The notes below the pieces were generated by a model that was given only the letters and a program-made list of their open reading frames with translations, made no database searches and was not told where the DNA came from. Source: Prevotellaceae bacterium HUN156 (GTDB lineage: Bacteria > Bacteroidota > Bacteroidia > Bacteroidales > Bacteroidaceae). From it: a stretch of 64,000 nt of DNA. Below are positions 1-64,000 of this stretch, piece by piece; position 1 is the stretch's first letter; every line of letters begins with the position of its first letter. The translations under genes were made by a program, and so were the position numbers. The stretch covers positions 1 to 64,000 of the forward strand of contig FPIT01000004.1 of assembly GCA_900119285.1 (NCBI GenBank). Direction: 5' to 3'.

Positions 1-490
1 GAAAAGGACGAAAATTTTAGAATAAAATTTAGTTTTCGGGAAATTTAGTTATTTTCGATATTTTCGGGATACAAAATAGTTTTTCGGGAAATAGTACATG
101 TATGGTAGAAGTATGGTATATGTTGAGGAAACATATACCATGCTTCAAATGCCGATATACAAAGGGATTGAGGGCTGTTATGGTATATGGTTACATGTTT
201 TCGGGAAATCATTAAGAGCATCTGAGAAATATAGCTGATACAGCTCTGAATACAGCTAACTCAGCGCTGAGATAGCTGTTCTCGCACTCCAATAGTGCCA
301 CTTTTGGAGGCTAATAGTTATTGTATAGAAGGTTAATAGTTATTGTATTATGATGCTAAAGTGGCTCTTTTATAAGGCACAATTTGTTTGCAGCCTGAAT
401 CCGATGAGTTTGCAGGCTGAATTCAATGAGTTTGCACGCATAATTCGAAGGGTTTGACGGCACTTTTCTCATCGAATTATGCCGTCAAAC
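1..490. repeat. Dispersed structured non-coding element, copy A
   Basis: No gene is visible in this stretch. It carries A/T-rich text with 'ttttcgggaaat' phrases, a 12-bp perfect hairpin (113-124 with 130-141), repeated 'cagct' and 'aatagttattgta' units near 230-345, and roughly 22-bp units containing 'gtttgcacgcataattcgaag' near 410-460. The same blocks recur in the same order and orientation around 32213-32710, so this is a family of about 0.5 kb elements. The far end (458-490) is itself an inverted repeat, gtttgacggca paired with tgccgtcaaac. Function is unknown; it may be a relic of a mobile element or a structured RNA. Confidence 0.6.
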
Positions 491-640
491 TATCTCTTTG
501 TTAGTCCTACAACGGCAAAGGGTGATATCGTGGGTCTTGTGGAACGCGGCCTTCTTAACGAATTCGCTTTTAATAAGGTAAAAAGAGGCTATGTGAGAAG
601 TGAACATTTTGAAGAAGCTGTCAAACCAATCTTAAAGTAA
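479..640 (+). pseudogene. Truncated C-terminal tail of a winged-helix (Fic-like) protein
   Basis: An open frame of 53 codons starts with an ATG that belongs to the flanking repeat and then reads SPTTAKGDIVGLVERGLL, which resembles the winged-helix tail of Fic-family or related regulators, followed by a short basic stretch and a TAA stop. The 5' part of the gene is missing and is replaced by the repeat element. I infer a gene decapitated by insertion or deletion. The family assignment is tentative because only the tail remains. Confidence 0.4.
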
Positions 641-673
641 TTCTTTCCAATGCTTAAAGAATTGGAAAGAATT
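639..673 (+). terminator. Inverted repeat after the truncated gene
   Basis: aattctttccaat (639-651) pairs perfectly with attggaaagaatt (661-673). The right arm is followed by another copy of ttggaaaga. It is placed directly at the stop codon of the broken gene, so it was probably its terminator. Confidence 0.45.
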
Positions 674-727
674 GGAAAGAAATAGTAAATGGCATATAAT
701 TGTTTAGTCATCTTTTTCTTGGATTAT

Positions 728-771
728 ATGATCAGCGAGGTATTTTTGTAAAATATCTCGCTGGTTTCTTT
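728..771 (+). repeat. Hairpin repeat, left flank of the KilA-N gene
   Basis: The stretch atgatcagcgaggtattt ... aaatatctcgctggtttct forms a stem (agcgaggtattt with aaatatctcgct) followed by a T-run. An almost identical copy lies at 1650-1693, directly after the KilA-N gene. Each copy follows a gene end, so it can act as a terminator; as a pair they bracket one gene. Confidence 0.6.
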
Positions 772-791
772 TTTATTTATAAATTGTTTTG

Positions 792-799
792 TACCTTTG
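792..799 (+). promoter_or_regulatory. -7 box of the KilA-N gene promoter
   Basis: TACCTTTG matches the Bacteroidetes -7 consensus TAnnTTTG and lies about 25 bases before the start codon of the KilA-N gene. The -33 box is less clear because the upstream sequence is a T-run belonging to the hairpin repeat. Confidence 0.55.
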
Positions 800-821
800 T
801 ATTAAATAACCGAAACAGTAT

Positions 822-1634
822 ATGGCAAAGATAATAGTACAGAATACAGAGATAACCGTCCTGTCGCACGATAACAAGGACTACATATCACTAACCGATA
901 TGGCTAATGGCAAGCAAAGTGAAAGCCGTGCTGCCGATGTTATCAAGAACTGGATTCGTACCAGATACACGATAGAATTTCTTGGAACATGGGAGATGAT
1001 TCACAACCCGAATTTCAAAGTGGTCGAATTTGACCACTTTAGAATGCAGGCAGGCTTGCCGAGTTTCGTCATGAGTGTGAGCGAGTGGATTGAGAAAACT
1101 AATGCCATTGGCATTATTGTTAAGAAAGGACGATATGGTGGCACCTATGCCTTCAAGGATATTGCCTTCGAGTTTGGTACTGCTATCAGTGTACCTTTCA
1201 AGCTCTATCTCATTGAAGAGTTCCAGCGTCTCAAATCTGACGAACAAAAGCAACTCGAATGGTCGGCCAAGCGTGAACTCTCCAAAATCAATTACCGCAT
1301 ACATACTGATGCCATCAAGAGCAACCTCATTCCTGCAGAAGTAACTCGTGAGCAAGCTGCGTTTAAATATGCAGAGGAAGCCGATGTACTTAATGTGGCG
1401 ATGTTTGGCATGACAGCAAAGCAATGGCGAGAGGCTAATCCTGACCTCAAAGGTAATATCCGAGACTATGCCACTATCAACGAACTCATTTGTCTGTCAA
1501 ATATGGAGAATATCAATGCTGTACTCATCAATGACGGCATGTCACAAGGCGAACGACTCGTTAAGCTCAATCAAATAGCTATCCAGCAGATGCAAGTTCT
1601 GGAGGATAATGAAAGTAGGAAATTGCTGAAGTAA
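822..1634 (+). CDS. KilA-N domain protein
   Basis: This 270-residue protein carries an N-terminal KilA-N type DNA-binding domain (about residues 10-125), recognised from the order of YISLTDMA, the W-x-R-T-R-x-T-I-E-F-L-G segment near 44-55 and the closing GRYGGTYAFKDIAFEFG block at 103-119. The C-terminal half is helical and has no motif I can name. KilA-N proteins come from phages and are common as single accessory genes in Bacteroidetes; their role is not well established. The gene has its own promoter and is framed by two copies of a 44-bp hairpin repeat, so it looks like a one-gene cassette. Base composition and sense of transcription match the next cluster, but a separate promoter and terminator make it an independent unit. 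Confidence 0.85.
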   Translation: MAKIIVQNTEITVLSHDNKDYISLTDMANGKQSESRAADVIKNWIRTRYTIEFLGTWEMIHNPNFKVVEFDHFRMQAGLPSFVMSVSEWIEKTNAIGIIVKKGRYGGTYAFKDIAFEFGTAISVPFKLYLIEEFQRLKSDEQKQLEWSAKRELSKINYRIHTDAIKSNLIPAEVTREQAAFKYAEEADVLNVAMFGMTAKQWREANPDLKGNIRDYATINELICLSNMENINAVLINDGMSQGERLVKLNQIAIQQMQVLEDNESRKLLK

Positions 1635-1649
1635 ATGATTCTTTTATAG

Positions 1650-1693
1650 ATGATCAGCGAGGTATTTATATAAAATATCTCGTTGGTTTCTCT
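1650..1693 (+). repeat. Hairpin repeat, right flank of the KilA-N gene
   Basis: Second copy of the 728-771 repeat with only a few differences in the loop and near the ends. The stem agcgaggtattt/aaatatctcgtt followed by a T-rich tail suggests a terminator for the KilA-N gene. Confidence 0.6.
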
Positions 1694-1710
1694 TAAAATA
1701 ATTTGGTATT

Positions 1711-1745
1711 TATTTTGTATTGTTCTCGCTTATTCGTAACTTTGC
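1711..1745 (+). promoter_or_regulatory. Promoter-bearing dispersed repeat (short copy)
   Basis: This segment ends in TAACTTTGC, a -7 box, and closely matches the right part of the modules at 44561-44660 and 51521-51617 (tattttgtattg.tctcgcttattcg). It lies about 340 bases ahead of the LytTR gene and may drive the signalling cluster with a long leader. Confidence 0.5.
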
Positions 1746-2083
1746 ATTTGGTCCACGCTGATGATACGTTTCAAAAGTATTGGATGAGTGGGGTGACATA
1801 CATATTTAAGGCATTTGCTATACGCTTTGACTCTGTAGGACTTTGCAATCTCTAATGGATAGCCAGTATGTAAAGGTAGATGTTCCGTGGAATAGTATAT
1901 ATTATGTATAATACTATTCAATGTGGGACGATAACCTTTTCGTTTTGACTATCTGGACAAAGCAAAGACGCTCATAGAGTGCCGTGAGCGATATGCATTG
2001 GCTCCACGTCTTTTTATGTGTGTACCAAATCTAAAACGTAAAGAAATGGAACTGAGGCTGCCAGTTTCGATGATGAATGTGAT
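1746..2083. other. Intergenic leader or gene debris
   Basis: No convincing gene. Short open frames exist on both strands, including about 60 codons ending just inside the next gene, but none shows a recognisable motif or an upstream start with spacing like its neighbours. If the promoter at 1711-1745 is active this is a long 5' leader of the LytTR gene. Confidence 0.35.
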
Positions 2084-2443
2084 ATGTTACAGATTTATTT
2101 TAACTCACGTGACAAACTGATTCGCTTGGACATCCAAAAGATTGTCTATTTTGAAGGCGATGGCAACTATACCTATATAGTTACTGCCAACAAGCAGAAA
2201 GTATGCATCACGCTAAATCTATCCCATACAGAAGACGCTTTGGCTGCTCAGTTAGGCGAGAATGCCAAACGCTTTATGCGTATTGGCAAACGATTTATCG
2301 TCAATATGAACTATATCTATCAAATAGATATCCAGAAACAGGTGCTAATGCTATCTGACTGTGAGCATTTTGTTTTTCAGATGCCTGTATCGAAAGAAGC
2401 GCTGAAAGCAGTTAAGGAACTTGTTATAAAAACTAAAATATAA
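2084..2443 (+). CDS. Stand-alone LytTR DNA-binding protein
   Basis: The 119 residues are essentially one LytTR domain: an N-terminal strand region with DIQKIVYFEGDGNYTYI (about 16-32) and the family hallmark GKRFIVNMNYI at 68-78. LytTR domains bind DNA through beta-strands and usually follow a receiver domain; here there is no receiver, so control must come from another partner or from abundance. It is the first gene of a co-directional cluster with FHA, caspase, PP2C and kinase genes, and the next gene begins six bases after its stop. I infer that it regulates this cluster or its target genes. The start is the first ATG of the domain; no upstream alternative adds a recognisable segment. Confidence 0.85.
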   Translation: MLQIYFNSRDKLIRLDIQKIVYFEGDGNYTYIVTANKQKVCITLNLSHTEDALAAQLGENAKRFMRIGKRFIVNMNYIYQIDIQKQVLMLSDCEHFVFQMPVSKEALKAVKELVIKTKI

Positions 2444-2449
2444 TTGGGT

Positions 2450-3130
2450 ATGGAAATCATAATCGGCCGAGACCAACAAACTCGTCAGTTGTGTGTTATC
2501 AAAGATGGTAATTCTAGACTCTATGGACAATCCAATAGTGTCCCCATGGACGTCAGTCGTCATCATTTCAGTATTCAACCAGCTGGTGCAGGGAAGTGGA
2601 TTGTCAAGAATCTTAATGAGCGTAATGTTACCTTCGTGAATGGTCTTGCTATCGAGAGCAAAACTATATCCGAGAACGACAAGATAGAACTGGGAAACTC
2701 CCATTATCTGTTCTCTTGGGCAGCATTGCAGGAACCGAAAGTTGAGACAATTGACATTAAATCATTAAAACGAGTTTGGGATGAGTACCAAGAAAATGAC
2801 ATCTCAATAAGAAATCATCAAAAGACAAATGGCTTGTGGGCAAGTATCCCTTTAGGTTTTTCTATGTTTGGTGGTATTATTGCTGGAGTCGCTCCTGATA
2901 TTCGTGAGGTCGCACTTGTCTTTACTGGTATTGCTTTTGTTACATTCCTTTATGGTCTATACAAACGATCGCAAGACAACAGTACTATTGAATTGAAAGA
3001 AAATCAGGACGATTTCGATAGAAAATGGATTTGCCCAAAGTGTAAGCATCCGCTCACTTGCTTTAGGAGTTACACCATCTTATCGCAAAGTGATGCTTGC
3101 CCCTATTGTAAAACAAAGTATAAGAAGTAA
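2450..3130 (+). CDS. FHA domain protein with two membrane helices and a C-terminal zinc ribbon
   Basis: 226 residues from the ATG at 2450 (a TTG two codons upstream is less likely). An N-terminal forkhead-associated fold is shown by IGRD near residue 5, SRHHFSI at 36-42 and an N-rich turn near 56-64. Two hydrophobic helices follow (about 130-148 and 153-172), then a basic tail with a zinc ribbon formed by C195-x2-C198 and C217-x2-C220. FHA domains bind phosphothreonine, so this is a likely membrane-anchored reader for the kinase encoded downstream. It follows the LytTR gene by six bases and is followed by a gap holding a fresh promoter, so it may form a two-gene unit with the LytTR gene. Confidence 0.8.
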   Translation: MEIIIGRDQQTRQLCVIKDGNSRLYGQSNSVPMDVSRHHFSIQPAGAGKWIVKNLNERNVTFVNGLAIESKTISENDKIELGNSHYLFSWAALQEPKVETIDIKSLKRVWDEYQENDISIRNHQKTNGLWASIPLGFSMFGGIIAGVAPDIREVALVFTGIAFVTFLYGLYKRSQDNSTIELKENQDDFDRKWICPKCKHPLTCFRSYTILSQSDACPYCKTKYKK

Positions 3131-3178
3131 TTTCGTACAGTAAACAGGGTATTTCCTACAGGATACCTTTATAATATT

Positions 3179-3209
3179 TGCACAATCATAGAATTCTACT
3201 ACCTTTGCA
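3179..3209 (+). promoter_or_regulatory. Promoter of the acidic protein/caspase/FHA/PP2C unit
   Basis: TTTG at 3179-3182 and TACCTTTG at 3202-3209 are separated by 19 bases, a good match to the Bacteroidetes promoter. It lies 22 bases before the next start codon and gives the second half of the cluster its own transcription start. Confidence 0.6.
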
Positions 3210-3231
3210 ACAGATTTAAAACAATAACGAT

Positions 3232-4035
3232 ATGAACGAAACAACTATTTTCGAGAAGCGTCCAACTACTAACGGACAAAATGAGAGTAAAAAAGTAGGT
3301 GGCTCATGGAAGCATGTAACTCTTGGTGGTGTATCAGGCATCTTGATGGGTGCAGGTTTGTTGTACGCAGGACAAACAGTAGCTGCAACAAAGCCAGAAG
3401 ATAGCGCAGCCGAAGAACCAGTAGATGAGTCTGCTGCATCACAGCAGGAGGCTTCTCCTCTGCCTGTTGCTCAGATGCACAATGAGATGTCTTTTGGTGA
3501 GGCTTTTGCTGCTGCTCGTGCAGAAGTTGGACCTGGCGCTGTATTCATTTGGCATGGTGGCATCTATAATACCTATACAGCAGAAGAGTGGAATGCTATG
3601 ACACCAGAACAGAAGAGTGACTTTGCGCAGCAGGTAAATCCTGAAATCCCTGCCCATCAGCTTGCCGGACCTACGGATGCTCAACCTGATGTTGCAGTGC
3701 AGACTGCATCTGAAGATGTTCAGGTCGTTGACGAGCAGACAGCGCAAACAAGTGATGCTGACGCTGACGTACATATTGTTGGTCAGGGAGAGATAGAAGG
3801 TCATGCGGCAGTAGCTCTTGATATGAATAATGATGGTGATGCTGACGTGGCTATTATTGACGTTAACGACAATCATGTACTGGATAATGATGATGTTGTT
3901 GTTGACACTCAAGGTAATATGGCTCGTTATGGCGATTTGATAGATGCTGATCCCAATCAGATGGCAGCTATGGAGAATCCCGATGTAGCTCCTGACATGC
4001 CTGACTATATGAACGATGCCTTGATAGATGCATAA
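3232..4035 (+). CDS. Acidic membrane-anchored protein with EF-hand-like calcium motifs
   Basis: The 267-residue protein has a short basic cytoplasmic start, one hydrophobic segment at about 29-51 and a strongly acidic remainder that should lie outside the inner membrane. A conserved-looking block near 87-135 (F-x-E-A-F-A-A-A-R-A-E, then W-H-G-G-I-Y-x-T-Y-x-x-x-E-W) is followed by an Asp/Asn-rich tail with D197-x-N-x-D-G-D-x-D205 and D210-x-N-x-N-x-x-x-D218-x-x-D221, both resembling calcium-binding loops. I do not know a named function. Three bases separate it from the caspase gene, whose product carries an EF-hand loop as well, so a shared calcium response is a reasonable inference. Confidence 0.7.
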   Translation: MNETTIFEKRPTTNGQNESKKVGGSWKHVTLGGVSGILMGAGLLYAGQTVAATKPEDSAAEEPVDESAASQQEASPLPVAQMHNEMSFGEAFAAARAEVGPGAVFIWHGGIYNTYTAEEWNAMTPEQKSDFAQQVNPEIPAHQLAGPTDAQPDVAVQTASEDVQVVDEQTAQTSDADADVHIVGQGEIEGHAAVALDMNNDGDADVAIIDVNDNHVLDNDDVVVDTQGNMARYGDLIDADPNQMAAMENPDVAPDMPDYMNDALIDA

Positions 4036-4038
4036 GCG

Positions 4039-4743
4039 ATGAAAAAGCATCTGTTGATAGTATGGCTAATGCTATGCTCTTTCCAGTTAGAGGCTAAGGT
4101 GTATCTGGTTTGTGTTGGTATCGCGGACTATCCTGGCACCAAGAACGACCTACGCATCAGCGACAATGATGCCAAGACTATAGCTAAGGTTTTTAGCGTC
4201 ACCAAAGATGCTTCTGTTCAGGTTCTGATCAATGAGGAAGCGACGCAATCGGCCTTACTAAGCACTATGCACACTTCGTTTGCTGATGCGCAGAGTGACG
4301 ATGCTGTTATTCTCTATTTCAGCGGACATGGCTCACCAGGCTCTTTAGTGTGTTATGATGGACAGCTAACCTATCAACATATTTTTAAGATGCTGAAAGG
4401 CTGTAAGGCTAATCGAAAGATAATAATTGCCGATGCTTGTTTTTCTGGCAAGATGCGTACTGGAGGTCAGCAGACGAGCAATTATAACTCTCAGAATGTG
4501 ATCCTCTTCCTTTCCTCTCGAACTACTGAGTATTCGAGTGAGACAGATTATAAGAATAGTTTATTTACTATTTTCTTAGAGCGAGGCTTGCGCGGTGGGG
4601 CAGATACGAACAGAGATAGAATCATTACTGCTCGTGAGCTATACAATTTTGTTCACAAGGGTGTGACAGAAGCCTCTGGTAACAAACAACATCCTGTCAT
4701 GTGGGGCAAGTTCGACAACAATATGACAGTCATTAAGTGGTAA
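4039..4743 (+). CDS. Caspase-fold (peptidase C14) protein with an EF-hand loop
   Basis: 234 residues. The caspase p20 core shows YFSGHG with catalytic His97 and IIADACFSG with catalytic Cys134; SDNDAK near 41-46 is typical of the first helix. The C-terminal part contains DTNRDRIITARE (189-200), a 12-residue loop matching the EF-hand pattern with D1, N3, D5, I8 and E12. The N-terminus (about 1-19) looks like a signal peptide, which would place the protease in the periplasm. Bacterial caspase-like proteases cut after basic residues in studied cases and some need calcium; neither has been shown here. It sits between an acidic calcium-motif protein and an FHA protein. Confidence 0.85.
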   Translation: MKKHLLIVWLMLCSFQLEAKVYLVCVGIADYPGTKNDLRISDNDAKTIAKVFSVTKDASVQVLINEEATQSALLSTMHTSFADAQSDDAVILYFSGHGSPGSLVCYDGQLTYQHIFKMLKGCKANRKIIIADACFSGKMRTGGQQTSNYNSQNVILFLSSRTTEYSSETDYKNSLFTIFLERGLRGGADTNRDRIITARELYNFVHKGVTEASGNKQHPVMWGKFDNNMTVIKW

Positions 4744-4747
4744 CAAT

Positions 4748-5350
4748 ATGCAGACAAAAAGAATCAAATGTCCATCCTGTGGAGTTGTACTTGATGTTCA
4801 AAACTCAAAGAACGAAACCGTCAAGCAGTTCACTTGTCCAAAGTGCAAGGCCGTTCTACAGGTAAAGTTCCCTCGCCAACAAGAACCATTGGAGGCTAAG
4901 ACTTACTATGCTCCACCAAAGCAACCTATAGCGGATAATGGTGCTACGCAGTTGGCTGGCGGTGGTGGTGAAACACAATTGGTAGGTGCCAGTTATGGTG
5001 CCACACAATTAGTCACAGATACGCCAAAGATCAGTACTTCAGCCAAATTATTGTATGATGGAATCTGCTACCCATTGGAGGAAGGACAGAATATTGTTGG
5101 CAGAAAGGGAAACACCTCGAAAGCAACAGTACAGATTGCAACGGACGATCGCTATATGAGTCGCCAGCATTGCTCAATTACTGTAACCACACTGCCTGAC
5201 GGTACTAAGAAAGCTGTGCTTAGCAATTATCAAAACAAGAATCTTACTTCTGTTGATGGTCAGGAAATAGAAACGGGCGATGCCATCCGACTGACTGACG
5301 GCAATAGCATCACGATGGGGCATACCACCATAATCTTTAAAATCAAGTAG
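4748..5350 (+). CDS. Zinc-ribbon and FHA domain protein with three TQL sites
   Basis: 200 residues. C8-x2-C11 and C30-x2-C33 form an N-terminal zinc ribbon. A flexible linker holds three copies of a Thr-Gln-Leu motif (T67, T76, T86) in Gly/Ala surroundings. The C-terminal FHA domain is marked by VGRKG near 117-121 and SRQHCSI at 138-144. Small FHA proteins such as GarA of actinobacteria are phosphorylated on Thr in the N-terminal tail and then fold onto their own FHA domain; the TQL repeats could be such sites for the kinase at 6668. That is inference. No membrane segment is seen, so it should be cytoplasmic. Confidence 0.82.
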   Translation: MQTKRIKCPSCGVVLDVQNSKNETVKQFTCPKCKAVLQVKFPRQQEPLEAKTYYAPPKQPIADNGATQLAGGGGETQLVGASYGATQLVTDTPKISTSAKLLYDGICYPLEEGQNIVGRKGNTSKATVQIATDDRYMSRQHCSITVTTLPDGTKKAVLSNYQNKNLTSVDGQEIETGDAIRLTDGNSITMGHTTIIFKIK

Positions 5351-5353
5351 TCT

Positions 5354-6265
5354 ATGAAGATTTTATTATATCCACCACTCTCCATTCATGAGTTAGGCCA
5401 TCGAGACAATCAGGAGGACTCCATTGCTCAGTGGGATAATCGTCTTTTTGCCCTCTGCGATGGTATGGGGGGCCATGAAAAGGGAGAGGTGGCCAGTCAG
5501 ACAGTTTGTCAGGCTATAGGCGAATGGTATCAAAACAGAGCGATTCATCCTCTTGGCAAACCACAAGTAGAAGATGCCCTTGCCTACGCTTACGCGCAGT
5601 TGGATAAGAAAGATGATGGTGCTCTTAAGAAGATGGGCACCACGCTTACCTTATTATATATAGGTATTGAAGGAGCTGTTGCTGCTCATATGGGTGACAG
5701 CCGTATCTATCATATACGACCAGCTGAGGGACTGCTTTATCAATCTCGTGACCACTCTTTGGCTTTCGATTTGTATCAAGCAGGCGAGATTAGCTATGAG
5801 GAAATGTTAAACTATGGTCAAAAGAATGTCATCACCCGTGCTATGACTCCTGGTGAGGATAATCGTATGCGTCCTGATATCATACATATTACAGATATCC
5901 AATCTGACGATTATTTCTATATGTGCTCTGATGGCATGTTAGAACGGATGAGTAATGATGAACTTGTTGCCTTATTGTCTTCTGATGCTTCAGACGAAGA
6001 AAAACGTCAACAACTAATTAGTGCTACAGCCAACAATCAGGACAATCACTCTGCTTGGCTAATTCATATTGAGGATGTCGTCAATGAAGAAGGGGATGAA
6101 CAACTGGTCAATGAAGAGCCAAATGCTCGCTGCAATGCTGTCAATATTATTCCTCAATCAGTCTCAGAGCCAGATGACGATGTTGTCATTGTAAAAGAGG
6201 CTCCAAAGAAACAATCCCTATTCCAACGAATAAAGAAACTTATCCCATTTACTAAGAACAAATAG
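5354..6265 (+). CDS. PP2C-type Ser/Thr protein phosphatase
   Basis: 303 residues. Motifs of the metal-dependent PPM/PP2C family appear in order: GHRDNQEDS at 15-23, DGMGGHEKG at 36-44, a MGDSRIY strand and a YMCSDGM block in which Asp residues bind two metals. The domain ends near residue 235; an acidic then basic C-terminal extension of about 65 residues has no motif. It would remove phosphates placed by the neighbouring kinase, so kinase and phosphatase form an opposing pair. The start lies three bases after the stop of the FHA gene, which indicates coupled expression. Confidence 0.9.
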   Translation: MKILLYPPLSIHELGHRDNQEDSIAQWDNRLFALCDGMGGHEKGEVASQTVCQAIGEWYQNRAIHPLGKPQVEDALAYAYAQLDKKDDGALKKMGTTLTLLYIGIEGAVAAHMGDSRIYHIRPAEGLLYQSRDHSLAFDLYQAGEISYEEMLNYGQKNVITRAMTPGEDNRMRPDIIHITDIQSDDYFYMCSDGMLERMSNDELVALLSSDASDEEKRQQLISATANNQDNHSAWLIHIEDVVNEEGDEQLVNEEPNARCNAVNIIPQSVSEPDDDVVIVKEAPKKQSLFQRIKKLIPFTKNK

Positions 6266-6284
6266 TAAAAAAATATAAAATCAT

Positions 6285-6665
6285 ATGGAAAATATAGCAC
6301 AACAATTAATTGATAACATTCGCACTCTCTTTGCAAAATTGATTGAAGAAGAGGAAATTCGCACAAATATACGACCAATACGTACTATATATCCTCAAAA
6401 TCATATATATGTCAGTATAGCGAAAGAACTATATAATAAGGCTTTGGAGTTGGAAGCTATTAATAAAAAGTACTCTACAGATCAATTAAAAGATGTTATG
6501 GGTGATGAGGTTGATATGGTTGGGCAATATAACTATGATTATAAAAAGAATACTATGATACCCAAAGCTGTTAGTCTAACCAAATTGCAGAATTTGATGC
6601 ATAATGCTACATATCATATTCAAATGTATTTCTTTGATGTTCTTGGTGATATTAAAATAGACTGA
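6285..6665 (+). CDS. Small protein of unknown function in the kinase cluster
   Basis: 126 residues, no signal peptide, no membrane segment, no motif I recognise. It has a helical, charged N-terminus and a Tyr/Asn-rich middle (YNYDYKKN). It lies 19 bases after the PP2C gene and only two bases before the kinase gene, so it is almost certainly co-expressed with both. Position suggests an adaptor, inhibitor or substrate of the kinase/phosphatase pair; nothing in the sequence decides between these. Confidence 0.65.
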   Translation: MENIAQQLIDNIRTLFAKLIEEEEIRTNIRPIRTIYPQNHIYVSIAKELYNKALELEAINKKYSTDQLKDVMGDEVDMVGQYNYDYKKNTMIPKAVSLTKLQNLMHNATYHIQMYFFDVLGDIKID

Positions 6666-6667
6666 TT

Positions 6668-7780
6668 ATGCAACAACTACAACCTAACACCACCTTGCAG
6701 GGTGGAAAATACAGAATAGTACGTGTGCTGGGGCAGGGGGGCTTCGGCATCACATACTTGGCTGTGCAAACATCATTGCAAAGACAAGTAGCAATCAAGG
6801 AGTTCTTTATGAAAGATTTCTGTTCTCGTGATGAAGCAACATTGTCAATGCAGACTCCCTCGACAGGTAGTAACAAACAAGTTGAGCAATATAAGAGAAA
6901 ATTCATCAAGGAAGCAAGGAACCTAGCAAGGCTCAATCATCCTAATATCATCAGTGTAATTGAGGTGTTTGAGGAAAATAATACCATCTATTATGTGATG
7001 CCTTATCTTCCTGGTGGATCCTTGCAAGATTATGTCAAATTGCATGGCGCATTGTCTGAATCAGAGGCAATAAAATATGTAAAACAAATTGCCAAGGCTC
7101 TTGAATATATGCACGAAGAACAGCACATGTGCCATCTTGATGTGAAGCCTGCCAATATTCTGCTTGATGATAATGGTAATGCTACGCTAATTGACTTTGG
7201 AATTTCGAAGAACTATGATTCTTCTGGCTTTGAGACAACCACAACGCCAGTAGGGATGAGTGAAGGCTATGCACCTATAGAACAATATCAGCAAAATGTG
7301 GAGGAGTTTTCTCCTGTCAGTGATGTATATGCGCTTGGTGCTACACTTTATTTCCTACTTCATGGTAAACGCCCCGTTAATGCTCCAAGCAGAGCAGGCG
7401 GAAGCGCTTTGATGATGCAAAAAAGTCTATCACAAAATGTTAAAGACATCATTAATGCTTCGATGAAGGTTTCTAAACGTGAAAGAGCGAAGAACGTTGA
7501 TGTTTTTTTGAAAGAGGGCTATTTTGCAGAGCAAAAAAACAAACCATTTGATAATTATGTAATGGATGACGAAGAAACTATTATTGAAAAGCCATTCAAA
7601 CAAGATTATGCGGTTGAAAACGTGGAGGTGAGTGATAGTTCGTCAATTTGGAAATATGTTGTTGGGGCATTACTAATTGCGGTTCTGATTGCGGGCTACA
7701 TATATTACAGTAATAGTAGTTCACTAACAAGTAAACCACAAGTAGAAAAAGCGAGTTATCAAGATTATTTTGAAAAATAG
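6668..7780 (+). CDS. Membrane-anchored Ser/Thr protein kinase (Hanks type)
   Basis: 370 residues. The kinase core has the glycine loop LGQGGFG (21-27), the lysine of VAIKEF at 44, catalytic HLDVKPAN with Asp158, Lys160 and Asn163, and DFG starting at Asp176. The usual Arg of HRD is Leu, so activation may not need loop phosphorylation. The domain ends near 285. A spacer with a short acidic TIIEK patch leads to a single membrane helix (about 330-347) and only 23 residues beyond it, so there is no large sensor domain. Together with the upstream PP2C and two FHA proteins it forms a write/erase/read set. A truncated second copy of its start follows at 8750. Confidence 0.9.
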   Translation: MQQLQPNTTLQGGKYRIVRVLGQGGFGITYLAVQTSLQRQVAIKEFFMKDFCSRDEATLSMQTPSTGSNKQVEQYKRKFIKEARNLARLNHPNIISVIEVFEENNTIYYVMPYLPGGSLQDYVKLHGALSESEAIKYVKQIAKALEYMHEEQHMCHLDVKPANILLDDNGNATLIDFGISKNYDSSGFETTTTPVGMSEGYAPIEQYQQNVEEFSPVSDVYALGATLYFLLHGKRPVNAPSRAGGSALMMQKSLSQNVKDIINASMKVSKRERAKNVDVFLKEGYFAEQKNKPFDNYVMDDEETIIEKPFKQDYAVENVEVSDSSSIWKYVVGALLIAVLIAGYIYYSNSSSLTSKPQVEKASYQDYFEK

Positions 7781-7805
7781 TAAAAAACTAAAATATAAAT
7801 ATAAT

Positions 7806-8723
7806 ATGAAGACAATATTAAAATCATTGGTGCTGATATTTATCACATCATTTTGCTTGGTTTCGTGTGATGAAAACAAGAAACAATTAAGGGAACAAGT
7901 TCAGAAATTCAACAATACATGCCCAATTTCATTAGGGGGGATAATGACGATTAATAGTGTTGTTCTTCAAGATAACACTGTGGAAATGAAATTTTCTATA
8001 AACGAATCCATAACTCCAATCTCTCTAATTAATAGTCATAAAGAAGATTTTAAAGAGAATCTAAGCATGATTTTGTCAAGAGAATCAAGTAAGATTATGG
8101 TTGAAAACATTGTTAAGGCAAATGCAAGTTTTGTCGCTATTTTTGTAGGAGAACAATCTGGTACTCGTGCAGAATTAGATTTTACTTCCGATGAGCTTAG
8201 AACAGCTCAAGAAAGATTCTCCAATATGACAGAGTCTCAAAAATTGATAGCGAGCAATATAGTAGGGATGAAGATGAGATTACCTGCTAAGGTTGATGAT
8301 ATAACAACGATGACAGGACTTTCCATTACACCTTCTGCTTTAGTATATAAATACGAAGTGAATGATTATGAAACAGGTGAAAGCATAAATCAATTTGTAG
8401 GATTGATGAAAAATATAACAATGTCTCAAATGGCTGCACAGATAGCACAGGATGGTATTATGGGTGAGAGAAACAGAAAATTCTATGAGGCATTAATTGA
8501 TTGCGGTCAAGGAGTTAAAGTTGAGTATCATGAAAGTAATACTGGAAATCGAGCTACATTTGATATTTCTATTTCTGAAATAAAAGATATTTTAAGTGGA
8601 AAGTATCAAAAGAATGCCCCAACAATGGAAGATTGGAATAATTTAGGCAAAGCAGTAGAAGAATTAGAACAGGTTTATGGAGAAGACTCAGTTGGATATT
8701 ATGAAGAAACCGATTATTATTAA
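7806..8723 (+). CDS. Lipoprotein of unknown function
   Basis: 305 residues from the ATG at 7806, chosen because it gives a clean lipoprotein signal peptide ending in LVSC (Cys22); an upstream in-frame start would overlap the kinase stop and add a charged leader. The mature part is mixed alpha/beta without a motif I can name, ends in a Glu/Tyr-rich tail, and should be anchored in the envelope. It is the last intact gene of the kinase cluster and follows the kinase by 25 bases. It could be an outer partner for the kinase or a target of the pathway. Low similarity to anything I recognise; function unassigned. Confidence 0.7.
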   Translation: MKTILKSLVLIFITSFCLVSCDENKKQLREQVQKFNNTCPISLGGIMTINSVVLQDNTVEMKFSINESITPISLINSHKEDFKENLSMILSRESSKIMVENIVKANASFVAIFVGEQSGTRAELDFTSDELRTAQERFSNMTESQKLIASNIVGMKMRLPAKVDDITTMTGLSITPSALVYKYEVNDYETGESINQFVGLMKNITMSQMAAQIAQDGIMGERNRKFYEALIDCGQGVKVEYHESNTGNRATFDISISEIKDILSGKYQKNAPTMEDWNNLGKAVEELEQVYGEDSVGYYEETDYY

Positions 8724-8749
8724 TATTTCAATTATCTGAGAAAGTGAAT

Positions 8750-8839
8750 ATGCAACTCCTACAACCTAACACCACCTTGCAGGGCGGAAAATACAGAATA
8801 GAGCGAGTGTTGGGGCAAGGATGTCATAGGGACAGGTGA
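8750..8839 (+). pseudogene. Truncated start of a second Ser/Thr kinase gene
   Basis: The first 24 codons repeat the beginning of the kinase gene at 6668 almost exactly (MQLLQPNTTLQGG, then YRIERVLGQG), with a few silent and replacement changes. The frame then breaks into a sequence beginning tcatagggacag and stops at 8837-8839. The same 12 bases mark the break of another truncated gene at 23802-23813. This is a remnant of a duplicated kinase that was cut at a small REP-like sequence. Confidence 0.75.
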
Positions 8840-8900
8840 ATGATAGCAAAAGATAAAGCCATCAGGTATTGCTTTCAGTCTTATTCTTAATGTGCAATTA

Positions 8901-8952
8901 ACATAAAAGTTGATTTTCTTACCAAATTATTTGGTGAAATCAACTTTTATGT
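8901..8952. promoter_or_regulatory. Nested palindromic operator of the toxin-antitoxin operon
   Basis: acataaaagttgattt (8901-8916) pairs perfectly with aaatcaacttttatgt (8937-8952), and a second palindrome, accaaattatttggt (8921-8935), lies in its centre. The right arm runs into a TTTATTTTTGC -7-like sequence 30 bases before the toxin start. The arrangement fits an operator bound by the helix-turn-helix antitoxin encoded at 9486. Confidence 0.6.
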
Positions 8953-8981
8953 TTATTTTTGCAGCAGAATAATAAGATGAC

Positions 8982-9464
8982 ATGGAAAGGAATTTATTGA
9001 TAGAACTCTTGGAAGACGGTGAAAAGGTAAGTCTTTATTCGCCGCATTTTGAGGGTGAAGAATACTCTGAGTTTGAAAAGTTCTTGCTGACTTATAAGGA
9101 TGAATATCCTGAGGATGTACGGCAGTTGGTATATAGACTAGATATCATTAAGCGTGATGGCGCAGCAGACCGCCATTTCCGCTATGAAGGAACAAAGCGT
9201 GATAGGGTGATGGCATTGCCTTCACATCTTGAAACGACATCTCTTAGATTGTATTTGCTGAATATTGAGGCAAAGATACTGATATTAGGTAATGGTGGAC
9301 TGAAACAAACAGCAACGTATCAAGAGGATGAGGGGCTTCATCGTCAGGTGAAAACTCTTCAAAAGATTGATATCGAATTGAAGCAAAGAGAGAAGGATAA
9401 GGTGATTGTTGTAAAAGGCACTCAACTTCTTGGTGAACTATCTTTTGCAATAGATGATAAATAG
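8982..9464 (+). CDS. HigB/RelE-like toxin candidate (phage Gp49-like)
   Basis: 160 residues, cytoplasmic. The middle contains a strand-rich region with HFRYEGTKRDRV near 68-79 and LRLYLLNIEAKILILGNGGLK near 88-108, the order expected in HigB/Gp49-type toxins of the RelE superfamily, which cut mRNA at the ribosome. The toxin gene comes first and a helix-turn-helix protein follows 21 bases later, the HigBA gene order. The catalytic residues cannot be assigned with certainty, so the toxin call depends on both context and this fold pattern. Confidence 0.65.
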   Translation: MERNLLIELLEDGEKVSLYSPHFEGEEYSEFEKFLLTYKDEYPEDVRQLVYRLDIIKRDGAADRHFRYEGTKRDRVMALPSHLETTSLRLYLLNIEAKILILGNGGLKQTATYQEDEGLHRQVKTLQKIDIELKQREKDKVIVVKGTQLLGELSFAIDDK

Positions 9465-9485
9465 ATATTATAGAAGGGGGTAATT

Positions 9486-9812
9486 ATGAAGACAAACAAG
9501 ATTATGGATGAAATTCGTAGTACGATTTCACCAGAAACAAAGTATCAGATGGATTTGTCTGTGGCTATTGCGAATCGTATCTATGAGATTCTTGAAGCCA
9601 AAGGAATGTCGCAGAAGGATTTCGCTCGTTTGATGGGGAAAACTGAGACTGAGGTAAGTCGTTGGTTGTCTGGAACTCATAATCTGACGTTGGCTACCAT
9701 TAGCAAGATTTCTACTACTCTTGGTGAGCAGATTGTTAAAGTTACAGACTATTCCATTGAGCCTGCAGTCTATGAGTTTGAACCAATGGTGGCTGCAGAA
9801 GGATGTGATTAG
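9486..9812 (+). CDS. XRE-family helix-turn-helix antitoxin
   Basis: 108 residues. The central XRE domain spans about 30-85, with the recognition region KGMSQKDFARLMGKTETEVSR and the following WLSGTHNLTLATI, typical of HTH_3. The N-terminus is helical, and the C-terminus (about 86-108) is flexible and acidic, where antitoxins usually hold the toxin. Antitoxins of this type bind palindromes in their own promoter; the nested palindrome at 8901-8952 is a good candidate site. A strong hairpin terminator follows 43 bases after the stop. Confidence 0.8.
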   Translation: MKTNKIMDEIRSTISPETKYQMDLSVAIANRIYEILEAKGMSQKDFARLMGKTETEVSRWLSGTHNLTLATISKISTTLGEQIVKVTDYSIEPAVYEFEPMVAAEGCD

Positions 9813-9854
9813 GTATTATAATAAGGTATAATGTAGCTTTAAACCTTTTTTATG

Positions 9855-9879
9855 ACACAGCGGGACTGTCCCGCTGTGT
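9855..9879 (+). terminator. Terminator after the toxin-antitoxin pair
   Basis: acacagcggga pairs perfectly with tcccgctgtgt around a 3-base loop and is followed by a T-rich stretch. Its core gggactgtccc resembles the REP-like GGGAC sequences elsewhere in the window. Confidence 0.65.
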
Positions 9880-9919
9880 TGTTATTTCCTTCTCTCTTCC
9901 TAAAAAATGTAAAGGGTTC

Positions 9920-9950
9920 TTGCATATTTCAATAAAAGTAAATACCTTTG
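9920..9950 (+). promoter_or_regulatory. Promoter of the TraB/GumN gene
   Basis: TTG at 9920-9922 and TACCTTTG at 9943-9950 with 20 bases between them, 43 bases ahead of the start codon. Confidence 0.6.
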
Positions 9951-9993
9951 CAGAATAGACTTTCTAAGTAAAACTAAACGATTATTTAACACA

Positions 9994-10899
9994 ATGAAGA
10001 AAACCATTATCACAGCACTGCTCCTTAGTATGGTGACAGTTAATCTGTCTGCTCAGTTGCTCTACAAAATCAGTGGCAAAGGTCTTGCTGCTCCGTCTTA
10101 TATCGTTGGTACATACCATCTTGCTCCAAGCACATTTGCGGATTCTATTCCTGGCATTCGTAAGGCTATGGCTGACTGTCAGCAAACCTATGGTGAACTG
10201 GTGACCGCCCAGGTGATGAGTGCCGACAGTGTGGCGATACTCCAGCAGGCTATGTTGTTGCCCGATGACATGACAATAGACAAGGTTCTGTCTGCTGAAG
10301 AGATGACGCGACTGAATAATTATATGAAAACGCTGATGGGCATAGACTTTACCAATCCAGTTCTCAAACAGCAGATGGGTAAGATGAGTCCTCAGGGACT
10401 CAATACCACCCTGACAATGCTGGGCTTTATGAAGAAAGAGGGTAATGTAAATCCTAACGCTCTTCTTGACGATTATTTCCAGAAAGAGGCACTTGCCCAA
10501 GGAAAAGGTGTGGGCGGTCTGGAAACTATTGAGTTCCAAATTCGTGTCTTGTTCAAGGGTGTTACGCTGGAGCGTCAGAAGGAAGGACTGATGTGTCTGA
10601 TTGATAATGCTGAATTTAATGAGGAGTTGACAGAGAAAGTACGTAGTGCCTATTACGCTCAGGACCTTGCCGCTCTCAAGGAGGCTATTGAGACTAAACT
10701 TCACAATCATTGCGACAGTACTCCCGAAGAGGATGCACAGCTGTTATATAACCGTAATGCTGACTGGGTGACTAAGATGCCTGCCATCATGAATCAGAAG
10801 CCAACGCTCTTTGCTGTTGGTGCTGGCCACCTGCCAGGTCCTAAAGGTGTACTAACCCTGCTTCGCAATGCCGGCTATCAAGTTGAAGCAGTAAAATGA
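9994..10899 (+). CDS. TraB/GumN family secreted protein
   Basis: 301 residues with a signal peptide of about 20 residues (LLLSMVTVNLSAQ). The mature part starts with YKISGKGLAAPSYIVGTYHLAP and ends with FAVGAGHLPG followed by a Gly-x-x-x-L-L-R helix: the two GxxH motifs that define the TraB/GumN (TIKI) superfamily, which includes putative metal-dependent proteases. Length fits the family. It has its own promoter and is followed after 38 bases by another secreted-protein gene. The substrate is unknown; it should act in the periplasm. Confidence 0.85.
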   Translation: MKKTIITALLLSMVTVNLSAQLLYKISGKGLAAPSYIVGTYHLAPSTFADSIPGIRKAMADCQQTYGELVTAQVMSADSVAILQQAMLLPDDMTIDKVLSAEEMTRLNNYMKTLMGIDFTNPVLKQQMGKMSPQGLNTTLTMLGFMKKEGNVNPNALLDDYFQKEALAQGKGVGGLETIEFQIRVLFKGVTLERQKEGLMCLIDNAEFNEELTEKVRSAYYAQDLAALKEAIETKLHNHCDSTPEEDAQLLYNRNADWVTKMPAIMNQKPTLFAVGAGHLPGPKGVLTLLRNAGYQVEAVK

Positions 10900-10937
10900 T
10901 TATATTTTTATTCTGATAATAGAGACTTAGTACGTTA

Positions 10938-11948
10938 ATGAAAAAGATTACTCTCTTGATGCTGGCATTTGTAGTGTCAGTAGTTTGTTCTGCGAACTCA
11001 CCAGTTGTTATTCCTGAAGGTCTGAATACAGAGACTTATGGATTTAAGGCTACGGTATTGATGAATGGTGATACTAAAACCAGTGATTTTGATACTCAGT
11101 TGGAAGTGGGTTTTGATGGTGATGACATTTATATTCAAGGCTTCTCTATCGATACTCCAGAATTTTGGGTGAAAGGAAGCAAGAATGCTGATGGTAACTA
11201 TGTGATTCCTTCTAATCAATATATGGGTACATGGGATGTCGGTGGCATTGGCTGGTATGTGATGGACTATTACTTCACGGCTGTTGATGAGCAGAGTCAG
11301 TTGGCTGATGTAGTCTTTACGGTGGATACTGAAAACAAAACGATAAGCAATAACCAGACGCTTGTAGTAAATGGTGCCGAAAACGAGGTGTATCCTTATT
11401 ATACGCTTACCGATGGCATTTTCCACTTTATTCCAGAGGTGGCTGCTATGCCTGCCAATCCTTCTGTCGTAGATTTCGTAACTACAGGTGATTATCCTTG
11501 GGTGGCATTTAATATTCCTACTGTTGGTACTAATGGGGAAGAGCTGCTCATGAAGCGTTTGTCTTATCAGATATGGGTAGAGAAGGAGGGCGAACTGTCT
11601 GCGCTGACTCTTACTAAGAATCTTTATGATTATCTGACAGAGGACATGAGCGTTATTCCTTATTCTTTCTCTGATATGACTGATATTCTCAGAGGTGGTG
11701 AGAAGGTGTATCTGTTCCAAGGCAAAGAGCTGAAAACATGGAATAATATCGGTGTGAAGTGTATCTATACAGGTGGAGGGGTAACTAACGAGACTCCTAT
11801 TGTATGGGAGGATGGCACAACAACGGGTATTAGTAATGTGAAGACGAATGTTGACAAGGCAGCTATCTACAATATGAATGGTCAGCGCGTTCATGTCGCA
11901 AAGAAAGGCCTCTACATTATTAATGGCCGAAAGGTCGTAGTAAAGTAA
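10938..11948 (+). CDS. Secreted protein with a type IX sorting tail
   Basis: 336 residues, signal peptide to about residue 20 (VVSVVCSAN). The mature part is rich in beta-strand with repeated Gly/Asp turns, no catalytic motif seen. The last 35 residues (A-I-Y-N-M-N-G-Q-R-V, then KGLYIINGRKVVVK) are the C-terminal sorting domain used by the type IX secretion system in Prevotella and relatives, so the protein is exported across the outer membrane and probably attached to the surface. Function otherwise unknown. Confidence 0.75.
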   Translation: MKKITLLMLAFVVSVVCSANSPVVIPEGLNTETYGFKATVLMNGDTKTSDFDTQLEVGFDGDDIYIQGFSIDTPEFWVKGSKNADGNYVIPSNQYMGTWDVGGIGWYVMDYYFTAVDEQSQLADVVFTVDTENKTISNNQTLVVNGAENEVYPYYTLTDGIFHFIPEVAAMPANPSVVDFVTTGDYPWVAFNIPTVGTNGEELLMKRLSYQIWVEKEGELSALTLTKNLYDYLTEDMSVIPYSFSDMTDILRGGEKVYLFQGKELKTWNNIGVKCIYTGGGVTNETPIVWEDGTTTGISNVKTNVDKAAIYNMNGQRVHVAKKGLYIINGRKVVVK

Positions 11949-11963
11949 GAGACAATAAAAAAG

Positions 11964-12000
11964 ATAATAGGATGTAACTGAGGCAGATACATCCTATTAT
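11964..12000 (+). terminator. Hairpin after the secreted-protein gene
   Basis: ataataggatgta (11964-11976) pairs perfectly with tacatcctattat (11988-12000), starting 16 bases after the stop codon. It is followed by tgttagttgt. Confidence 0.55.
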
Positions 12001-12014
12001 TGTTAGTTGTAACG

Positions 12015-12043
12015 AAAATTAAAAAGCAGCCTTCAAGGCTGCT
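12015..12043 (-). terminator. Terminator of the initiator tRNA
   Basis: Read on the minus strand, agcagcctt pairs with aaggctgct (12025-12043) and is followed by a T-rich run, directly downstream of the tRNA. Confidence 0.65.
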
Positions 12044-12047
12044 GTAG

Positions 12048-12120
12048 TTGCGGAGGCAGGATTCGAACATGCGACCTCCAGGTTATGAGCCTGGCGAGCT
12101 ACCAACTGCTCCACTCCGCG
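12048..12120 (-). tRNA. tRNA-Met(CAT), initiator type
   Basis: 73 bases. The anticodon loop is CTCATAA and the 5' end reads CGCGGAGTGGAGCAG. Position 1 (C) faces A at 72, the unpaired end that marks initiator tRNAs, and the overall text follows the E. coli initiator closely. CCA is not encoded. Two oddities: the anticodon stem is CCAGG/CCTGG, so the first of the three usual G:C pairs is A:U, and the T-stem is GCATG/CCTGC with a U:C mismatch at 52:62. It stands alone with its own promoter and terminator. Confidence 0.9.
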
Positions 12121-12142
12121 ATGTTTTTTTCTTAAGCGGGTG

Positions 12143-12174
12143 CAAAGGTACGACTATTTTTTGGAATATGCAAA
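12143..12174 (-). promoter_or_regulatory. Promoter of the initiator tRNA
   Basis: On the minus strand TTTG (12174-12171) and TACCTTTG (12150-12143) are 20 bases apart and end 22 bases upstream of the tRNA. Confidence 0.6.
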
Positions 12175-12229
12175 TATTTCGCGAAAAAAGTGGCAATAGA
12201 AACTATTTTGGCACTTTTCTTTCCAATTA

Positions 12230-12284
12230 TTTGGTCGTTTCAGAACTATTTTCTAATTTTGCACACTATAATTTAAATGTGCAA
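12230..12284 (+). promoter_or_regulatory. Promoter and palindromic operator of the TetR gene
   Basis: TTTG at 12230-12233 and TAATTTTG at 12254-12261 form a promoter with 20-base spacing. ttgcaca (12259-12265) and tgtgcaa (12278-12284) form an inverted repeat overlapping the -7 box and transcription start, a fitting site for autoregulation by the TetR protein. Confidence 0.55.
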
Positions 12285-12313
12285 TACACGAAAAATTTGA
12301 GAGGAGAGAAACT

Positions 12314-12907
12314 ATGTCAATATCAAAGACAAGACAGAAGTTGGTGGATGTAGCGCGTCAGCTATTTGCCAAGAATGGCTTGGAGAGTACGACGATGAAT
12401 GACATCGCACAGTCTTCAGGCAAAGGAAGACGCACCCTTTATACCTACTTCAAGTCGAAGGAGGATATCTATTATGCCGTGATTGAGTCGGAATTGGAGC
12501 GCCTGTCTGATCAGTTAGATGAGGTAGCTGCCAAGCGTATTCCCCCTCAGGAGAAGATTATTGAGTTGATTTATCTGCATCTGAGCATGATTCGCGAAAC
12601 GGTAGTGCGCAATGGTAATCTTCGTGCCGAGTTCTTCCGTAATATCTGGATGGTAGAGAAGGTACGCAAGAACTTCGACGATGCTGAGATAGAATTGTTC
12701 CGCAAGGTGTTCCGTGAAGGCAAGGAAGACGGCGAGTTTGATATTGACAATGTTGACCTTGTGGCTGACATCACTCACTATTGTATCAAAGGTCTTGAGG
12801 TGCCATATATCTATGGTCGCATAGCTCATGGTATGACGGAAGAGGCTACGAAGCCTCAGGTTGCCAAAATTGTATATAGCGCTTTGGGAAAGAGGGTGAA
12901 GAGTTGA
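12314..12907 (+). CDS. TetR-family transcriptional regulator
   Basis: 197 residues. The N-terminal helix-turn-helix follows the TetR pattern: ARQLFAKNGLESTTMNDIA (14-32), then GKGRRTLYTYFKSKEDIYYAVIE with the conserved Y-F-K-S-K-E. The C-terminal helical domain should bind a ligand and form dimers. A purine-rich ribosome site (gaggagagaaac) precedes the ATG. It is followed by fabG on the same strand, so fatty-acid or membrane state is a plausible signal, but nothing proves it. The stop codon is the first TGA of a 7-bp repeat array. Confidence 0.88.
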   Translation: MSISKTRQKLVDVARQLFAKNGLESTTMNDIAQSSGKGRRTLYTYFKSKEDIYYAVIESELERLSDQLDEVAAKRIPPQEKIIELIYLHLSMIRETVVRNGNLRAEFFRNIWMVEKVRKNFDDAEIELFRKVFREGKEDGEFDIDNVDLVADITHYCIKGLEVPYIYGRIAHGMTEEATKPQVAKIVYSALGKRVKS

Positions 12908-12937
12908 CAGTTGATAGTTGACAGTTGACAATTGACA
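12903..12937 (+). repeat. 7-bp tandem array at the end of the TetR gene
   Basis: Five units: gttgaca, gttgata, gttgaca, gttgaca, attgaca. Each has TGA in the centre; because the period is 7, stops occur in all three frames. The gene's own stop (12905-12907) is the first of them. Confidence 0.75.
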
Positions 12938-12983
12938 AATAAAGTAATAACGAAATAACACAATTAAAGAAAGAAAAAGAATT

Positions 12984-13721
12984 ATGGGATTATTAGAAGG
13001 AAAGACAGCGCTGATTACTGGTGCTGCACGTGGTATCGGTAAGGCTATTGCCTTGAAGTTTGCTGCTGAGGGTGCTAATATTGCATTCACTGACTTGCAG
13101 GTTAACGAAGAAACTGAGAAGGAAATTGCCGCTTTAGGTGTCAAGGCTAAGAGCTATGCCTCTAATGCTGCCGACTTCGCTCAGACCGAGGAAGTTGTTA
13201 AGGCTGTAAAGGAAGAGTTCGGTGCTATTGATATTCTGGTCAACAATGCTGGTATCACTAAGGACGGTCTGATGCTTCGCATGACCGAGCAGCAGTGGGA
13301 TGCAGTTATCGCTGTTAATTTGAAGTCTGCATTCAATTTCATCCACGCTTGTGTACCTGTTATGATGCGTCAGCGTGGTGGTTCTATCATCAATATGGCT
13401 TCTGTTGTAGGTGTTCATGGTAATGCTGGTCAGGCCAACTATGCCGCTTCTAAGGCTGGTCTTATTGCTCTGGCTAAGTCTATTGGTCAGGAGATGGGTC
13501 CAAAGGGTATCCGTGCTAATGCTATTGCCCCTGGTTTCATTGAGACAGCTATGACTGCAGCTCTGCCTGAGGAAGTACGTAACGAGTGGAAGAACAAGAT
13601 TCCTCTCCGTCGCGGTGGTCAGGTAGAGGATATCGCTAATGTTGCTACCTTCTTGGCATCTGATATGTCAAGCTATGTTAGCGGTCAGGTTATCCAGGTT
13701 GATGGTGGTATGAATATGTAA
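12984..13721 (+). CDS. fabG: 3-oxoacyl-ACP reductase
   Basis: 245 residues, a classical short-chain dehydrogenase/reductase of fatty-acid synthesis that reduces 3-oxoacyl-ACP with NADPH. The Rossmann motif TGAARGIG lies at 12-19, NNAG at 87-90, and the catalytic set is Ser140, Tyr153 and Lys157 (YAASK), with Asn112 in AVNLKS. The C-terminus GQVIQVDGGMNM is typical of FabG. It follows the TetR gene by 76 bases, most of which is a 7-bp repeat array, and ends before a clear terminator. The cell may hold other FabG-like enzymes, so the main biosynthetic role is likely but not certain. Confidence 0.9.
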   Translation: MGLLEGKTALITGAARGIGKAIALKFAAEGANIAFTDLQVNEETEKEIAALGVKAKSYASNAADFAQTEEVVKAVKEEFGAIDILVNNAGITKDGLMLRMTEQQWDAVIAVNLKSAFNFIHACVPVMMRQRGGSIINMASVVGVHGNAGQANYAASKAGLIALAKSIGQEMGPKGIRANAIAPGFIETAMTAALPEEVRNEWKNKIPLRRGGQVEDIANVATFLASDMSSYVSGQVIQVDGGMNM

Positions 13722-13749
13722 TCATATTGTCTTCCACAGACACTTTTAT

Positions 13750-13800
13750 CCTCATTTGTTTCAAAGAAACGTAAATTTTCTTGAGACAAATGAGGGTTTT
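13750..13800 (+). terminator. Terminator after fabG
   Basis: cctcatttgt (13750-13759) pairs with acaaatgagg (13786-13795), with a further inner stem, and is followed by a T-run. Confidence 0.7.
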
Positions 13801-13853
13801 TCGTAAATAATTACTATTTTTGTGGCATTAAATCAAAATCTAACCGAATAGCT

Positions 13854-15020
13854 ATGGAAGAAAAGATGCTTAATGCCGATGCTCTTGGCTATCTTGATGA
13901 AGCCATGTTTACCTCTTCTTTGATTAGTAAGAAGGAGCGCGAAACCAAAGAAACTGATTGGGAAAATGTTTATCCCTGTACCAAGGCTGAGACCGAGCAG
14001 ATGGAACAGCTGCTCCAAAAAGCGAATGCTGTGGTTGAAGATCCTCGCGACCAAGCGTATAGCGAGCGCTATCAGGCTTTGTCTGAGGTAGTCGATTGGT
14101 CAAAGAAACGATATGCGTCGTGGAAATGGTCGCTCATTGCTGGCGCTTTGTTGGGCGCAGGCATCTTCTATTATTTTTATAACGACCAGCAGAAGGACAT
14201 CGCTCAGGCTAAGGTGGAACAGGAACAGGTGAACCAGTGGAAAGAAGCGGAAGTAGCTGAGGTTCCTTATAGTGTCTGTGCTACTGAGCATGCCAAGGAT
14301 GACTATGCCATGCGCCTGACATCGGCAGAGAGGTATAAAATATATAAGCTCGTTGACTTGAAGGCCTCTGTTGAGACTGCTGAAAAGAGTGTCAAAGAGT
14401 ATCAGCATCAGGCCGATACGGCTAAAGTTCAGAAGAACATAGACAAGTATCAGCAACAGGTGGAGGCTTCGGCTAATAGTGTGGCCAAGTATCGTGCTGA
14501 ATACGATTCCATCAATGCCATGGACTTTGCGCAGGTTCACGCCATGGCGATAAGTGATATGGATAAGCATGTGGATAATCAGGAGTCATGGGGCAACACC
14601 CTTTATGGATATATGATATTCCTGTTAGTCCTTATTCCTCTTTATATTATCACGGGCTATCCTCATGGTTATACCATTACGCGTCATCGTCGCCGTTCCG
14701 GTTGTCTCAATATCTTCCGCAAGGTAGGCTTTGGTTTGGCATCTTTCTGTTTCGGCACAGGTGTCGCTATGAATCTGTTGTCCGGCTATAGCGAGAAGAC
14801 TACCGATCCTAATGGCAGTACGCAAACAGAGAAAAAGAGTGACATCGGCAATGTCCTGATTGTTGCATTGAAGGTAATCTTGATGATTGTCGGAGCCTTT
14901 ATCTTCTGCATCGTAGCTTCACTGGTGATGACGATAGAGACCATTTCCGGACTTATTGAAAACTTCAACTGGTCTGGTTGGATGCGCAAGTTGTTTCCTT
15001 CTAAGAAAAAGGAAGACTAA
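13854..15020 (+). CDS. Membrane protein with a coiled-coil domain, function unknown
   Basis: 388 residues. A soluble N-terminal part (1-88) leads to one membrane helix (about 91-108), then a long Gln/Lys/Glu-rich segment (110-240) that reads as coiled coil, then three hydrophobic helices (about 252-268, 284-303 and 335-358) and a basic C-terminal tail. The coiled coil would lie between helices one and two, outside the membrane. I do not recognise a family motif. The gene has a TATTTTTG -7-like sequence upstream and stands just before the pseudouridine synthase gene, whose promoter overlaps the gap. Confidence 0.6.
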   Translation: MEEKMLNADALGYLDEAMFTSSLISKKERETKETDWENVYPCTKAETEQMEQLLQKANAVVEDPRDQAYSERYQALSEVVDWSKKRYASWKWSLIAGALLGAGIFYYFYNDQQKDIAQAKVEQEQVNQWKEAEVAEVPYSVCATEHAKDDYAMRLTSAERYKIYKLVDLKASVETAEKSVKEYQHQADTAKVQKNIDKYQQQVEASANSVAKYRAEYDSINAMDFAQVHAMAISDMDKHVDNQESWGNTLYGYMIFLLVLIPLYIITGYPHGYTITRHRRRSGCLNIFRKVGFGLASFCFGTGVAMNLLSGYSEKTTDPNGSTQTEKKSDIGNVLIVALKVILMIVGAFIFCIVASLVMTIETISGLIENFNWSGWMRKLFPSKKKED

Positions 15021-15062
15021 AATTTGGCAGTTTCCGTCCTTCTTCGTAATTTTGCAGACGTT

Positions 15063-15755
15063 ATGCGAGTAGTCTACGAGGATAATCATATCATCATCGT
15101 TTATAAGGAAAGCGGTGAAATCGTTCAGGGCGACAAGACTGGCGATACCCCATTGTCAGAGATTGTCAAGTCTTATATCAAGGAGAAGTACCAGAAACCC
15201 GGTGCCGTATTCTTGGGTGTAGTTCATCGTCTCGACCGTCCTGTATCAGGCTTGGTCGTCTTTGCTCGTACGTCAAAGGCACTCACCCGACTCAATAAAA
15301 TGTTTGCAGGCAATGAAGTGCACAAAACCTATTGGGCTATTGTGCAGCCATCGAAGAATATAGATACCGCAGATGAGGGCGAATGGCACACGTTGGAGCA
15401 TTGGCTGGTGCGTAATGAGCAGCAGAATAAGTCGTATGCCTACGACCATGAAGTGCCTCATTCTAAGAAAGCCACCCTGCGCTATCGCATCATTGGTCAT
15501 TCTGACCGCTATTCTTTAGCAGAGGTTAGACTGCTCACTGGCCGCCATCATCAGATCCGTTGCCAGTTGTCTACGATAGGTTTGCCCATCAAGGGCGATC
15601 TTAAATACGGAGCACGACGCTCCAATCCCGACGGCAGTATCTCGCTGTTGTCGCGTCATGTCGAATTCATTCATCCCGTTTCCAAAGAACCTGTCGCCAT
15701 TGATTCTCCTTTGCCCGACGATCCTTTGTGGACTAATATGAAACTAATTCGTTAG
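15063..15755 (+). CDS. RluA-family RNA pseudouridine synthase
   Basis: 230 residues from the ATG at 15063, preferred over an upstream TTG because a promoter (TAATTTTGC at about 15046-15054) lies inside the longer version. The catalytic motif HRLDRPVSG contains the aspartate that attacks the uridine, and GRHHQIRCQLS near the end is the conserved second RluA motif. There is no S4 domain, so this is a short RluA/RluC-type enzyme acting on rRNA or tRNA; the exact uridine cannot be told. It lies immediately upstream of tamB with a 3-base gap and could be co-transcribed with it. Confidence 0.85.
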   Translation: MRVVYEDNHIIIVYKESGEIVQGDKTGDTPLSEIVKSYIKEKYQKPGAVFLGVVHRLDRPVSGLVVFARTSKALTRLNKMFAGNEVHKTYWAIVQPSKNIDTADEGEWHTLEHWLVRNEQQNKSYAYDHEVPHSKKATLRYRIIGHSDRYSLAEVRLLTGRHHQIRCQLSTIGLPIKGDLKYGARRSNPDGSISLLSRHVEFIHPVSKEPVAIDSPLPDDPLWTNMKLIR

Positions 15756-15758
15756 GTT

Positions 15759-17357
15759 ATGAAAAAAGTGTTCTGGTGGATTTTGGGCATCCTGCTGAGT
15801 CCTATTCTGCTGTTTCTCATACTGACGGTATTGCTCTACTTGCCACCAGTGCAGAACTGGGCTGTCGATAAGGTTGCTTCCATCGCTTCAGAGAAGACGG
15901 GCATGGATATTACCGTTGGACGTGTCGACCTCTCTTTCCCTTTAGATTTAGCCGTTGACCAGTTCCGTGTGCTCGCTCCAGACACTACTGTCGTTACCGA
16001 ATTAAAGAAAGACACCATCGCTGATGTCGAGCGTATGGTGATTGATGTGCAGTTGATGCCCTTGTTCAGTAGCAAGGTTGTCATCAACGAACTGGAGGTT
16101 ACCAATACCAGCATTAATACAGCCAACTTTGTTGCCGCTGCCAAGGTGAAGGGCCGTTTCAGTCGTCTCTATCTCGCCAGTAAGGGCATTGACCTTGATC
16201 AGCAGACTGTTGAGGTCAATGGCACCCGCTTGGAAGAAGCCTGTCTCGATGTGCAACTGAACGACTCTGTGCCCGAAGACACCACTACCAGCGAGAACTT
16301 CTGGAAGATACATATTGATAGTGTCTCTGTTTTACGCTCCGACTTGGCGCTCCATATGCCTGGCGATACGATGAGTGTTCATACCCATCTTGGCGATCTC
16401 GTTGCGCGTGAAGCCAATATCGATTTGGAGTCCCAGACCTATACCGTGGGCAGTGTTGACTTAAACCATGGACGCTTGCAGTACGACCAGAACTTTGAAC
16501 CCCGCATCGAGGGGCTCGACTATAACCATATCGACCTGTCTGATGTCCAGATAGGCATCGATTCTATCTACTATCACGACCCCATCATGCGCCTGCACAT
16601 CCGTCAGGTAGCCCTCAAGGAGAAGAGTGGCTTGCAGATTACCCACCTCTCAGGACCTGTGGTGATGGAGAATGGCAGTGTGCGCCTGCCTAAGTTCCGC
16701 CTGTCCACCCCTGATAGTGACATTGATGTTGAACTGGATATGCCCTTCTCTCTGATGGAGAAGATAGATCCGGGTAAGATGCGTCTGCGCATGAATGCCC
16801 AGCTGGGCAAGCAAGACCTTATGCGCTTCATGGCCGATATGCCTTCTTCTTTCCGTCAGCGTTGGCCCGAATATCCGTTGAGTGTTAGCGGTTTGTTGCG
16901 TGGCAATATGCAGCACATGGACTTCCAAGATGTAGAAGTGTCACTGCCTACCGCTTTCTATGCTACGGCTACAGGCTTTGCTGCCAACCTCGACGACCCC
17001 AATCGTCTGCGTGCCGATGTGCAGTTCACTGCCCGTACCCAGAATCTTGGTTTTGTGATGGCTATGCTGCCTCGCGATATGCAGCGCAACTATCGCATTC
17101 CACCCCTCTCTGCCCAAGGTCGTATCAAGGCCGATGGTCAGCAGTATGCTGCTGATATCGTGGCTCGCGAGGGCAGGGGAGTAGTTAAGTGTAAAGGCGC
17201 TTTCCATGCTGCCGCTATGCGCTACAATGCCGATGTCTGCATTCGCGACCTCAATGTCCACCACTTCATGCCTCACGACTCTATCTATACCGTCAGTGCC
17301 GACCTAAAGGCGAAGGGACAAGGTTTCGACTTCTTCTCTCCACGCACCACCCTATAG
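15759..17357 (+). CDS. tamB: TamB-like translocation and assembly protein, N-terminal part
   Basis: 532 residues before an in-frame TAG. The N-terminal signal anchor (WWILGILLSPILLFLILTVL) is followed by the AsmA/TamB-like start L-P-P-V-Q-N-W-A-V-D-K-V and long repeats of beta-strands, the beta-taco fold that spans the periplasm and carries lipids or helps outer-membrane protein assembly. The reading frame continues after the stop without any shift (A-D-G-E-I-H-H-L-G-Y) to 20429. In the surrounding sequence CAG (Gln) would fit the TAG position, so this looks like a single nonsense mutation or a base error. The natural protein would be about 1556 residues. Confidence 0.85.
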   Translation: MKKVFWWILGILLSPILLFLILTVLLYLPPVQNWAVDKVASIASEKTGMDITVGRVDLSFPLDLAVDQFRVLAPDTTVVTELKKDTIADVERMVIDVQLMPLFSSKVVINELEVTNTSINTANFVAAAKVKGRFSRLYLASKGIDLDQQTVEVNGTRLEEACLDVQLNDSVPEDTTTSENFWKIHIDSVSVLRSDLALHMPGDTMSVHTHLGDLVAREANIDLESQTYTVGSVDLNHGRLQYDQNFEPRIEGLDYNHIDLSDVQIGIDSIYYHDPIMRLHIRQVALKEKSGLQITHLSGPVVMENGSVRLPKFRLSTPDSDIDVELDMPFSLMEKIDPGKMRLRMNAQLGKQDLMRFMADMPSSFRQRWPEYPLSVSGLLRGNMQHMDFQDVEVSLPTAFYATATGFAANLDDPNRLRADVQFTARTQNLGFVMAMLPRDMQRNYRIPPLSAQGRIKADGQQYAADIVAREGRGVVKCKGAFHAAAMRYNADVCIRDLNVHHFMPHDSIYTVSADLKAKGQGFDFFSPRTTL

Positions 17358-20300
17358 GCCGATGGCGAGATACATCATCTGGGCTATGGTCGTTGGAATT
17401 TGGATAAGATTACTGCCCATGCACAGGTTAGCAATGGCAAGGCTCATGCCCAGTTGCTCAGTCATAATGCGCTGCTCAATGGTGCAGTCAACTTCGATGC
17501 CCTGCTTTCTACTACCCGTTTCGATGGTACTCTGTCAACCGACTTCCGTACCCTCGACCTTTATAAGCTGGGCTTCGTAGAGAATCCGTTATCTATCGGT
17601 ATGTGTGGTCATTTCGATGTACAGTCCGACTTAAAGCTGAATCACAACATCATGGGATTGGTCAACGACCTTACCATCAGTGATTCCAGTCATGTCTATC
17701 GTCCCACCGCCGTTGATTTGTTGCTCAAGACAACACCCGATACTACCTATGCCCATGTCCAGAGTGGCGACTTCATCGTGAAGCTCGATGCCAGTGGCAA
17801 CTATGAGCAGATTATGCAGAAGTTCATGGTGTTAGGTGATTCCGCCATGGCACAGCTGGAGCGTAAGACTATCAATCAGCCCGCTCTGCGCCATCTATTA
17901 CCCGATATGAAGGTCCACATGGAGAGTCAGAGCGACAATCCTTTAGCTACCATTCTTAAGAGTAGTGCAGATGTTGAGTTTAAGAATATGCTGTTCGACC
18001 TCTCAACATCGCCCGTTACTGGTATTAATGGTAATGGTTATCTCCATTCGCTGGAAGTTAGCGATGTTCGTATTGATACGATTACCTTTAATCTGATACA
18101 ACGTGCCGAGCGACTATCCTTTAGCGGACAGGTGCGCAACAATAAGAAGAATCCGCAGTTTGTCTTCAACGCCCTGTTCGATGGCATTCTGCAAGAGCGT
18201 GGTGCCACCCTTGGCGTGCGCTATTACGATGCTGACGGCAAGTTGGGTGCCCGCATTGGTGCTGCTGCCGAGGTGGTGGATAATGGTATCAATATCCATC
18301 TTGTTCCTGCTCGTCCTACCCTTGGCTATAAGGAGTTTGCTGTTAACCAAGACAACTACATCTTCCTCGGTGCTTCCGGCAAGGTGAAAGCCAAGGTCGA
18401 TTTGCGTGCCGATGATGGTATGGGTGTGAAGATATACTCTGAGGAGAGTGATCCCAGCGCTTTGCAAGACATCACCATCTCGCTCCATCAGTTCAATCTG
18501 GAGGAGATTACCTCCGTCATTCCTTATGCTCCCCGCATGTCGGGTATGATGAGTGGTGACTTCCACGTTATCCAGGATGCCAACAAACAGATATCCGTTG
18601 TCAGCGATATGGGTGTGCGCAATATGACCTATGAGCGCTGTCCTATCGGCAATATCAGTACCGAGCTTGTCTATCTGCAAAAGGAGGATGATGCCCATGC
18701 TGTTGAGGCTCGCCTGATGATGGACGATGAAGAGATAGGACTCTTCTCGGGTACCTATTATAATACAGTTACAAATGATGAGGGCAAGACTACCGAAGGA
18801 CATTTTGATGCTAAGTTGGAGTTGGAACATCTACCTCTGTCTATCATCAATGGTTTTGTGCCCGACCAGCTCTGTGGCTTGCAGGGTTATGGCGAAGGCG
18901 AGCTGTCTATCAAGGGTACGCCGTCCAGACCGCAGGTTAATGGTGAGATATACCTCTCTCAGTCTTATCTGGAGAGTATTCCTTATGGTGTTAAGTTGCG
19001 CTTTGATGATGACCCTGTGCGCATACAAAACTCTAACTTATTGTTTGAAAACTTCACCGTCTATGCCCATAACGACAATCCGCTGAACGTACAAGGCAAT
19101 GTCAACTTCAGCGACCTCGACCATATCATGGTCAACCTGCGTATGCAGGCTAACAATTTCCAGATTGTCGGTGCCAAGGAGCATGCCAAGAGTGTTGCCT
19201 ATGGTAAGGCCTTCGTCAATGTCTTTGCCAACGTCACTGGTCCGCTTGAAAACCTCAATATGCGTGGTCGTCTGGATGTACTGGGTTCTACCGATATGGG
19301 CTATATCCTGCGCGACTCGCCTATCACTACCGATAATCAGCTCGACCAGTTGGTGAAGTTTACCGACTTTAGCGATACCACCCAAACCATTGTCCAGCGT
19401 CCACCTATCAATGGCTTCCGCATGGATATGACGATGAATGTATCTAAGGGTGCACATATTGTTGCCTACCTGAATGCTGACCATTCTAACTATATCGACT
19501 TGATGGGCGGTGGCACGCTGCGTATGCTTTATAGTCCTGCCGACAATCTGCAGTTGACAGGTCGCTATACCCTCTCTAATGGTGAGATGAAGTATGCGCT
19601 ACCTATCATCCCGCTGAAGACCTTTATCATCCAGGATGGTTCGTATATCGAGTTTACGGGTGAGCCGATGAATCCTACGCTTAACATTACTGCTGTCGAG
19701 CATACCAAAGCCACCGTTACAAGTACCAATGGAGTAGGGCGCAGTGTGGCCTTCGATTGTGGCGTAGTTATCACTCGTACCCTGAATGATATGGGACTTG
19801 AGTTTACGCTCGATGCACCCGAAGATATGCAGTTGCATGGTGAGTTGCAGACGATGGGCGTAGAACAACGAGGAAAGTTGGCAGTAACGATGCTTACCAC
19901 TGGTATGTATCTGGCCGATGGCAATACGCAGCCGTTCTCTATGAACTCTGCCCTCAGCTCGTTCCTCAGTTCTGAGATTAGCAACCTTACGGGCAATGCC
20001 CTGCGCACGCTCGACCTCTCCTTTGGCATGGACAACTCTACCGATGCTACGGGTGAGACCCATACCGACTACTCGTTTAAGTTTGCCAAGCGCTTCTTCA
20101 ACAACCGTTTGAAGCTGGCTGTGGGTGGTAAGGTTACCACGGGTGCCGAACTGCCTGGCAACCGCAACAACTCGTTCTTCGACAACGTATCACTGGAATA
20201 TCGCCTCGACGATACTGCCAATAAGTATCTCAGCCTCTTCTTCGAGAATAACTCTTACGACTGGCTCGATGGTTATACCCAGAAGTATGGTGGTGGCTTT

Positions 20301-20429
20301 ATCTGGCGTCGCACGTTGCAGAACTTCAAAGATATCTTCCGCTTCAAGGACGAGAGCCCGCTTGCTATGCCTGTTATTCGTCCTGTAGCTACTGACACTC
20401 TAAAAATAGAAAGACATGACAAGAAATAA
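17358..20429 (+). CDS. tamB: TamB-like protein, C-terminal part after an in-frame stop
   Basis: About 1023 codons in the same frame as the preceding piece; if translated alone the earliest likely start is the TTG at 17400. The C-terminal third holds the conserved TamB domain (former DUF490), seen as repeated G-x-L-x-x-x-G strands and the segment LSNGEMKYALPIIPLKTF, then SLEYRLDDTANKYLSLFFENN near the end. No further lesion is present, so the defect is recent. It overlaps the start of the TamL gene by 14 bases, showing a translation-coupled pair. Without a signal anchor this piece alone could not reach the periplasm. Confidence 0.8.
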   Translation, partial: ADGEIHHLGYGRWNLDKITAHAQVSNGKAHAQLLSHNALLNGAVNFDALLSTTRFDGTLSTDFRTLDLYKLGFVENPLSIGMCGHFDVQSDLKLNHNIMGLVNDLTISDSSHVYRPTAVDLLLKTTPDTTYAHVQSGDFIVKLDASGNYEQIMQKFMVLGDSAMAQLERKTINQPALRHLLPDMKVHMESQSDNPLATILKSSADVEFKNMLFDLSTSPVTGINGNGYLHSLEVSDVRIDTITFNLIQRAERLSFSGQVRNNKKNPQFVFNALFDGILQERGATLGVRYYDADGKLGARIGAAAEVVDNGINIHLVPARPTLGYKEFAVNQDNYIFLGASGKVKAKVDLRADDGMGVKIYSEESDPSALQDITISLHQFNLEEITSVIPYAPRMSGMMSGDFHVIQDANKQISVVSDMGVRNMTYERCPIGNISTELVYLQKEDDAHAVEARLMMDDEEIGLFSGTYYNTVTNDEGKTTEGHFDAKLELEHLPLSIINGFVPDQLCGLQGYGEGELSIKGTPSRPQVNGEIYLSQSYLESIPYGVKLRFDDDPVRIQNSNLLFENFTVYAHNDNPLNVQGNVNFSDLDHIMVNLRMQANNFQIVGAKEHAKSVAYGKAFVNVFANVTGPLENLNMRGRLDVLGSTDMGYILRDSPITTDNQLDQLVKFTDFSDTTQTIVQRPPINGFRMDMTMNVSKGAHIVAYLNADHSNYIDLMGGGTLRMLYSPADNLQLTGRYTLSNGEMKYALPIIPLKTFIIQDGSYIEFTGEPMNPTLNITAVEHTKATVTSTNGVGRSVAFDCGVVITRTLNDMGLEFTLDAPEDMQLHGELQTMGVEQRGKLAVTMLTTGMYLADGNTQPFSMNSALSSFLSSEISNLTGNALRTLDLSFGMDNSTDATGETHTDYSFKFAKRFFNNRLKLAVGGKVTTGAELPGNRNNSFFDNVSLEYRLDDTANKYLSLFFENNSYDWLDGYTQKYGGGFIWRRTLQNFKDIFRFKDESPLAMPVIRPVATDTLKIERHDKK

Positions 20430-22782
20430 GCTCACTTCTTACCTCTTGCTCCTTACCTCTTGCCTTCTGGTCATCTCGTGTTCTATGACCAAGGGCATTC
20501 CCGATGATGACCAGCTCTTTACGGGCTTAAAGACGATTGCCTGGCAGGATGCTGAGCAGAACGAGAACCTCATCGAAACGCAAGAAGAGGTGGAGGCTGC
20601 ATTGGCTACTGCCCCTAATGGTTCCATCTTTGGCAGTAGCTACTACCGTTTGCCTTTCTCTTTTGGCGTGTCAGTATATAATACCTATTCCAAGCATAAC
20701 GGTCTCTTTGCCCATTGGATGACCAAGACCTTTGGTCGTCAGCCTGTATTGATGTCGTGGGTCAATCCCGAACTGCGTGCCTCAGTGGCTCAGAATGTGC
20801 TGCGCAATCATGGCTACTTCCATGGCAAGGTGGGCTATGAGGTTATCCGACAGAAGAATCCCAAGATGGCGAAGATACAATATAATGTAGAGCCAGGACG
20901 CCTGTATATGATTGACTCTGTAGGCTATTTCGATTTCCCTGTTGAAGCCGATAGCCTGATACAGAGTTCTCTGCGCGAAGCCCATATCCATCGTGGCGAC
21001 CCCTTTGTGGTTTCTCTTTTGGATGCTGAGCGCCAGCGTGTCAGCACCCTGCTGCGCAATCATGGCTATTACTATTATCAGCCCGACTATGCTTCCTACT
21101 TAGCCGATACCTTTGTCGTTGACGGCAAGGCACAGCTGCAGTTCCGCATGGCTAAGGATGTACCCGTTGCAGCCACCCATCCGTGGTATATCGGTCGCAT
21201 CAATATCAACATGAAGAAGTCGTTCATGGAGCAGCCCACTGATTCTACTCATAGTCGTTTCTTTACTGTGCGCTATTCTGGTAAGAAACAACCTATCCGC
21301 ACCCGCGTACTGCTGGCTGATATGAAGCTGCGTCCGCGTCGGGCATATAGCTATTCAGACTATCTGGAGACTACCAGCAAGATCAATGCCATGGGACTCT
21401 TCTCGATGACCGAGTTCCAGTTTACACCTCGTGACACTACGGCTGCTTGCGATACGCTCGACCTTACGCTGAACTGTACTTTCGACAAGCCGTGGGACTT
21501 CTATGTAGAAACCAATTTCAATGCTCGCAGTATTGGGCGTATGGGGCCTGAGTTGCGAATGGGTGTTACCCGTCGCAATGCCTTCCGTGGCGGTGAGAAG
21601 ATTGATGTCAATGTGCATGGCTCTTACGAGTGGGCCACCAGCAACGGCTCGTCGATGAATAACTACGAGTATGGTGCCGATGCCTCGGTACAGTTCCCCC
21701 GCATCATTGCCCCCTTCTTCAGCAATAGTCGCTCTCGTGTGCGTCGTGATGAGAACGGCCGTCGCATCCGTCGTCGCCGCTTCTATAGCACACCTACCAC
21801 ACTGGCTAAGATTGCTACCGATGTCATCTATCGCCCTGGCTATTACAAGATGCATGTGGTAAGTGGAGAGTGGACCTATCGCTGGCAGACTTCAGAGAAT
21901 AGTCGTCATGAGTTCTCTCCGCTCAGCGTGCGCTATCAGTTTATGAACAGCCGCACCAGCGAGTTTGATGCTGTGATGCAAGCCCACCCATACTTGTGGG
22001 CAACAATGCAAGACTTCTTTATTCCCGAGATGCGCTATACCTATACCTACACCCGTTCGCTCAATTCTTCTCATCCTCTGCGTTGGGAGACCACGCTCTC
22101 TGAGTCGGGCAATGGTGTGGCACTCTATGATATGGCACTGGGCAAGAAGTGGAATGATAAGGACAAGCAGATGTTCAAGAATCCCTATTCTCAGTTCTTG
22201 AAACTCGAAACTGATATTACCAAGACGTGGCCGCTTGACAGCCATTCTAAACTCGTGGCTCATGCCAATGCGGGCGTTATTTATGCTTATGGAAATAGTG
22301 ACTGGGCACCCAGTAGTGAACTCTTCTATGTGGGCGGTGCCAACAGTATTCGAGCCTTTACGGTTCGTGGTGTAGGTCCTGGTCGTTTCCCCGGTCTTGC
22401 CGACAAGGCTACCAGTTATCTTGTACAGAATGGTGATGTCAAGTTGGTGCTCAACCTTGAATATCGTCGCCAGCTCTTTGGCAGTCTTCATGGAGCCATC
22501 TTCCTTGATGGTGGTAACGTATGGACGCTTCGCGATGCCAATACGGGTGTCCTTGCAGATACTCCAGGTGTTACCACCCGTTTCAAGGCAAAGAATCTGC
22601 TCAGTGAGATGGCTATAGGCACAGGTCTCGGTCTTCGTTACGATCTCGACTTCCTCGTGCTTCGTCTCGACTGGGGTCTAGCCCTCCACCTGCCTTACGA
22701 AACCGAAAAGTCTGGCTTCTATAATGTTCCCCATTTCAAGGGCAGCCACACCCTCCACTTCGCTATTGGTTATCCCTTCTAG
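20416..22782 (+). CDS. tamL: TamL-like outer-membrane lipoprotein of the Omp85 family
   Basis: 788 residues. The signal peptide ends in a lipobox (LVISC, Cys22), which separates TamL of Bacteroidetes from the lipid-free TamA of proteobacteria. POTRA-like repeats fill the N-terminal half, seen in segments such as VLRNHGYFHGKVGYE and LLRNHGYYYYQPDYA. The C-terminal half is a 16-strand barrel of the BamA/TamA type: YVGGANSIRAFTVRGVGPG contains the conserved loop-6 VRG-type motif, and the chain ends in a strand closing with phenylalanine. TamL should pair with TamB across the envelope; the two genes overlap by 14 bases. Long charged loops (RRDENGRRIRRRRF) face the outside. Confidence 0.88.
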   Translation: MTRNKLTSYLLLLTSCLLVISCSMTKGIPDDDQLFTGLKTIAWQDAEQNENLIETQEEVEAALATAPNGSIFGSSYYRLPFSFGVSVYNTYSKHNGLFAHWMTKTFGRQPVLMSWVNPELRASVAQNVLRNHGYFHGKVGYEVIRQKNPKMAKIQYNVEPGRLYMIDSVGYFDFPVEADSLIQSSLREAHIHRGDPFVVSLLDAERQRVSTLLRNHGYYYYQPDYASYLADTFVVDGKAQLQFRMAKDVPVAATHPWYIGRININMKKSFMEQPTDSTHSRFFTVRYSGKKQPIRTRVLLADMKLRPRRAYSYSDYLETTSKINAMGLFSMTEFQFTPRDTTAACDTLDLTLNCTFDKPWDFYVETNFNARSIGRMGPELRMGVTRRNAFRGGEKIDVNVHGSYEWATSNGSSMNNYEYGADASVQFPRIIAPFFSNSRSRVRRDENGRRIRRRRFYSTPTTLAKIATDVIYRPGYYKMHVVSGEWTYRWQTSENSRHEFSPLSVRYQFMNSRTSEFDAVMQAHPYLWATMQDFFIPEMRYTYTYTRSLNSSHPLRWETTLSESGNGVALYDMALGKKWNDKDKQMFKNPYSQFLKLETDITKTWPLDSHSKLVAHANAGVIYAYGNSDWAPSSELFYVGGANSIRAFTVRGVGPGRFPGLADKATSYLVQNGDVKLVLNLEYRRQLFGSLHGAIFLDGGNVWTLRDANTGVLADTPGVTTRFKAKNLLSEMAIGTGLGLRYDLDFLVLRLDWGLALHLPYETEKSGFYNVPHFKGSHTLHFAIGYPF

Positions 22783-22804
22783 ATACTTCGGATAGTATTT
22801 ACGT

Positions 22805-22852
22805 ATAATTCAAGCAGGCTGAAATTGATAAATTTCAGCCTGCTTGAATTAT
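22805..22852. terminator. Long perfect hairpin between convergent genes
   Basis: 22-base arms (22805-22826 and 22831-22852) pair perfectly around the 4-base loop gata. It lies between the converging tamL gene and the secreted-protein gene on the other strand, so a two-way terminator is likely, although no T-run follows directly. Confidence 0.6.
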
Positions 22853-22903
22853 CTAATCTAATCGTTATTTTACCATCAATTTGAACTTTGTTCAGTTCTT
22901 CGC

Positions 22904-23761
22904 TCACTTAATCACGAGTTTCTTGCCATTCTGAATATACACGCCCTTACTAGGTTTGTCGCTAAGGCGACGCCCTTGGATATTGAAGAGAACATTGTCT
23001 TTCATAGAATTATCAAAATGGATTTTCTCATCGACAGACGTTATTGGTTCTGTCGGTGCAGATCTCCAATCATCAATGTAAACATACTCGCCATCTTTCA
23101 TGCATGAACGCACTTCGACGTGCTCCCCTAATTTCGGCTCTTCGTAGAATGTATAGAGAGATTCAAAAGCAAATGGATTTTCTAAGGCTGCACCAATCCC
23201 ATCGACCCAGACGCCAGCTCCCCAACTATAATTCAAATCGTCACCTAATAATGTACAAACCGAATACTCATACTGACCAGGAAGAAACCCTCTACGACGT
23301 TTTGCCATTCCTCGTCCATACATATAGTCATTATAGGTAAGTCTTATGATTTCTTCAGGACGACTAAAATCATATATTAGTTTTTCCTCCATTGTCTCTT
23401 CCTCAATAATATAGACGCAGTAATTCTCTTCTCTAACAGCACAATAGTAGTGCTGCTCTTCATCGTTGTAGTATTTCTTAAACTGACAATAGACTTTCTT
23501 ATAAATCTTATCATTTATCAGCGAATCACCGCACATGGTAAAGATACAGTCTATACCTCTTCCACTTGGATCCTCTGGAGTTGATACAATACTGCCAGTA
23601 TGAGTATACCCACAATACCATATTTTACCTTCTTCTACAAATGGCACATATGATTTGCGATTCCCATCTTGGGCGCAGATTGTCATTGCTCCAAAATTGC
23701 ATGATATCAGTGCTATGACGAAAGCTATTCTGCATACAAATAAACTAAGATGTTTCTTCAT
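22904..23761 (-). CDS. Secreted protein with a type IX sorting tail (paralogue 1)
   Basis: 285 residues with a signal peptide (about 1-30). After cleavage the protein reads YVPFVEEGKIWYCGYTHTG, then SLINDKIYKKVYCQF and YYCAVREENYCVYIIEE, and ends with NIQGRRLSDKPSKGVYIQNG. The same order of segments is found in the product of 33236-34036, so the two are paralogues. The last 30 residues are a sorting tail of the type IX system. Function unknown; several Cys suggest disulfides in an exported protein. On the minus strand it is isolated, with a hairpin terminator behind it. Confidence 0.75.
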   Translation of the reverse strand: MKKHLSLFVCRIAFVIALISCNFGAMTICAQDGNRKSYVPFVEEGKIWYCGYTHTGSIVSTPEDPSGRGIDCIFTMCGDSLINDKIYKKVYCQFKKYYNDEEQHYYCAVREENYCVYIIEEETMEEKLIYDFSRPEEIIRLTYNDYMYGRGMAKRRRGFLPGQYEYSVCTLLGDDLNYSWGAGVWVDGIGAALENPFAFESLYTFYEEPKLGEHVEVRSCMKDGEYVYIDDWRSAPTEPITSVDEKIHFDNSMKDNVLFNIQGRRLSDKPSKGVYIQNGKKLVIK

Positions 23762-23801
23762 ACGATAATATTTTCATTCGTAGGTTATTGTAAATTCAAA
23801 A

Positions 23802-23963
23802 TCATAGGGACAGTCCCGGTGATTTACCGACCAGTAGTGTAGAACCTGATGTGGTTTGGCTAGAGCTGATTTTTACTTTGCCTTCAGAGGTAACTTTCAA
23901 CTGAGCAGAGACATTTGATGCCATAAGCATCATGAATGAGGTAAGGATTACGATTTTTTTCAT
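23802..23963 (-). pseudogene. Truncated start of a secreted-protein gene
   Basis: 53 codons: signal peptide MKKIVILTSFMMLMASNVSA, then QLKVTSEGKVKI and a Ser/Thr-rich stretch, broken at a REP-like sequence (gggacagtccc) whose TGA ends the frame. The junction carries tcatagggacag, the same 12 bases found at the broken kinase copy (8824-8835). A minus-strand promoter (TATATTTG near 24001) precedes it. It is most likely a remnant of a longer surface protein, not a functional small protein. Confidence 0.6.
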
Positions 23964-24235
23964 CTTTGTTTTTCGGGTTAGTTGTTATTTCGTTCGCAAA
24001 TATACGACATTGTAATGAAACTTCCAAATGCAGTTCTTGATATTTTCGACGAAATGGTAAAATTCATGTATCAAAACGGAGAATTTGCTACGTCGTTAAC
24101 ATAGATTAACTCCGTAGAATTCTACTTTTGCAAGTTGAGAGTTAAGCAAAGAAATGCGCACCATTTTCAGTACATAGAAAAATTTTTTCAAGCAATTTCT
24201 TTGTATGCAAGAAAAATGAGGTGTAGATAAAAAAG
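23964..24235. other. Intergenic region with two outward promoters
   Basis: No gene seen. A minus-strand -7 box (TATATTTG) serves the truncated gene to the left. On the plus strand, tctacttttgc near 24121-24131 resembles another -7 box that points into the palindromic repeat at 24236 and not into a gene. Confidence 0.4.
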
Positions 24236-24296
24236 GTTTGACGACATTATTCAAGGCGAATAATGTCGTCAAACTCCTTGAATAATGCCGTCAAAC
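24236..24296. repeat. Palindromic repeat with 17-bp perfect arms plus a third half
   Basis: gtttgacgacattattc (24236-24252) pairs perfectly with gaataatgtcgtcaaac (24258-24274) around a 5-base loop. A third related half, cttgaataatgccgtcaaac, follows to 24296. The same gtttgacgRca/tgYcgtcaaac arms close the repeat element at 458-490, so both belong to one family. Confidence 0.65.
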
Positions 24297-24311
24297 TATT
24301 GGCAGGCTGGA

Positions 24312-26582
24312 TTACTTGTTGATAACCTTGATGGTCTTGCCGTTTGCCATGCGTACAATGTTCAGACCCTTCTGTGCATTGTTTACGCGACGGCCATCCA
24401 GTGTGTAGCGAGCTACCTCTGTGTCGTCGATAGCATTAACGGTCTCGATAGCGTCGGGATTAGCAACTGTGATAGCAGCCTTAGCAGCATTGACAATCTT
24501 CTTGCTCTGCTTATCTACCACGAGGGCAATGATATAAAGTTCTGCATCCTTCACAGCATTCTTCAGCGTTGCCTTGGTAGGCATCTTCAGACTGTACTCT
24601 CTTTCTACAGGCTCACCAATACTGAGAGTACCCAGTGTAGGAACCTGATTCTTGCTGCTAACATACGAGCTAACCAGTGCTACGTCGTTGAATGACCAAC
24701 CAGTAACTGAAGACTTGCCATACTTACCGCCACTAGCAAAGATGGCGAGGTCGGGTTCTACCTGCGAAGCTGAATACTGCGCGTAGTAGTTAGACTGATT
24801 CCAAGAAGAGCCTGTACCCTTCAAACCGTCACCAATAACTACGAACTCCAAGTTGTACTCTTTGCCCTCAAGTACGGTCTCAACCTCAGCCTTGGCATTT
24901 ACCTTAGTGAGCTGCGCATCAATAGTACCCGTTACGTTGACCTTTGCCAGAGCGGGAATAGCCATCTCTGCACGGAAGTCTTCGATAATATCGGTTCCGG
25001 TGCCATAGTATGGATCTATCACTGCCCCACGGTCGATGCGACATGAGGGGGCACCCTCGAAATTAAGGTTTGCATAGGCACTGCTTGCAATATACATAGC
25101 ATCACCACTATTATACTGGTGGATACCAATACCCACGAAGCGGTCGCCAAAGTTTTCGCGCAGCTTATCCATACCAATCAGACCGCGAGGACACCAACCG
25201 CAACCAGTACCCGTGTACTCTTCTACAGCGACGTTACGTGCAACCAGTTCAGAGAGTGTGTTGACAACAAAAGAGGTGGCTACGTTAGCGTTGGCATTTG
25301 CCTGACCATTTATCTTCGTGATGTTGATTGTTCTAGTCTTTGTGCCACTAACTGCATCACCCTGAACGAGGATATCTACATTGCCAGTGGTATTAAAGAT
25401 AATAGGAGTGGTGGCAACAGCATGCTGCTCTGCGCCTGTCACGCCATCGCTGGTGATGGTATAGTCGATATTGCTGATGGGAGTTCCACCTGCGTTCATC
25501 ACAGGAACAGCTACTGTGGCAGTACCGCCAACTTCTACATATACTGGGCCGAAGTCTGCTGCTTTGGCGTTGTCTTCAGGGAAGGTTCCTTCGAGCAATA
25601 CCTGCAAGAAGAGGCGTCCGAAATTATTGCTAACCAAGTCACTCCAGGTGGTTACTGCCTTGTCAGTCTTCAAGATAAGTGTGTTGGTAGCAGGCTCTCC
25701 ACCGAATAATACAGGATACTGGTCGGCGGTAGTTGAAACACTAGTGATGGTGAACGAATAGCCTACATAGATACCCTCAGCAGGAATCTCAATCGCGCTG
25801 GGCAGTTCGATGTCAATCTGTTCGTTACCCAACTTGCTTTCAGGTACGTCTACAAAGCTCAGTGTGTGGCTGGCATCTACAGTAACAGGAAGGTCTGATG
25901 CTACCCATACCTTCGCATTCGTAGCATGAGGAGCTATCAAACCAAAGCGAACGGCATTGATGGTCTTGCCGGCAGCAATGGCATGGTCGCCAGGAATATA
26001 GATGGCACAATGATAAGTGTCCGCACTATTGACACCTACACCACTGAATGATTCATTGCCAGTAACATAGCCCCACCAGTTCTGCATAACAGCAGGATCG
26101 GCGTACTTGTACTTCACGGTGATGGTGCGAACGGCAGTACCTTCGCTGGCTAAAGGCTGATAGCTCTTTGCCGTATAGGTAACGATGCACTCACCATATT
26201 CTGTAGGCAGCCACTCTGTAGTTAAATCTTTTGCCTCACCAGAAGCAAGGCTTGCCTTGCCTTCAGACTCATAAGTTCCTACTGCGCTAATAATCTTACA
26301 GTTGGTAGGGAAACATATCTGAAGTGAGCCATTGTCAATCTTGGTGATCTGTGTCTCGATAGCTACTTGGCTACCTTCTTCAGCACCTACATTTTTGATA
26401 AAGAGATTGCCAGGAAGAATGATGCTTTCTCCGAAGTCATCATTTATTACTTCAACCTCAGTACGGTTAATTACTGCACCGTCATCATAGGTGTTACCCT
26501 GAGCGTCGGTGAAAACATACTCTTGTGCCGAAGCTGCGATGCTCAGCAGGCAGAGTGAAAGAAAAGTAAACAATTTCTTCAT
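24312..26582 (-). CDS. Omp28-related surface protein with thioredoxin-like motif
   Basis: 756 residues, signal peptide (SIAASAQ at about 14-20), several beta-sandwich domains, then an Omp28/thioredoxin-like region beginning at about 450 with EEYTGTGCGWCPRG (Cys461 and Cys464) and a sorting tail at the end (Y-T-L-D-G-R-R-V, then KGLNIVRMANGK). The type IX tail implies export to the surface. The C-G-W-C motif suggests redox activity or an ancestral thioredoxin fold. It is the last gene of an operon with an Omp28 lipoprotein, a DUF6029 barrel protein and a TlpA-like thioredoxin. Confidence 0.8.
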   Translation of the reverse strand: MKKLFTFLSLCLLSIAASAQEYVFTDAQGNTYDDGAVINRTEVEVINDDFGESIILPGNLFIKNVGAEEGSQVAIETQITKIDNGSLQICFPTNCKIISAVGTYESEGKASLASGEAKDLTTEWLPTEYGECIVTYTAKSYQPLASEGTAVRTITVKYKYADPAVMQNWWGYVTGNESFSGVGVNSADTYHCAIYIPGDHAIAAGKTINAVRFGLIAPHATNAKVWVASDLPVTVDASHTLSFVDVPESKLGNEQIDIELPSAIEIPAEGIYVGYSFTITSVSTTADQYPVLFGGEPATNTLILKTDKAVTTWSDLVSNNFGRLFLQVLLEGTFPEDNAKAADFGPVYVEVGGTATVAVPVMNAGGTPISNIDYTITSDGVTGAEQHAVATTPIIFNTTGNVDILVQGDAVSGTKTRTINITKINGQANANANVATSFVVNTLSELVARNVAVEEYTGTGCGWCPRGLIGMDKLRENFGDRFVGIGIHQYNSGDAMYIASSAYANLNFEGAPSCRIDRGAVIDPYYGTGTDIIEDFRAEMAIPALAKVNVTGTIDAQLTKVNAKAEVETVLEGKEYNLEFVVIGDGLKGTGSSWNQSNYYAQYSASQVEPDLAIFASGGKYGKSSVTGWSFNDVALVSSYVSSKNQVPTLGTLSIGEPVEREYSLKMPTKATLKNAVKDAELYIIALVVDKQSKKIVNAAKAAITVANPDAIETVNAIDDTEVARYTLDGRRVNNAQKGLNIVRMANGKTIKVINK

Positions 26583-26605
26583 AAGCTGAATAAATCTAAT
26601 GTGTG

Positions 26606-27376
26606 TTATTGTGTTACATTTGCCTTTATAGCCTGTTCTACGCCATTGTCGTTATAGACAAAGGCCACTACAGAGAGATTTGCTGTGTTCCAGTTTTCCT
26701 CAACAGCCTGTGTCAGCTGTTTTGTATTCTTCTCTCCAGTAGTCAGAGCGATGGGGTCGCCCCATATTCCATTGACTGTAGTGCGGAATACATGGTTGTG
26801 TACATATTCCTTGTTGGTGCTGCCGTCAGGCATTTTCTGAGTGGCAACGATACCATCTTCCAATACCCATACTTGCAGTCTTCCCTGATAGTCATCACCT
26901 AAAACTTCTGACTCTACGCTAATAGAAATCTTTCCTTCTACCAGTTGAGCCTCCAGCTTCATGCTGACAGATGATTCGCGTGTGAGTTCCTCTCTCACCT
27001 TGGTAATCCAGTCGAGATAGTTTACTGCTCCGTGACGATTTATCAGTCCTTCGGGCTGGTATTCCAGTTGCCAATAGTTGAAGTATTCATCGCCAATGGC
27101 TGTTGCCAGACCGATAGCAGTACTATTGCCAGCAAATCCCAGTGGACCGCTATGGATACCTACAGCAATGACGCGATCACCATAAGTCTCTTGCAACTGC
27201 TCAATCACTTCTGTTCCTAAAGGACAGTTGATGCACTTCTGACCTGTAAAGTCTTCAATCAATACTGCACGCTTGGCAGTTTGAGGCTTTACATATATCA
27301 GTTGCTCGTCGTCTGCGATATTGCTGCAGGCGAAGAGTAGCGGAAGGAATGCCAATAAAAAAATAATCTTCTTCAT
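26606..27376 (-). CDS. Omp28-family lipoprotein
   Basis: 256 residues with a lipobox LLFAC (Cys17). The Omp28 core starts RAVLIEDFTGQKCINCPLG, with Cys48 and Cys51 in a CxxC arrangement, followed by VIAVGIHSGPLG and a beta-rich C-terminus. Omp28 was first described as an outer-membrane antigen of Porphyromonas gingivalis; a function is not established. It lies three bases downstream of the DUF6029 gene and 23 bases before the larger Omp28 protein gene, so the two CxxC proteins are made together. Confidence 0.85.
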   Translation of the reverse strand: MKKIIFLLAFLPLLFACSNIADDEQLIYVKPQTAKRAVLIEDFTGQKCINCPLGTEVIEQLQETYGDRVIAVGIHSGPLGFAGNSTAIGLATAIGDEYFNYWQLEYQPEGLINRHGAVNYLDWITKVREELTRESSVSMKLEAQLVEGKISISVESEVLGDDYQGRLQVWVLEDGIVATQKMPDGSTNKEYVHNHVFRTTVNGIWGDPIALTTGEKNTKQLTQAVEENWNTANLSVVAFVYNDNGVEQAIKANVTQ

Positions 27377-27379
27377 CGT

Positions 27380-28954
27380 TTAGAAATTGTAGTTGTAGGA
27401 TAGATTGAAGCCCTCGGTGGCTGGCACATAGCGGCATACACCACCAGAACAGTTATAACCGGCACGGGTGCGTCCATATCCTAATTGTATGCGGTGGGCA
27501 CCAGTGTTGAAGGTCAGTTGTCCCATGTAATAATGCTTATCTGTTGTGCCACAGTTCCACATGTCGCTGATGGTTATCATCCAGTGGGGTGCCAGCGAGA
27601 GTTCAGCTAAAGCAAATGCCCAGTCGTGCTCATCCTGAGCAGTAGTGAGATACTGCAGTTCTGTACGCAACTGTGTACGACGAGCCAGTTGGAACTGAGC
27701 GTCAGCCACGAAGATATTTGAATGAATCATGCCGCCCTCACCCTCAATGATGGTTTTGTTGTAGCGCTGGTTCATATACATCAAGTTTAATTTGATGTCA
27801 CGCGTCAGGCGTCGAGTCAGTTGGATATCCAAATCCTGATAGTAGGTGTCATCGCCCCATTTCAACCATTGACTGTCAATGGCGCGAACATACGAGAAGT
27901 TCACCTTTACATTCATGCCGTAGCGACCACCCAGCGCAGTCTTGCGAGGTATGCTATATCCCAGCTCCGTCTGATAAGCCCATTCGCCAGAAGCCAACTG
28001 TGTGGCATAAGGATAGAGCGCTGCCAGTGCGTAAGTGTGGTCGAGCGTAAAGGCTGGCAAGTGATTGATGAAAGAGCTTGTGCCCAACATGCTGCGCTTG
28101 CTGCGGAACGACATATTCTCTGAACGCTTGGCTTGCAGCAGAAGGCTCAGTCCGCGCTTTGAGTAAGAACCAGAGAGCATAGCCACCTGTCCGCTATGAT
28201 AGCTATAGCCATTGTCGAAAGATGGATCTTGCGTCTTGTGTGCATATTCCACCAGTACGCCCCAAGGACCTTTGTTCAGGTTGGCACGTATATCCCATGC
28301 ATTAACATACTTAGGGAGGTTGTAGCGATGAGTAGGATCGGCAAAGATATCCTCGTCCTTCTCATATTTGTTTACCCACGAACCGCCAATGCTCAGTCGG
28401 GTATTCTTCTCTTGCATAGAAGGGAACCACTCGTCGATGGCTATCTCTGCATCAGCACCAGACACCAGTCCTTTGTTCCAACTCCAATAGCGACGCTGCC
28501 TACCGCTGAGCATCTTCAGCGTAACACCCTTTACGGGATGCAACACCAGGCGTCCGCCTAATAGCGAGTTGTCGATACCCAGTGAGCGCTCCTCATAGGT
28601 GCGCAGAATGAATCCCGAGCCAAACTGCTCGTAGAATGTTCCCAGTGTGAGCTCGTTGTTGCCCAACTTGCCTTTAACCCAGAAGTGGGGAATACCCCAG
28701 CCTTTGAAATCATTCTCAAAGCCTGGCAGTGGGTGCTCTAAATATTCAAGTCTAGTTCCAGCATCTACATAGCGGCTCTGCATCTGCAGATCTACATAGG
28801 TGTTGGTCATGTAGTCCTCAGCGTTAGCGTCATCTTTATCTCCTGTTGGGGTGTGAATGTCGCTTTGTATGCTTCCTGAAAACGTCACCTCATTCTGTGC
28901 GTTGATACTAATTACACAGAAGATAGCGGCTAAGGTCAAAAGATTCTTTTTCAT
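27380..28954 (-). CDS. DUF6029 family outer-membrane barrel protein
   Basis: 524 residues with a signal peptide (FCVISINAQ). The mature protein is a run of amphipathic beta-strands with aromatic ends and closes with FNLSYNYNF, a typical outer-membrane signature. The region LTLGTFYEQFGSGFILRTYEERSLGIDNSL and the following R-R-Y-W-S-W are characteristic of the DUF6029 family, which is found with Omp28 and TlpA genes in Bacteroidetes. The gene overlaps the stop of the upstream TlpA gene by one base. The role is unknown; transport or docking of the two Omp28 proteins is a guess from context. Confidence 0.78.
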   Translation of the reverse strand: MKKNLLTLAAIFCVISINAQNEVTFSGSIQSDIHTPTGDKDDANAEDYMTNTYVDLQMQSRYVDAGTRLEYLEHPLPGFENDFKGWGIPHFWVKGKLGNNELTLGTFYEQFGSGFILRTYEERSLGIDNSLLGGRLVLHPVKGVTLKMLSGRQRRYWSWNKGLVSGADAEIAIDEWFPSMQEKNTRLSIGGSWVNKYEKDEDIFADPTHRYNLPKYVNAWDIRANLNKGPWGVLVEYAHKTQDPSFDNGYSYHSGQVAMLSGSYSKRGLSLLLQAKRSENMSFRSKRSMLGTSSFINHLPAFTLDHTYALAALYPYATQLASGEWAYQTELGYSIPRKTALGGRYGMNVKVNFSYVRAIDSQWLKWGDDTYYQDLDIQLTRRLTRDIKLNLMYMNQRYNKTIIEGEGGMIHSNIFVADAQFQLARRTQLRTELQYLTTAQDEHDWAFALAELSLAPHWMITISDMWNCGTTDKHYYMGQLTFNTGAHRIQLGYGRTRAGYNCSGGVCRYVPATEGFNLSYNYNF

Positions 28955-29442
28955 TATTTTATTAGTTCGCGTACCTTTTCTATGAGTTCAGTTTCTGCTC
29001 CGTCGGTATATCCGTTGTGTTTATAGACAATGTTACCCTGCCCGTCAACAATCAGCACGAAGGGAATCATCTGGATGCCCAGTGCGCGCTTCAAGTCGCT
29101 GTTGGGATCAAGCAGCACGTCGTATTCCCAGTTGTGGTTACTAACCAGTGGCTTTACCTTGTTGATGTTTTGTGCTTGGTCTATGCTGATGGCATAAATC
29201 TTCACGCCAGTCTCTTCGCGCCAATCGTCATAGACCTCGGCAATAGCGTCGAGTTCTCGATTACATGGCTTGCACCATGTAGCAAAGAAGTCGATGATAA
29301 ACGGCTTGCCGTTGTTCGACAAGGTGTCTGTTCTCACGCTCTGTCCGTCAATAGTCTTGAGATTAACGGCAGGCAGTTGTGCATGTAGAATACCTATTGA
29401 GGCAACCCACGCCAGGATGGATAAGGTAACAATCTTTTTCAT
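28954..29442 (-). CDS. TlpA-like thioredoxin, first gene of the Omp28 operon
   Basis: 162 residues from the ATG at 29442, chosen because a TTACCTTTGC promoter ends just 10 bases upstream and because it starts a signal peptide (SILAWVASIGILHAQ). The thioredoxin fold has FFATWCKPCNRE with Cys57 and Cys60. TlpA-type proteins act in the periplasm, reducing or oxidising disulfides of exported proteins. It leads an operon with three envelope proteins, two of which contain CxxC motifs, so these are its likely partners. Confidence 0.85.
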   Translation of the reverse strand: MKKIVTLSILAWVASIGILHAQLPAVNLKTIDGQSVRTDTLSNNGKPFIIDFFATWCKPCNRELDAIAEVYDDWREETGVKIYAISIDQAQNINKVKPLVSNHNWEYDVLLDPNSDLKRALGIQMIPFVLIVDGQGNIVYKHNGYTDGAETELIEKVRELIK

Positions 29443-29564
29443 AACTGCCTGCAAAGGTAATAAAAACAAATTAAAACCCGCCCAATAATTATAAAAATGT
29501 TATATTTATCCTCGTTATTTTTAATAATTGCATAAAATAAGTATATGCGTGTACTATATTTATG

Positions 29565-29608
29565 TGAAATGCCCCTTAAGTATGGAAACGACTTAAGGGG
29601 GCATTTCA
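29565..29608. terminator. Hairpin downstream of the DUF4153 gene
   Basis: tgaaatgccccttaag pairs with cttaagggggcatttca with one bulged G. It lies 24 bases beyond the stop of the minus-strand DUF4153 gene and is read by that gene. Confidence 0.6.
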
Positions 29609-29631
29609 ATAATGTCCTTACGATTCTCTTT

Positions 29632-31299
29632 TTACTTGAGCTCTTGCTTATTTCTCTTTTTAAACAGTTGTATGCCATAGTATGTGGCATCCGTAACGAT
29701 GGTGTCTTTAATGCTGACACCATCAAGAACTAACAACAGTGAGTCGTTGCGATAGGTAAGCAGTTGCTCAGGATGATGAAGAAGCATTGTGTCCTTTCTA
29801 ATCATTGCGTTGATTGGATATTCGAGAACGATTTTCTTACCCTGTTTGATTGTTACTTTTTGCTTGTCGAAGTTGTATTTATAAGCTCTTTCGGGTAGCA
29901 AGATAGTGTATTCATCCAACTCTACAGGTTTTCTCCTAGTAAAACTATAGATTTCATCATTACTTATGGATACAATGTTTTCATTCTTCTTTGTTATGTA
30001 GCCGAAACCATATTCCGAATGTGACCATTTGCCATATTGTTTTTCAAACTCTTTGGTTCCAATCTCATTGCGGACATAGTATATGACGCTGCTAACATCT
30101 CTGTATTTCTCGCACAACAGACTATCCTGTCTGATGCTTCTCATATCTTCTATTTCATCATTCAACTTGCCAGTCTTAGGATCTATCAACTTCAATTCAC
30201 TGATGAGTTGAGTGAGTCGTTGCTTCTGACAACTCAGTCCGATGTTCTTTGCAGAAATACCTGGAATATAGGTAAAGAGGATGATAGCGGCACCAAAGAT
30301 AAGTACCATAAGCTGGTATCGGCGTGTACGTTCCTTCCACAACATCAGTACGAAGAGCGTCATTAGCACACCTGCCACCATCAGATAGAAACGGCTCTCA
30401 GTAAAGCTATAGAGATGGATGCGGTAGATGGATCCAATCCAATACAAGATGAGCGGAGGAATGGCTATTAGTGTGAACCGTTTATAGAACCAGTCGTAGT
30501 AACGCTGGCTGAGAATCGATTGTGCCACGTGTCCTATTAGTGCTACTGTGATAAACCCCATCACCATCCATGCAACACCGCCTTTGGGTAAGTCCCATTC
30601 GAGGACAATCTTAATAAAGTAAGTGTAGAGGATAGTAGTATAGATGATAACGGCTGGTGAGAGGATGAAGTTGAGAATAAGGCGAAGCACCTTGAAAGGT
30701 TCTGTGACCTCATCTTCATTCTGACGGATAAAGGTACAGCAGATTTGTGTAGCCAGTACAAACCAAACAAACTGGTAGATGTACTCATAGAGGTGCCAAG
30801 ATTCGTCAATGCCAAAGATATAGAAGAAAGAGGCAACGATGGCAATAATTGCTATGTTGAGAATGCCTGTAATGAGCAAACCGAAGAACAACTGGGTTAC
30901 TACATGTAGGGCATGAGCAGCAAACGGGCGGTTGTCCATCCGTTTATTTCCTTCAAGGAGTAGAATGCCTGCAAGGATATATGTGAATGTAAAGCCGTAA
31001 GTCCAAAGAAATGGCTTTAGGTTGAGTGCCATCAAAGGCAGAAATAGGAAAAACGAAGCAATATAAGCCCAACGGTTAACACGATGGAGCCAGAACGTCA
31101 ATGTCACTAATGGCGCAAATAGCCAAAGAATATCACCATTGACAGCGCTCTCCCTTTGTCCCGTTGCTTCATTCCATGTGGATGTCTCGCAGTTCCACAC
31201 AGCTATAACAAAGAATGCTATTCCCAGAGCAAACTCAATAGGAAAGCGTTGCGGGCTTTGCAGCAATTGCTGCATCATGTTTTTCAGTTTTGTATTCAT
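29632..31299 (-). CDS. DUF4153 family membrane protein
   Basis: 555 residues. After a short cytoplasmic start there are about ten hydrophobic helices up to residue 350 (for example FALGIAFFVIAVW, LLFGLLITGILNIAIIAIV-like runs), then a soluble C-terminal part of about 200 residues. The helix pattern and the segment W-F-V-L-A-T-Q-I-C-C fit DUF4153, a family of unknown function common in Bacteroidetes. It is followed by nothing on the same strand except a hairpin, and a further envelope protein gene lies five bases upstream, so the two are co-transcribed. Confidence 0.75.
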   Translation of the reverse strand: MNTKLKNMMQQLLQSPQRFPIEFALGIAFFVIAVWNCETSTWNEATGQRESAVNGDILWLFAPLVTLTFWLHRVNRWAYIASFFLFLPLMALNLKPFLWTYGFTFTYILAGILLLEGNKRMDNRPFAAHALHVVTQLFFGLLITGILNIAIIAIVASFFYIFGIDESWHLYEYIYQFVWFVLATQICCTFIRQNEDEVTEPFKVLRLILNFILSPAVIIYTTILYTYFIKIVLEWDLPKGGVAWMVMGFITVALIGHVAQSILSQRYYDWFYKRFTLIAIPPLILYWIGSIYRIHLYSFTESRFYLMVAGVLMTLFVLMLWKERTRRYQLMVLIFGAAIILFTYIPGISAKNIGLSCQKQRLTQLISELKLIDPKTGKLNDEIEDMRSIRQDSLLCEKYRDVSSVIYYVRNEIGTKEFEKQYGKWSHSEYGFGYITKKNENIVSISNDEIYSFTRRKPVELDEYTILLPERAYKYNFDKQKVTIKQGKKIVLEYPINAMIRKDTMLLHHPEQLLTYRNDSLLLVLDGVSIKDTIVTDATYYGIQLFKKRNKQELK

Positions 31300-31304
31300 A
31301 TAGT

Positions 31305-31988
31305 TTATGGGACGGTTCTTTGATTTGTTATTATCTCTTTTTCATCGATAATCTCAAAACTTTTGAGACTTTCAATATTTATTCCTTTGTGTTCTTCCTT
31401 GACATTAGCAAAGCATAGCACATTTCTGTTCATCTTATAGTATCCATATAATGAATCTTTCTTTTGCTTAAATGTTACCCAGACTTTTTTCTTATGGTTA
31501 ATTTTGTGAGATATTTCTGACATAACAAGGTTGTGATACCACATCCATTGTTGATGAGGCTTTTCTTCTGCTTTGTAAATGTCAATATCTGTAGAGTCTT
31601 GATTCGATGATGCATTCAAGAATATAAACATCCACTCCTTTTTATTACCAAAGTATAGGTGTGTGCCTCCAGCATATTCGTGCTTTCCACGAATGAAATG
31701 ATACTTTTTGGGTACCTTTATCCTTGATTTGTATATTGTAATGGTACTATCGCTTGTCCTCCTTGAGGAAAACAAATTGTAATAGACATATCGTTTCTCT
31801 GTACGAAACAATTCTATGGTTTTATTTAGAATGATACCAGAATCACCAAATTCTCTTTCAATATAAATAGAACTTATATCTGTATCTCCAGTAGGAATTG
31901 GTTTAAGAAAACCAAACATAATATCTTGCATCCCGTATATGGAATGGGAGATAAAAGACGCTATGATAATAAACAATAGTCTTCTCAT
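31305..31988 (-). CDS. Exported protein of unknown function
   Basis: 227 residues with a signal peptide (FIIIASFISHSIYG). The mature part has many basic and aromatic residues and no recognisable motif. Its last codons (Q-R-T-V-P-stop) are formed by a REP-like sequence at 31309-31331, so the original C-terminus may have been replaced. A minus-strand promoter (TATCTTTGC near 32037) lies about 40 bases upstream. It ends five bases before the DUF4153 gene. Confidence 0.6.
   Translation of the reverse strand: MRRLLFIIIASFISHSIYGMQDIMFGFLKPIPTGDTDISSIYIEREFGDSGIILNKTIELFRTEKRYVYYNLFSSRRTSDSTITIYKSRIKVPKKYHFIRGKHEYAGGTHLYFGNKKEWMFIFLNASSNQDSTDIDIYKAEEKPHQQWMWYHNLVMSEISHKINHKKKVWVTFKQKKDSLYGYYKMNRNVLCFANVKEEHKGINIESLKSFEIIDEKEIITNQRTVP
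31309..31331. repeat. REP-like sequence
   Basis: gggacggttctttgatttg closely matches the arm of the RAYT-remnant element at 34064-34082 (gggacggttctctgatctg). It overlaps the stop codon of the minus-strand gene. Confidence 0.5.
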
Positions 31989-32089
31989 ATATCTTCTGGA
32001 ATAAATAGTTCTATTTTGTTTATAGTTCTGTATGCAAAGATACGAATTATTCTGATATTTGCAAAGAAATCTCTTGAAAAGATTTTCTT

Positions 32090-32720
32090 TGCAAAAACTA
32101 TTAACCTATTAACATAGCAGCCCTCAAATGCCGATGTGCAAAGGCTTTGAGCCATGTTAATAGTTTCCGAACTATTAACATACTCCTAACCTTCTTCACA
32201 AAATAGATTCCGAAAAGGACGAAAAAAACAAAAAGGACGAAAATTTTATTATAAAATTCTGTTTTCGGATTTTTCGATATTTTGGGGCATTTTCGGAACC
32301 CCCAATTTTCAAGTATAGTAGATGTATGTTAATAGTTGGCAAACTATTAACATGCCCGAAACGCCCTGTATATCGAGGTTTGCGAGGTGTCATGTTAATA
32401 GGTTAATAGTTTTTGAGAAAACCTTTATTAGAATACGGAATGCCCTTACGACTATTCGAGAAATACAGCTAAGCCAGTTCAGAATACAGCTAAGCCAGCA
32501 CTGAGATAGCTGTATCTGTACCCCAATAGTTATTGTTTAGCACTTCAATAGTTATTATATTGACCTTCAATAGTTATTGTATTGGACATCAATAGTTATT
32601 GTATTGCAATGCTAAAGTGCCACTTTCGCAAGCCTCGATTTGATTGTAGCCTACATCCGAATAGTTTGCACGCATAATTCGAAGGGTTTGCACGCATAAT
32701 TCTCTTTGAATTTACGCATA
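32090..32720. repeat. Dispersed structured non-coding element, copy B
   Basis: No gene seen. The stretch shares blocks with 1-490 in the same order: a 'ggacgaaaatttta' lead, a 12-bp hairpin, 'aaatgccgat' text, 'cagctaagccag' repeats, four or five 'aatagttattgt' units and ending in 'gtttgcacgcataattcgaag' units. Two 12-bp perfect hairpins (32154-32181 and 32326-32353) match the hairpin at 113-141 in position but differ in arm sequence with pairing kept. Confidence 0.6.
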
Positions 32721-32763
32721 ATTCTCTTGGCAATAAAGGACTGCAAAATAATTAGGAAAAAAC

Positions 32764-32794
32764 TTGCATTTCGCCTTAAAATTTTGTATCTTTG
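32764..32794 (+). promoter_or_regulatory. Promoter reading into a double inverted repeat
   Basis: TTG at 32764-32766 and TATCTTTG at 32787-32794 with about 20 bases between. The next gene has its own promoter near 33208, so this one would mainly transcribe the inverted-repeat region 32828-33101. Confidence 0.55.
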
Positions 32795-32827
32795 CATTTC
32801 GATATGAAAGAGCCTGAAAACATACAA

Positions 32828-33101
32828 ACTGCGACACTGCGACAGCGCGACGGCAATTTCCTAAAGACTCCTCGCGTATCGCATACGCGCATACGCGGTA
32901 CGCGAATACTCTTAGATTTTATCTGTCGCAGTGTCGCAGTGTCGCAAAACAAAATAGAAATGACCTCTCTAAAACTGGGTGGAGTGGTGGAGAGGGTGGA
33001 GAGGGTGGAGATAAAATCCCAAACCCCATGCGTACCGCGCGCGTATACGCGGTACGCGTAGATTTTATAAATTATACTACACCACTCCACCCACTCCACC
33101 C
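32828..33101 (+). repeat. Two consecutive inverted-repeat modules with a shared core, possible structured RNA
   Basis: Module 1 has 17-bp perfect arms (32828-32844 and 32924-32940) built from tgcgacac repeats. Module 2 has 13-bp perfect arms (32977-32989 and 33080-33092) of ggtggag/ctccacc repeats, with further partial copies. Both enclose the same atacgcggtacgcg core (32891-32904, 33045-33058) and a tagattttat tail. Open frames across it have no protein-like pattern. It could be a structured RNA or a recombination or replication site. Confidence 0.55.
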
Positions 33102-33235
33102 AAAGATAATGCAAATCTTTGTTAAAGATTTGGAGAATCGCCCGATTGGTCGATAAAATCATCCAGTTCGTGACAACCGCATTTGGAAGTTTCATTACAA
33201 TTGTGTATATTTGCAGATGATATAACTAAAAAACT

Positions 33236-34036
33236 ATGAATTCTATTCTTAACATAACCATTAAAGAAACTGTATTGCGTAATAGCGCAATACTACTTTT
33301 CTTCATTCTTGGATGCATGAACATTATGGCTCAAGAAGTTGATGATGAATATATTCCATTTGTAGAAGAAGGGAAAGTTTGGAATTGCAATGCATTTTCG
33401 CCTGTTTATGGTAGTCTAATAGACACAGACGTGATATTTAGGATAAGTGGGGACACGTTAATCAACGAGAATGCTTATAAAAAAGTCTACTGTCGATTTG
33501 ATAAGTATTTTGGGAGTGAAGAGCAACAATATTACTGTGCTGTTAGGGAAGAAGATTGTCGCGTATTTATCATTGAATTCGGAAAAGCAATAGAAAAGTT
33601 ACTTTATGATTTCAGCAATCCCCAGGAAAAGAAGACTTTATTATACGATGAAAGAGCCATAATAAGGTTTCCCGGACATCGCGCAAAGAGTATAATAGAG
33701 AATCAACTTGCTTTCTCACTTCGAAATCCTATTAACGAGGAGATGTTAATTTGTGTTTGGCATGAAGGTGCAGGTAATATCTATACTAATCCTTTCGGAT
33801 TTGAATTTATTGATGAGGATGCGACATTCGGATTCCCCATTAGTGTCCTTTCATGTATAAATGGCGAAGAAAAATATTTGTATGATAGAACTTGGAATTC
33901 TGTTCCAAACTCTATTCAAGAAATAAATAAGGAATCAAACGATAGTAATATCTATGACTTCCAAGGTCGCCGTCTATCTGATAAACCAGACAAGGGTTTA
34001 TACATTCAGAATGGGAAAAAATATGTAGTAAAGTAA
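33236..34036 (+). CDS. Secreted protein with a type IX sorting tail (paralogue 2)
   Basis: 266 residues, signal peptide to about 32 (LFFILGCMNIMAQ). The mature protein parallels 22904-23761: YIPFVEEGKVWNCN, DTLINENAYKKVYCRFDKYFG, YYCAVREEDCRVFII and the ending F-Q-G-R-R-L-S-D-K-P-D-K-G-L-Y-I-Q-N-G. The tail marks export by the type IX system. A TATATTTGC promoter lies about 30 bases upstream. The pair is in opposite orientation about 10 kb apart, and each lies close to repeat elements, so the duplication may be linked to them. Function unknown. Confidence 0.75.
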   Translation: MNSILNITIKETVLRNSAILLFFILGCMNIMAQEVDDEYIPFVEEGKVWNCNAFSPVYGSLIDTDVIFRISGDTLINENAYKKVYCRFDKYFGSEEQQYYCAVREEDCRVFIIEFGKAIEKLLYDFSNPQEKKTLLYDERAIIRFPGHRAKSIIENQLAFSLRNPINEEMLICVWHEGAGNIYTNPFGFEFIDEDATFGFPISVLSCINGEEKYLYDRTWNSVPNSIQEINKESNDSNIYDFQGRRLSDKPDKGLYIQNGKKYVVK

Positions 34037-34060
34037 AGAACCTCTTAATCTGAGGCAGAC

Positions 34061-34240
34061 CAGGGGACGGTTCTCTGATCTGTTATAAATGATTAAAAAT
34101 CTTATAACGTTAGCAGGAGTGTTCCGGTTATTGTGTACCTTTGTTGTGTATAATTGTATGTCACCATGCCTAGACAGTCACGGAAGAGCAGTAATACTGG
34201 AATATACCATGTAATGCGCAGACCAGAGAACCGTCCCCTG
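34061..34240. mobile_element. Miniature REP element derived from a RAYT transposase locus
   Basis: 22-base ends (34061-34082 and 34219-34240) are inverted repeats with one mismatch. Between them lie a promoter (TACCTTTG near 34135) and the beginning of a REP-associated tyrosine transposase gene. The unit is thus a small non-autonomous element that kept its ends and lost its enzyme. Confidence 0.6.
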
Positions 34241-34249
34241 ATCTACTGA
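34166..34249 (+). pseudogene. Truncated REP-associated tyrosine transposase (RAYT)
   Basis: 27 codons starting MPRQSRKSSNTGIYHVM. The T-G-I-Y-H-V-M block is the typical first strand of the Y1_Tnp/RAYT family that processes REP sequences. The remaining domain, with the HUH motif and catalytic tyrosine, is absent, and the frame runs through the right inverted repeat into a stop. Confidence 0.65.
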
Positions 34250-34330
34250 GAAAAAGACACCCTATCTTCCAGGGAACGCATTTATGTATATTAAAGCATG
34301 TAATACTGGTGAATCATTATATAAAAGAAA

Positions 34331-34663
34331 ATGAAATTATTTGTTCCATTATATTTTTTGATACAATCACTACTTTTAGGTATCTTTGTAGTTTATATCT
34401 ATAACACTTTTATAGAGAACTTTGATACATTGCTTTTAATTATAGATATTTTGACTTTTGTATTATCTTTGCGTATTTTAATTATAAAAAGATATAATAA
34501 AATATTGTACTTCTCAATTCTTCTGACATTTAGCATATTTACTACCCTGTTTGAAATACCTCTACTTATGCTAGGGAATGGAGCTTTTATGCTATTTTTT
34601 TTAAGTACTGCTCAATTTGTTTTGAACATTTATTTGTCATTTATTGTATTGAAAGAATCATGA
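34331..34663 (+). CDS. Small hydrophobic membrane protein
   Basis: 110 residues with three or four membrane helices (about 5-25, 32-50, 55-75 and 80-106) and only a few charged residues in the loops (KRYNK). No family recognised. It is A/T-rich compared with its neighbours and stands between the RAYT remnant and an insertion-sequence-like end, so it may be accessory DNA. No clear promoter was found. Confidence 0.5.
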   Translation: MKLFVPLYFLIQSLLLGIFVVYIYNTFIENFDTLLLIIDILTFVLSLRILIIKRYNKILYFSILLTFSIFTTLFEIPLLMLGNGAFMLFFLSTAQFVLNIYLSFIVLKES

Positions 34664-34863
34664 AAAATTGGGGTTGGTTCCGAGTGATCCACTTTTAAGG
34701 AACAATCATGCAATCATGGGGACAGGTTTTGAAGTGAACCCAGAAAGTTGGACACAACTTAAGGGCTCATTTCATCTTTGATTCCTCTATGAAAATCTTG
34801 GGTGATTCAAGAGAAATGATTATCTTTGCAGGCGAATTTTGAAATAGTAACCAAAAATAGAAT
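34664..34863. other. Intergenic region with REP-like and IS-end-like sequences
   Basis: catggggacagg at 34713-34724 resembles the REP family, and gaacccagaaagttggaca (34736-34754) looks like the terminal repeat of an IS3-type element, but no transposase frame is present. TATCTTTGC near 34821 gives the promoter for the next gene. Confidence 0.35.
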
Positions 34864-35778
34864 ATGAGAAAGATATTGGTATTGGCTAGTATGCTGATGT
34901 GCATGACTGGCTCGATGATGGCACAAGACTTGGATGAAACGTATGCAACTGATTTGCTGCCCATTGGTACGCAGGCTCCTGATTTGATAGACGCTCTGGA
35001 CTCTATCCATTCTGTAGCTGATTTTCATGGACGCTGCGTGGTGCTCGACTTCTTTGCAACATGGTGTGGCGACTGTCGTAAAGACTTGCCTGAGATGAAG
35101 GAGCTATTCAAGCAGTATGATAGAGAGGGCGTGGAGTTTATCGGCATATCGTTTGATACTGACTCTGATGTGCTGCAGGAGTTTATGGACAAGGAGCCTA
35201 TTCCCTGGCGTGTACTGAGCGAGCTGAAGAAGATGAAGGAATCGAAGATGGCGAAAGACTATCATATTAAGTGGATTCCTACGATGTATCTGCTGGATAC
35301 CGAAGGCCGCGTGCTGTTGGCAACAGTAGAGATAAACAAGCTGAAGGCAAAGCTGGACGAGTTGAAGAAAGAAAACAAGCTCGTAGAGCCTGGAATGAAA
35401 AGAAAAGACCATGCTCCACGCTTTCAGGGAGGTACGCCAAAGTTGGTGCAGTTTATGAACGCAAACTTGAAATATCCTGTTGAGGCTCAGCACTATGGGG
35501 TGCAGGGACGAGTATATGTGCAGTTCTATGTTGAGGCGGATGGTAAGGTGACGAACGCCAGCGTGATGAGGGCTGACCTTACTGACCACCTGTCAAAGAA
35601 GACGTTCAATAAGTATAACGCCAAACAGAAGAAGGCTATGCGCGAAGAAGGGGAGAATCAGTTGAAAGCTGAGGCCTTGCGTGTAGTAAAAAAGATGCCT
35701 AACTGGGAGCCCGCTATGCGCCGTGGTAAAGCAGTACGCGTAAAATATTCCATCCCTATCAGTTTTAAACTGAAGTAA
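34864..35778 (+). CDS. TlpA thioredoxin fused to a TonB C-terminal domain
   Basis: 304 residues with a signal peptide (SMLMCMTGSMMAQ). The first domain (about 30-175) is a TlpA/AhpC-type thioredoxin with FFATWCGDCRKD (Cys68, Cys71) and WIPTMYLLD. The second domain (about 185-304) is a TonB C-terminal fold, recognised by P-R-F-x-G-G, YPVEAQHYGVQGRVYVQFYVEADG and the final WEPAMRRGKAVRVKYSIPISF. TonB ends normally touch outer-membrane receptors, so the fusion could bring reducing power to receptors or act as a stress sensor. It precedes the dsbD gene, which could supply electrons. The fusion is intact in one frame. Confidence 0.85.
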   Translation: MRKILVLASMLMCMTGSMMAQDLDETYATDLLPIGTQAPDLIDALDSIHSVADFHGRCVVLDFFATWCGDCRKDLPEMKELFKQYDREGVEFIGISFDTDSDVLQEFMDKEPIPWRVLSELKKMKESKMAKDYHIKWIPTMYLLDTEGRVLLATVEINKLKAKLDELKKENKLVEPGMKRKDHAPRFQGGTPKLVQFMNANLKYPVEAQHYGVQGRVYVQFYVEADGKVTNASVMRADLTDHLSKKTFNKYNAKQKKAMREEGENQLKAEALRVVKKMPNWEPAMRRGKAVRVKYSIPISFKLK

Positions 35779-35803
35779 GGGTAGAAAACTTGCCCCCAAT
35801 AAA

Positions 35804-35835
35804 TTTGGTATTTCGCTCGGTTTGCACTATCTTTG
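35804..35835 (+). promoter_or_regulatory. Promoter of dsbD
   Basis: TTTG at 35804-35807 and TATCTTTG at 35828-35835 are 20 bases apart; the start codon follows 26 bases later. Confidence 0.65.
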
Positions 35836-35861
35836 CAAACTGAATTTCAAAAACACATAAC

Positions 35862-37892
35862 ATGAAAAGACTTATGATTACGCTTTGGGTAGCGCTGTTT
35901 GCGCTGGTAGCCCAAGGACAAATGGTAGACCCCGTACACTTCACATCTCAAATGAAGATGCTGAAGGATGGCGAGGCTGAGATTGTTTTCAGTGCCACAA
36001 TAGATAACGGATGGCATGTTTATTCAACCGATATGGGTAACGATGGACCTATCTCGGCTTCTTTCAACGTAGTGAAAATGGAAGGTGCAGAGAAGGTGGG
36101 AAAGCTAAAACCTCGTGGCAATGTCATCAAGCAATATGATAAAATGTTTGGCATGGAGTTGCGCTTCTTTGAGAAAAAGGCAGAGTTCGTTCAGCGCATC
36201 CGTTTTACCAAACCGAAATATACCATAGACTGTTACTTGGAATTTGGTGCTTGCAACGATGAGATGTGTCTGCCGCCAACAGAGGTGGCGTTTAAGAAAG
36301 AAGGGGATGCCTCCTCCAACCTCCCCCTAAAGGGAGAGGCTAAGGACGCCACAGAGGAAGCCCCCTCCAACCTCCCCCCATTGGGGGAGGATAAGGATAC
36401 CTCAATGGTTCAGCAGACAGATACAGTAGGCTCGGCAGCAGTAGATGCGTGGTGGGCACCTGTAGATGATATACAAAATAATGACGGGAATGATTTGAGT
36501 AATCGTTCCCTTCTCTACATTTTATTGATGGGATTTGTCGGTGGTTTGCTGGCTGTGATGATGCCTTGCATCTGGCCTATCATCCCTATGACGGTGAGCT
36601 TCTTCTTGAAGCGTGCCAAGACAGACCGAAAGAAAGGACTGCGTGATGCGCTGACTTACGGATTGAGCATCGTGGTAATCTATCTAACGCTGGGATTGCT
36701 GGTAACTGCCATCTTTGGCTCAGATACACTGAATGCTATGTCTACCAATTCGGTATTCAACGTATTCTTGTTCCTGTTGTTGGTAGTATTTGCCCTGTCA
36801 TTCTTCGGATGGTTCGAAATCAAACTGCCTAGTGGATGGGCTAATGCAGTAGACAATAAGGCTTCGGCTACCAGTGGCTATCTTAGCATCTTCTTGATGG
36901 CATTCACTTTGGTGCTGGTATCGTTCTCTTGCACAGCACCGATTATCGGATTACTATTGGTTGAGGCTGCTACCAGCAATGGTTGGTTGGCACCAGCAGT
37001 AGGAATGCTGGGCTTTGCCGTAGCATTGGCATTGCCTTTCACACTCTTCGCTTTGTTCCCCTCATGGTTGCAGCAGGCTCCCAAGTCTGGCTCATGGATG
37101 AACACGCTGAAGGTGGTGCTCGGATTCGTTGAATTGGCTTTCGCCCTGAAGTTCTTGAGCGTAGCAGACCTTGCCTATGGTTGGCATATCCTCGACCGTG
37201 AGGTGTTCCTCTCTTTGTGGATTGTTATCTTTGGCTTGCTGGGTGCATACCTCTGTGGCTGGCTGAAGTTCAGAAGCGATGAGATAGGTGGCGAGCTGAA
37301 TCGCCCCATGCCTGTGGCTTGCATCATGGGTGGTATTGCATCGCTGGCCTTTGCCGTATATATGATTCCTGGTTTGTGGGGCGCTCCCTGTAAGGCTGTA
37401 AGTGCTTTTGCTCCTCCTATGAATACACAGGATTTCAATCTCAATAATAAAGTTGTGGAGGCTCGCTTCCGCGATTATGACGAAGGTATGGAGGTAGCCA
37501 AAAGAGAGGGGAAACCCGTCATCGTTGACTTCACAGGCTTTGGCTGTGTGAACTGTCGTAAGATGGAGGCTGCCGTATGGACTGATCCTCGTGTGGCAGA
37601 CCTGTTGACGAAAGACTATGTTTTGATTTCACTCTATGTAGACGATAAGACTCCTCTTGCTGAACCTATCGAAGTGAAGGATGCACAGGGCAATACTAAA
37701 ACGCTGCGCACGGTGGGTGCAAAGTGGAGCTATCTGCAGAGTCATAAGTTTGGCACCAATGCGCAACCTTATTATGTGTTGCTCGACAACGAAGGACAGC
37801 TGTTGATGCCTGGCAGAGGCTATAACGAGGATGTTGCTGCCTATGTAGACTTTCTTCAGGAAGGAGCAAGGAAAGTGACAAGTGACAAGTAA
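35862..37892 (+). CDS. dsbD: Protein-disulfide reductase DsbD
   Basis: 676 residues. Signal peptide, then the periplasmic alpha domain (about 20-145) with C-x4-C in EFGACNDEMC, the membrane domain of eight helices (about 215-490) with two reactive Cys (M-P-C-I-W-P and S-C-T-A-P), and a C-terminal thioredoxin domain with FGCVNC (Cys562, Cys565). The enzyme carries electrons from cytoplasmic thioredoxin to the periplasm. Between the alpha and membrane domains lies an insert (about 150-182) encoded by two C/G-rich palindromic repeats. The last codons (V-T-S-D-K) derive from a 7-bp array. It follows the TlpA-TonB gene and is a likely electron source for it. Confidence 0.9.
   Translation: MKRLMITLWVALFALVAQGQMVDPVHFTSQMKMLKDGEAEIVFSATIDNGWHVYSTDMGNDGPISASFNVVKMEGAEKVGKLKPRGNVIKQYDKMFGMELRFFEKKAEFVQRIRFTKPKYTIDCYLEFGACNDEMCLPPTEVAFKKEGDASSNLPLKGEAKDATEEAPSNLPPLGEDKDTSMVQQTDTVGSAAVDAWWAPVDDIQNNDGNDLSNRSLLYILLMGFVGGLLAVMMPCIWPIIPMTVSFFLKRAKTDRKKGLRDALTYGLSIVVIYLTLGLLVTAIFGSDTLNAMSTNSVFNVFLFLLLVVFALSFFGWFEIKLPSGWANAVDNKASATSGYLSIFLMAFTLVLVSFSCTAPIIGLLLVEAATSNGWLAPAVGMLGFAVALALPFTLFALFPSWLQQAPKSGSWMNTLKVVLGFVELAFALKFLSVADLAYGWHILDREVFLSLWIVIFGLLGAYLCGWLKFRSDEIGGELNRPMPVACIMGGIASLAFAVYMIPGLWGAPCKAVSAFAPPMNTQDFNLNNKVVEARFRDYDEGMEVAKREGKPVIVDFTGFGCVNCRKMEAAVWTDPRVADLLTKDYVLISLYVDDKTPLAEPIEVKDAQGNTKTLRTVGAKWSYLQSHKFGTNAQPYYVLLDNEGQLLMPGRGYNEDVAAYVDFLQEGARKVTSDK
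36310..36398 (+). repeat. In-frame C/G-rich palindromic repeats inside dsbD
   Basis: Two tandem copies (36310-36347 and 36361-36398) of cctccaacctcccc.. ttgggggaggataaggat type sequence add about 30 residues (S-N-L-P-L-K-G-E-A-K-D and S-N-L-P-P-L-G-E-D-K-D) to the linker without breaking the frame. Related inserts occur at 47876-47913 and 63490-63546, and one between genes at 61910-61944. Confidence 0.65.
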
Positions 37893-37893
37893 A
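37873..37893 (+). repeat. 7-bp array at the end of dsbD
   Basis: aagtgac, aagtgac, aagtaaa: three 7-bp units that encode the last residues and provide the TAA stop. Confidence 0.55.
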
Positions 37894-37921
37894 AAAAGAT
37901 ACATTACCAAAACTAAAGACG

Positions 37922-40429
37922 ATGAAGAAGTATTATTTGACAACGCTGCTTTTGGCTGCTTCCCTTTCAATGATGGGACAGCGCAAGGAGATGCTGCTAA
38001 GCGATGGCTGGCAGTTCTCGCGTGACAAACAGCAGTGGGAGAATGTGCGCATTCCGCACGACTGGGCTATCGCAGGGCCATTTGATAAGAAATGGGACTT
38101 GCAACGTGTAGCTATCGCGCAGAATGGCGAGACGGAGGCTACAGAGAAAAGTGGGCGCTCGGGTGCTCTGCCTTGGATTGGCGAGGGCCATTACAAGCGC
38201 ACGCTGACCATTCCAGAAGGGTTCACTGGACATGCAGAACTGCTGTTCGATGGTGCCATGTCGGAACCTACGGTCTTTGTCAATGGTCAGAAGGCAGGCT
38301 ACTGGGCCTATGGCTACAACACCTTCCGTGTGGATGTGACGCCGTTTGTGAAGCCTGGCGACAACCTGTTGGAGGTAGACCTGCAGAACAAGGAAGAGAG
38401 TTCGCGCTGGTATCCTGGTGCAGGAATCTATCGTCCTGTAACGCTTATCCTCACGCCTGAGGAGACCCGCATTGACGACTGGGGACTGACCACCACGACG
38501 ATACTGAACTGGAAAGAGGTCCAGGGTAAGAGTCTCAGCAGATTTACTGTTGAGGTGCCCGTCATCAATCCTAAGGGTAAGCCTATTGTCTCGATGAGAC
38601 TCGTTGGTCCTGACGGCGAGCAGATAACCAGTAGTGCACTACCATTAACAGGCGACAAGGCCATCGGCGCCTTTATGAGTCGTCAGTTCAAACTGTGGAC
38701 GCCTGAGACACCTTATTTGTATAAGTTGCATGTGACCCTCTTTGACGGCAAACCCGACAAAGACCGCAAGATATACGATGACTTCGGCAAAGTCATTGAC
38801 CAGAAGACCTTTACGGTAGGTATCCGCACTGTCCGAGTGTCGAAGGAGAAAGGCTTTGAACTGAATGGTGTGACACGCAAGATTAAGGGTGTGTGTCTGC
38901 ACCACGACCTCGGTCCCTTGGGTGCTGCTGTCAACAAAGCAGCCTTGATTCGTCAGATTAAGATGATGAAAGCGATGGGCTGTGATGCCATCCGTACTTC
39001 TCACAATATGCCGAGTCAGTGGCAGATGGATATTTGCGACTCACTAGGTATGATGGTGATGGCAGAGTCGTTTGATATGTGGCAATATCCTAAGTGCAAA
39101 AATGGCTATGCCCGTTTCTTCAACGAGTGGGCTGAGAAGGATATCACAAATCTCGTAGTGGCTAATCGCAACCACCCAAGTATCGTAATGTGGTCGATAG
39201 GTAATGAGATTCCTGAACAGTGGAGCGAGGAAGGCAGACTGATGAGTATTCGTCTGCAGGCGCTATGTAATAGTCTTGATCCTACTCGTCCTGTAACACA
39301 AGGATTGGATAATCCTGATGGTGCGCTCAATGCAGGTACCATGCAGGCGATGAATGTACCAGGCTTCAACTATCGTCTGCACCGCTATGCCGATGGCATC
39401 AAGCGCTTGCCACAAGGATTCTTGTTGGGCTCAGAGACAGCTTCAACGGTGAGTTCGCGTGGTGTGTACCATTTCCCTGCAGAACCTAATAATAATGGTG
39501 AAAAGTTCTCTTATGCTGGTACCTACGATCCCAATGCTATCAAGGGTACCGATGGACAATGCACAGGATATGACTTAGACTACTGTCCGTGGTCTAATCT
39601 GCCTGATGACGACTGGTGCTGGCAAGATGACTATAAGTGGGTGATTGGTGAGTTTGTATGGACAGGCTATGACTATCTGGGTGAGCCCTCGCCTTATGAT
39701 GAATATTGGCCCTCGCGTAGTAGTTATTTTGGTATCTGTGACTTGGCTGGTCTGCCCAAAGATCGCTACTATCTATATCGCTCACATTGGAATAAGCAGG
39801 CACACACCATCCATCTGTTGCCACACTGGACGTGGGGAAAGAATAGGGTAGGAGAGGTGACGCCAGTCTATTGCTATACAGACTATCCCACTGCCGAACT
39901 CTTTGTCAATGGCAAGAGTCAGGGAAAGATTTCGAAGAATCCTGCTGAGCGCTTGGATCGTTATCGCTTGCGTTGGAACGATGTGAAGTATGAACCAGGA
40001 GAAGTGAAGGTGGTGGTGTATGATGCCAACGACAAGAAAGTGGGCGAAAAAAGTATTCGCACCGCAGGAAAACCTGCTCAGCTGAAACTCGACGTATGGA
40101 CTCAGCATGACTCACCTCTATTAAATGCTGATGGTGAAGACTTGGCTTTCGTTACGGTATCGCTCGCAGATAAAAAAGGAACACTGATACCTGACGCTGA
40201 CGACCAGTTAGACTTCGAGGTTAGTGGAGCTGGTAGCTTTGAGGCTGTCTGCAATGGTGATGCTACCTCGCTGGAGTCATTCAAGAAACCAACGATGAAG
40301 CTGTTTAAAGGTCAGCTGGTGGTAGTAGTGCGCAGCGCTAAGCAGGCTGGTGTGCTTACACTGACCGTGAAGGATAAGACGAGAAAGATATCGAAGACAA
40401 TAAAATTAAATATTAAAGATAATAAATAG
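37922..40429 (+). CDS. Glycoside hydrolase family 2 protein (beta-galactosidase-like)
   Basis: 835 residues, signal peptide (AASLSMMGQ). Domains in order: sugar-binding jelly roll (about 25-180, with N-V-R-I-P-H-D-W and WYPGAGIYRPV), Ig-like domain, TIM barrel (about 300-590) with IRTSHN, the acid/base Glu429 in WSIGNEIPE and the likely nucleophile Glu505 in GSETAS, then a C-terminal Ig-like region. Family 2 retains beta-galactosidases, beta-mannosidases and beta-glucuronidases; the sequence alone does not choose, though the architecture fits a beta-galactosidase of glycan breakdown. It is not inside a SusC/SusD locus; the following genes are a nucleotidyltransferase and a phosphoesterase. 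Confidence 0.85.
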   Translation: MKKYYLTTLLLAASLSMMGQRKEMLLSDGWQFSRDKQQWENVRIPHDWAIAGPFDKKWDLQRVAIAQNGETEATEKSGRSGALPWIGEGHYKRTLTIPEGFTGHAELLFDGAMSEPTVFVNGQKAGYWAYGYNTFRVDVTPFVKPGDNLLEVDLQNKEESSRWYPGAGIYRPVTLILTPEETRIDDWGLTTTTILNWKEVQGKSLSRFTVEVPVINPKGKPIVSMRLVGPDGEQITSSALPLTGDKAIGAFMSRQFKLWTPETPYLYKLHVTLFDGKPDKDRKIYDDFGKVIDQKTFTVGIRTVRVSKEKGFELNGVTRKIKGVCLHHDLGPLGAAVNKAALIRQIKMMKAMGCDAIRTSHNMPSQWQMDICDSLGMMVMAESFDMWQYPKCKNGYARFFNEWAEKDITNLVVANRNHPSIVMWSIGNEIPEQWSEEGRLMSIRLQALCNSLDPTRPVTQGLDNPDGALNAGTMQAMNVPGFNYRLHRYADGIKRLPQGFLLGSETASTVSSRGVYHFPAEPNNNGEKFSYAGTYDPNAIKGTDGQCTGYDLDYCPWSNLPDDDWCWQDDYKWVIGEFVWTGYDYLGEPSPYDEYWPSRSSYFGICDLAGLPKDRYYLYRSHWNKQAHTIHLLPHWTWGKNRVGEVTPVYCYTDYPTAELFVNGKSQGKISKNPAERLDRYRLRWNDVKYEPGEVKVVVYDANDKKVGEKSIRTAGKPAQLKLDVWTQHDSPLLNADGEDLAFVTVSLADKKGTLIPDADDQLDFEVSGAGSFEAVCNGDATSLESFKKPTMKLFKGQLVVVVRSAKQAGVLTLTVKDKTRKISKTIKLNIKDNK

Positions 40430-40435
40430 AACATT

Positions 40436-41377
40436 ATGAAACCAACATTATTTCTTTTAGCTGCAGGTATGGGTAGCCGTTATGGTGGCTTGAAGCAGCT
40501 CGACGGTCTGGGCCCCAATGGCGAGACCATTATGGATTATAGTATTTACGATGCCATTGAGGCAGGTTTTGGTAAGATAGTATGGGTTATCCGTAAGGAT
40601 TTCGAGGAGCAGTTCCGTACCCAGATTCTCGCTAAGTATGAGGGTAAGGTACAGTGCGAGTTGTGTTTCCAGGCACTTGATGCACTGCCCGAAGGATTCA
40701 GCGTGCCCGAAGGTCGTCAGAAGCCTTGGGGAACAAACCATGCAGTATTGATGGGTAAGGACGTGATTAAGGAGCCTTTCTGTGTGATTAACTGCGATGA
40801 CTTCTACAATCGCGATGCCTTCATGGTAATGGGTAAGTATCTGAGCAGTCTGCCAGAGGGTGCTAAGAATCAGTATGCTATGGTTGGCTTCCGTGTAGGT
40901 AACACGCTGAGTGAGAATGGTACGGTGGCTCGTGGTATCTGTTCAAAGAATGCAGAAGGTCATCTGACAACAGTTGTAGAGCGTACCGAGATTGTTCGTT
41001 GTGCAGAGGATGGTTCTAATGCTGGTGCAGCTACAGAGGCTATCCGCTATAAGGACGAGAATGGTAAGTGGGTGGCTGTAGAAGATACTACACCTGTTTC
41101 TATGAACTTCTGGGGTTTCACTCCCGATTACTTCGAGTATAGTGAGGAATACTTCAAGGAGTTCCTGAGTGATCCGAAGAATATGGAGAACCTGAAGGCT
41201 GAGTTCTTTATTCCTTTGATGGTTAACAAGCTTATCAACGACGGTACTGCTACTGTAGAGGTGCTTGACACTACCTCTAAGTGGTTTGGTGTTACTTATG
41301 CTGCTGACCGCCAGTCTACAGTAGACCGTATTCAGCAGTTGGTAAATGATGGTGTATATCCTAACAAGCTGTTTTAA
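40436..41377 (+). CDS. Sugar-phosphate nucleotidyltransferase-like protein
   Basis: 313 residues. The N-terminus LLAAGMGSRYGGLKQ is the nucleotide-binding signature of the NTP_transferase family, and the metal-binding aspartates appear in VINCDDFYNRDAF. Length and the C-terminal W-F-G-V-T-Y-A-A-D-R are as in a Bacteroidetes branch whose substrate is not defined; it would activate a sugar phosphate to an NDP-sugar. Only six bases separate it from the GH2 gene and 16 from the DHH gene, so the three may be one transcript. Glucose-1-phosphate or a related sugar is the usual substrate. Confidence 0.78.
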   Translation: MKPTLFLLAAGMGSRYGGLKQLDGLGPNGETIMDYSIYDAIEAGFGKIVWVIRKDFEEQFRTQILAKYEGKVQCELCFQALDALPEGFSVPEGRQKPWGTNHAVLMGKDVIKEPFCVINCDDFYNRDAFMVMGKYLSSLPEGAKNQYAMVGFRVGNTLSENGTVARGICSKNAEGHLTTVVERTEIVRCAEDGSNAGAATEAIRYKDENGKWVAVEDTTPVSMNFWGFTPDYFEYSEEYFKEFLSDPKNMENLKAEFFIPLMVNKLINDGTATVEVLDTTSKWFGVTYAADRQSTVDRIQQLVNDGVYPNKLF

Positions 41378-41393
41378 TCATAAACAATAGAGA

Positions 41394-42428
41394 ATGCTTG
41401 AACCGATTATGACAGACGGGGAGTGCAGCACACTGCGCTCCCTGCTTGAAAATACACAGACGGTGGTGCTCTGCTGTCATCAGAATCCTGACGGCGATGC
41501 ACTGGGTTCCATGCTTGCCATGGGCGAGGTGCTGCGCTATTTAGGTAAAGAACCGCTGATGGTAGTGCCCGACCAATATCCCGATTATCTGCATTGGCTG
41601 CCCAACTCGGAGAAGTTGGTACGCTACGATAAGCGCCCAGAGTATGTAGATACGGTATTGAAGATAGCAGACTTGATTATCTGCTTAGACTTCAATGCCT
41701 TCTCACGTACTGATGAGATGGCGTCTGCACTAGCCAGTTCGCCTGCGAAGAAGGTGCTTATTGACCACCATCCTGAGCCCGACATCGATGCTACGGTCTG
41801 TGTCTCTCACCCAGAAGCCTCTTCTACTGCCGAACTGGTGTTCCGCGTAGTATGGCAGTTGGGCTATTTCGAGCAGTTGGGTAAGCACTTTGCCGGTCCT
41901 ATCTACTGTGGTATGATGACCGATACGGGTGGTTTTACCTATAACTCCAACCATCCCGACATCTTCATGATTATCAGTGAACTGCTCACCAAGAACATTG
42001 ACAAGGATAAGATTTACCGTAACGTATATCATAACTACAGCGAACATCGCTTGCGCTTGGTGGGTCATGTGCTCTGCAATCGCTTGGTAGTTGATGAGGA
42101 GCGCCATGCTGCTTTCTATACTTTGTCAAGAGAAGACCTGAAGCGTTTCCATTTTATCAAGGGTGATGCTGAAGGACTGGTGAATATGCCACTGCAAATT
42201 AAGGGCTTGAAGTTGAGCATCTCTTTGCGTGAGGATACTGACCGCGATAACACGATCTGGGTAAGTCTGCGCTCTGTAGATGACTTCCCCTGTAATGAAG
42301 TGGCTGCACGCTTCTTCAATGGCGGTGGACATCTGAATGCCTCTGGTGGACGACTGAACTGTTCGCTCGATGAGGCTGTTGAGATAGTAAAACAGGCTTT
42401 TATTGCCTTTGAGGATACGCTCAAGTAA
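41394..42428 (+). CDS. nrnA: DHH-family phosphoesterase, NrnA-like
   Basis: 344 residues. Metal-binding motifs in order: HQNPDGDALGS (29-39, Asp33 and Asp35), CLDFN near 100, IDHHPEPD near 121, GMMTDTGGF near 177, and GGGHLNASGG in the DHHA1 domain close to the end. NrnA enzymes degrade nano-RNA and also remove the phosphate of pAp in sulphur metabolism. Length fits. It ends with a terminator shared with the converging gene behind it. Confidence 0.88.
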   Translation: MLEPIMTDGECSTLRSLLENTQTVVLCCHQNPDGDALGSMLAMGEVLRYLGKEPLMVVPDQYPDYLHWLPNSEKLVRYDKRPEYVDTVLKIADLIICLDFNAFSRTDEMASALASSPAKKVLIDHHPEPDIDATVCVSHPEASSTAELVFRVVWQLGYFEQLGKHFAGPIYCGMMTDTGGFTYNSNHPDIFMIISELLTKNIDKDKIYRNVYHNYSEHRLRLVGHVLCNRLVVDEERHAAFYTLSREDLKRFHFIKGDAEGLVNMPLQIKGLKLSISLREDTDRDNTIWVSLRSVDDFPCNEVAARFFNGGGHLNASGGRLNCSLDEAVEIVKQAFIAFEDTLK

Positions 42429-42446
42429 AACAACCAAGAAAAAAAT

Positions 42447-42480
42447 ATCCCCTCGTTAGAAACGATTATCTAATGAGGGG
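42447..42480. terminator. Terminator between convergent genes
   Basis: tcccctcgttaga pairs with tctaatgagggga (one G:T), with A-run before and T-run after, so it can serve both strands. Confidence 0.7.
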
Positions 42481-42500
42481 ATGTTTTTATCCAAGAGGTG

Positions 42501-43265
42501 TTACCCTTCCTTGAGTGCCTTCCATGTTTCTGGAGATAGGATAGGGCGGTAAGTAGTTTTCTTGAAGTGCATCTTGCGAATATGTTCTGCACGTTCCTTA
42601 CTGTCAGAGTGGTCAGTGAGATACGACAAGATTCCATAACTCTCGAATGACTCCAAGGTATTAGCCATCTCCATTGGATCTAAATGCATTGCATAGAGAT
42701 AACGTGCTCCCTGTTCGTCTGCCTGATCTTCTTTGGCTCGTGTAATGGAGTTGCTAATCATATCGCTGGTAATGCTGATGAGACCATCAGCACTTCCATT
42801 ACCTGTAAGCAGTATCAGCATTACTTGGAAAATGGCTTGCTGACGAATACCGGATTGTATATGTCCCAGCTCAAGGTGGGCTACCTCGTGACCAATGACA
42901 GCACAGAGCTGAGCCTCATTGTCCATTCGCTCGATAAGACCAGTATTTATAATGATGTGTCTTCCCACTGTAGCATAGGCGTTCACTTCATCATTTCTGC
43001 TAACTACCACACTAATACTTGCCGTATCAATGCCGTTAGTCTTACACATTTCGTTGACTAAGGTGTCTACTGGCAGACGCACGTTGTCGCTCTTTACTTC
43101 ATGAAGTCCTGTATACGTCAAGTTCCATACCCATTCTGATAGCTTGTCGCCTACGATGGTCGGGGTGAGATTCAGGAGTTTCATCCAATCCACCTGAAAG
43201 GTGAGGAACAGGACGCTAAAAAACAGCACTGCCGAAACAAGGGATTCTTTGAGTATCTTTTTCAT
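42501..43265 (-). CDS. M48-family membrane-anchored metalloprotease
   Basis: 254 residues. An N-terminal hydrophobic segment (about 8-23) anchors the protein; the zinc site is HEVAHLELGH with His126, Glu127 and His130, and the third ligand lies in KEDQADEQGARYL near 180. The arrangement is that of M48 proteases such as HtpX and BepA, which clean up misfolded envelope proteins. It is the last of four small membrane-protein genes; its start overlaps the stop of the preceding gene in an ATGA sequence, so it is translated in step with it. Confidence 0.85.
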   Translation of the reverse strand: MKKILKESLVSAVLFFSVLFLTFQVDWMKLLNLTPTIVGDKLSEWVWNLTYTGLHEVKSDNVRLPVDTLVNEMCKTNGIDTASISVVVSRNDEVNAYATVGRHIIINTGLIERMDNEAQLCAVIGHEVAHLELGHIQSGIRQQAIFQVMLILLTGNGSADGLISITSDMISNSITRAKEDQADEQGARYLYAMHLDPMEMANTLESFESYGILSYLTDHSDSKERAEHIRKMHFKKTTYRPILSPETWKALKEG

Positions 43266-43699
43266 CTCTTACAAATCTTGTCGGTGATAGTACTATAAAG
43301 ATACCATTTGTGTATCTTCCCTTTACGTGTCTGGACAGCAGAACGAACAGTTTCTACGAAGTCATAGATATTGTAAAGGTTGACGGTAATGAAATAAGCA
43401 ATGTAGGCAGAGGAAAGGTCGGTGTAGCAGAACAGAATCCTAATGGTCCACCAGAACAAGATGTTGTTCATGATGAAGAGTGGCACCTGAGAGACAAGCG
43501 CCTGAATAGAGTTCCATCTTACAAAGAAAGTTCCTTTGCGCGACATCAGATAGAAGATGCCTGTAGCAGCTAAGTTGATGATGGGCATAGGCAATCCAAT
43601 CATGACAGCCACTAATGACATGACATAACAATTGGATGCACGCTCCTTCTCATCTTCATAGGGCACAACATCCTCTATGCGCAGAATGGGGTCATTCAT
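43262..43699 (-). CDS. Small membrane protein, DUF4870/TIC20-like
   Basis: 145 residues from the ATG at 43699, chosen because it overlaps the upstream stop as ATGA; a longer form from 43720 is possible. Three membrane helices are seen (about 29-50, 66-86 and 91-112) with the polar segment Y-L-M-S-R-K-G-T-F-F-V-R-W-N-S-I-Q-A between the first two, reminiscent of DUF4870 (arginine and Gln near the second helix). Function unknown. It belongs to a compact operon with DUF2752, TM2 and M48 proteins. Confidence 0.6.
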   Translation of the reverse strand: MNDPILRIEDVVPYEDEKERASNCYVMSLVAVMIGLPMPIINLAATGIFYLMSRKGTFFVRWNSIQALVSQVPLFIMNNILFWWTIRILFCYTDLSSAYIAYFITVNLYNIYDFVETVRSAVQTRKGKIHKWYLYSTITDKICKR

Positions 43700-44106
43700 G
43701 TATATTTCACGATATTCCATATCCAATTTGCTAATATTGCCACAATGCCTGTTAGAGCATAAGGCCAACTTTGCAGCTTCTTTTCTGTTATCTGATAGGT
43801 CTTGAGAAAGGACGAAGAACCAGTGAGCAGGTCAGCGATAATCCATATAGGAATCACCACCATCAATGCGGACAGCAGAATACCTAAAGGATTGTAATAC
43901 AATGATGCCAACCATTCACCATGAAAGGCTGCTTGCACAGCACGGGTGTTGCCACACGAAGGACACGGAATATGGAAGATATATCTAAACCAGCATCCGT
44001 TCCAACCTGTGCTAATACTACTATCACTATTGACAAACAGCCACAGATAGCCGCATGCCGATAATAATAGGAGAAAAGTGTATAGCTGTCCTCTGCTAAG
44101 ACTCAT
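43696..44106 (-). CDS. DUF2752 membrane protein
   Basis: 136 residues with helices at about 10-25, 70-95 and 115-130. The conserved motif F-H-I-P-C-P-S-C-G-N-T-R-A (about 44-56) defines DUF2752, a small membrane family often next to TM2 proteins; the two Cys could bind metal. Function unknown. It follows the TM2 gene by three bases and overlaps the next gene. Confidence 0.8.
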   Translation of the reverse strand: MSLSRGQLYTFLLLLSACGYLWLFVNSDSSISTGWNGCWFRYIFHIPCPSCGNTRAVQAAFHGEWLASLYYNPLGILLSALMVVIPIWIIADLLTGSSSFLKTYQITEKKLQSWPYALTGIVAILANWIWNIVKYT

Positions 44107-44109
44107 CTA

Positions 44110-44445
44110 TTAGATGACAGACATCAGGCGCATGAGATTCTTCTCACGTGTAGAGTTCATGATTAAGAACCAGTCAATGATAGTCCAAAGACCGAAACCT
44201 CCACATGTAATCAATTTACCAATGCCTAATCCGGTATCGCCAATGTAGAAACGGTCGATACCTAGGTTGCCTGTGAGAAGGCTGAGTATAAGAGCTATAG
44301 TTGGATCTTTGAACTGTACGGTGTGAAGCAAACCCTCTTTGCTGTCATCGACAGCAAGCAGATGCTCACGGATAAAAAGGATCTGTGACTCGGGTAAATA
44401 CTTGTTGTTCATCATCATGAACATGTCAACCTTTTGCTGTTCCAT
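44110..44445 (-). CDS. TM2 domain protein
   Basis: 111 residues from the ATG at 44445, preferred over a longer version because a TACCTTTGC promoter lies just upstream (near 44490). After an N-terminal soluble part, the TM2 domain (about 48-110) has two helices joined by a short turn, with NLGIDRFYIGDTGLGIGKL as the hallmark. TM2 proteins are found in all domains of life and have no fixed role in bacteria. It leads the operon ending with the M48 protease. Confidence 0.85.
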   Translation of the reverse strand: MEQQKVDMFMMMNNKYLPESQILFIREHLLAVDDSKEGLLHTVQFKDPTIALILSLLTGNLGIDRFYIGDTGLGIGKLITCGGFGLWTIIDWFLIMNSTREKNLMRLMSVI

Positions 44446-44560
44446 TTCGTTTTGTGTTTTATAAAAAAAAGTTAGTTGATTCAATGTTTTTGCAAAGGTA
44501 TGTAAAAAAACTATACTATCCAAATAATATTGTAAAAAACTATTCGCTTTTTCAGTATTA

Positions 44561-44660
44561 TTTCGTAACTTTGACTTCGCCAAAGGTACTTTCGCTCGAC
44601 AATAAAAATAAAAAAATGTTTCTTTATTTTGTATTGTCCTCGCTTATTCGTAACTTTGTG
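44561..44660 (+). repeat. Promoter-bearing dispersed repeat, copy B
   Basis: tcgtaactttgacttcg at its start and cgcttattcgtaactttg at its end each hold a TAACTTTG -7 box; between them ctcgacaataaaaa and attttgtattgtcctcg form an inverted repeat. The closest relative is 51521-51617. It supplies the promoter of the DUF4827 gene. Confidence 0.65.
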
Positions 44661-44686
44661 CCCAAATTGATTAAAGAATGACAGAA

Positions 44687-45352
44687 ATGAAGAAAATTTC
44701 ATATGCAATAGTGCTGTTGCTCGCTCTTGTGCTGACAACCAGCTGTAATGATTATGAGACCTACTCGGATATGAAGGAGAAAGAGCGTGATGCTATTGAG
44801 CGCTTCATAGCCAAGGAGGGTATACAGGTTATCAGCGAGGAGACTTTCAAGGCTCAGAACTATACCACAGACCTGAATAGCAATCAGTTCGTACACTTCA
44901 ATCGTAGTGGCGTCTATATGCAGATTGTTCGCGAAGGATGTGGCGAGGTTCTTGAAGAGAATAAGAAGGTGAACGTGCTGTGCCGTTTCTTGGAGAAGAA
45001 TATCCAGACCGACTCTATCCTGGTGCGCAATGATGAACATGCTTATCTGTCATCATCAGGTAGTAGCAGCTTCGACGTTTCTTCTTATCTCGATAAGATG
45101 AGCGTTACACGTAATGGTACTACTATTACAGCTTCATTCCTGAGTGGTATGATGTATCAGTATCATGGTTCTGCATCGGTACCCGGCGGATGGCTTGTGC
45201 CACTGAACTATGTGAAGATTGGACGCCCAGAGAATGAGGGCGAAGAAACTTCAAAGGTTCGCCTTATTGTTCCTCACTCACAGGGAACAGCTGATGCTTC
45301 ATCGAGCGTTGTGCCCTATTATTATGAGATTACCTACCAAAGAGAAAGATAA
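44687..45352 (+). CDS. DUF4827 lipoprotein
   Basis: 221 residues from the ATG at 44687 (an ATG three codons earlier is possible). The lipobox is LTTSC at about residue 20. The mature part has a D-x-M-K-x-K-E-R-D-A-I-x-R-F-I start and a beta-rich C-terminus; it resembles FKBP-type peptidyl-prolyl isomerases in outline, and the family is known as DUF4827 in Bacteroidetes. Function unknown. Seven bases separate it from the glmM gene, so both are probably expressed from the repeat-borne promoter at about 44650. Confidence 0.75.
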   Translation: MKKISYAIVLLLALVLTTSCNDYETYSDMKEKERDAIERFIAKEGIQVISEETFKAQNYTTDLNSNQFVHFNRSGVYMQIVREGCGEVLEENKKVNVLCRFLEKNIQTDSILVRNDEHAYLSSSGSSSFDVSSYLDKMSVTRNGTTITASFLSGMMYQYHGSASVPGGWLVPLNYVKIGRPENEGEETSKVRLIVPHSQGTADASSSVVPYYYEITYQRER

Positions 45353-45358
45353 TACACT

Positions 45359-46738
45359 ATGACTTTGATTAAATCTATTTCCGGCATCCGTGGTACTATC
45401 GGCGGACGCACGGGAGACACTTTGAATCCACTAGACATCGTTAAGTTTACTACTGCATACGCAACCTTCATCCCTCGTAAGACGGGACGTATCGTTGTGG
45501 GCCGTGACGGACGTATCTCAGGACCAATGGTGCGCGACATTGTTTGTGGTACCTTGGTGGGCATGGGATATGATGTGCTTGATATTGGCTATGCCAGCAC
45601 TCCTACAACAGAGTTAGCAGTACGTATGAGTGGTGCTGATGGTGGTATCATTATCACTGCTTCACATAACCCTCGTCAGTGGAATGCTTTGAAGTTGTTG
45701 AATAGCGAAGGCGAATTCCTGACCGCTACTGATGGTGCGAAGGTATTGGAGATTGCCGAAAAGGAAGACTTTAACTATGCTGACGTTGATCAGTTGGGAC
45801 ACGTCACGATTGATAATAGCTATGACGACCGTCATGTACAATCTGTACTCGACCTCAAATTGGTGGATGTAGAGGCTATCAAAAAGGCAAACTTTAAGGT
45901 TTGTGTTGACAGCATCAACTCTGTGGGCGGTCTTGTACTTCCCAAACTGTTTGATAAGTTAGGCGTAAGCTATACATTCCTTAATGGTGAGGTGACTGGC
46001 GACTTTGCTCACAATCCAGAACCATTGGAGAAGAACCTGACAGGTATCATGGATGAGATGAAGACGGGTAAGTATGATTTGGGTATCGTAGTAGACCCAG
46101 ACGTTGACCGCCTGGCATTTATCTCTGAGAATGGTAAGATGTTTGGTGAGGAATATACATTGGTAAGTGTTGCCGACTATGTACTGTCACAGACCAAAGG
46201 AAACACCGTTTCTAACCTTTCTTCTACACGTGCTTTGCGTGATGTCACCGAGAAGCATGGCGGTACGTATGCTGCAGCTGCTGTAGGTGAGGTCAACGTA
46301 ACCACCAAGATGAAGGAAGTGAATGCTGTTATCGGTGGTGAAGGTAATGGTGGAGTCATCTATCCTGAGAGCCACTATGGTCGTGATGCCTTGGTAGGCA
46401 TTGCCTTGTTCCTTACATCATTGGCAAAGAAAGGTTGTAAGGTAAGTGAGCTGCGTGCTACTTTCCCAGACTATCAGATTGCCAAGAATCGTATTGACCT
46501 GACTCCTGAGACTGACGTGGATGCTATCCTCGTTAAGGTAAAGGAGATGTTTGCACAAGATGCATCTGCACAGGTTAATGATATCGATGGTGTGAAGATT
46601 GACTTCCCTGACCGTTGGGTACACCTGCGTAAGTCAAACACAGAACCAATCATCCGTGTGTATAGTGAAGCTGCAACGATGGAGGCTGCCGATGAATTAG
46701 GTAAGAAACTCATGCAGGTTGTCTATGACATGCAGTAA
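45359..46738 (+). CDS. glmM: Phosphoglucosamine mutase
   Basis: 459 residues of the alpha-D-phosphohexomutase family. The active serine lies in ITASHNPRQWN (Ser102), the metal loop is DPDVDRL near 240, the sugar loop is GGEGNGGV near 325 and the phosphate loop is RKSNTEPIIRVYSE near the end. In most bacteria GlmM turns glucosamine-6-phosphate into the 1-phosphate for cell-wall synthesis. Some Bacteroidetes enzymes of this shape act on other hexoses, so substrate choice rests on the GEGNGG form of the sugar loop, which fits GlmM. A strong two-way terminator follows. Confidence 0.85.
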   Translation: MTLIKSISGIRGTIGGRTGDTLNPLDIVKFTTAYATFIPRKTGRIVVGRDGRISGPMVRDIVCGTLVGMGYDVLDIGYASTPTTELAVRMSGADGGIIITASHNPRQWNALKLLNSEGEFLTATDGAKVLEIAEKEDFNYADVDQLGHVTIDNSYDDRHVQSVLDLKLVDVEAIKKANFKVCVDSINSVGGLVLPKLFDKLGVSYTFLNGEVTGDFAHNPEPLEKNLTGIMDEMKTGKYDLGIVVDPDVDRLAFISENGKMFGEEYTLVSVADYVLSQTKGNTVSNLSSTRALRDVTEKHGGTYAAAAVGEVNVTTKMKEVNAVIGGEGNGGVIYPESHYGRDALVGIALFLTSLAKKGCKVSELRATFPDYQIAKNRIDLTPETDVDAILVKVKEMFAQDASAQVNDIDGVKIDFPDRWVHLRKSNTEPIIRVYSEAATMEAADELGKKLMQVVYDMQ

Positions 46739-46755
46739 AATCTTCGATATATGAG

Positions 46756-46795
46756 ATAACAAAAAAGAGGCTCCATCGAGCCTCTTTTTTGTTAT
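46756..46795. terminator. Bidirectional terminator after glmM
   Basis: 17-base arms (46756-46772 and 46779-46795) pair perfectly around a 6-base loop, with A-run and T-run at the two sides. It serves glmM and the converging outer-membrane gene. Confidence 0.8.
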
Positions 46796-46809
46796 ACCTT
46801 AATTTATTA

Positions 46810-47475
46810 TTAGAAGTTGACACCTACGTTGACAAAGAGTGAACGGGTGTGAACACTGATAAAGTCGCTGTCGCTAATGTTGGCAATACCCAAATCGAAG
46901 CCGAGTTCTGCGTAGAGCATATCATACTCCAAACCACATCCCAGACGCAGACCACCATCGAAACGATCAACATTCTCATAAGAACTGATAGATTTGTGCT
47001 CACCATAATACTTGGTCTTGCCACCGACTCCTAATGCCATATAACCTCCGAGAAATGGCTGGATATAGAAATCATCGAACAAATCGAGTGAGTATTTTAC
47101 AACCAGAGGAATCTGCAGATAGCTCAGACGGCATTTTACCTCTTGGAAACCTGCTTTCTCTTCATTGAGAGTAAAGGGCTGACTATTGTGAATACCACCC
47201 TTCTCAGAATAGAATGCACCAAACTCCAACCATACAGGTGTTGAGTTGGCGAGTTGGAGACCGTAGACAGCACCGAAAGCCAAACCAGCGCGTCCGTCCA
47301 TATCTAAATCTGCGTTGTCGCTGCTGAGCGATGCGAAGTTCACTCCTAAGCGTAAACCATAATAACTCTCAGTGTCGTTGTGATTGTAGCGGCTGCGGCC
47401 ACGACTTGTGTTGAATTGTGCAAAAGCAGGTGTTACGAGCACAGCTGCCAATATTAAAGTCAATAGTTTTTTCAT
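46810..47475 (-). CDS. Outer-membrane beta-barrel protein (PorT-like)
   Basis: 221 residues with a signal peptide (ILAAVLVTPAFAQ). The mature part starts Y-G-L-R-L-G-V-N-F-A-S-L and contains eight to ten amphipathic strands, ending with SLFVNVGVNF, a C-terminal strand with terminal phenylalanine. These are features of the outer membrane beta-barrel family (OMP_b-brl_2, often called PorT family in Bacteroidetes). Substrate unknown. It has its own minus-strand promoter (TACTTTTG near 47525) and no neighbour in the same unit. Confidence 0.8.
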   Translation of the reverse strand: MKKLLTLILAAVLVTPAFAQFNTSRGRSRYNHNDTESYYGLRLGVNFASLSSDNADLDMDGRAGLAFGAVYGLQLANSTPVWLEFGAFYSEKGGIHNSQPFTLNEEKAGFQEVKCRLSYLQIPLVVKYSLDLFDDFYIQPFLGGYMALGVGGKTKYYGEHKSISSYENVDRFDGGLRLGCGLEYDMLYAELGFDLGIANISDSDFISVHTRSLFVNVGVNF

Positions 47476-47539
47476 ATTCTTTTTACCTTTGTTTTATTCT
47501 TCTTTAGTCTTTCGGGGGACAAAAGTACGAATTATTTTT

Positions 47540-48259
47540 TTATTTCCCAAGGAATTTTGTGTCAAGATACTGCAGAAAGGCGTCTTTATACATATCACCT
47601 ATGGGCAGATAGGTGTCTGCATCCATAATGATACGGTTTTTATTCACTTCTTGTATCTTTTTGAGATTGATGATGTACGAGCGATGAATACGCATAAAGT
47701 AGTCTGGCAGTCGTTCTTCCATCTTTTTCATTGACAGCAAAGTGATGATAGGCTTAGCCTCTCCTTCAAGATAGACTTTCAGGTATTCGCTCATAGCTTC
47801 TATGTAGCGGATGTTGCTAATAGAAATCCTCACGATGCGATATTCCGTCTTGAGGAAAATGGTGTCATCGGTAGAGTCCCCCTCTTCTTTAGAAGGGAGT
47901 GGGGGGAGACTCCTGTCTTTAAGGCGTTCTGCTGCTCTTTGGAAGTCTTGCAGTCCAAAAGGCTTCAATAGATAGTCAACAGCATTAACCTTAAATCCCT
48001 CTACGGCATATTCTGCATAGGCTGTGGTGAAAACGATAAGGGGTGATACAGCCAGTGACTTCACAAAGTCCATACCATTCAGGTCGGGCATGTTGATATC
48101 ACAGAAGATGGCATCTACCGTCTCCTGTTCCAAAAACTGGCGGGCTTCTAACGCACTCTGACATTGTGCTGCCAGTTCCAAATAGGGCACCTTGTTAATA
48201 TAGGATGCTATCTGTTGGAGCGCTAACGGCTCATCATCTATAGCCAGGCATCTAATCAT
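47540..48259 (-). CDS. LytTR response regulator
   Basis: 239 residues. The receiver domain (1-115) has the acidic pair Asp8-Asp9, the phosphate acceptor Asp54 in FCDINMPDLNG, and Lys104-like YLLKPF. The LytTR DNA-binding domain (about 135-239) includes RIHRSYIINL and I-G-D-M-Y-K-D-A-F near the end. In the linker, residues LPPLPSKEEGDST (about 117-129) come from a C/G-rich palindromic repeat. The gene is 25 bases downstream of a LytS-like sensor kinase gene, so the two make one two-component system. Confidence 0.88.
   Translation of the reverse strand: MIRCLAIDDEPLALQQIASYINKVPYLELAAQCQSALEARQFLEQETVDAIFCDINMPDLNGMDFVKSLAVSPLIVFTTAYAEYAVEGFKVNAVDYLLKPFGLQDFQRAAERLKDRSLPPLPSKEEGDSTDDTIFLKTEYRIVRISISNIRYIEAMSEYLKVYLEGEAKPIITLLSMKKMEERLPDYFMRIHRSYIINLKKIQEVNKNRIIMDADTYLPIGDMYKDAFLQYLDTKFLGK
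47876..47913 (-). repeat. In-frame palindromic insert in the response regulator
   Basis: gtccccctcttctttagaag followed by ggagtggggggagactcc makes a partial inverted repeat that codes for the linker residues L-P-P-L-P-S-K-E-E-G. Compare the inserts at 36310-36398 and 63490-63546. Confidence 0.6.
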
Positions 48260-48284
48260 ATTCTTTGATGTTGTTTGTTCTTTC

Positions 48285-49406
48285 TTATAGTAAAGGGATG
48301 ACGAGGTTGATGCTATACGTATCTGCTTCGTCTTGTATATCCAGCGTGAAGTTGTTGTCGTAGAGCAGGTACAGGCGCTTTTGCACGTTTGTTAGTCCTA
48401 CACCGCCTTTCTCTTGATTAGGAATATCGGCTTTGGAGTTCTGACAGATGAAGTGTAACTGTCCGTGCTCTATATTCACTTTTATATGAATGAATGACTG
48501 CTGCTGATAGCTGACACCATGCTTGAAGGCATTCTCAATGAAGCTCACCAGCATGAGTGGTGGTACCGTCTTGTCGGGAATCTCTTCTGGCAATTCTACT
48601 TGGATATCCACCTTGTCGGTATAGCGAAGACGCATCAGCGTGAGGTAGTGATGGATAAAGTCAAACTCGCGCGTCAAGGGTACTCCATTCTTGTCACCTT
48701 CATAAAGAATGAAGCGCATCATTTTCGACAATTCAAGTATCGTGTCTTTTGCCTTCTCTGGGTCTATATCCACCAAGGCATGGATATTGTTCAGCGTGTT
48801 CATGAAGAAGTGTGGGTTGATCTGATATTTCAGATACTCCAACTGTTGCTCCAAGTTCTCCTTCTGTAGCTCCTTTAACTTCTTCTGGTCAATACGATTC
48901 TTGAAGAAGAACTTGATGCCGAGGTTCATGCCGAACATCAGAATAAGGATGATGACAGCCACAATGTCGCGTTCACCAATAAAAAATGGTGGCACATGCT
49001 TAGGCTTATGATGCCTGAAGTCGTGGGGTGGGCGAGGCATACCATTGGGACGCATCTCCATAGGTGGAGGACCAAACCTTCTCGGATCTGGTCGGTGGGT
49101 ACACTGAAATGAGATAAATGCAGTGATGACTATTGTTACCAGCAAAGCATAAATAATGCGCTTATGGCGGTGTACCAACAATGGTGCTAAGAGGAAGTTG
49201 TGCAGAAGAAAGAGTCCAAGGAATACAGCGAACAGTTTCCATACCATCCATATCTCGCTCCAGTTGAAACTGATGTCGGCATTGCTGACTGTTCGTACAT
49301 ACGCACTCAGCACGGGGACCGCAAAAAGCATACCCCATAGCGCCAAGTATACAAGATTCTCTTGTCGCGACTGTATCTTCATGCTTTGTATAAAACGCTG
49401 CATCAT
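48285..49406 (-). CDS. LytS-like sensor histidine kinase
   Basis: 373 residues. Four membrane helices (about 18-36, 50-78, 85-100, 147-168). The loop 101-141 is rich in Pro and His (R-F-G-P-P-P, P-R-P-P-H-D-F-R-H-H-K-P-K-H) and may bind metal. The kinase core of the HisKA_5/His_kinase type has the phosphorylated histidine in QINPHFFMN (His199), followed by an ATP-binding domain with PPLMLVSFIENAFKHG and GVGLTNVQKRL. Such kinases pass phosphate to LytTR regulators, as encoded next. The stop of this gene lies 25 bases before the regulator's start. Confidence 0.87.
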   Translation of the reverse strand: MMQRFIQSMKIQSRQENLVYLALWGMLFAVPVLSAYVRTVSNADISFNWSEIWMVWKLFAVFLGLFLLHNFLLAPLLVHRHKRIIYALLVTIVITAFISFQCTHRPDPRRFGPPPMEMRPNGMPRPPHDFRHHKPKHVPPFFIGERDIVAVIILILMFGMNLGIKFFFKNRIDQKKLKELQKENLEQQLEYLKYQINPHFFMNTLNNIHALVDIDPEKAKDTILELSKMMRFILYEGDKNGVPLTREFDFIHHYLTLMRLRYTDKVDIQVELPEEIPDKTVPPLMLVSFIENAFKHGVSYQQQSFIHIKVNIEHGQLHFICQNSKADIPNQEKGGVGLTNVQKRLYLLYDNNFTLDIQDEADTYSINLVIPLL

Positions 49407-49444
49407 CCGTTTTATTGTGCTTTATTTGTTAACAAAGATAGACG

Positions 49445-49488
49445 AAAAAAGCCGACTCGCAAAATGTATTCAGCGAATCGGCTTTTTT
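49445..49488. terminator. Terminator between sensor kinase and exonuclease genes
   Basis: aaaaaagccgactcgc pairs with gcgaatcggctttttt with one mismatch and is flanked by A- and T-runs. Read on the minus strand it lies 22 bases beyond the exonuclease stop. Confidence 0.7.
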
Positions 49489-49510
49489 ATTCAGTAAACC
49501 ACAAAGGTGT

Positions 49511-50260
49511 CTATTTCAGTTCCAGTTCCACAGGACAGTGGTCGCTACCCATCACTTCGGTATGTATCTTAGCGTCTGTAATCTGTGAGCGTAGGCGCTC
49601 TGAAGTAACAAAGTAGTCAATGCGCCAACCCGCATTCTTCTGACGAGCCTGAAAGCGGTATGACCACCATGAATAGGTAATCTGTTCAGGATACAAGGTG
49701 CGGAACGTATCAATGAAACCACAGCTTAACAATTCGCTAAACTTCTCGCGCTCCTGATCCGTAAAGCCAGCATTCATGCGGTTGGTCTTCGGATTCTTCA
49801 GGTCTATCTCCTCGTGGGCTACATTCAAGTCGCCACACAGGATAACGGGCTTTTGCTGGTCGAGACGTTGCAGATAACTGCGGAAATCATCCTCCCAAGA
49901 CATACGATACTCCAAGCGCTTCAAACCATCTTGTGAGTTGGGCGTATAACAGGTGACAAGGTAGAAGTCTTGCATTTCCAGTGTAATGACGCGACCTTCA
50001 TGATCGTGCATGTCAATGCCGATACCGTAGGTCACACTCAGTGGCTGGTGCTTGGTGAAGATAGCAGTACCAGAATAGCCTTTCTTCTCGGCATAGTTCC
50101 AATACGATTGGTAACCTTCAAATTGCAAGTCCAACTGACCAGCTTGCATCTTGGTCTCTTGTAGACAAAAGAAATCAGCGTCCATCTCCTTGAAGATGTC
50201 GCTGAATCCTTTTCCTTCACAGGCTCTAAGCCCGTTGACGTTCCATGAAATGAACTTCAT
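49511..50260 (-). CDS. xth: Exodeoxyribonuclease III / AP endonuclease
   Basis: 249 residues. Start [18 protein letters not shown], metal-binding Glu34 in CLQETKMQ, a catalytic Tyr in V-T-C-Y-T-P-N-S-Q, the Asp-Asn pair in [13 protein letters not shown] and the final [10 protein letters not shown] are the defining segments of the ExoIII/APE family, which repairs abasic sites in DNA. Length fits the family (about 250). It has a 21-base gap to the upstream ribH gene and can be co-transcribed with it. Confidence 0.93.
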
Positions 50261-50281
50261 AGAGTGGAAGTATTTGTTTCT

Positions 50282-50752
50282 TTAGAACTTTGCCATCTTG
50301 ATAGCAACTACGGCGCATTCATCACCCTTGTTGCCCAGTCGGCCACCGGCACGATCCAGTGCCTGCTGCATATTCTCTGTAGTGAGCAGTCCGAATACTA
50401 CGGGAATGTTGTTGGTAGCATTCAGACGGGCAATACCCTGTGTTACTCCCTGACAGATGTAGTCGAAGTGAGGTGTTTCACCACGAATCACACAACCCAG
50501 CACGATGATAGCATCATAACCGTCGTTGAGTGTCATCTGGCGTGCACCATAAATCAGCTCAAAGGAACCTGGCACTGCCTTTACGTGGATGTTCTCAGGC
50601 AGGGCACCATGCTTTTCCAGCGTTGATACACAACCATCGAGCAGTGCACCCGTAATCTCGGGATTCCACTCAGACACTACGATGCCGAATGTCATATTCG
50701 ATGCATCGGGCACCTTTGCTGCATTATATTCTGATAGATTCTTTGTTGCCAT
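50282..50752 (-). CDS. ribH: 6,7-dimethyl-8-ribityllumazine synthase
   Basis: 156 residues from the ATG at 50752, which is four bases after the stop of the TPR gene. [16 protein letters not shown] (binding of the pyrimidine), [26 protein letters not shown] with the catalytic His, [21 protein letters not shown] are all segments of lumazine synthase. The enzyme makes the last precursor of riboflavin and forms large icosahedral or pentameric complexes. The gene belongs to a run TPR protein, ribH, xth on the minus strand. Confidence 0.93.
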
Positions 50753-50756
50753 CAGC

Positions 50757-51413
50757 TTATTTTGCGCTAGCGCGCTCAATATACTTGTCAATGCTCTGAT
50801 ACTGCATGCTGTTGAAGTACTTCTCCTTTACTTCCTTGTACAGCTCTACAGCCTCATCTTTCTTACCCTGGCTCTCCAGAATCTCACCAGCCTGGATGAG
50901 GAATGTGGGAGACAGAGAGTTGTTATCAGCCATCTTAGCAGCCTTCTTCAGGTGGTCAACAGCCTTGTCCAACTGGTTCAGGTTAGCATAAGCATTACCC
51001 AGAGCACCCTCAGCTGCGGGGCTAATCATCTGGTCGTCCTTACCGCTGAATGACTCCAAAGCGTCAACAGCCTCCTGCCACTTACCGAGGTTAGCCTGGC
51101 AGATACCAATATAAAGCTGAGCCAAGTTACCAGCATCGGTAGAGCTATAGTCTGCAGCTACCTTCTGGAAACCAACCAGTGCCTTGTCAAACTGCTGCTG
51201 GTCGAACAGCTCCTGACTCTTAGCGAGCTCAGTGCTTGCTTCGTTAGCGCGAGGCTCAAAATAATAGTTGTTTGCGAGGATAACGCCTACGATGATTACG
51301 ATAACTGCTGCTACAGCAGCGATGATAGCCTTCTGATACTTCTCAAAGAAGGCCTCGGTCTTGGTGACCTGCTGCTCCTCTGCGGGAGCTCCTTTAAGAT
51401 TGTTGTTTGCCAT
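50757..51413 (-). CDS. Membrane-anchored TPR protein (YfgM-like)
   Basis: 218 residues. A cytoplasmic N-terminus of about 30 residues precedes one membrane helix ([18 protein letters not shown], about 30-47), then TPR repeats (about 70-210) including [18 protein letters not shown] and [20 protein letters not shown]. The layout matches YfgM/Tol-Pal-associated TPR proteins, which accompany envelope protein folding in E. coli; the role in Bacteroidetes is not known. Placed between recF (divergent) and ribH. Confidence 0.85.
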
Positions 51414-51469
51414 TATTTTAGTTATTTTATTGTTTCTTGGACATAAATCGGCTGCAAAGATACTAAAAA

Positions 51470-51500
51470 GATTAAAGATTAAAGATTAAAGATTAAAGAT
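51470..51500. repeat. 7-bp tandem array (gattaaa)
   Basis: Four full copies of gattaaa plus a partial one. Each unit holds TAA in its centre when read as attaaag. It lies in the divergent gap between the TPR gene and recF, beside the promoter-bearing repeat. Confidence 0.7.
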
Positions 51501-51520
51501 TTTTTTGTTTTTATGATTTT

Positions 51521-51617
51521 TTGTACCTTTGACTTCGTCGAAGGCACTTTCGCTCGACAATAAAAACAAAACCTCGTTTTTGTTTTGTATTGTGCTCGCT
51601 TATTCGTACCTTTGCAG
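51521..51617 (+). repeat. Promoter-bearing dispersed repeat, copy C
   Basis: Starts with ttgtacctttgacttcg and ends with cgcttattcgtacctttgcagg; the two TACCTTTG boxes enclose ctcgacaataaaaacaaaac and gtttttgttttgtattgtgctcg, an inverted repeat. The right box would drive recF with a leader of about 95 bases made up by the next repeat. Confidence 0.65.
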
Positions 51618-51633
51618 GCGACTTAGGTCGCCA

Positions 51634-51693
51634 GCGAGCTCGCTCACGCTCGGCAGAGTTCATGCAAGCATGACTCTGCACTCGCTTAACCGC
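51634..51693. repeat. Hairpin repeat 'GCTCACGCTCGGC', copy 1
   Basis: cgagctcgctcacgctcggc, then gcagagttcatgc paired with gcatgactctgc, then actcgcttaaccgcg. The outer text returns at 58163-58225 and 60470-60532, where the inner arms are ttcaaaac/gttttga instead of ttcatgc/gcatga. Confidence 0.6.
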
Positions 51694-51709
51694 GACCTTG
51701 ATACCCGCT

Positions 51710-52804
51710 ATGATACTCAAGAAGCTATCGATACTGAATTACAAAAACATTCGTGAGGCACAGTTGGAACTGTCGCCAAAGATGAATTGTTTCATCGGAC
51801 ACAATGGTATGGGTAAGACCAATGTGTTGGATGCGGTGTATTATCTGTCGTTCTGTCGTTCAGCTTCTAATCCTATTGATTCACAAGTGATTTGTCACGA
51901 AGAGCCGTTCTGTATGCTGGAAGGAGAATACGATGATGTAACAATCTCTGTAGGCATGAAGCGTGGACAGAAGAAGCACTTCAAGAAAGACAAGAAGGAG
52001 TATAAGCGTTTGTCAGAACATATCGGACTGATTCCCTTGGTGCTGGTGACTCCTGCTGATACGCTGCTGATAGAAGGGGGTAGCGAGGAGCGACGCAAAC
52101 TGATGGATATGGTGATAGCGCAGTATGACCGTACCTATATGGAGGCACTGAGTCGCTATAATAATGCACACCAACAGCGCAACATCCTTTTGAAGATGGA
52201 AGACCAAGAGCCTGACCCATTGTTGATGCAACTATGGGAGGAACAGATGGCTGAGGCTGGCGAGGTGTTGTTTCAGAAGCGTAGCGCCTTTGTGGAAGAG
52301 CTGATACCGCTATTTCAGGAGTATTATCAGTGCATCTCTGGTGGCAAGGAACAGGTGGCACTGCGCTATGTGTCGCATTGCCAGCGTGGCCCATTGTTGG
52401 AGGTGATTCAGCGTGACCGACATAAAGACCGTGCAGTAGGCTATTCTCTGCATGGTGTGCATCGTGATGACCTGGAGTTTACGTTGGATGGTCACCTGAT
52501 GAAGCGCGAAGGTTCACAGGGACAAAATAAGACGTATGTCATTGCACTGAAACTGGCACAGTTTGATTTCTTGAAGCGTACAGCGATGAAGACTACTCCG
52601 CTGTTGCTGCTCGACGATATCTTTGATAAGCTGGATGCCAGCCGTGTAGAGCAGATTGTGCGCTTGGTATCGAGCGAGGGCTTTGGACAGATTTTCATCA
52701 CAGATACCAATCGTGACCATTTAGACCAGATTCTCTCTGGCACTCCTAATCTCGATTATAAGATGTTTCATGTAGAAAACGGCAAGGTAGATGTTCAAGC
52801 GTAA
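51710..52804 (+). CDS. recF: DNA replication and repair protein RecF
   Basis: 364 residues from the ATG at 51710. The N-terminus K-L-S-I-L-N-Y-K-N-I leads to the Walker A motif GHNGMGKTN (about 31-39). The ABC signature is seen in R-E-G-S-Q-G-Q-N-K-T and Walker B in LLLLDDIFDKLDASR near 300. RecF binds gaps in DNA with RecO and RecR and loads RecA. Length and motif order are as usual. The end overlaps the next gene, encoding a DUF721 protein, by 14 bases, as in many Bacteroidetes. Confidence 0.93.
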   Translation: MILKKLSILNYKNIREAQLELSPKMNCFIGHNGMGKTNVLDAVYYLSFCRSASNPIDSQVICHEEPFCMLEGEYDDVTISVGMKRGQKKHFKKDKKEYKRLSEHIGLIPLVLVTPADTLLIEGGSEERRKLMDMVIAQYDRTYMEALSRYNNAHQQRNILLKMEDQEPDPLLMQLWEEQMAEAGEVLFQKRSAFVEELIPLFQEYYQCISGGKEQVALRYVSHCQRGPLLEVIQRDRHKDRAVGYSLHGVHRDDLEFTLDGHLMKREGSQGQNKTYVIALKLAQFDFLKRTAMKTTPLLLLDDIFDKLDASRVEQIVRLVSSEGFGQIFITDTNRDHLDQILSGTPNLDYKMFHVENGKVDVQA

Positions 52805-53081
52805 CGTACAATCACTGAGAGAACTTGTCTTGCGCAATCTGCATGAACAAGGATTAGAGACTCCACTGCTGCAGAAGCGGTTGGTAGAGGCATGGCCAAA
52901 AATAGCGGGCCCTGTGATAGCCCGCTATACTTTGAATACTTATATCTATAATCAGACGCTCTTTGTCCGTTTGTCTAATCCTGCACTTCGCTCTGATCTT
53001 AGCATGCGCAAGCAGGAACTGACAAAGAAACTCAATGACTTCGTAGGTGAACAGGTGATAGCCGATATCCGTTTCTGCTAA
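52791..53081 (+). CDS. DUF721 (DciA-like) protein
   Basis: 96 residues. The pattern L-V-E-A-W-P-K-I-A-G-P-V-I-A-R-Y-T and LFVRLSNPALRSDLSMRKQEL is the DUF721 core, which is part of DciA, the helicase operator of replication in bacteria without DnaC. In Bacteroidetes the short form follows recF as here. It overlaps recF by 14 bases and ends 33 bases before the stop of the converging ctpA gene. Confidence 0.88.
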   Translation: MFKRNVQSLRELVLRNLHEQGLETPLLQKRLVEAWPKIAGPVIARYTLNTYIYNQTLFVRLSNPALRSDLSMRKQELTKKLNDFVGEQVIADIRFC

Positions 53082-53090
53082 AGAATATCT

Positions 53091-53118
53091 CTTCACTGTT
53101 CACTATTCACTCTTCACT
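53091..53118. repeat. 7-bp tandem array at the end of ctpA
   Basis: cttcact, gttcact, attcact, cttcact. On the minus strand each unit reads agtgaNN with TGA in the centre; the ctpA stop (53114-53116) is one of them. Confidence 0.75.
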
Positions 53119-54736
53119 TTTTCTTAGGAAATGCTTTGCCCTCACGCATCACTTTCAGGGTGGCGATGATGGCAGGGTCGTCGAAGTTCAGATACTGAAT
53201 CCAAGCTTCTTCCTTCATCATGTTATAGATGACGCGACTAATGATATAGCGCTCCAGCAGTTTGTGTGAACGCTGAATCATAAGGTTGCGACGACGCAGA
53301 CCATTCTTGTCGGCATAGCTGGCAAACTTATCTACAATGTTCTGGCGCTTCAGATAGGATGCCATCTCTTCTACACTCTCCATCTTGCTGAGCTTCTGAC
53401 GGTTCTCGTCGGTGTAGTTATAGGCATACATAATAATCAGTCCGCTCATCGAAGCCTGCTTGTAGTAAGAGGTAACATCAGTAGTATCCTCTGCTACGAA
53501 AATGTCGGGAGTGATACCGCCACCGCCATAGACAGGGCGACCATTCTTGGTATGATACTCCTTACCCTCGTGCTTGATGCTGTCTTGCGAGAAGAACTCA
53601 CCATGGATATAGCGCGTCATGATATCTTCCTCGTAGTCCTTGTTGCCACCAGAGGTATAGGGTTTCTGAATGCAACGGCCAGAAGGAGAATAGTAGCGGG
53701 CAATGGTGAGGCGAATCATTGATTGGTCGGCAAAGGCGATAGGCTGTTGTACCAGTCCCTTACCAAATGAGCGACGACCAATGATGGTACCTCTGTCATT
53801 ATCCTGTATAGCACCTGCCAGAATCTCTGATGCCGATGCTGATGCCTCATCGATAAGGATGACGAGAGGTATCTGCTGATAACTGCCACGTCCATCACTG
53901 CGGTATTCCTGACGGGGTGACTTGCGACCTTGGGTATAAACGATGAGACGGTTCTTGGGCAAGAACTCGTTGGCTATCTGTACAGCCGATTGCAAGTATC
54001 CACCCGTATTGCCACGCAAGTCGATGCAAAGACTCTGGAAGTTCTCTTGTGAGAGCTTTGCCAAACCGATGAGCAACTCGGGATAGGTGTTCTCGCCGAA
54101 GTTCTTAATGCGGATATAACCCGTCTTTTCGTCAAGCATATAAGAGGCTGTGACACTCTTGGTTGGTATCTCACCACGGGTAACAACGATCTGGCGCAGC
54201 TTCTTCTCACCATAGCGCAGAATGCCCAACTTAACCTTGGTGTCCTTAGGACCTTTCAGGCGGTGCATGGCTTCTTCGTTGGTAAGGTTCTTGCCAGTAA
54301 ACGGTTTGTCGTCAACAGTGACTACCTTATCTCCTGCAATCACACCAGCACGCTCTGCTGGTCCGTTGCTGACAACCTGCTGAACGTGCAGGGTGTCTTC
54401 ACGAATGACAAACTCAATGCCCACACCAGAGAATGAGCCGCGCAAATCATCATTGGCAGTCTGCACATCCTTGGCAGAGATGTAGACAGAGTGAGGATCC
54501 AGCTCAGCCAGAATCTGAGGCATAGCTTTCTCTACAAGGTCGTTGACGTTGACCGTATCTACATATTGGTCATTAATGATGTGCAACAGGTTGTTCAACT
54601 TGTTGCTACTGCTATTGATGATGCTCAGACGGTTGCCCGAAAAGTGGTTGGCATAGAATGTGCCAATCAAGATGCCGATGACTACACAGAGTGCCATGGC
54701 AAGGGGCATAAAACGACTATTATTCTTGTTGTTCAT
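53114..54736 (-). CDS. ctpA: Carboxy-terminal processing protease, S41 family
   Basis: 540 residues with an N-terminal signal anchor (LAMALCVVIGILIGTFYA). A PDZ domain (about 90-175: GVGIEFVIREDTLHVQQVVSNGPA-type start, then GDKVVTVDD) lies before the protease fold, where the nucleophilic Ser is in DEASASASEIL and the general base Lys in SFGKGLVQ. CtpA enzymes trim exported proteins in the periplasm. The C-terminal 120 residues are helical. The last codon is followed by a 7-bp array. The dCMP deaminase gene lies 39 bases upstream. Confidence 0.92.
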   Translation of the reverse strand: MNNKNNSRFMPLAMALCVVIGILIGTFYANHFSGNRLSIINSSSNKLNNLLHIINDQYVDTVNVNDLVEKAMPQILAELDPHSVYISAKDVQTANDDLRGSFSGVGIEFVIREDTLHVQQVVSNGPAERAGVIAGDKVVTVDDKPFTGKNLTNEEAMHRLKGPKDTKVKLGILRYGEKKLRQIVVTRGEIPTKSVTASYMLDEKTGYIRIKNFGENTYPELLIGLAKLSQENFQSLCIDLRGNTGGYLQSAVQIANEFLPKNRLIVYTQGRKSPRQEYRSDGRGSYQQIPLVILIDEASASASEILAGAIQDNDRGTIIGRRSFGKGLVQQPIAFADQSMIRLTIARYYSPSGRCIQKPYTSGGNKDYEEDIMTRYIHGEFFSQDSIKHEGKEYHTKNGRPVYGGGGITPDIFVAEDTTDVTSYYKQASMSGLIIMYAYNYTDENRQKLSKMESVEEMASYLKRQNIVDKFASYADKNGLRRRNLMIQRSHKLLERYIISRVIYNMMKEEAWIQYLNFDDPAIIATLKVMREGKAFPKKK

Positions 54737-54775
54737 TCCGTTATAGCTTTTTCGTTATACCGTAATTCCGTTATC

Positions 54776-55201
54776 TTATTCATCTCCCAGATAAACCACC
54801 TCTATTCCTGCGCGTTCCAGCAGTTCGATACCATCCGTAAGGCGGTATTTCTCTCCATAGACCACACGCTTGATACCTGCCTGGATAATGAGCTTGGCAC
54901 ACTCAATACAGGGGGAGGCAGTGATATAGATAGTGGCACCATCACTATTGTTTGATGAGCGTGCCAGTTTGGTGATAGCATTTGCTTCGGCATGCAGCAC
55001 GTAAGGCTTGGTGATGCCGTTATCATCCTCGCAGACATTCTCAAATCCGCTGGGTGTACCATTGTAGCCATCGCTGATAATCATATTGTTCTTGACAACC
55101 AGTGCACCTACTTGGCGACGCTGGCAGTAGGAGTTCTTAGCCCAGATGCGCGCCATCTCCAGATAGCGTTGGTCAAATTTGAGTTGTTTGTCTGTGCTCA
55201 T
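54776..55201 (-). CDS. Deoxycytidylate deaminase family protein
   Basis: 141 residues. Zinc motif HAEANA (His70 and Glu72) and PCIEC with Cys98 and Cys101; GALVVKNNMIISDGYNGTPSG is the N-terminal part of the family. The enzyme turns dCMP into dUMP for thymidylate synthesis, or serves as ComEB-like protein in some bacteria. Length and motif spacing match dCMP deaminases. The gene sits 21 bases after the stop of the M3 peptidase gene and before ctpA. Confidence 0.9.
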   Translation of the reverse strand: MSTDKQLKFDQRYLEMARIWAKNSYCQRRQVGALVVKNNMIISDGYNGTPSGFENVCEDDNGITKPYVLHAEANAITKLARSSNNSDGATIYITASPCIECAKLIIQAGIKRVVYGEKYRLTDGIELLERAGIEVVYLGDE

Positions 55202-55222
55202 CTTTGTGTTATTTTAGTTTTT

Positions 55223-57340
55223 TTACTTTTTGGTCTTCTTAATGCCATTACGCTTCAGCAAGGCATCAATGGTAGGCTCACCACCACGGAAGCGCTTGTA
55301 GAGCGTCATAGGATGCTCTGTGCCTCCCTTGCTCAATACCTCATCGCGGAAGCGCTGTGCAGTTTTCTGGTCGAAGATGCCATTGCGCTTGAATACGCTG
55401 AAGGCATCAGCATCCAGCACTTCTGCCCACTTATAACTATAGTATCCGGCAGAATAGCCTCCTGCCATGATGTGCGAGAATTGTACTGTCATACAGGTGT
55501 CGGGCAGTTGCTCACCGAGAATGGCTTTCTTCCATGCTTTCTTCTCAAAGGGGATGATGTCTTCTGTAAACTCATCTTTCTTTGTATAGTATGCCATGTC
55601 GAGCAGTCCGAAACTTACCTGTCGAAGACAGGCGGTAGCTGCCATGAAGTTACGACTCTTTACGATGCGCTCAATGAGCTCGTCGGGTAGGGGCTCGCCC
55701 GTTTGATAGTGGAAGGCAAAGGTGCGCAGAAACTCTTTCTCCACAGCATAGTTCTCCATAAACTGTGAGGGCAGTTCCACAAAGTCCCACCATACATTGG
55801 TACCTGAGAGACTCTCAAAGCGGCTGTTGGCAAACATGCCGTGCAGTGAGTGACCAAACTCATGGAGGAACGTCTCTACCTCTCCGAGTGTCAGCAATGC
55901 TGGCTTGTCGGCAGTAGGCTTTGTCAGGTTCATAACCACACTCACATGAGGGCGCACATTCTCCTTGATAGTTTTTTCTTTTCCCTTCTCACTGTTCATC
56001 TCCCAGTGCTGTCCTTGGAATTCTGTCATCCATGCTCCACCTTGCTTTCCTTTTCGTGGGTGGAAGTCGGCATAGAATACTGCCAAGTAAGAACCATCCT
56101 TGTCGAATACCTCATAGGCTTTCACATCGGGATGATATACGGGAATATCCTTGTTCTCCTTGAAGGTGATGCCATACAACTTATTGGCCAGTCCGAAGAC
56201 ACCGTCAATAACCTTTGATAGTTCAAAGTAGGGGCGCAACATCTCCTGATCCAAGTTGTACTTCTTCATTTGCAACTTGTGCGTATAGAAAGCGGTATCC
56301 CAAGGACGGAGTTCGTTTTGAAGTTTGACGTTTGAAGTTTGACGTTTCTGATGATGCTGTTCGTGCTCAAAGAGCTTGTTCAGCTCCTCTCTCTCTTTCT
56401 TTGCCGTAGGCTTATAGGCATCAATAAGGTCGTCAAGCAGATGATAGACATTGCGACTGTTTGATGCCATACGACGCTTCAATACATAGTCTGCATAGGT
56501 CTTATAGCCCAACAGCTGGGCAATCTCGCGACGCAGATTGATGAGGCGCTTACATATCTCAAGGTTGTTCTCGCTATTATCGTGTGTACACTCGGTGTTA
56601 CGAGCCATATACATCTGCTTGCGAAGCTCACGCTGTGTAGAGTAAGTCATAAAGGGCGAGTAACTAGGCATGTCGAGTGTGAATACCCATCCTTGCTTAC
56701 CTTGTTCCTGAGCGGTGAGCGCTGCTGCTTCACGGGCTGTTTCAGGCAGACCGTCAAGTTGTGCTTCATCGGTGATGTGCAACTGGAAAGCCTTATTCTC
56801 TTTCAGCAGGTTCTGTGAGAACTGCAATGAGAGCATAGAAGCCTCTTCAGTCAGTTGGCGCAACTTCTCCTTACCTGCTTCATCGAGCAGGGCACCAGAG
56901 CGTACAAAACCATCATAACAGTTGTCGAGTAGCATCTTCTCTTCTGGTGTCAGATGACGATGATGCAGATGTACCTTGCGGATGCGCTCAAACAAACGGG
57001 GATTCAGTCTTACGTCATTAGCATGTTGAGTCAGGATGGGCTGCATCTTCTGAGCCAGCGCATCCATCTCGTCATTGGTCTCTGCACTGAGCAGATTGAA
57101 GAATACTGACGAAACTCTTGACAGCAAGTCATAATAGCCCTCATCCTCTTCCGTATTGATAATCGTGTTATCAAAGGTAGGCTTCTCGGGGTTATTGATG
57201 GTCTTTTCTATTTGTTCATTATCACGACGTATTCCCTCCATGAAAGCCTCTTCAAAGTCTTCCAGACGGATACGGTCAAAGGGCACCGTGTCATGCGGTG
57301 TATTGTAGGGTTCTAAAAACGGATTCTTATGATCACTCAT
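55223..57340 (-). CDS. M3-family zinc metallopeptidase (oligopeptidase)
   Basis: 705 residues from the ATG at 57340, chosen because a TATCTTTGC promoter lies just upstream (near 57368) inside any longer version. The zinc site is FLHEFGHSLHG in the C-terminal half, with a Glu ligand further on (S-Q-F-M-E-N-Y). M3 enzymes (Dcp, OpdA) cut short peptides and dipeptides in the cytoplasm or periplasm; no signal peptide is seen. A 28-bp array (7-bp units) lies inside the gene (56317-56344) and codes for R-Q-T-S-N-V-K-L-Q-N between helices without breaking the frame. Confidence 0.9.
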   Translation of the reverse strand: MSDHKNPFLEPYNTPHDTVPFDRIRLEDFEEAFMEGIRRDNEQIEKTINNPEKPTFDNTIINTEEDEGYYDLLSRVSSVFFNLLSAETNDEMDALAQKMQPILTQHANDVRLNPRLFERIRKVHLHHRHLTPEEKMLLDNCYDGFVRSGALLDEAGKEKLRQLTEEASMLSLQFSQNLLKENKAFQLHITDEAQLDGLPETAREAAALTAQEQGKQGWVFTLDMPSYSPFMTYSTQRELRKQMYMARNTECTHDNSENNLEICKRLINLRREIAQLLGYKTYADYVLKRRMASNSRNVYHLLDDLIDAYKPTAKKEREELNKLFEHEQHHQKRQTSNVKLQNELRPWDTAFYTHKLQMKKYNLDQEMLRPYFELSKVIDGVFGLANKLYGITFKENKDIPVYHPDVKAYEVFDKDGSYLAVFYADFHPRKGKQGGAWMTEFQGQHWEMNSEKGKEKTIKENVRPHVSVVMNLTKPTADKPALLTLGEVETFLHEFGHSLHGMFANSRFESLSGTNVWWDFVELPSQFMENYAVEKEFLRTFAFHYQTGEPLPDELIERIVKSRNFMAATACLRQVSFGLLDMAYYTKKDEFTEDIIPFEKKAWKKAILGEQLPDTCMTVQFSHIMAGGYSAGYYSYKWAEVLDADAFSVFKRNGIFDQKTAQRFRDEVLSKGGTEHPMTLYKRFRGGEPTIDALLKRNGIKKTKK
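56317..56344. repeat. 7-bp array inside the M3 peptidase gene
   Basis: tttgaag, tttgacg, tttgaag, tttgacg on the plus strand. Each unit has TGA at its centre on that strand, but the gene is on the other strand where the array is open. Confidence 0.65.
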
Positions 57341-57434
57341 ACTAACGTATTCTCTCTTTTTAAGGTGCAAAGATACAGAATCTTGTCAAAAGATGACAAG
57401 AAGAACGTTATCTTATAATAATCTTTAACGTAGA

Positions 57435-58097
57435 TTACATCACCAGTCGCTCCAGCAGGGGGATTTCTATGCGTCCACGGTGGAGCGTAAGCAGATGGTC
57501 GCGTTGCATGTCGTTGAGTGCGTGACTGATATCCAGACGACTGTCGTTTAGCTCATCGGCAATCTGTTGCATGAGTATCATGAAAGTCTTAGGACCGGCA
57601 GGGTAGAGACAGCGCGAGAAGAAGAAGCGCACCAGGCGCTCACGAAGATCTCTGGGTGCTGAGCGCCATGCATGATGGCGCAGTCGCTGACTATCGGTAG
57701 CCATCATGTTAAGCAGGTTGAGGCGGAACACCAACTGAGTCTCTAACAGTAGCAGCACCTCTTGCTTGTCGATAGTGATGAAGTTACACGGCGTAGCAGT
57801 CTTAAAGGTAGTGCTGTAGCGCTGGGCAATACCGAAGATGCGGTTAGGCTGCAGGATATAGGGCGCCTTGACGGTTTCTATAACGCGACAAGCGTGATCA
57901 TCGCTCTGTGTCTCACACTGCAATGTACCATGCGTCAGGAATATCAGATGTGTACAACTTTCCCCCTCCTTAGCTATATATTTACCCTGTGGCAGTTTGG
58001 AGAAACCAAACTTAGTATGCGTCACTACCTCCATCAGGTCGGCGCGACTCATACCCTGAAAAAGGGTAAATTGCAACAGTTGATCATAGATAGTCAT
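57435..58097 (-). CDS. Crp/Fnr-family transcriptional regulator
   Basis: 220 residues. The cyclic-nucleotide-binding fold (1-130) shows G-K-Y-I-A-K-E-G-E-S-C-T-H-L-I-F-L and the usual following strands; the conserved Arg of cAMP receptors is not present, so cAMP is unlikely. The C-terminal winged helix (about 150-215) includes IADELNDSRLDISHALNDMQ, the helix-turn-helix. Crp-like regulators of this kind are common in Bacteroidetes. Target genes are unknown; it stands alone, between the M3 peptidase gene and a repeat cluster. Confidence 0.85.
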   Translation of the reverse strand: MTIYDQLLQFTLFQGMSRADLMEVVTHTKFGFSKLPQGKYIAKEGESCTHLIFLTHGTLQCETQSDDHACRVIETVKAPYILQPNRIFGIAQRYSTTFKTATPCNFITIDKQEVLLLLETQLVFRLNLLNMMATDSQRLRHHAWRSAPRDLRERLVRFFFSRCLYPAGPKTFMILMQQIADELNDSRLDISHALNDMQRDHLLTLHRGRIEIPLLERLVM

Positions 58098-58121
58098 ATC
58101 TCACCTCTTATTTCGTCCCTA

Positions 58122-58148
58122 TGCTTTGTGCCTTTAGGCCAAAGAATG
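58122..58148. repeat. 27-bp dispersed repeat, copy 1
   Basis: tgctttgtgcctttaggcca followed by aagaatg; a second copy with one difference is at 61876-61902. It precedes the GCTCACGCTCGGC hairpin. Confidence 0.5.
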
Positions 58149-58162
58149 TTGATGTTTCACAT

Positions 58163-58225
58163 CGAGCCTGCTCACGCTCGGCATAGTTCAAAACCCGTTT
58201 TGACTCTGCTCTCGCTTAATCGCAG
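58163..58225. repeat. Hairpin repeat 'GCTCACGCTCGGC', copy 2
   Basis: cgagcctgctcacgctcggc, inner stem ttcaaaac/gttttga with ccc in the loop, then ctctgctctcgcttaatcgc. Nearly identical to 60470-60532 and related to 51634-51693. Confidence 0.65.
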
Positions 58226-58227
58226 CC

Positions 58228-58262
58228 TTCAATGTTCAATGTTCAATGTTCAATGTTCAATC
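58228..58262. repeat. 7-bp tandem array at the end of apbE
   Basis: Five units of ttcaatg (last one ttcaatc), read attgaac on the minus strand with TGA in each. The apbE stop at 58250-58252 lies within it, and its last residues I-E-H are coded by it. Confidence 0.75.
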
Positions 58263-59272
58263 TTTTCTTTCAGGCTTGGCGAGAACCATACCTTGTTCTC
58301 TCCCTTGTCGTCATAGATGATATATGCCATGAGGTCTGGATTGCGCTCCAATACTTTCTTGGCACCCTCAAAGCCCATCACCATAAAGGCGGTAGCATAA
58401 GCATCGGCACGCATACAGGTGCTGGTGAGCACGGTGGCAGAGAGAATGCTATGCTGTACGGGATAGCCCGTCTTGGGATCAATGGTGTGGGCATATTTGC
58501 GCTTGCCCTTATAGTAGAAGTTGCGATAGTTACCACTGGTAGCCATGGCCTTGTCTGTCACGTTCAGGATGGTTTGCAGTTCGTTGCCATCCACCAGAGG
58601 ATTGTCGGTAGGCTTGGTGACACCAATCTTCCAGGGCACACGCTTCTCGCTGATACCTCTGGTCACTACCTCACCACCTATCTCTACCATATAGTTGTTG
58701 ATGCCTTTCTCTTCAAGGAGACGGGCTACCGCATCCACACCATAACCTTTGGCAATAGCCGAACAGTCGAGTGTGATGCGTGGGTCGCTCTTGATGATTT
58801 TATGATTCTTGTAGCTCACCTTCTTATAACCGATGATAGCCATCAGGGAGTCTACTGCATGCTTGTCGGGCAGTTGCTCATTCTTAAAGCCAAAGCCCCA
58901 GGCATTCACCAGTGGTCCTACGGTGATGTCGAAGGCACCATCGGTGTCTTCACTAATCTTCTGTGCCTGTAGGAAGACTTCGGTAAACATATCGTTAAGC
59001 TCCACGGGCTTGTTGCTGTTGATGCGTGTGATGATGCTCTCCTTGTTAAACATAGATAGCGAAGCATCCACCTCTTTCATCTTGGCCTCTATCTCTGACT
59101 GTAGGTCGTCATCATACTGATAGGTGATATGATAGCTCGTTCCGAAGATGCCGCCGGCACACTTTTGATAGGGTGTGGCATGCTGCTGACGGATAATGAG
59201 CACTGTTCCCACGATGAGTATCGCGAGGAAGGGTAGTTGCCAGTAGAGTTTCTTGTTTTGTTTTGGGTTCAT
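58250..59272 (-). CDS. apbE: FAD:protein FMN transferase
   Basis: 340 residues. An N-terminal membrane anchor (LPFLAILIVGTVLII, about 13-27) is followed by the ApbE fold: TSYHITYQ, DASLSMFNKESIITRIN, DITVGPLVNAWGFG, ITLDCSAIAKGYGVD, IGGEVVTRG, and T-I-D-P-K-T-G-Y-P near 275. ApbE attaches FMN to flavoproteins such as the NqrB/NqrC and RnfG subunits in the periplasm. The last residues (K-I-E-H) are contributed by a 7-bp repeat. The next gene upstream (DUF6048) begins 31 bases away. Confidence 0.92.
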   Translation of the reverse strand: MNPKQNKKLYWQLPFLAILIVGTVLIIRQQHATPYQKCAGGIFGTSYHITYQYDDDLQSEIEAKMKEVDASLSMFNKESIITRINSNKPVELNDMFTEVFLQAQKISEDTDGAFDITVGPLVNAWGFGFKNEQLPDKHAVDSLMAIIGYKKVSYKNHKIIKSDPRITLDCSAIAKGYGVDAVARLLEEKGINNYMVEIGGEVVTRGISEKRVPWKIGVTKPTDNPLVDGNELQTILNVTDKAMATSGNYRNFYYKGKRKYAHTIDPKTGYPVQHSILSATVLTSTCMRADAYATAFMVMGFEGAKKVLERNPDLMAYIIYDDKGENKVWFSPSLKEKIEH

Positions 59273-59303
59273 TGTTATTAGTTGTCGTTGTTTTGTAATT
59301 CTG

Positions 59304-59990
59304 TTATATATCTATAATGATATTAAAGTTTCCTGTGATGTTGTCGCTGTCGTTAAGACCGAAGCCTGGCACATACCATGAGGTGCCGATGTCTCCTTCT
59401 TTATGGAAGAGGCGACGCTTGTAGCGCACGTTCCATCCCAGATGCAGTGGACCGAAGATGGTGGCGTCAATGCCGAATACGCCTTCCAACCAGTGCTGAT
59501 AGCAACTCATATCCTCTACACCGAAGTCTGTCTTAGTCTTCCATACGGGATCTACTAATCCTTCGCGCACGATGTCACATTTATAAGAGGTAAAAGCATA
59601 GCGCCAACCGGCATAGATGCGGTAGGGCTCGTGCTTCTTCTTCATGATGTTCCAGTCTAAACCGACACGGAAGTAGGGCGCAGAGGTCTTATACGACAGT
59701 TCTGTCACCTCATCTTTCTTGTGATTGGCGCGACCGATACCCATCTCAAAGATAGGAAACCACTGGTCGTGCAGGTTGATGCGCAGCGCTCCTTCATATT
59801 CTCCATAGTCGCTGAGCATCATCTTTGCTGGTCCTACGAGATCAAACGATACCGCAAAGCCACGGAAGAAAGGTATGGAGTCTTTCTCCATACGGAATAT
59901 CTTCTGTGCCGAGAGGCTCTGCGCTGCTACCAGCAGCAAGAGACTAACGACGAGCCTTGAGATACAGGTGGATGTTCTCGTTCGTATCAT
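59304..59990 (-). CDS. DUF6048 outer-membrane protein
   Basis: 228 residues, signal peptide (VSLLLLVAAQSLSAQ), then amphipathic strands typical of a small outer-membrane barrel (G-F-A-V-S-F-D-L-V-G-P, FRVGLDWNIMKKK, IYAGWRYAFTSYKCD) ending in NFNIIIDI. Recognised as DUF6048, a Bacteroidetes family normally beside DUF6452. Its start overlaps the DUF6452 gene by 47 bases. Function unknown. Confidence 0.75.
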   Translation of the reverse strand: MIRTRTSTCISRLVVSLLLLVAAQSLSAQKIFRMEKDSIPFFRGFAVSFDLVGPAKMMLSDYGEYEGALRINLHDQWFPIFEMGIGRANHKKDEVTELSYKTSAPYFRVGLDWNIMKKKHEPYRIYAGWRYAFTSYKCDIVREGLVDPVWKTKTDFGVEDMSCYQHWLEGVFGIDATIFGPLHLGWNVRYKRRLFHKEGDIGTSWYVPGFGLNDSDNITGNFNIIIDI

Positions 59991-60438
59991 AGTTTACATC
60001 AGGATTGTTCAGATGAATCGATTCGATGATATGCTGAGTGCTGCTCACTGCCGTAATCTTATGGAAGTAGGCTGCCTGACAGTCTACCGACTCAAAGTGA
60101 GGATAGTTCTCTTTCTTAATGCAGATGGTGTCCTTCCATGTGTGGTCCAGCGTATCCTTGAGCAGGGTGAAGATAGAGTCCTCTGGCTGTGTATGACTGA
60201 TGGGTAGTTCGAAAGACATAGCCTTAGGACCGCAGAGACGATTAATCAGCAGCGTGTCTTTCCCTTCATAGTTGTGCGTCCATACCCACATGGTATCTAC
60301 CCCTAGTGTGTCGATGCTGCCGTCAGTTTTCTTCAAGGCATAGATTGTCTCCACCCTGTTCTGCACAGGACAGTCAATGCTGGTGCAACCTATCACCAAC
60401 ATGCTCACCAACAATATGCCTAAAGAAAAATGCCTCAT
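59944..60438 (-). CDS. DUF6452 lipoprotein
   Basis: 164 residues from the ATG at 60438, chosen for its signal peptide with lipobox MLVIGC (Cys18). The mature part has C-P-V-Q-N-R-V, L-C-G-P-K-A-M-S-F-E-L-P and a Cys near 118, the outline of DUF6452. With the overlapping DUF6048 gene it probably builds an outer-membrane complex of unknown purpose. Confidence 0.75.
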   Translation of the reverse strand: MRHFSLGILLVSMLVIGCTSIDCPVQNRVETIYALKKTDGSIDTLGVDTMWVWTHNYEGKDTLLINRLCGPKAMSFELPISHTQPEDSIFTLLKDTLDHTWKDTICIKKENYPHFESVDCQAAYFHKITAVSSTQHIIESIHLNNPDVNYDTNENIHLYLKARR

Positions 60439-60469
60439 ATCATTAACGTTCAATGTTGATATTTCATAT

Positions 60470-60532
60470 CGAGCCTGCTCACGCTCGGCATAGTTCAAAA
60501 CTCGTTTTGACTCTGCTCTCGCTTAATCGCAG
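60470..60532. repeat. Hairpin repeat 'GCTCACGCTCGGC', copy 3
   Basis: Same as 58163-58225 with single-base differences (ctcg for cccg in the loop, agtc after the end). Followed at once by a ttcaatg array. Confidence 0.65.
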
Positions 60533-60534
60533 TC

Positions 60535-60562
60535 TTCAATGTTCAATGTTCAATGTTCAAAG
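60535..60562. repeat. 7-bp tandem array at the end of the glycosyltransferase gene
   Basis: ttcaatg three times plus ttcaaag. The stop at 60543-60545 and the last residues I-E-H of the minus-strand glycosyltransferase come from it. Confidence 0.7.
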
Positions 60563-61514
60563 TCCCTTCTATCTGGTAGTCATTACGTCCGGCACTGTTG
60601 CGACTGATGAGGTCACCCAGGAATCCAGCAAGGAACAACTGTGTACCAATCATCATCATGGTCAGTGCAATATAAAAGTAAGGAGAGTCGGTTACCAGTC
60701 GCATGGGTACGCCCTGATATAGAGCCCATGCCTTCTGTGCACCCAAGAAGAAGGCTGCAAAGAAACCGATGATAAACACGATGGTTCCTAAGAATCCAAA
60801 TACGTGCATAGGCTTCTTGCCAAAGGTGCCGAGGAACCAGAGTGTCATCAGATCGAGATAACCATTAACAAAGCGGTTCCAACCCATAAACTTCGAAGTA
60901 CCATATTGGCGTTTCTGGTGGTGTACGGGCTTCTCGCCAATCTTGTCAAAACCAGCATTCTTGGCCAGATAGGGGATAAAGCGGTGCATCTCACCGAACA
61001 CCTCTATATTCTTCACCACCTCTTGTCGATAGGCTTTCAGTCCGCAGTTAAAGTCGTGCAGATTCTTGATGCCGCTCACCTTGCGAGTGGTAGCGTTGAA
61101 GAGCTTGGTGGGGATAGTTTTTGAGAGGGGATCTCCCTGACTGCGGTTCTGTTTATAGCCGCTCACCAGGTCGTAGCCATCTTCCTTTATCATGCGGTAC
61201 AGTTCAGGAATTTCGTCGGGAGAGTCCTGCAAGTCAGCATCCATGGTGATGACTACATCGCCCTGTGCCTCTTTGAAACCACAATAGAGGGCAGGTGACT
61301 TACCGTAGTTGCGACGGAACTTGATGCCCTTTACGTGCTCAGACTTCTGTGACAGTTCAGTGATTACTTCCCATGAGCGGTCGGTAGAACCATCGTTCAC
61401 GAAGATCACTTCAAACGAGAAGTTGTTCTGTGCCATCACGCGTTCAATCCACGCATACAGTTCTGGCAGTGACTCATCCTCATTATATAAAGGTATAACT
61501 ACAGATATATCCAT
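60543..61514 (-). CDS. Family 2 glycosyltransferase, DPM1/ArnC-like
   Basis: 323 residues from the ATG at 61514; a TACCTTTGC promoter (near 61540) precedes it. The GT-A domain starts ISVVIPLYNEDESLPEL, with FVNDGSTDRSW at 38-48, the metal motif ITMDADLQDSPDE (Asp92, Asp94) and R-R-N-Y-G-K-S-P-A near 68. Two membrane helices near the C-terminus (about 225-250 and 262-285) complete a polyprenyl-phosphate sugar transferase layout. It should load a sugar onto a lipid carrier at the inner membrane. The C-terminal I-E-H and stop are from a 7-bp array. Confidence 0.9.
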   Translation of the reverse strand: MDISVVIPLYNEDESLPELYAWIERVMAQNNFSFEVIFVNDGSTDRSWEVITELSQKSEHVKGIKFRRNYGKSPALYCGFKEAQGDVVITMDADLQDSPDEIPELYRMIKEDGYDLVSGYKQNRSQGDPLSKTIPTKLFNATTRKVSGIKNLHDFNCGLKAYRQEVVKNIEVFGEMHRFIPYLAKNAGFDKIGEKPVHHQKRQYGTSKFMGWNRFVNGYLDLMTLWFLGTFGKKPMHVFGFLGTIVFIIGFFAAFFLGAQKAWALYQGVPMRLVTDSPYFYIALTMMMIGTQLFLAGFLGDLISRNSAGRNDYQIEGTLNIEH

Positions 61515-61584
61515 AAATTTTACTTTTTTACGGGTGCAAAGGTACGCATATTTTGGGAACATACAAAAGTTTTTCGTGGAAATG

Positions 61585-61616
61585 TTTGGCGAATAGGGGA
61601 AAAATGCTTACCTTTG
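61585..61616 (+). promoter_or_regulatory. Promoter of the SRP RNA and tRNA-Thr
   Basis: TTTG at 61585-61588 and TACCTTTG at 61609-61616 are 20 bases apart; the predicted SRP RNA starts about 13 bases later. Confidence 0.7.
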
Positions 61617-61628
61617 CAGCCGCAAAAA

Positions 61629-61724
61629 TGGGCAGTCCTGTACGGCCAGCTCCCTCGGAATCCCCCAGGATGGGAACATAGCAAGGGTACTTGGTTGTAG
61701 CGGCGCGATATAGATCGCTGCCCA
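61629..61724 (+). ncRNA. ffs: Small signal recognition particle RNA (4.5S type)
   Basis: The ends tgggcag (61629-61635) and ctgccca (61718-61724) pair perfectly. The tip reads CCCAGGATGGGAACATAGCA, which contains the GGAA tetraloop closed by ATG/CAT and the asymmetric loop partner AGCA, as in bacterial 4.5S RNA (CAGG..GGAA..AGCA). Length (96) fits the small bacterial form. The RNA binds Ffh and directs membrane proteins to the Sec machinery. It ends three bases before tRNA-Thr, so both probably lie on one primary transcript and RNase P cleavage would free the 3' side. Confidence 0.85.
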
Positions 61725-61727
61725 CCC

Positions 61728-61801
61728 GCCTCTTTAGCTCAGTTGGCCAGAGCACGTGATTTGTAATCTCGGGGTCGTTGGTTCGAATCCGACAAGAGGC
61801 T
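61728..61801 (+). tRNA. tRNA-Thr(TGT)
   Basis: 74 bases. Acceptor stem GCCTCTT/AAGAGGC with T73, D-arm GCTCAGTTGGCCAGAGC, anticodon loop TTTGTAA with anticodon TGT, T-arm GTTGGTTCGAATCCGAC. CCA is not encoded. The anticodon stem CGTGA/TCTCG has one U:U mismatch. Followed by a clear terminator. Confidence 0.93.
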
Positions 61802-61802
61802 C

Positions 61803-61838
61803 AAAAAAAGAAGCATCGCATCGCGTGCTTCTTTTTTT
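61803..61838 (+). terminator. Terminator of the SRP RNA/tRNA-Thr unit
   Basis: aaaaaaagaagca pairs with tgcttcttttttt around a 10-base loop, directly after the tRNA. Confidence 0.8.
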
Positions 61839-61875
61839 TATTTTCTCTCACCTCTTCCTTCTCCTTTCGTTCTTG

Positions 61876-61944
61876 TGCTTTGTGCCTTTAGGTCAAAGAA
61901 TGCTCGCTTTTCTCCCCTCCTTTAGGAGGGGCTGGGGGAGGCTC
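61876..61944. repeat. Dispersed 27-bp repeat (copy 2) and C/G-rich palindromic repeat
   Basis: 61876-61902 repeats 58122-58148 with one change. It is followed by ctcccctcctttaggagggg and ctgggggaggctcc, the between-gene form of the palindromic insert also found inside dsbD, the response regulator and mutS2. It borders the mutS2 stop codon. Confidence 0.6.
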
Positions 61945-64000
61945 CTAATCCAAATCCACCACGGTTATTCCTGCTCCTCCAAACTGTACATGCTCGTCTT
62001 TAGCTCTCTTTACGTTGGGCACCGTGTTGAGGTATTGACGAATCAGTTGACGCAGAATGCCGGTACCTGTGCCATGTAATATACGTACGCGACTCATGCC
62101 TATGAGGATGGCATCATCAATAAAGTGCATCACAGTGTCGATAGCTTCATCGCCACGCATACCCCTCACATCCAAGTCTTGGTGGAAGTTCTGCTTACGG
62201 TCTTCCATGGTAGAGCGTGTCATATGACTGGTCTGTATCGCCAGATGGGCATGCTTGTCGGCAGGTTTGCTGGTTGCTTGCGGCTTGGCTGCCGATTCTA
62301 ATTGCTCCAACTTTACCTTACTTCTCAGACCACCGAAGATGACGGTAGCTTGTTTGCCCTGTATGCTCTCTATCTCACCGATACTGTTGGTACCTTTGAT
62401 GCGTACGCTGTCACCTGCTGCCAGTGGCCGGTTTTCTGCGAGTATGTTTTCTTTGGCTCTTGCCGCCAGTTTCTCGCTGGCTATTCTTTGTTCCTCGCCT
62501 TTTTTCTCTTTGCGCTGAGCCTTGCGTGCTTTGCGCTCTTCCATTTGGCGCAGTTTCTTGGCAAACTCCTCCTCACTCATGAGTCCTCGCGTATCGTCAG
62601 ATACCACCTGTTCGCGGAACTGGTTCAGTTCTTCGCGTATCAGTCGTGTCTGTTCCTTCTCAGCTTGTGCCTCCTTGATTTCGCGGATGGTGTTCTCAAT
62701 CTTCTTGTTAGCCTCTGCCAGTAGCTCCTCCGCCTGTTTTTTGGCGCGGTTGAGGATAGCTTTGCGCTCGCGTTCTATTTCCTCCAGGTTGGTCTCGTAG
62801 CGCTGGATGTGTCCCTCCAATGATTTCTCGTGCTGGTGGATAGTCTGACGCTTACCCTCCCAGTATCGCTTGTCGCGCACAATGTCCTGCAGATATTTGT
62901 CACTCTGAATATAGTCGCTGCCCACAATCTCTGAAGCGTCCGTAATCACCTCTTCGGGAATACCCGTCTTGCGGGCTATCTCGATGGCAAAAGAACTGCC
63001 AGGTTGTCCGATGCTCAGCTGGAACAATGCCTGCATCTGATGACGATCGTAGAGCATGGCACCATTCACCACTCCCTCATGGTCCTCGGCAAAGTGCTTC
63101 AGGTTCTGATAGTGCGTAGTAATCACGCCAAAGGCCTTCTTCTTCCAGAACTGTTTCAGTACAGCCTCTGCTATGGCACCGCCGATGGCAGGTTCTGTAC
63201 CTCCACCAAACTCGTCTATCAGCAGCAGGGTACGATTGTTGGCCTGCTTCATCATGTTCTTCATGTTTAGCAGATGACTCGAGTAGGTAGATAGGTCGTC
63301 GGCAATAGACTGCTCATCGCCAATATCTATCATGATGCTCTCAAAGATGCCCACTGTAGAGCGCTCACTCACGGGGATAGACAGTCCGCATTGTAACATA
63401 TATTGCAGTAGTCCCACCGTCTTCAGACATACCGATTTTCCGCCGGCATTAGGACCAGAGATAATCAGTAGCCTGCCCTTGTTCCTCACCTTTTGAAGGG
63501 GAGATTGTGGCTCCCCCTCCTTTTGGAGAGGGCGGGGGGAGAGGCATATCTCCAATGGTACCACCTTCTCACCCTTTTTCTCCAGTGAACGCTGTAGTAG
63601 GGGATGGATGGCACGTATCCAGTCGATGTGTGGTTCGTCTTTCAGGATAGGCTCTATGGCGTGTATCTGTTCTGCCAGTTCTGCTTTGGCCTGTATCAAG
63701 TCTATCTGTGCCAAGAAGCGGTAACTCTCCAATACCTCTGGCACGTGAGGGCGCAACTCATCGGAGAAGACGCTTAAGATGCGGATAATCTCTCTGCGCT
63801 CTGCTGCTTCCAGCTCGCGTACCTTGTTATTCGCTTCTACCACCTCTGCAGGTTCGATGAATACCGTTTTACCTGTTGCCGACTCGTCATGCACAATACC
63901 TTTGATTTTGCGTTTCAGTCCTGGTGCTACGGGAATCATCAGTCTGCCGTCACGCAGGGTAGGTGCCACATCTTGTGCTACCAGTCCGTCGCGCTGTGCA
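61945..64000 (-). CDS. mutS2: MutS2 family endonuclease, C-terminal part (gene continues beyond the window)
   Basis: The frame is open to the window end, where it already reads QRDGLVAQDVAPTLRDGR in the MutS core, so the N-terminus is cut off. Visible parts: Walker A SGPNAGGKS, Walker B LLIDEFGGGTEP, a long coiled coil, a KOW-like strand region and the C-terminal Smr domain with LDVRGMRGDEA and RILHGTGTG. MutS2 acts on recombination intermediates or on collided ribosomes in studied bacteria. An insert L-S-P-R-P-L-Q-K-E-G-E-P-Q-S-P-L-Q-K before the Walker A comes from a C/G-rich palindromic repeat. Confidence 0.92.
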   Translation of the reverse strand, partial: AQRDGLVAQDVAPTLRDGRLMIPVAPGLKRKIKGIVHDESATGKTVFIEPAEVVEANNKVRELEAAERREIIRILSVFSDELRPHVPEVLESYRFLAQIDLIQAKAELAEQIHAIEPILKDEPHIDWIRAIHPLLQRSLEKKGEKVVPLEICLSPRPLQKEGEPQSPLQKVRNKGRLLIISGPNAGGKSVCLKTVGLLQYMLQCGLSIPVSERSTVGIFESIMIDIGDEQSIADDLSTYSSHLLNMKNMMKQANNRTLLLIDEFGGGTEPAIGGAIAEAVLKQFWKKKAFGVITTHYQNLKHFAEDHEGVVNGAMLYDRHQMQALFQLSIGQPGSSFAIEIARKTGIPEEVITDASEIVGSDYIQSDKYLQDIVRDKRYWEGKRQTIHQHEKSLEGHIQRYETNLEEIERERKAILNRAKKQAEELLAEANKKIENTIREIKEAQAEKEQTRLIREELNQFREQVVSDDTRGLMSEEEFAKKLRQMEERKARKAQRKEKKGEEQRIASEKLAARAKENILAENRPLAAGDSVRIKGTNSIGEIESIQGKQATVIFGGLRSKVKLEQLESAAKPQATSKPADKHAHLAIQTSHMTRSTMEDRKQNFHQDLDVRGMRGDEAIDTVMHFIDDAILIGMSRVRILHGTGTGILRQLIRQYLNTVPNVKRAKDEHVQFGGAGITVVDLD
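63490..63546 (-). repeat. In-frame palindromic insert in mutS2
   Basis: ccttttgaaggggagattgt, then ctccccctccttttggagag and a G-run. It codes for about 19 residues placed before the ATP-binding domain, and the frame is kept. Confidence 0.65.

Follow-up and report, generated by a model that had tools for sequence, protein, structure and literature searches.

Bacterial caspases are mostly viewed as cytosolic enzymes of cell death or defence. The EACC1-caspase systems are multi-component caspase systems near the membrane that combine a constant with a variable part (Kaur et al. 2020, PMC7159879). The KKP module joins a PP2C phosphatase to adjacent kinases with variable C-termini, including cold-shock and FHA kinases, sits mostly in prophages, and is evidence that sets of PP2C and kinases can have antiphage activity (PMC11341870). 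In the PpkA-PppA-Fha pathway of type VI secretion systems (T6SS), a membrane Ser/Thr kinase, a PP2C phosphatase and an FHA reader are encoded in one cluster. In LytTR Regulatory Systems the gene for a bare LytTR protein is followed by one for a membrane protein; LytTR binds 9-bp direct repeats with a 12-bp spacer upstream of the promoter, and some bare LytTR proteins are kept inactive by the adjacent membrane protein (PMC6193735). The locus described here shares some arrangements with each of these systems, and we judge it, on balance, probable that it encodes one transmembrane threonine-phosphorylation pathway that controls a secreted caspase.

The window, which is the whole 64-kb stretch of DNA analysed, begins a contig from a 2.8-Mb genome that is 99.6% complete. 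Its named close relatives comprise rumen Prevotella and metagenome bins of Bacteroidales. As the preliminary description had claimed, nine co-directional ORFs are present at 2084-8723, each as listed and all on the + strand, and carry LytTR, FHA, caspase, zinc-FHA, PP2C and kinase domains. The features of the locus are the following.

2084..2443, + strand: LytTR, a bare DNA-binding protein without a receiver domain (Pfam LytTR, 3.6e-15)
2444-3130, + strand: ORF of FHA-TM, likely gene 2450..3130 (Pfam FHA, 2.8e-10)
3132..3161, + strand: predicted LytTR operator, a direct repeat (repeat conservation and uniqueness in the genome)
3177..3207, + strand: predicted Bacteroidota promoter, TTTG-N19-TACCTTTG, before the acidic protein/caspase operon (sequence reading)
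3232..4035, + strand: acidic protein with calcium-type motifs (alignments; without a Pfam or PHROG family)
4039..4743, + strand: caspase (C14) with a signal-peptide-like N-terminal segment (Pfam Peptidase_C14, 1.5e-23)
4748..5350, + strand: Zn-FHA, a zinc-ribbon and FHA protein with GATQL/GETQL linker repeats (Pfam FHA, 1.1e-9)
5354..6265, + strand: PP2C-type Ser/Thr phosphatase (Pfam PP2C_2, 1.9e-11)
6285..6665, + strand: small protein of 126 aa in the kinase cassette (no family)
6668..7780, + strand: Ser/Thr kinase (Pfam Pkinase, 7e-46)
6668..6742, + strand: conserved kinase 5' block of about 75-80 bp (DNA comparison of kinase starts)
7806..8723, + strand, from the likely ATG: lipoprotein with lipobox LVSC in the kinase cassette (sequence)
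8750..8824, + strand: kinase-less orphan of the 5' block (96% match to the consensus over 72 bp)

All parts of the locus other than the acidic protein, the small protein and the lipoprotein are known families, and the phosphate writer, eraser, readers and DNA-binding output recognized earlier are real, with Pfam matches to Pkinase, PP2C_2, FHA (in two proteins) and LytTR. The phosphatase also matched the NCBIfam Stp1-like family at 2.1e-44, which is under that family's cut-off. FHA-TM has an N-terminal FHA domain, two predicted TM helices (131-149 and 155-173 by hydropathy) and a C-terminal zinc ribbon, and its likely ATG is at 2450 because its orthologues begin MEIII. In Zn-FHA the zinc-ribbon cysteine pairs CPSC/CPKC can be read from the sequence. 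The gaps had been called mostly small; one of 101 bp (3131-3231) contains the second predicted promoter, pointing to what are probably two transcription units, LytTR-FHA and acidic protein to lipoprotein. The segment at 8750-8824 is no gene; it repeats the kinase 5' end as an orphan.

Other genomes also keep these genes together. In 35 of the 38 loci that contain a small caspase of this type, profile searches recovered three or more further core families within 10 kb, using profiles that were built from loci of the genus, with outgroup loci left out of profile building. The exceptions are a caspase of the same type standing without the module and with none of these families (L050) and two partial loci, one on a 3.9-kb contig (L051) and one with two families (L089). 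The gene set is missing from fourteen loci whose caspases are longer, fused or more distant, two of which give only a weak LytTR match. The core consists of LytTR, FHA-TM, the acidic protein, the caspase, Zn-FHA and PP2C, plus at least one kinase; among the 38 loci LytTR gave a strong match in 26 and the acidic protein was found in 30. The module extends to at least six further families of the class, namely five Bacteroidales families, plus one partial, and one family from another order with two genomes (G583 and G640), and also to a plasmid of Runella rosea, its hosts being many gut and environmental Bacteroidota. Six module loci, all of one clade, adjoin the housekeeping gene ligA. The order of the core genes is reshuffled between groups and the core proteins co-diverge (r 0.83-0.94, reached in 0 of 500 permutations), so that the linkage looks selected rather than the result of recent copying. 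In G583 the PP2C and the caspase are fused into one polypeptide; the hydrophobic stretch that separates the two parts is below the TM threshold used. The idea of a single system, which had been set in advance to fall if the genes were not kept together in other genomes, thus survived, in altered gene orders, and the locus genes form one real unit. A chance neighbourhood of unrelated signalling genes, which one might suspect given that kinases, FHA proteins and PP2C are common families, is refuted by the conservation, the co-divergence, the PP2C-caspase fusion and the conserved operator described below, and we accord it next to no probability.

Not all nine genes belong to this core. The small protein and the lipoprotein, originally counted as members alongside the core genes, which keep their place, are part of a variable, swappable kinase cassette. 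The block of small protein, kinase and lipoprotein recurs in L028 behind another kinase, with 69% DNA identity over 2.3 kb, and that locus holds the only full-length homologue of the small protein, beside the same kinase and lipoprotein, the latter being 47% identical. Other loci have one to four kinases with C-termini of the TonB_C, WG, Sel1, FGE-sulfatase or DUF5991 type or of unknown type, and kinase domains that are 91-96% alike can bear unrelated C-termini.

The exchange of such cassettes may have left a trace at the kinase starts, where the first 75-80 bp are nearly invariant across loci before identity drops sharply. Where the amino acid agrees, the same codon is used in a fraction of 0.78 over codons 1-27 and of 0.45-0.54 further on, and at the starts of kinases without the block this fraction is about 0.50. 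Most core genes have values of 35-56% at their starts, and the start of the acidic protein shows some codon agreement (0.70). A translation-start constraint is unlikely to lie behind the block, since kinases without it and most core genes are without the codon agreement. Four orphan blocks stand without a kinase, at 8750-8824 in the window and in L029, L030 and L032. Most of the genomes surveyed are metagenome bins, in which short repeats can cause misjoins; the orphan in the window differs from the start of the window's own kinase, however, so a simple assembly collapse does not account for it. Site-specific recombination at the block is unsupported, because the break point differs among the four orphans, and among the array genes scanned no recombinase was seen save an IS1595 transposase near L031. 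The pattern fits kinase cassettes that would recombine or gene-convert at the block, and homologous recombination or gene conversion is the simpler account.

The range of kinase C-termini, with TonB_C, WG repeats, Sel1, FGE-sulfatase and others, would also suit a sensor of envelope or surface homeostasis, in which the kinases would respond to a damaged wall or surface, exported proteins would be trimmed by the caspase, and conflict between microbes would play no part. The lipoprotein partner and the ligA neighbourhood in one clade agree with such a sensor, and the fast turnover of the kinase cassettes, unusual for housekeeping sensors, speaks against it; we regard it as possible though somewhat doubtful. 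It is compatible with a phosphorylation pathway that controls a secreted caspase and differs from it in purpose only.

The caspase is predicted to adopt the caspase/legumain fold (AlphaFold pLDDT 78.8), has Foldseek matches to metacaspase, legumain and caspases, and carries a dyad of His97 (4327-4329) and Cys134 (4438-4440) that is invariant in 24 of 24 sequences, so that both the fold and the His-Cys dyad of family C14 are present. Nearly all of its orthologues have an N-terminal hydrophobic segment with a signal-peptidase-like site at its end, a call of export made from hydropathy only. The enzyme thus probably acts outside the cytosol, and a cytosolic suicide effector is unlikely given this N-terminus. 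Hydropathy further predicts one or two TM helices in most FHA-TM orthologues, often one C-terminal helix in PP2C orthologues, and in most kinases one helix after the kinase domain, the window kinase having a cytosolic kinase domain, a TM helix at 327-345 and a short tail. This layout suggests a complex in which phosphate would be written and read inside while the protease is held outside.

Such a topology bears on the question of defence. In an antiphage or self-killing system of this kind the kinases or the caspase would be kept silent by PP2C until infection frees them, in the manner of the KKP prophage module, and the succession of PP2C and several kinases resembles KKP (PMC11341870). PADLOC matches the caspase and the kinase, genes of the flanks and arrays match PDC-S22 (here the KilA-N flank), PDC-M64 (here the downstream flanking pair), PDC-S02, PDC-S31, PDC-S13 and AbiD, and the distribution is patchy, with any caspase match in 23 of 100 genomes of the genus. 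However, within the core the PADLOC matches to caspase, PP2C and kinase are generic, those of the kinase being generic to kinases, and the accessory neighbours are candidates only. The cold-shock kinase of KKP is absent, the caspase is apparently exported, and it found no match in 50,697 phage records, on which ground a phage origin of the module was rejected. Defence-like genes occur in or beside some arrays, and six loci lie beside ligA. Antiphage defence is possible but unsupported, and in our estimate unlikely.

FHA domains are phosphothreonine binders, and candidate sites for them recur in the partner proteins. An acidic-x-Thr-[Ile/Val/Leu] motif stands at the extreme N-terminus of most acidic proteins (NETTI, NEETI, NEDTI), and the linker of the window kinase, DDEETII, contains the motif EETI with Thr304 (7577-7579). 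Kinase linkers carry the motif in 17 of 35 cases, compared with 2.0 in shuffles (maximum 6), and the N-terminal regions of acidic proteins scanned in 13 of 22, compared with 0.8 (maximum 4). The Zn-FHA linker has other forms of the motif, GATQL and GETQL, and under the strict pattern it is not enriched (3 of 25, compared with 0.8 in shuffles). Because FHA domains bind phosphothreonine, the acidic-x-Thr-Ile/Val motifs are likely candidate FHA docking sites. The acidic protein follows its N-terminal NETTI with one Gly-rich TM-like segment and calcium-type DxNxDG motifs, and alignments reveal a conserved domain, FxEAFxxARxEVGPGGxFxWHGxxYxTYxxxEW; no Pfam or PHROG family matched it. Its tie to the caspase is a guess, because its structure model is poor (pLDDT 48).

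The predicted operator in the 101-bp gap, TTCGTACAG-N12-TTCCTACAG at 3132-3161, is a direct repeat with a 21-bp period. The repeat is kept in all eight orthologous gaps before the acidic protein, with the -7 box lying 68-69 bp away from where the operator repeats begin in each of these eight loci, and the site before the acidic protein is the sole perfect match in the 2.8-Mb genome. In the clade adjoining ligA the corresponding gap has another repeat of distinct sequence, likewise with a 21-bp period. The locus thus combines a receiver-less LytTR, an adjacent membrane protein gene and the repeat layout of LytTR Regulatory Systems, and by analogy with these FHA-TM would be well placed to hold LytTR inactive.

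The model that we favour starts from the gene linkage, domains, operator-like repeat, motifs and kinase block as they can be read from the DNA and its translations, and from these we infer the phosphorylation, binding, topology, protease control and signal. A signal would be sensed by membrane kinases, one or several, whose C-terminal domains vary. These would phosphorylate the acidic-x-Thr-[Ile/Val/Leu] motifs at three places, namely the linkers of the kinases themselves, the N-terminus of the acidic protein at its membrane anchor and the Zn-FHA linker. The two FHA proteins would bind these phosphothreonines and assemble the parts into a complex, which PP2C would reset. The complex would control the secreted caspase across the membrane, probably via the calcium-type domain of the acidic protein, and the bare LytTR, adjoining and perhaps held by FHA-TM, would activate the promoter at 3132-3207 that is predicted to serve the acidic protein, caspase, FHA, PP2C and kinases. 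Kinase cassettes would be exchanged via their shared 80-bp 5' block. More tentatively, and with rather less than even confidence, we propose that this is a bacterial system of a new category, in which a fixed core (LytTR, two FHA proteins, acidic protein, secreted caspase and PP2C) is combined with an array of interchangeable receptor kinases shuffled via the 80-bp block, so that varied outside signals would feed, by way of a common phosphothreonine code, into one exported caspase.

If the model is right, a threonine code on one side of the membrane is coupled to a caspase probably on the other, which would be a new use of a caspase, the swappable kinase array is a natural plug-in receptor system, and the Ser/Thr kinases of rumen Prevotella, on which no functional work was found in the literature searched, acquire a concrete role. 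The model names targets that can be tested, namely the threonines, the operator and the catalytic pair. Neither the curated families nor the open-access papers searched gave a match to this combination of genes, to a caspase of exported type within it or to the array of cassettes.

As in PpkA-PppA-Fha, kinase, PP2C and FHA protein are encoded together here. The locus might be a threonine phosphorylation pathway of a T6SS that now stands alone in some genomes. In the record of the Runella rosea plasmid NZ_CP030851 the core and a T6SS operon that includes ClpV occupy opposite ends, which adjoin if the plasmid is circular, and in G068 a module variant is divergent to NusG-ClpV-TssC genes. The genome of the window, 99.6% complete, is nevertheless without TssC or TssD; TssC occurs in just 3 of 21 module carriers, that of G049 being on another contig, and TssD and a close caspase co-occur in 2 of 100 genomes, about the chance level. 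With no T6SS genes in the window genome and no enrichment among carriers, a general T6SS link was rejected for the window and a minority association kept, and we consider this origin decidedly improbable. Compared with PpkA-PppA-Fha the module adds a secreted-type caspase, an acidic protein with calcium motifs, a second FHA protein and LytTR.

Like KKP, the module has a PP2C with adjacent kinases of variable C-termini, but its kinases are mostly membrane-bound, its FHA proteins are separate, a caspase is present and the phage records are unmatched; the window has one kinase, and Pfam scans found no cold-shock or FHA domains fused to kinases. It differs from LytTR Regulatory Systems in that its membrane protein carries FHA and a zinc ribbon and that the operator stands before the second operon, not before LytTR. 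Assignment to the EACC1 caspase systems was rejected on the scores of the caspase against NF047832 (75.3 and 77.8 bits, with a cut-off of 140) and on the missing partner, no EACC1 component having been found. Like those systems, it sets a constant beside a variable part near the membrane, but here it is the kinases that vary and not the caspase.

The DNA 5' of the LytTR gene, which appears non-coding, is alike between the two genomes compared, window positions 1741-2022 and positions 7133-7433 of module locus L031 being 71% alike over approximately 300 bp. Window positions 1647-1746 resemble 725-803, 44609-44658 and 51576-51616, and these are dispersed short repeats of 40-80 bp that are 80-90% alike. 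In locus L028, another bare LytTR gene lies 3' of the kinase array, at 13676-14056, and its resemblance to the core LytTR is weaker.

Additional or fused genes at other loci are as follows:
L116:9372-10937, minus strand, PP2C and caspase as a single fused protein
L029:11513-12793, L033:19221-20306 and L028:10848-11957, HipA, AbiD-like and YhcG nuclease genes, inside the kinase arrays or at their ends
L035:6932-7795, L036:7255-8145, L038:8027-8914 and L042:10081-11067, in the ligA-linked clade, a second acidic protein related to the main one and located 5' of it

Caspases fused to other domains are present in L092-L094, L118-L121 and L123-L124, in surroundings without the module.

The Runella rosea plasmid NZ_CP030851.1, an outgroup carrier, also contains a kinase gene and a muramidase gene at 19441-21665. 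This plasmid bears both the core and a T6SS (regions 1-6775 and 60587-75566).
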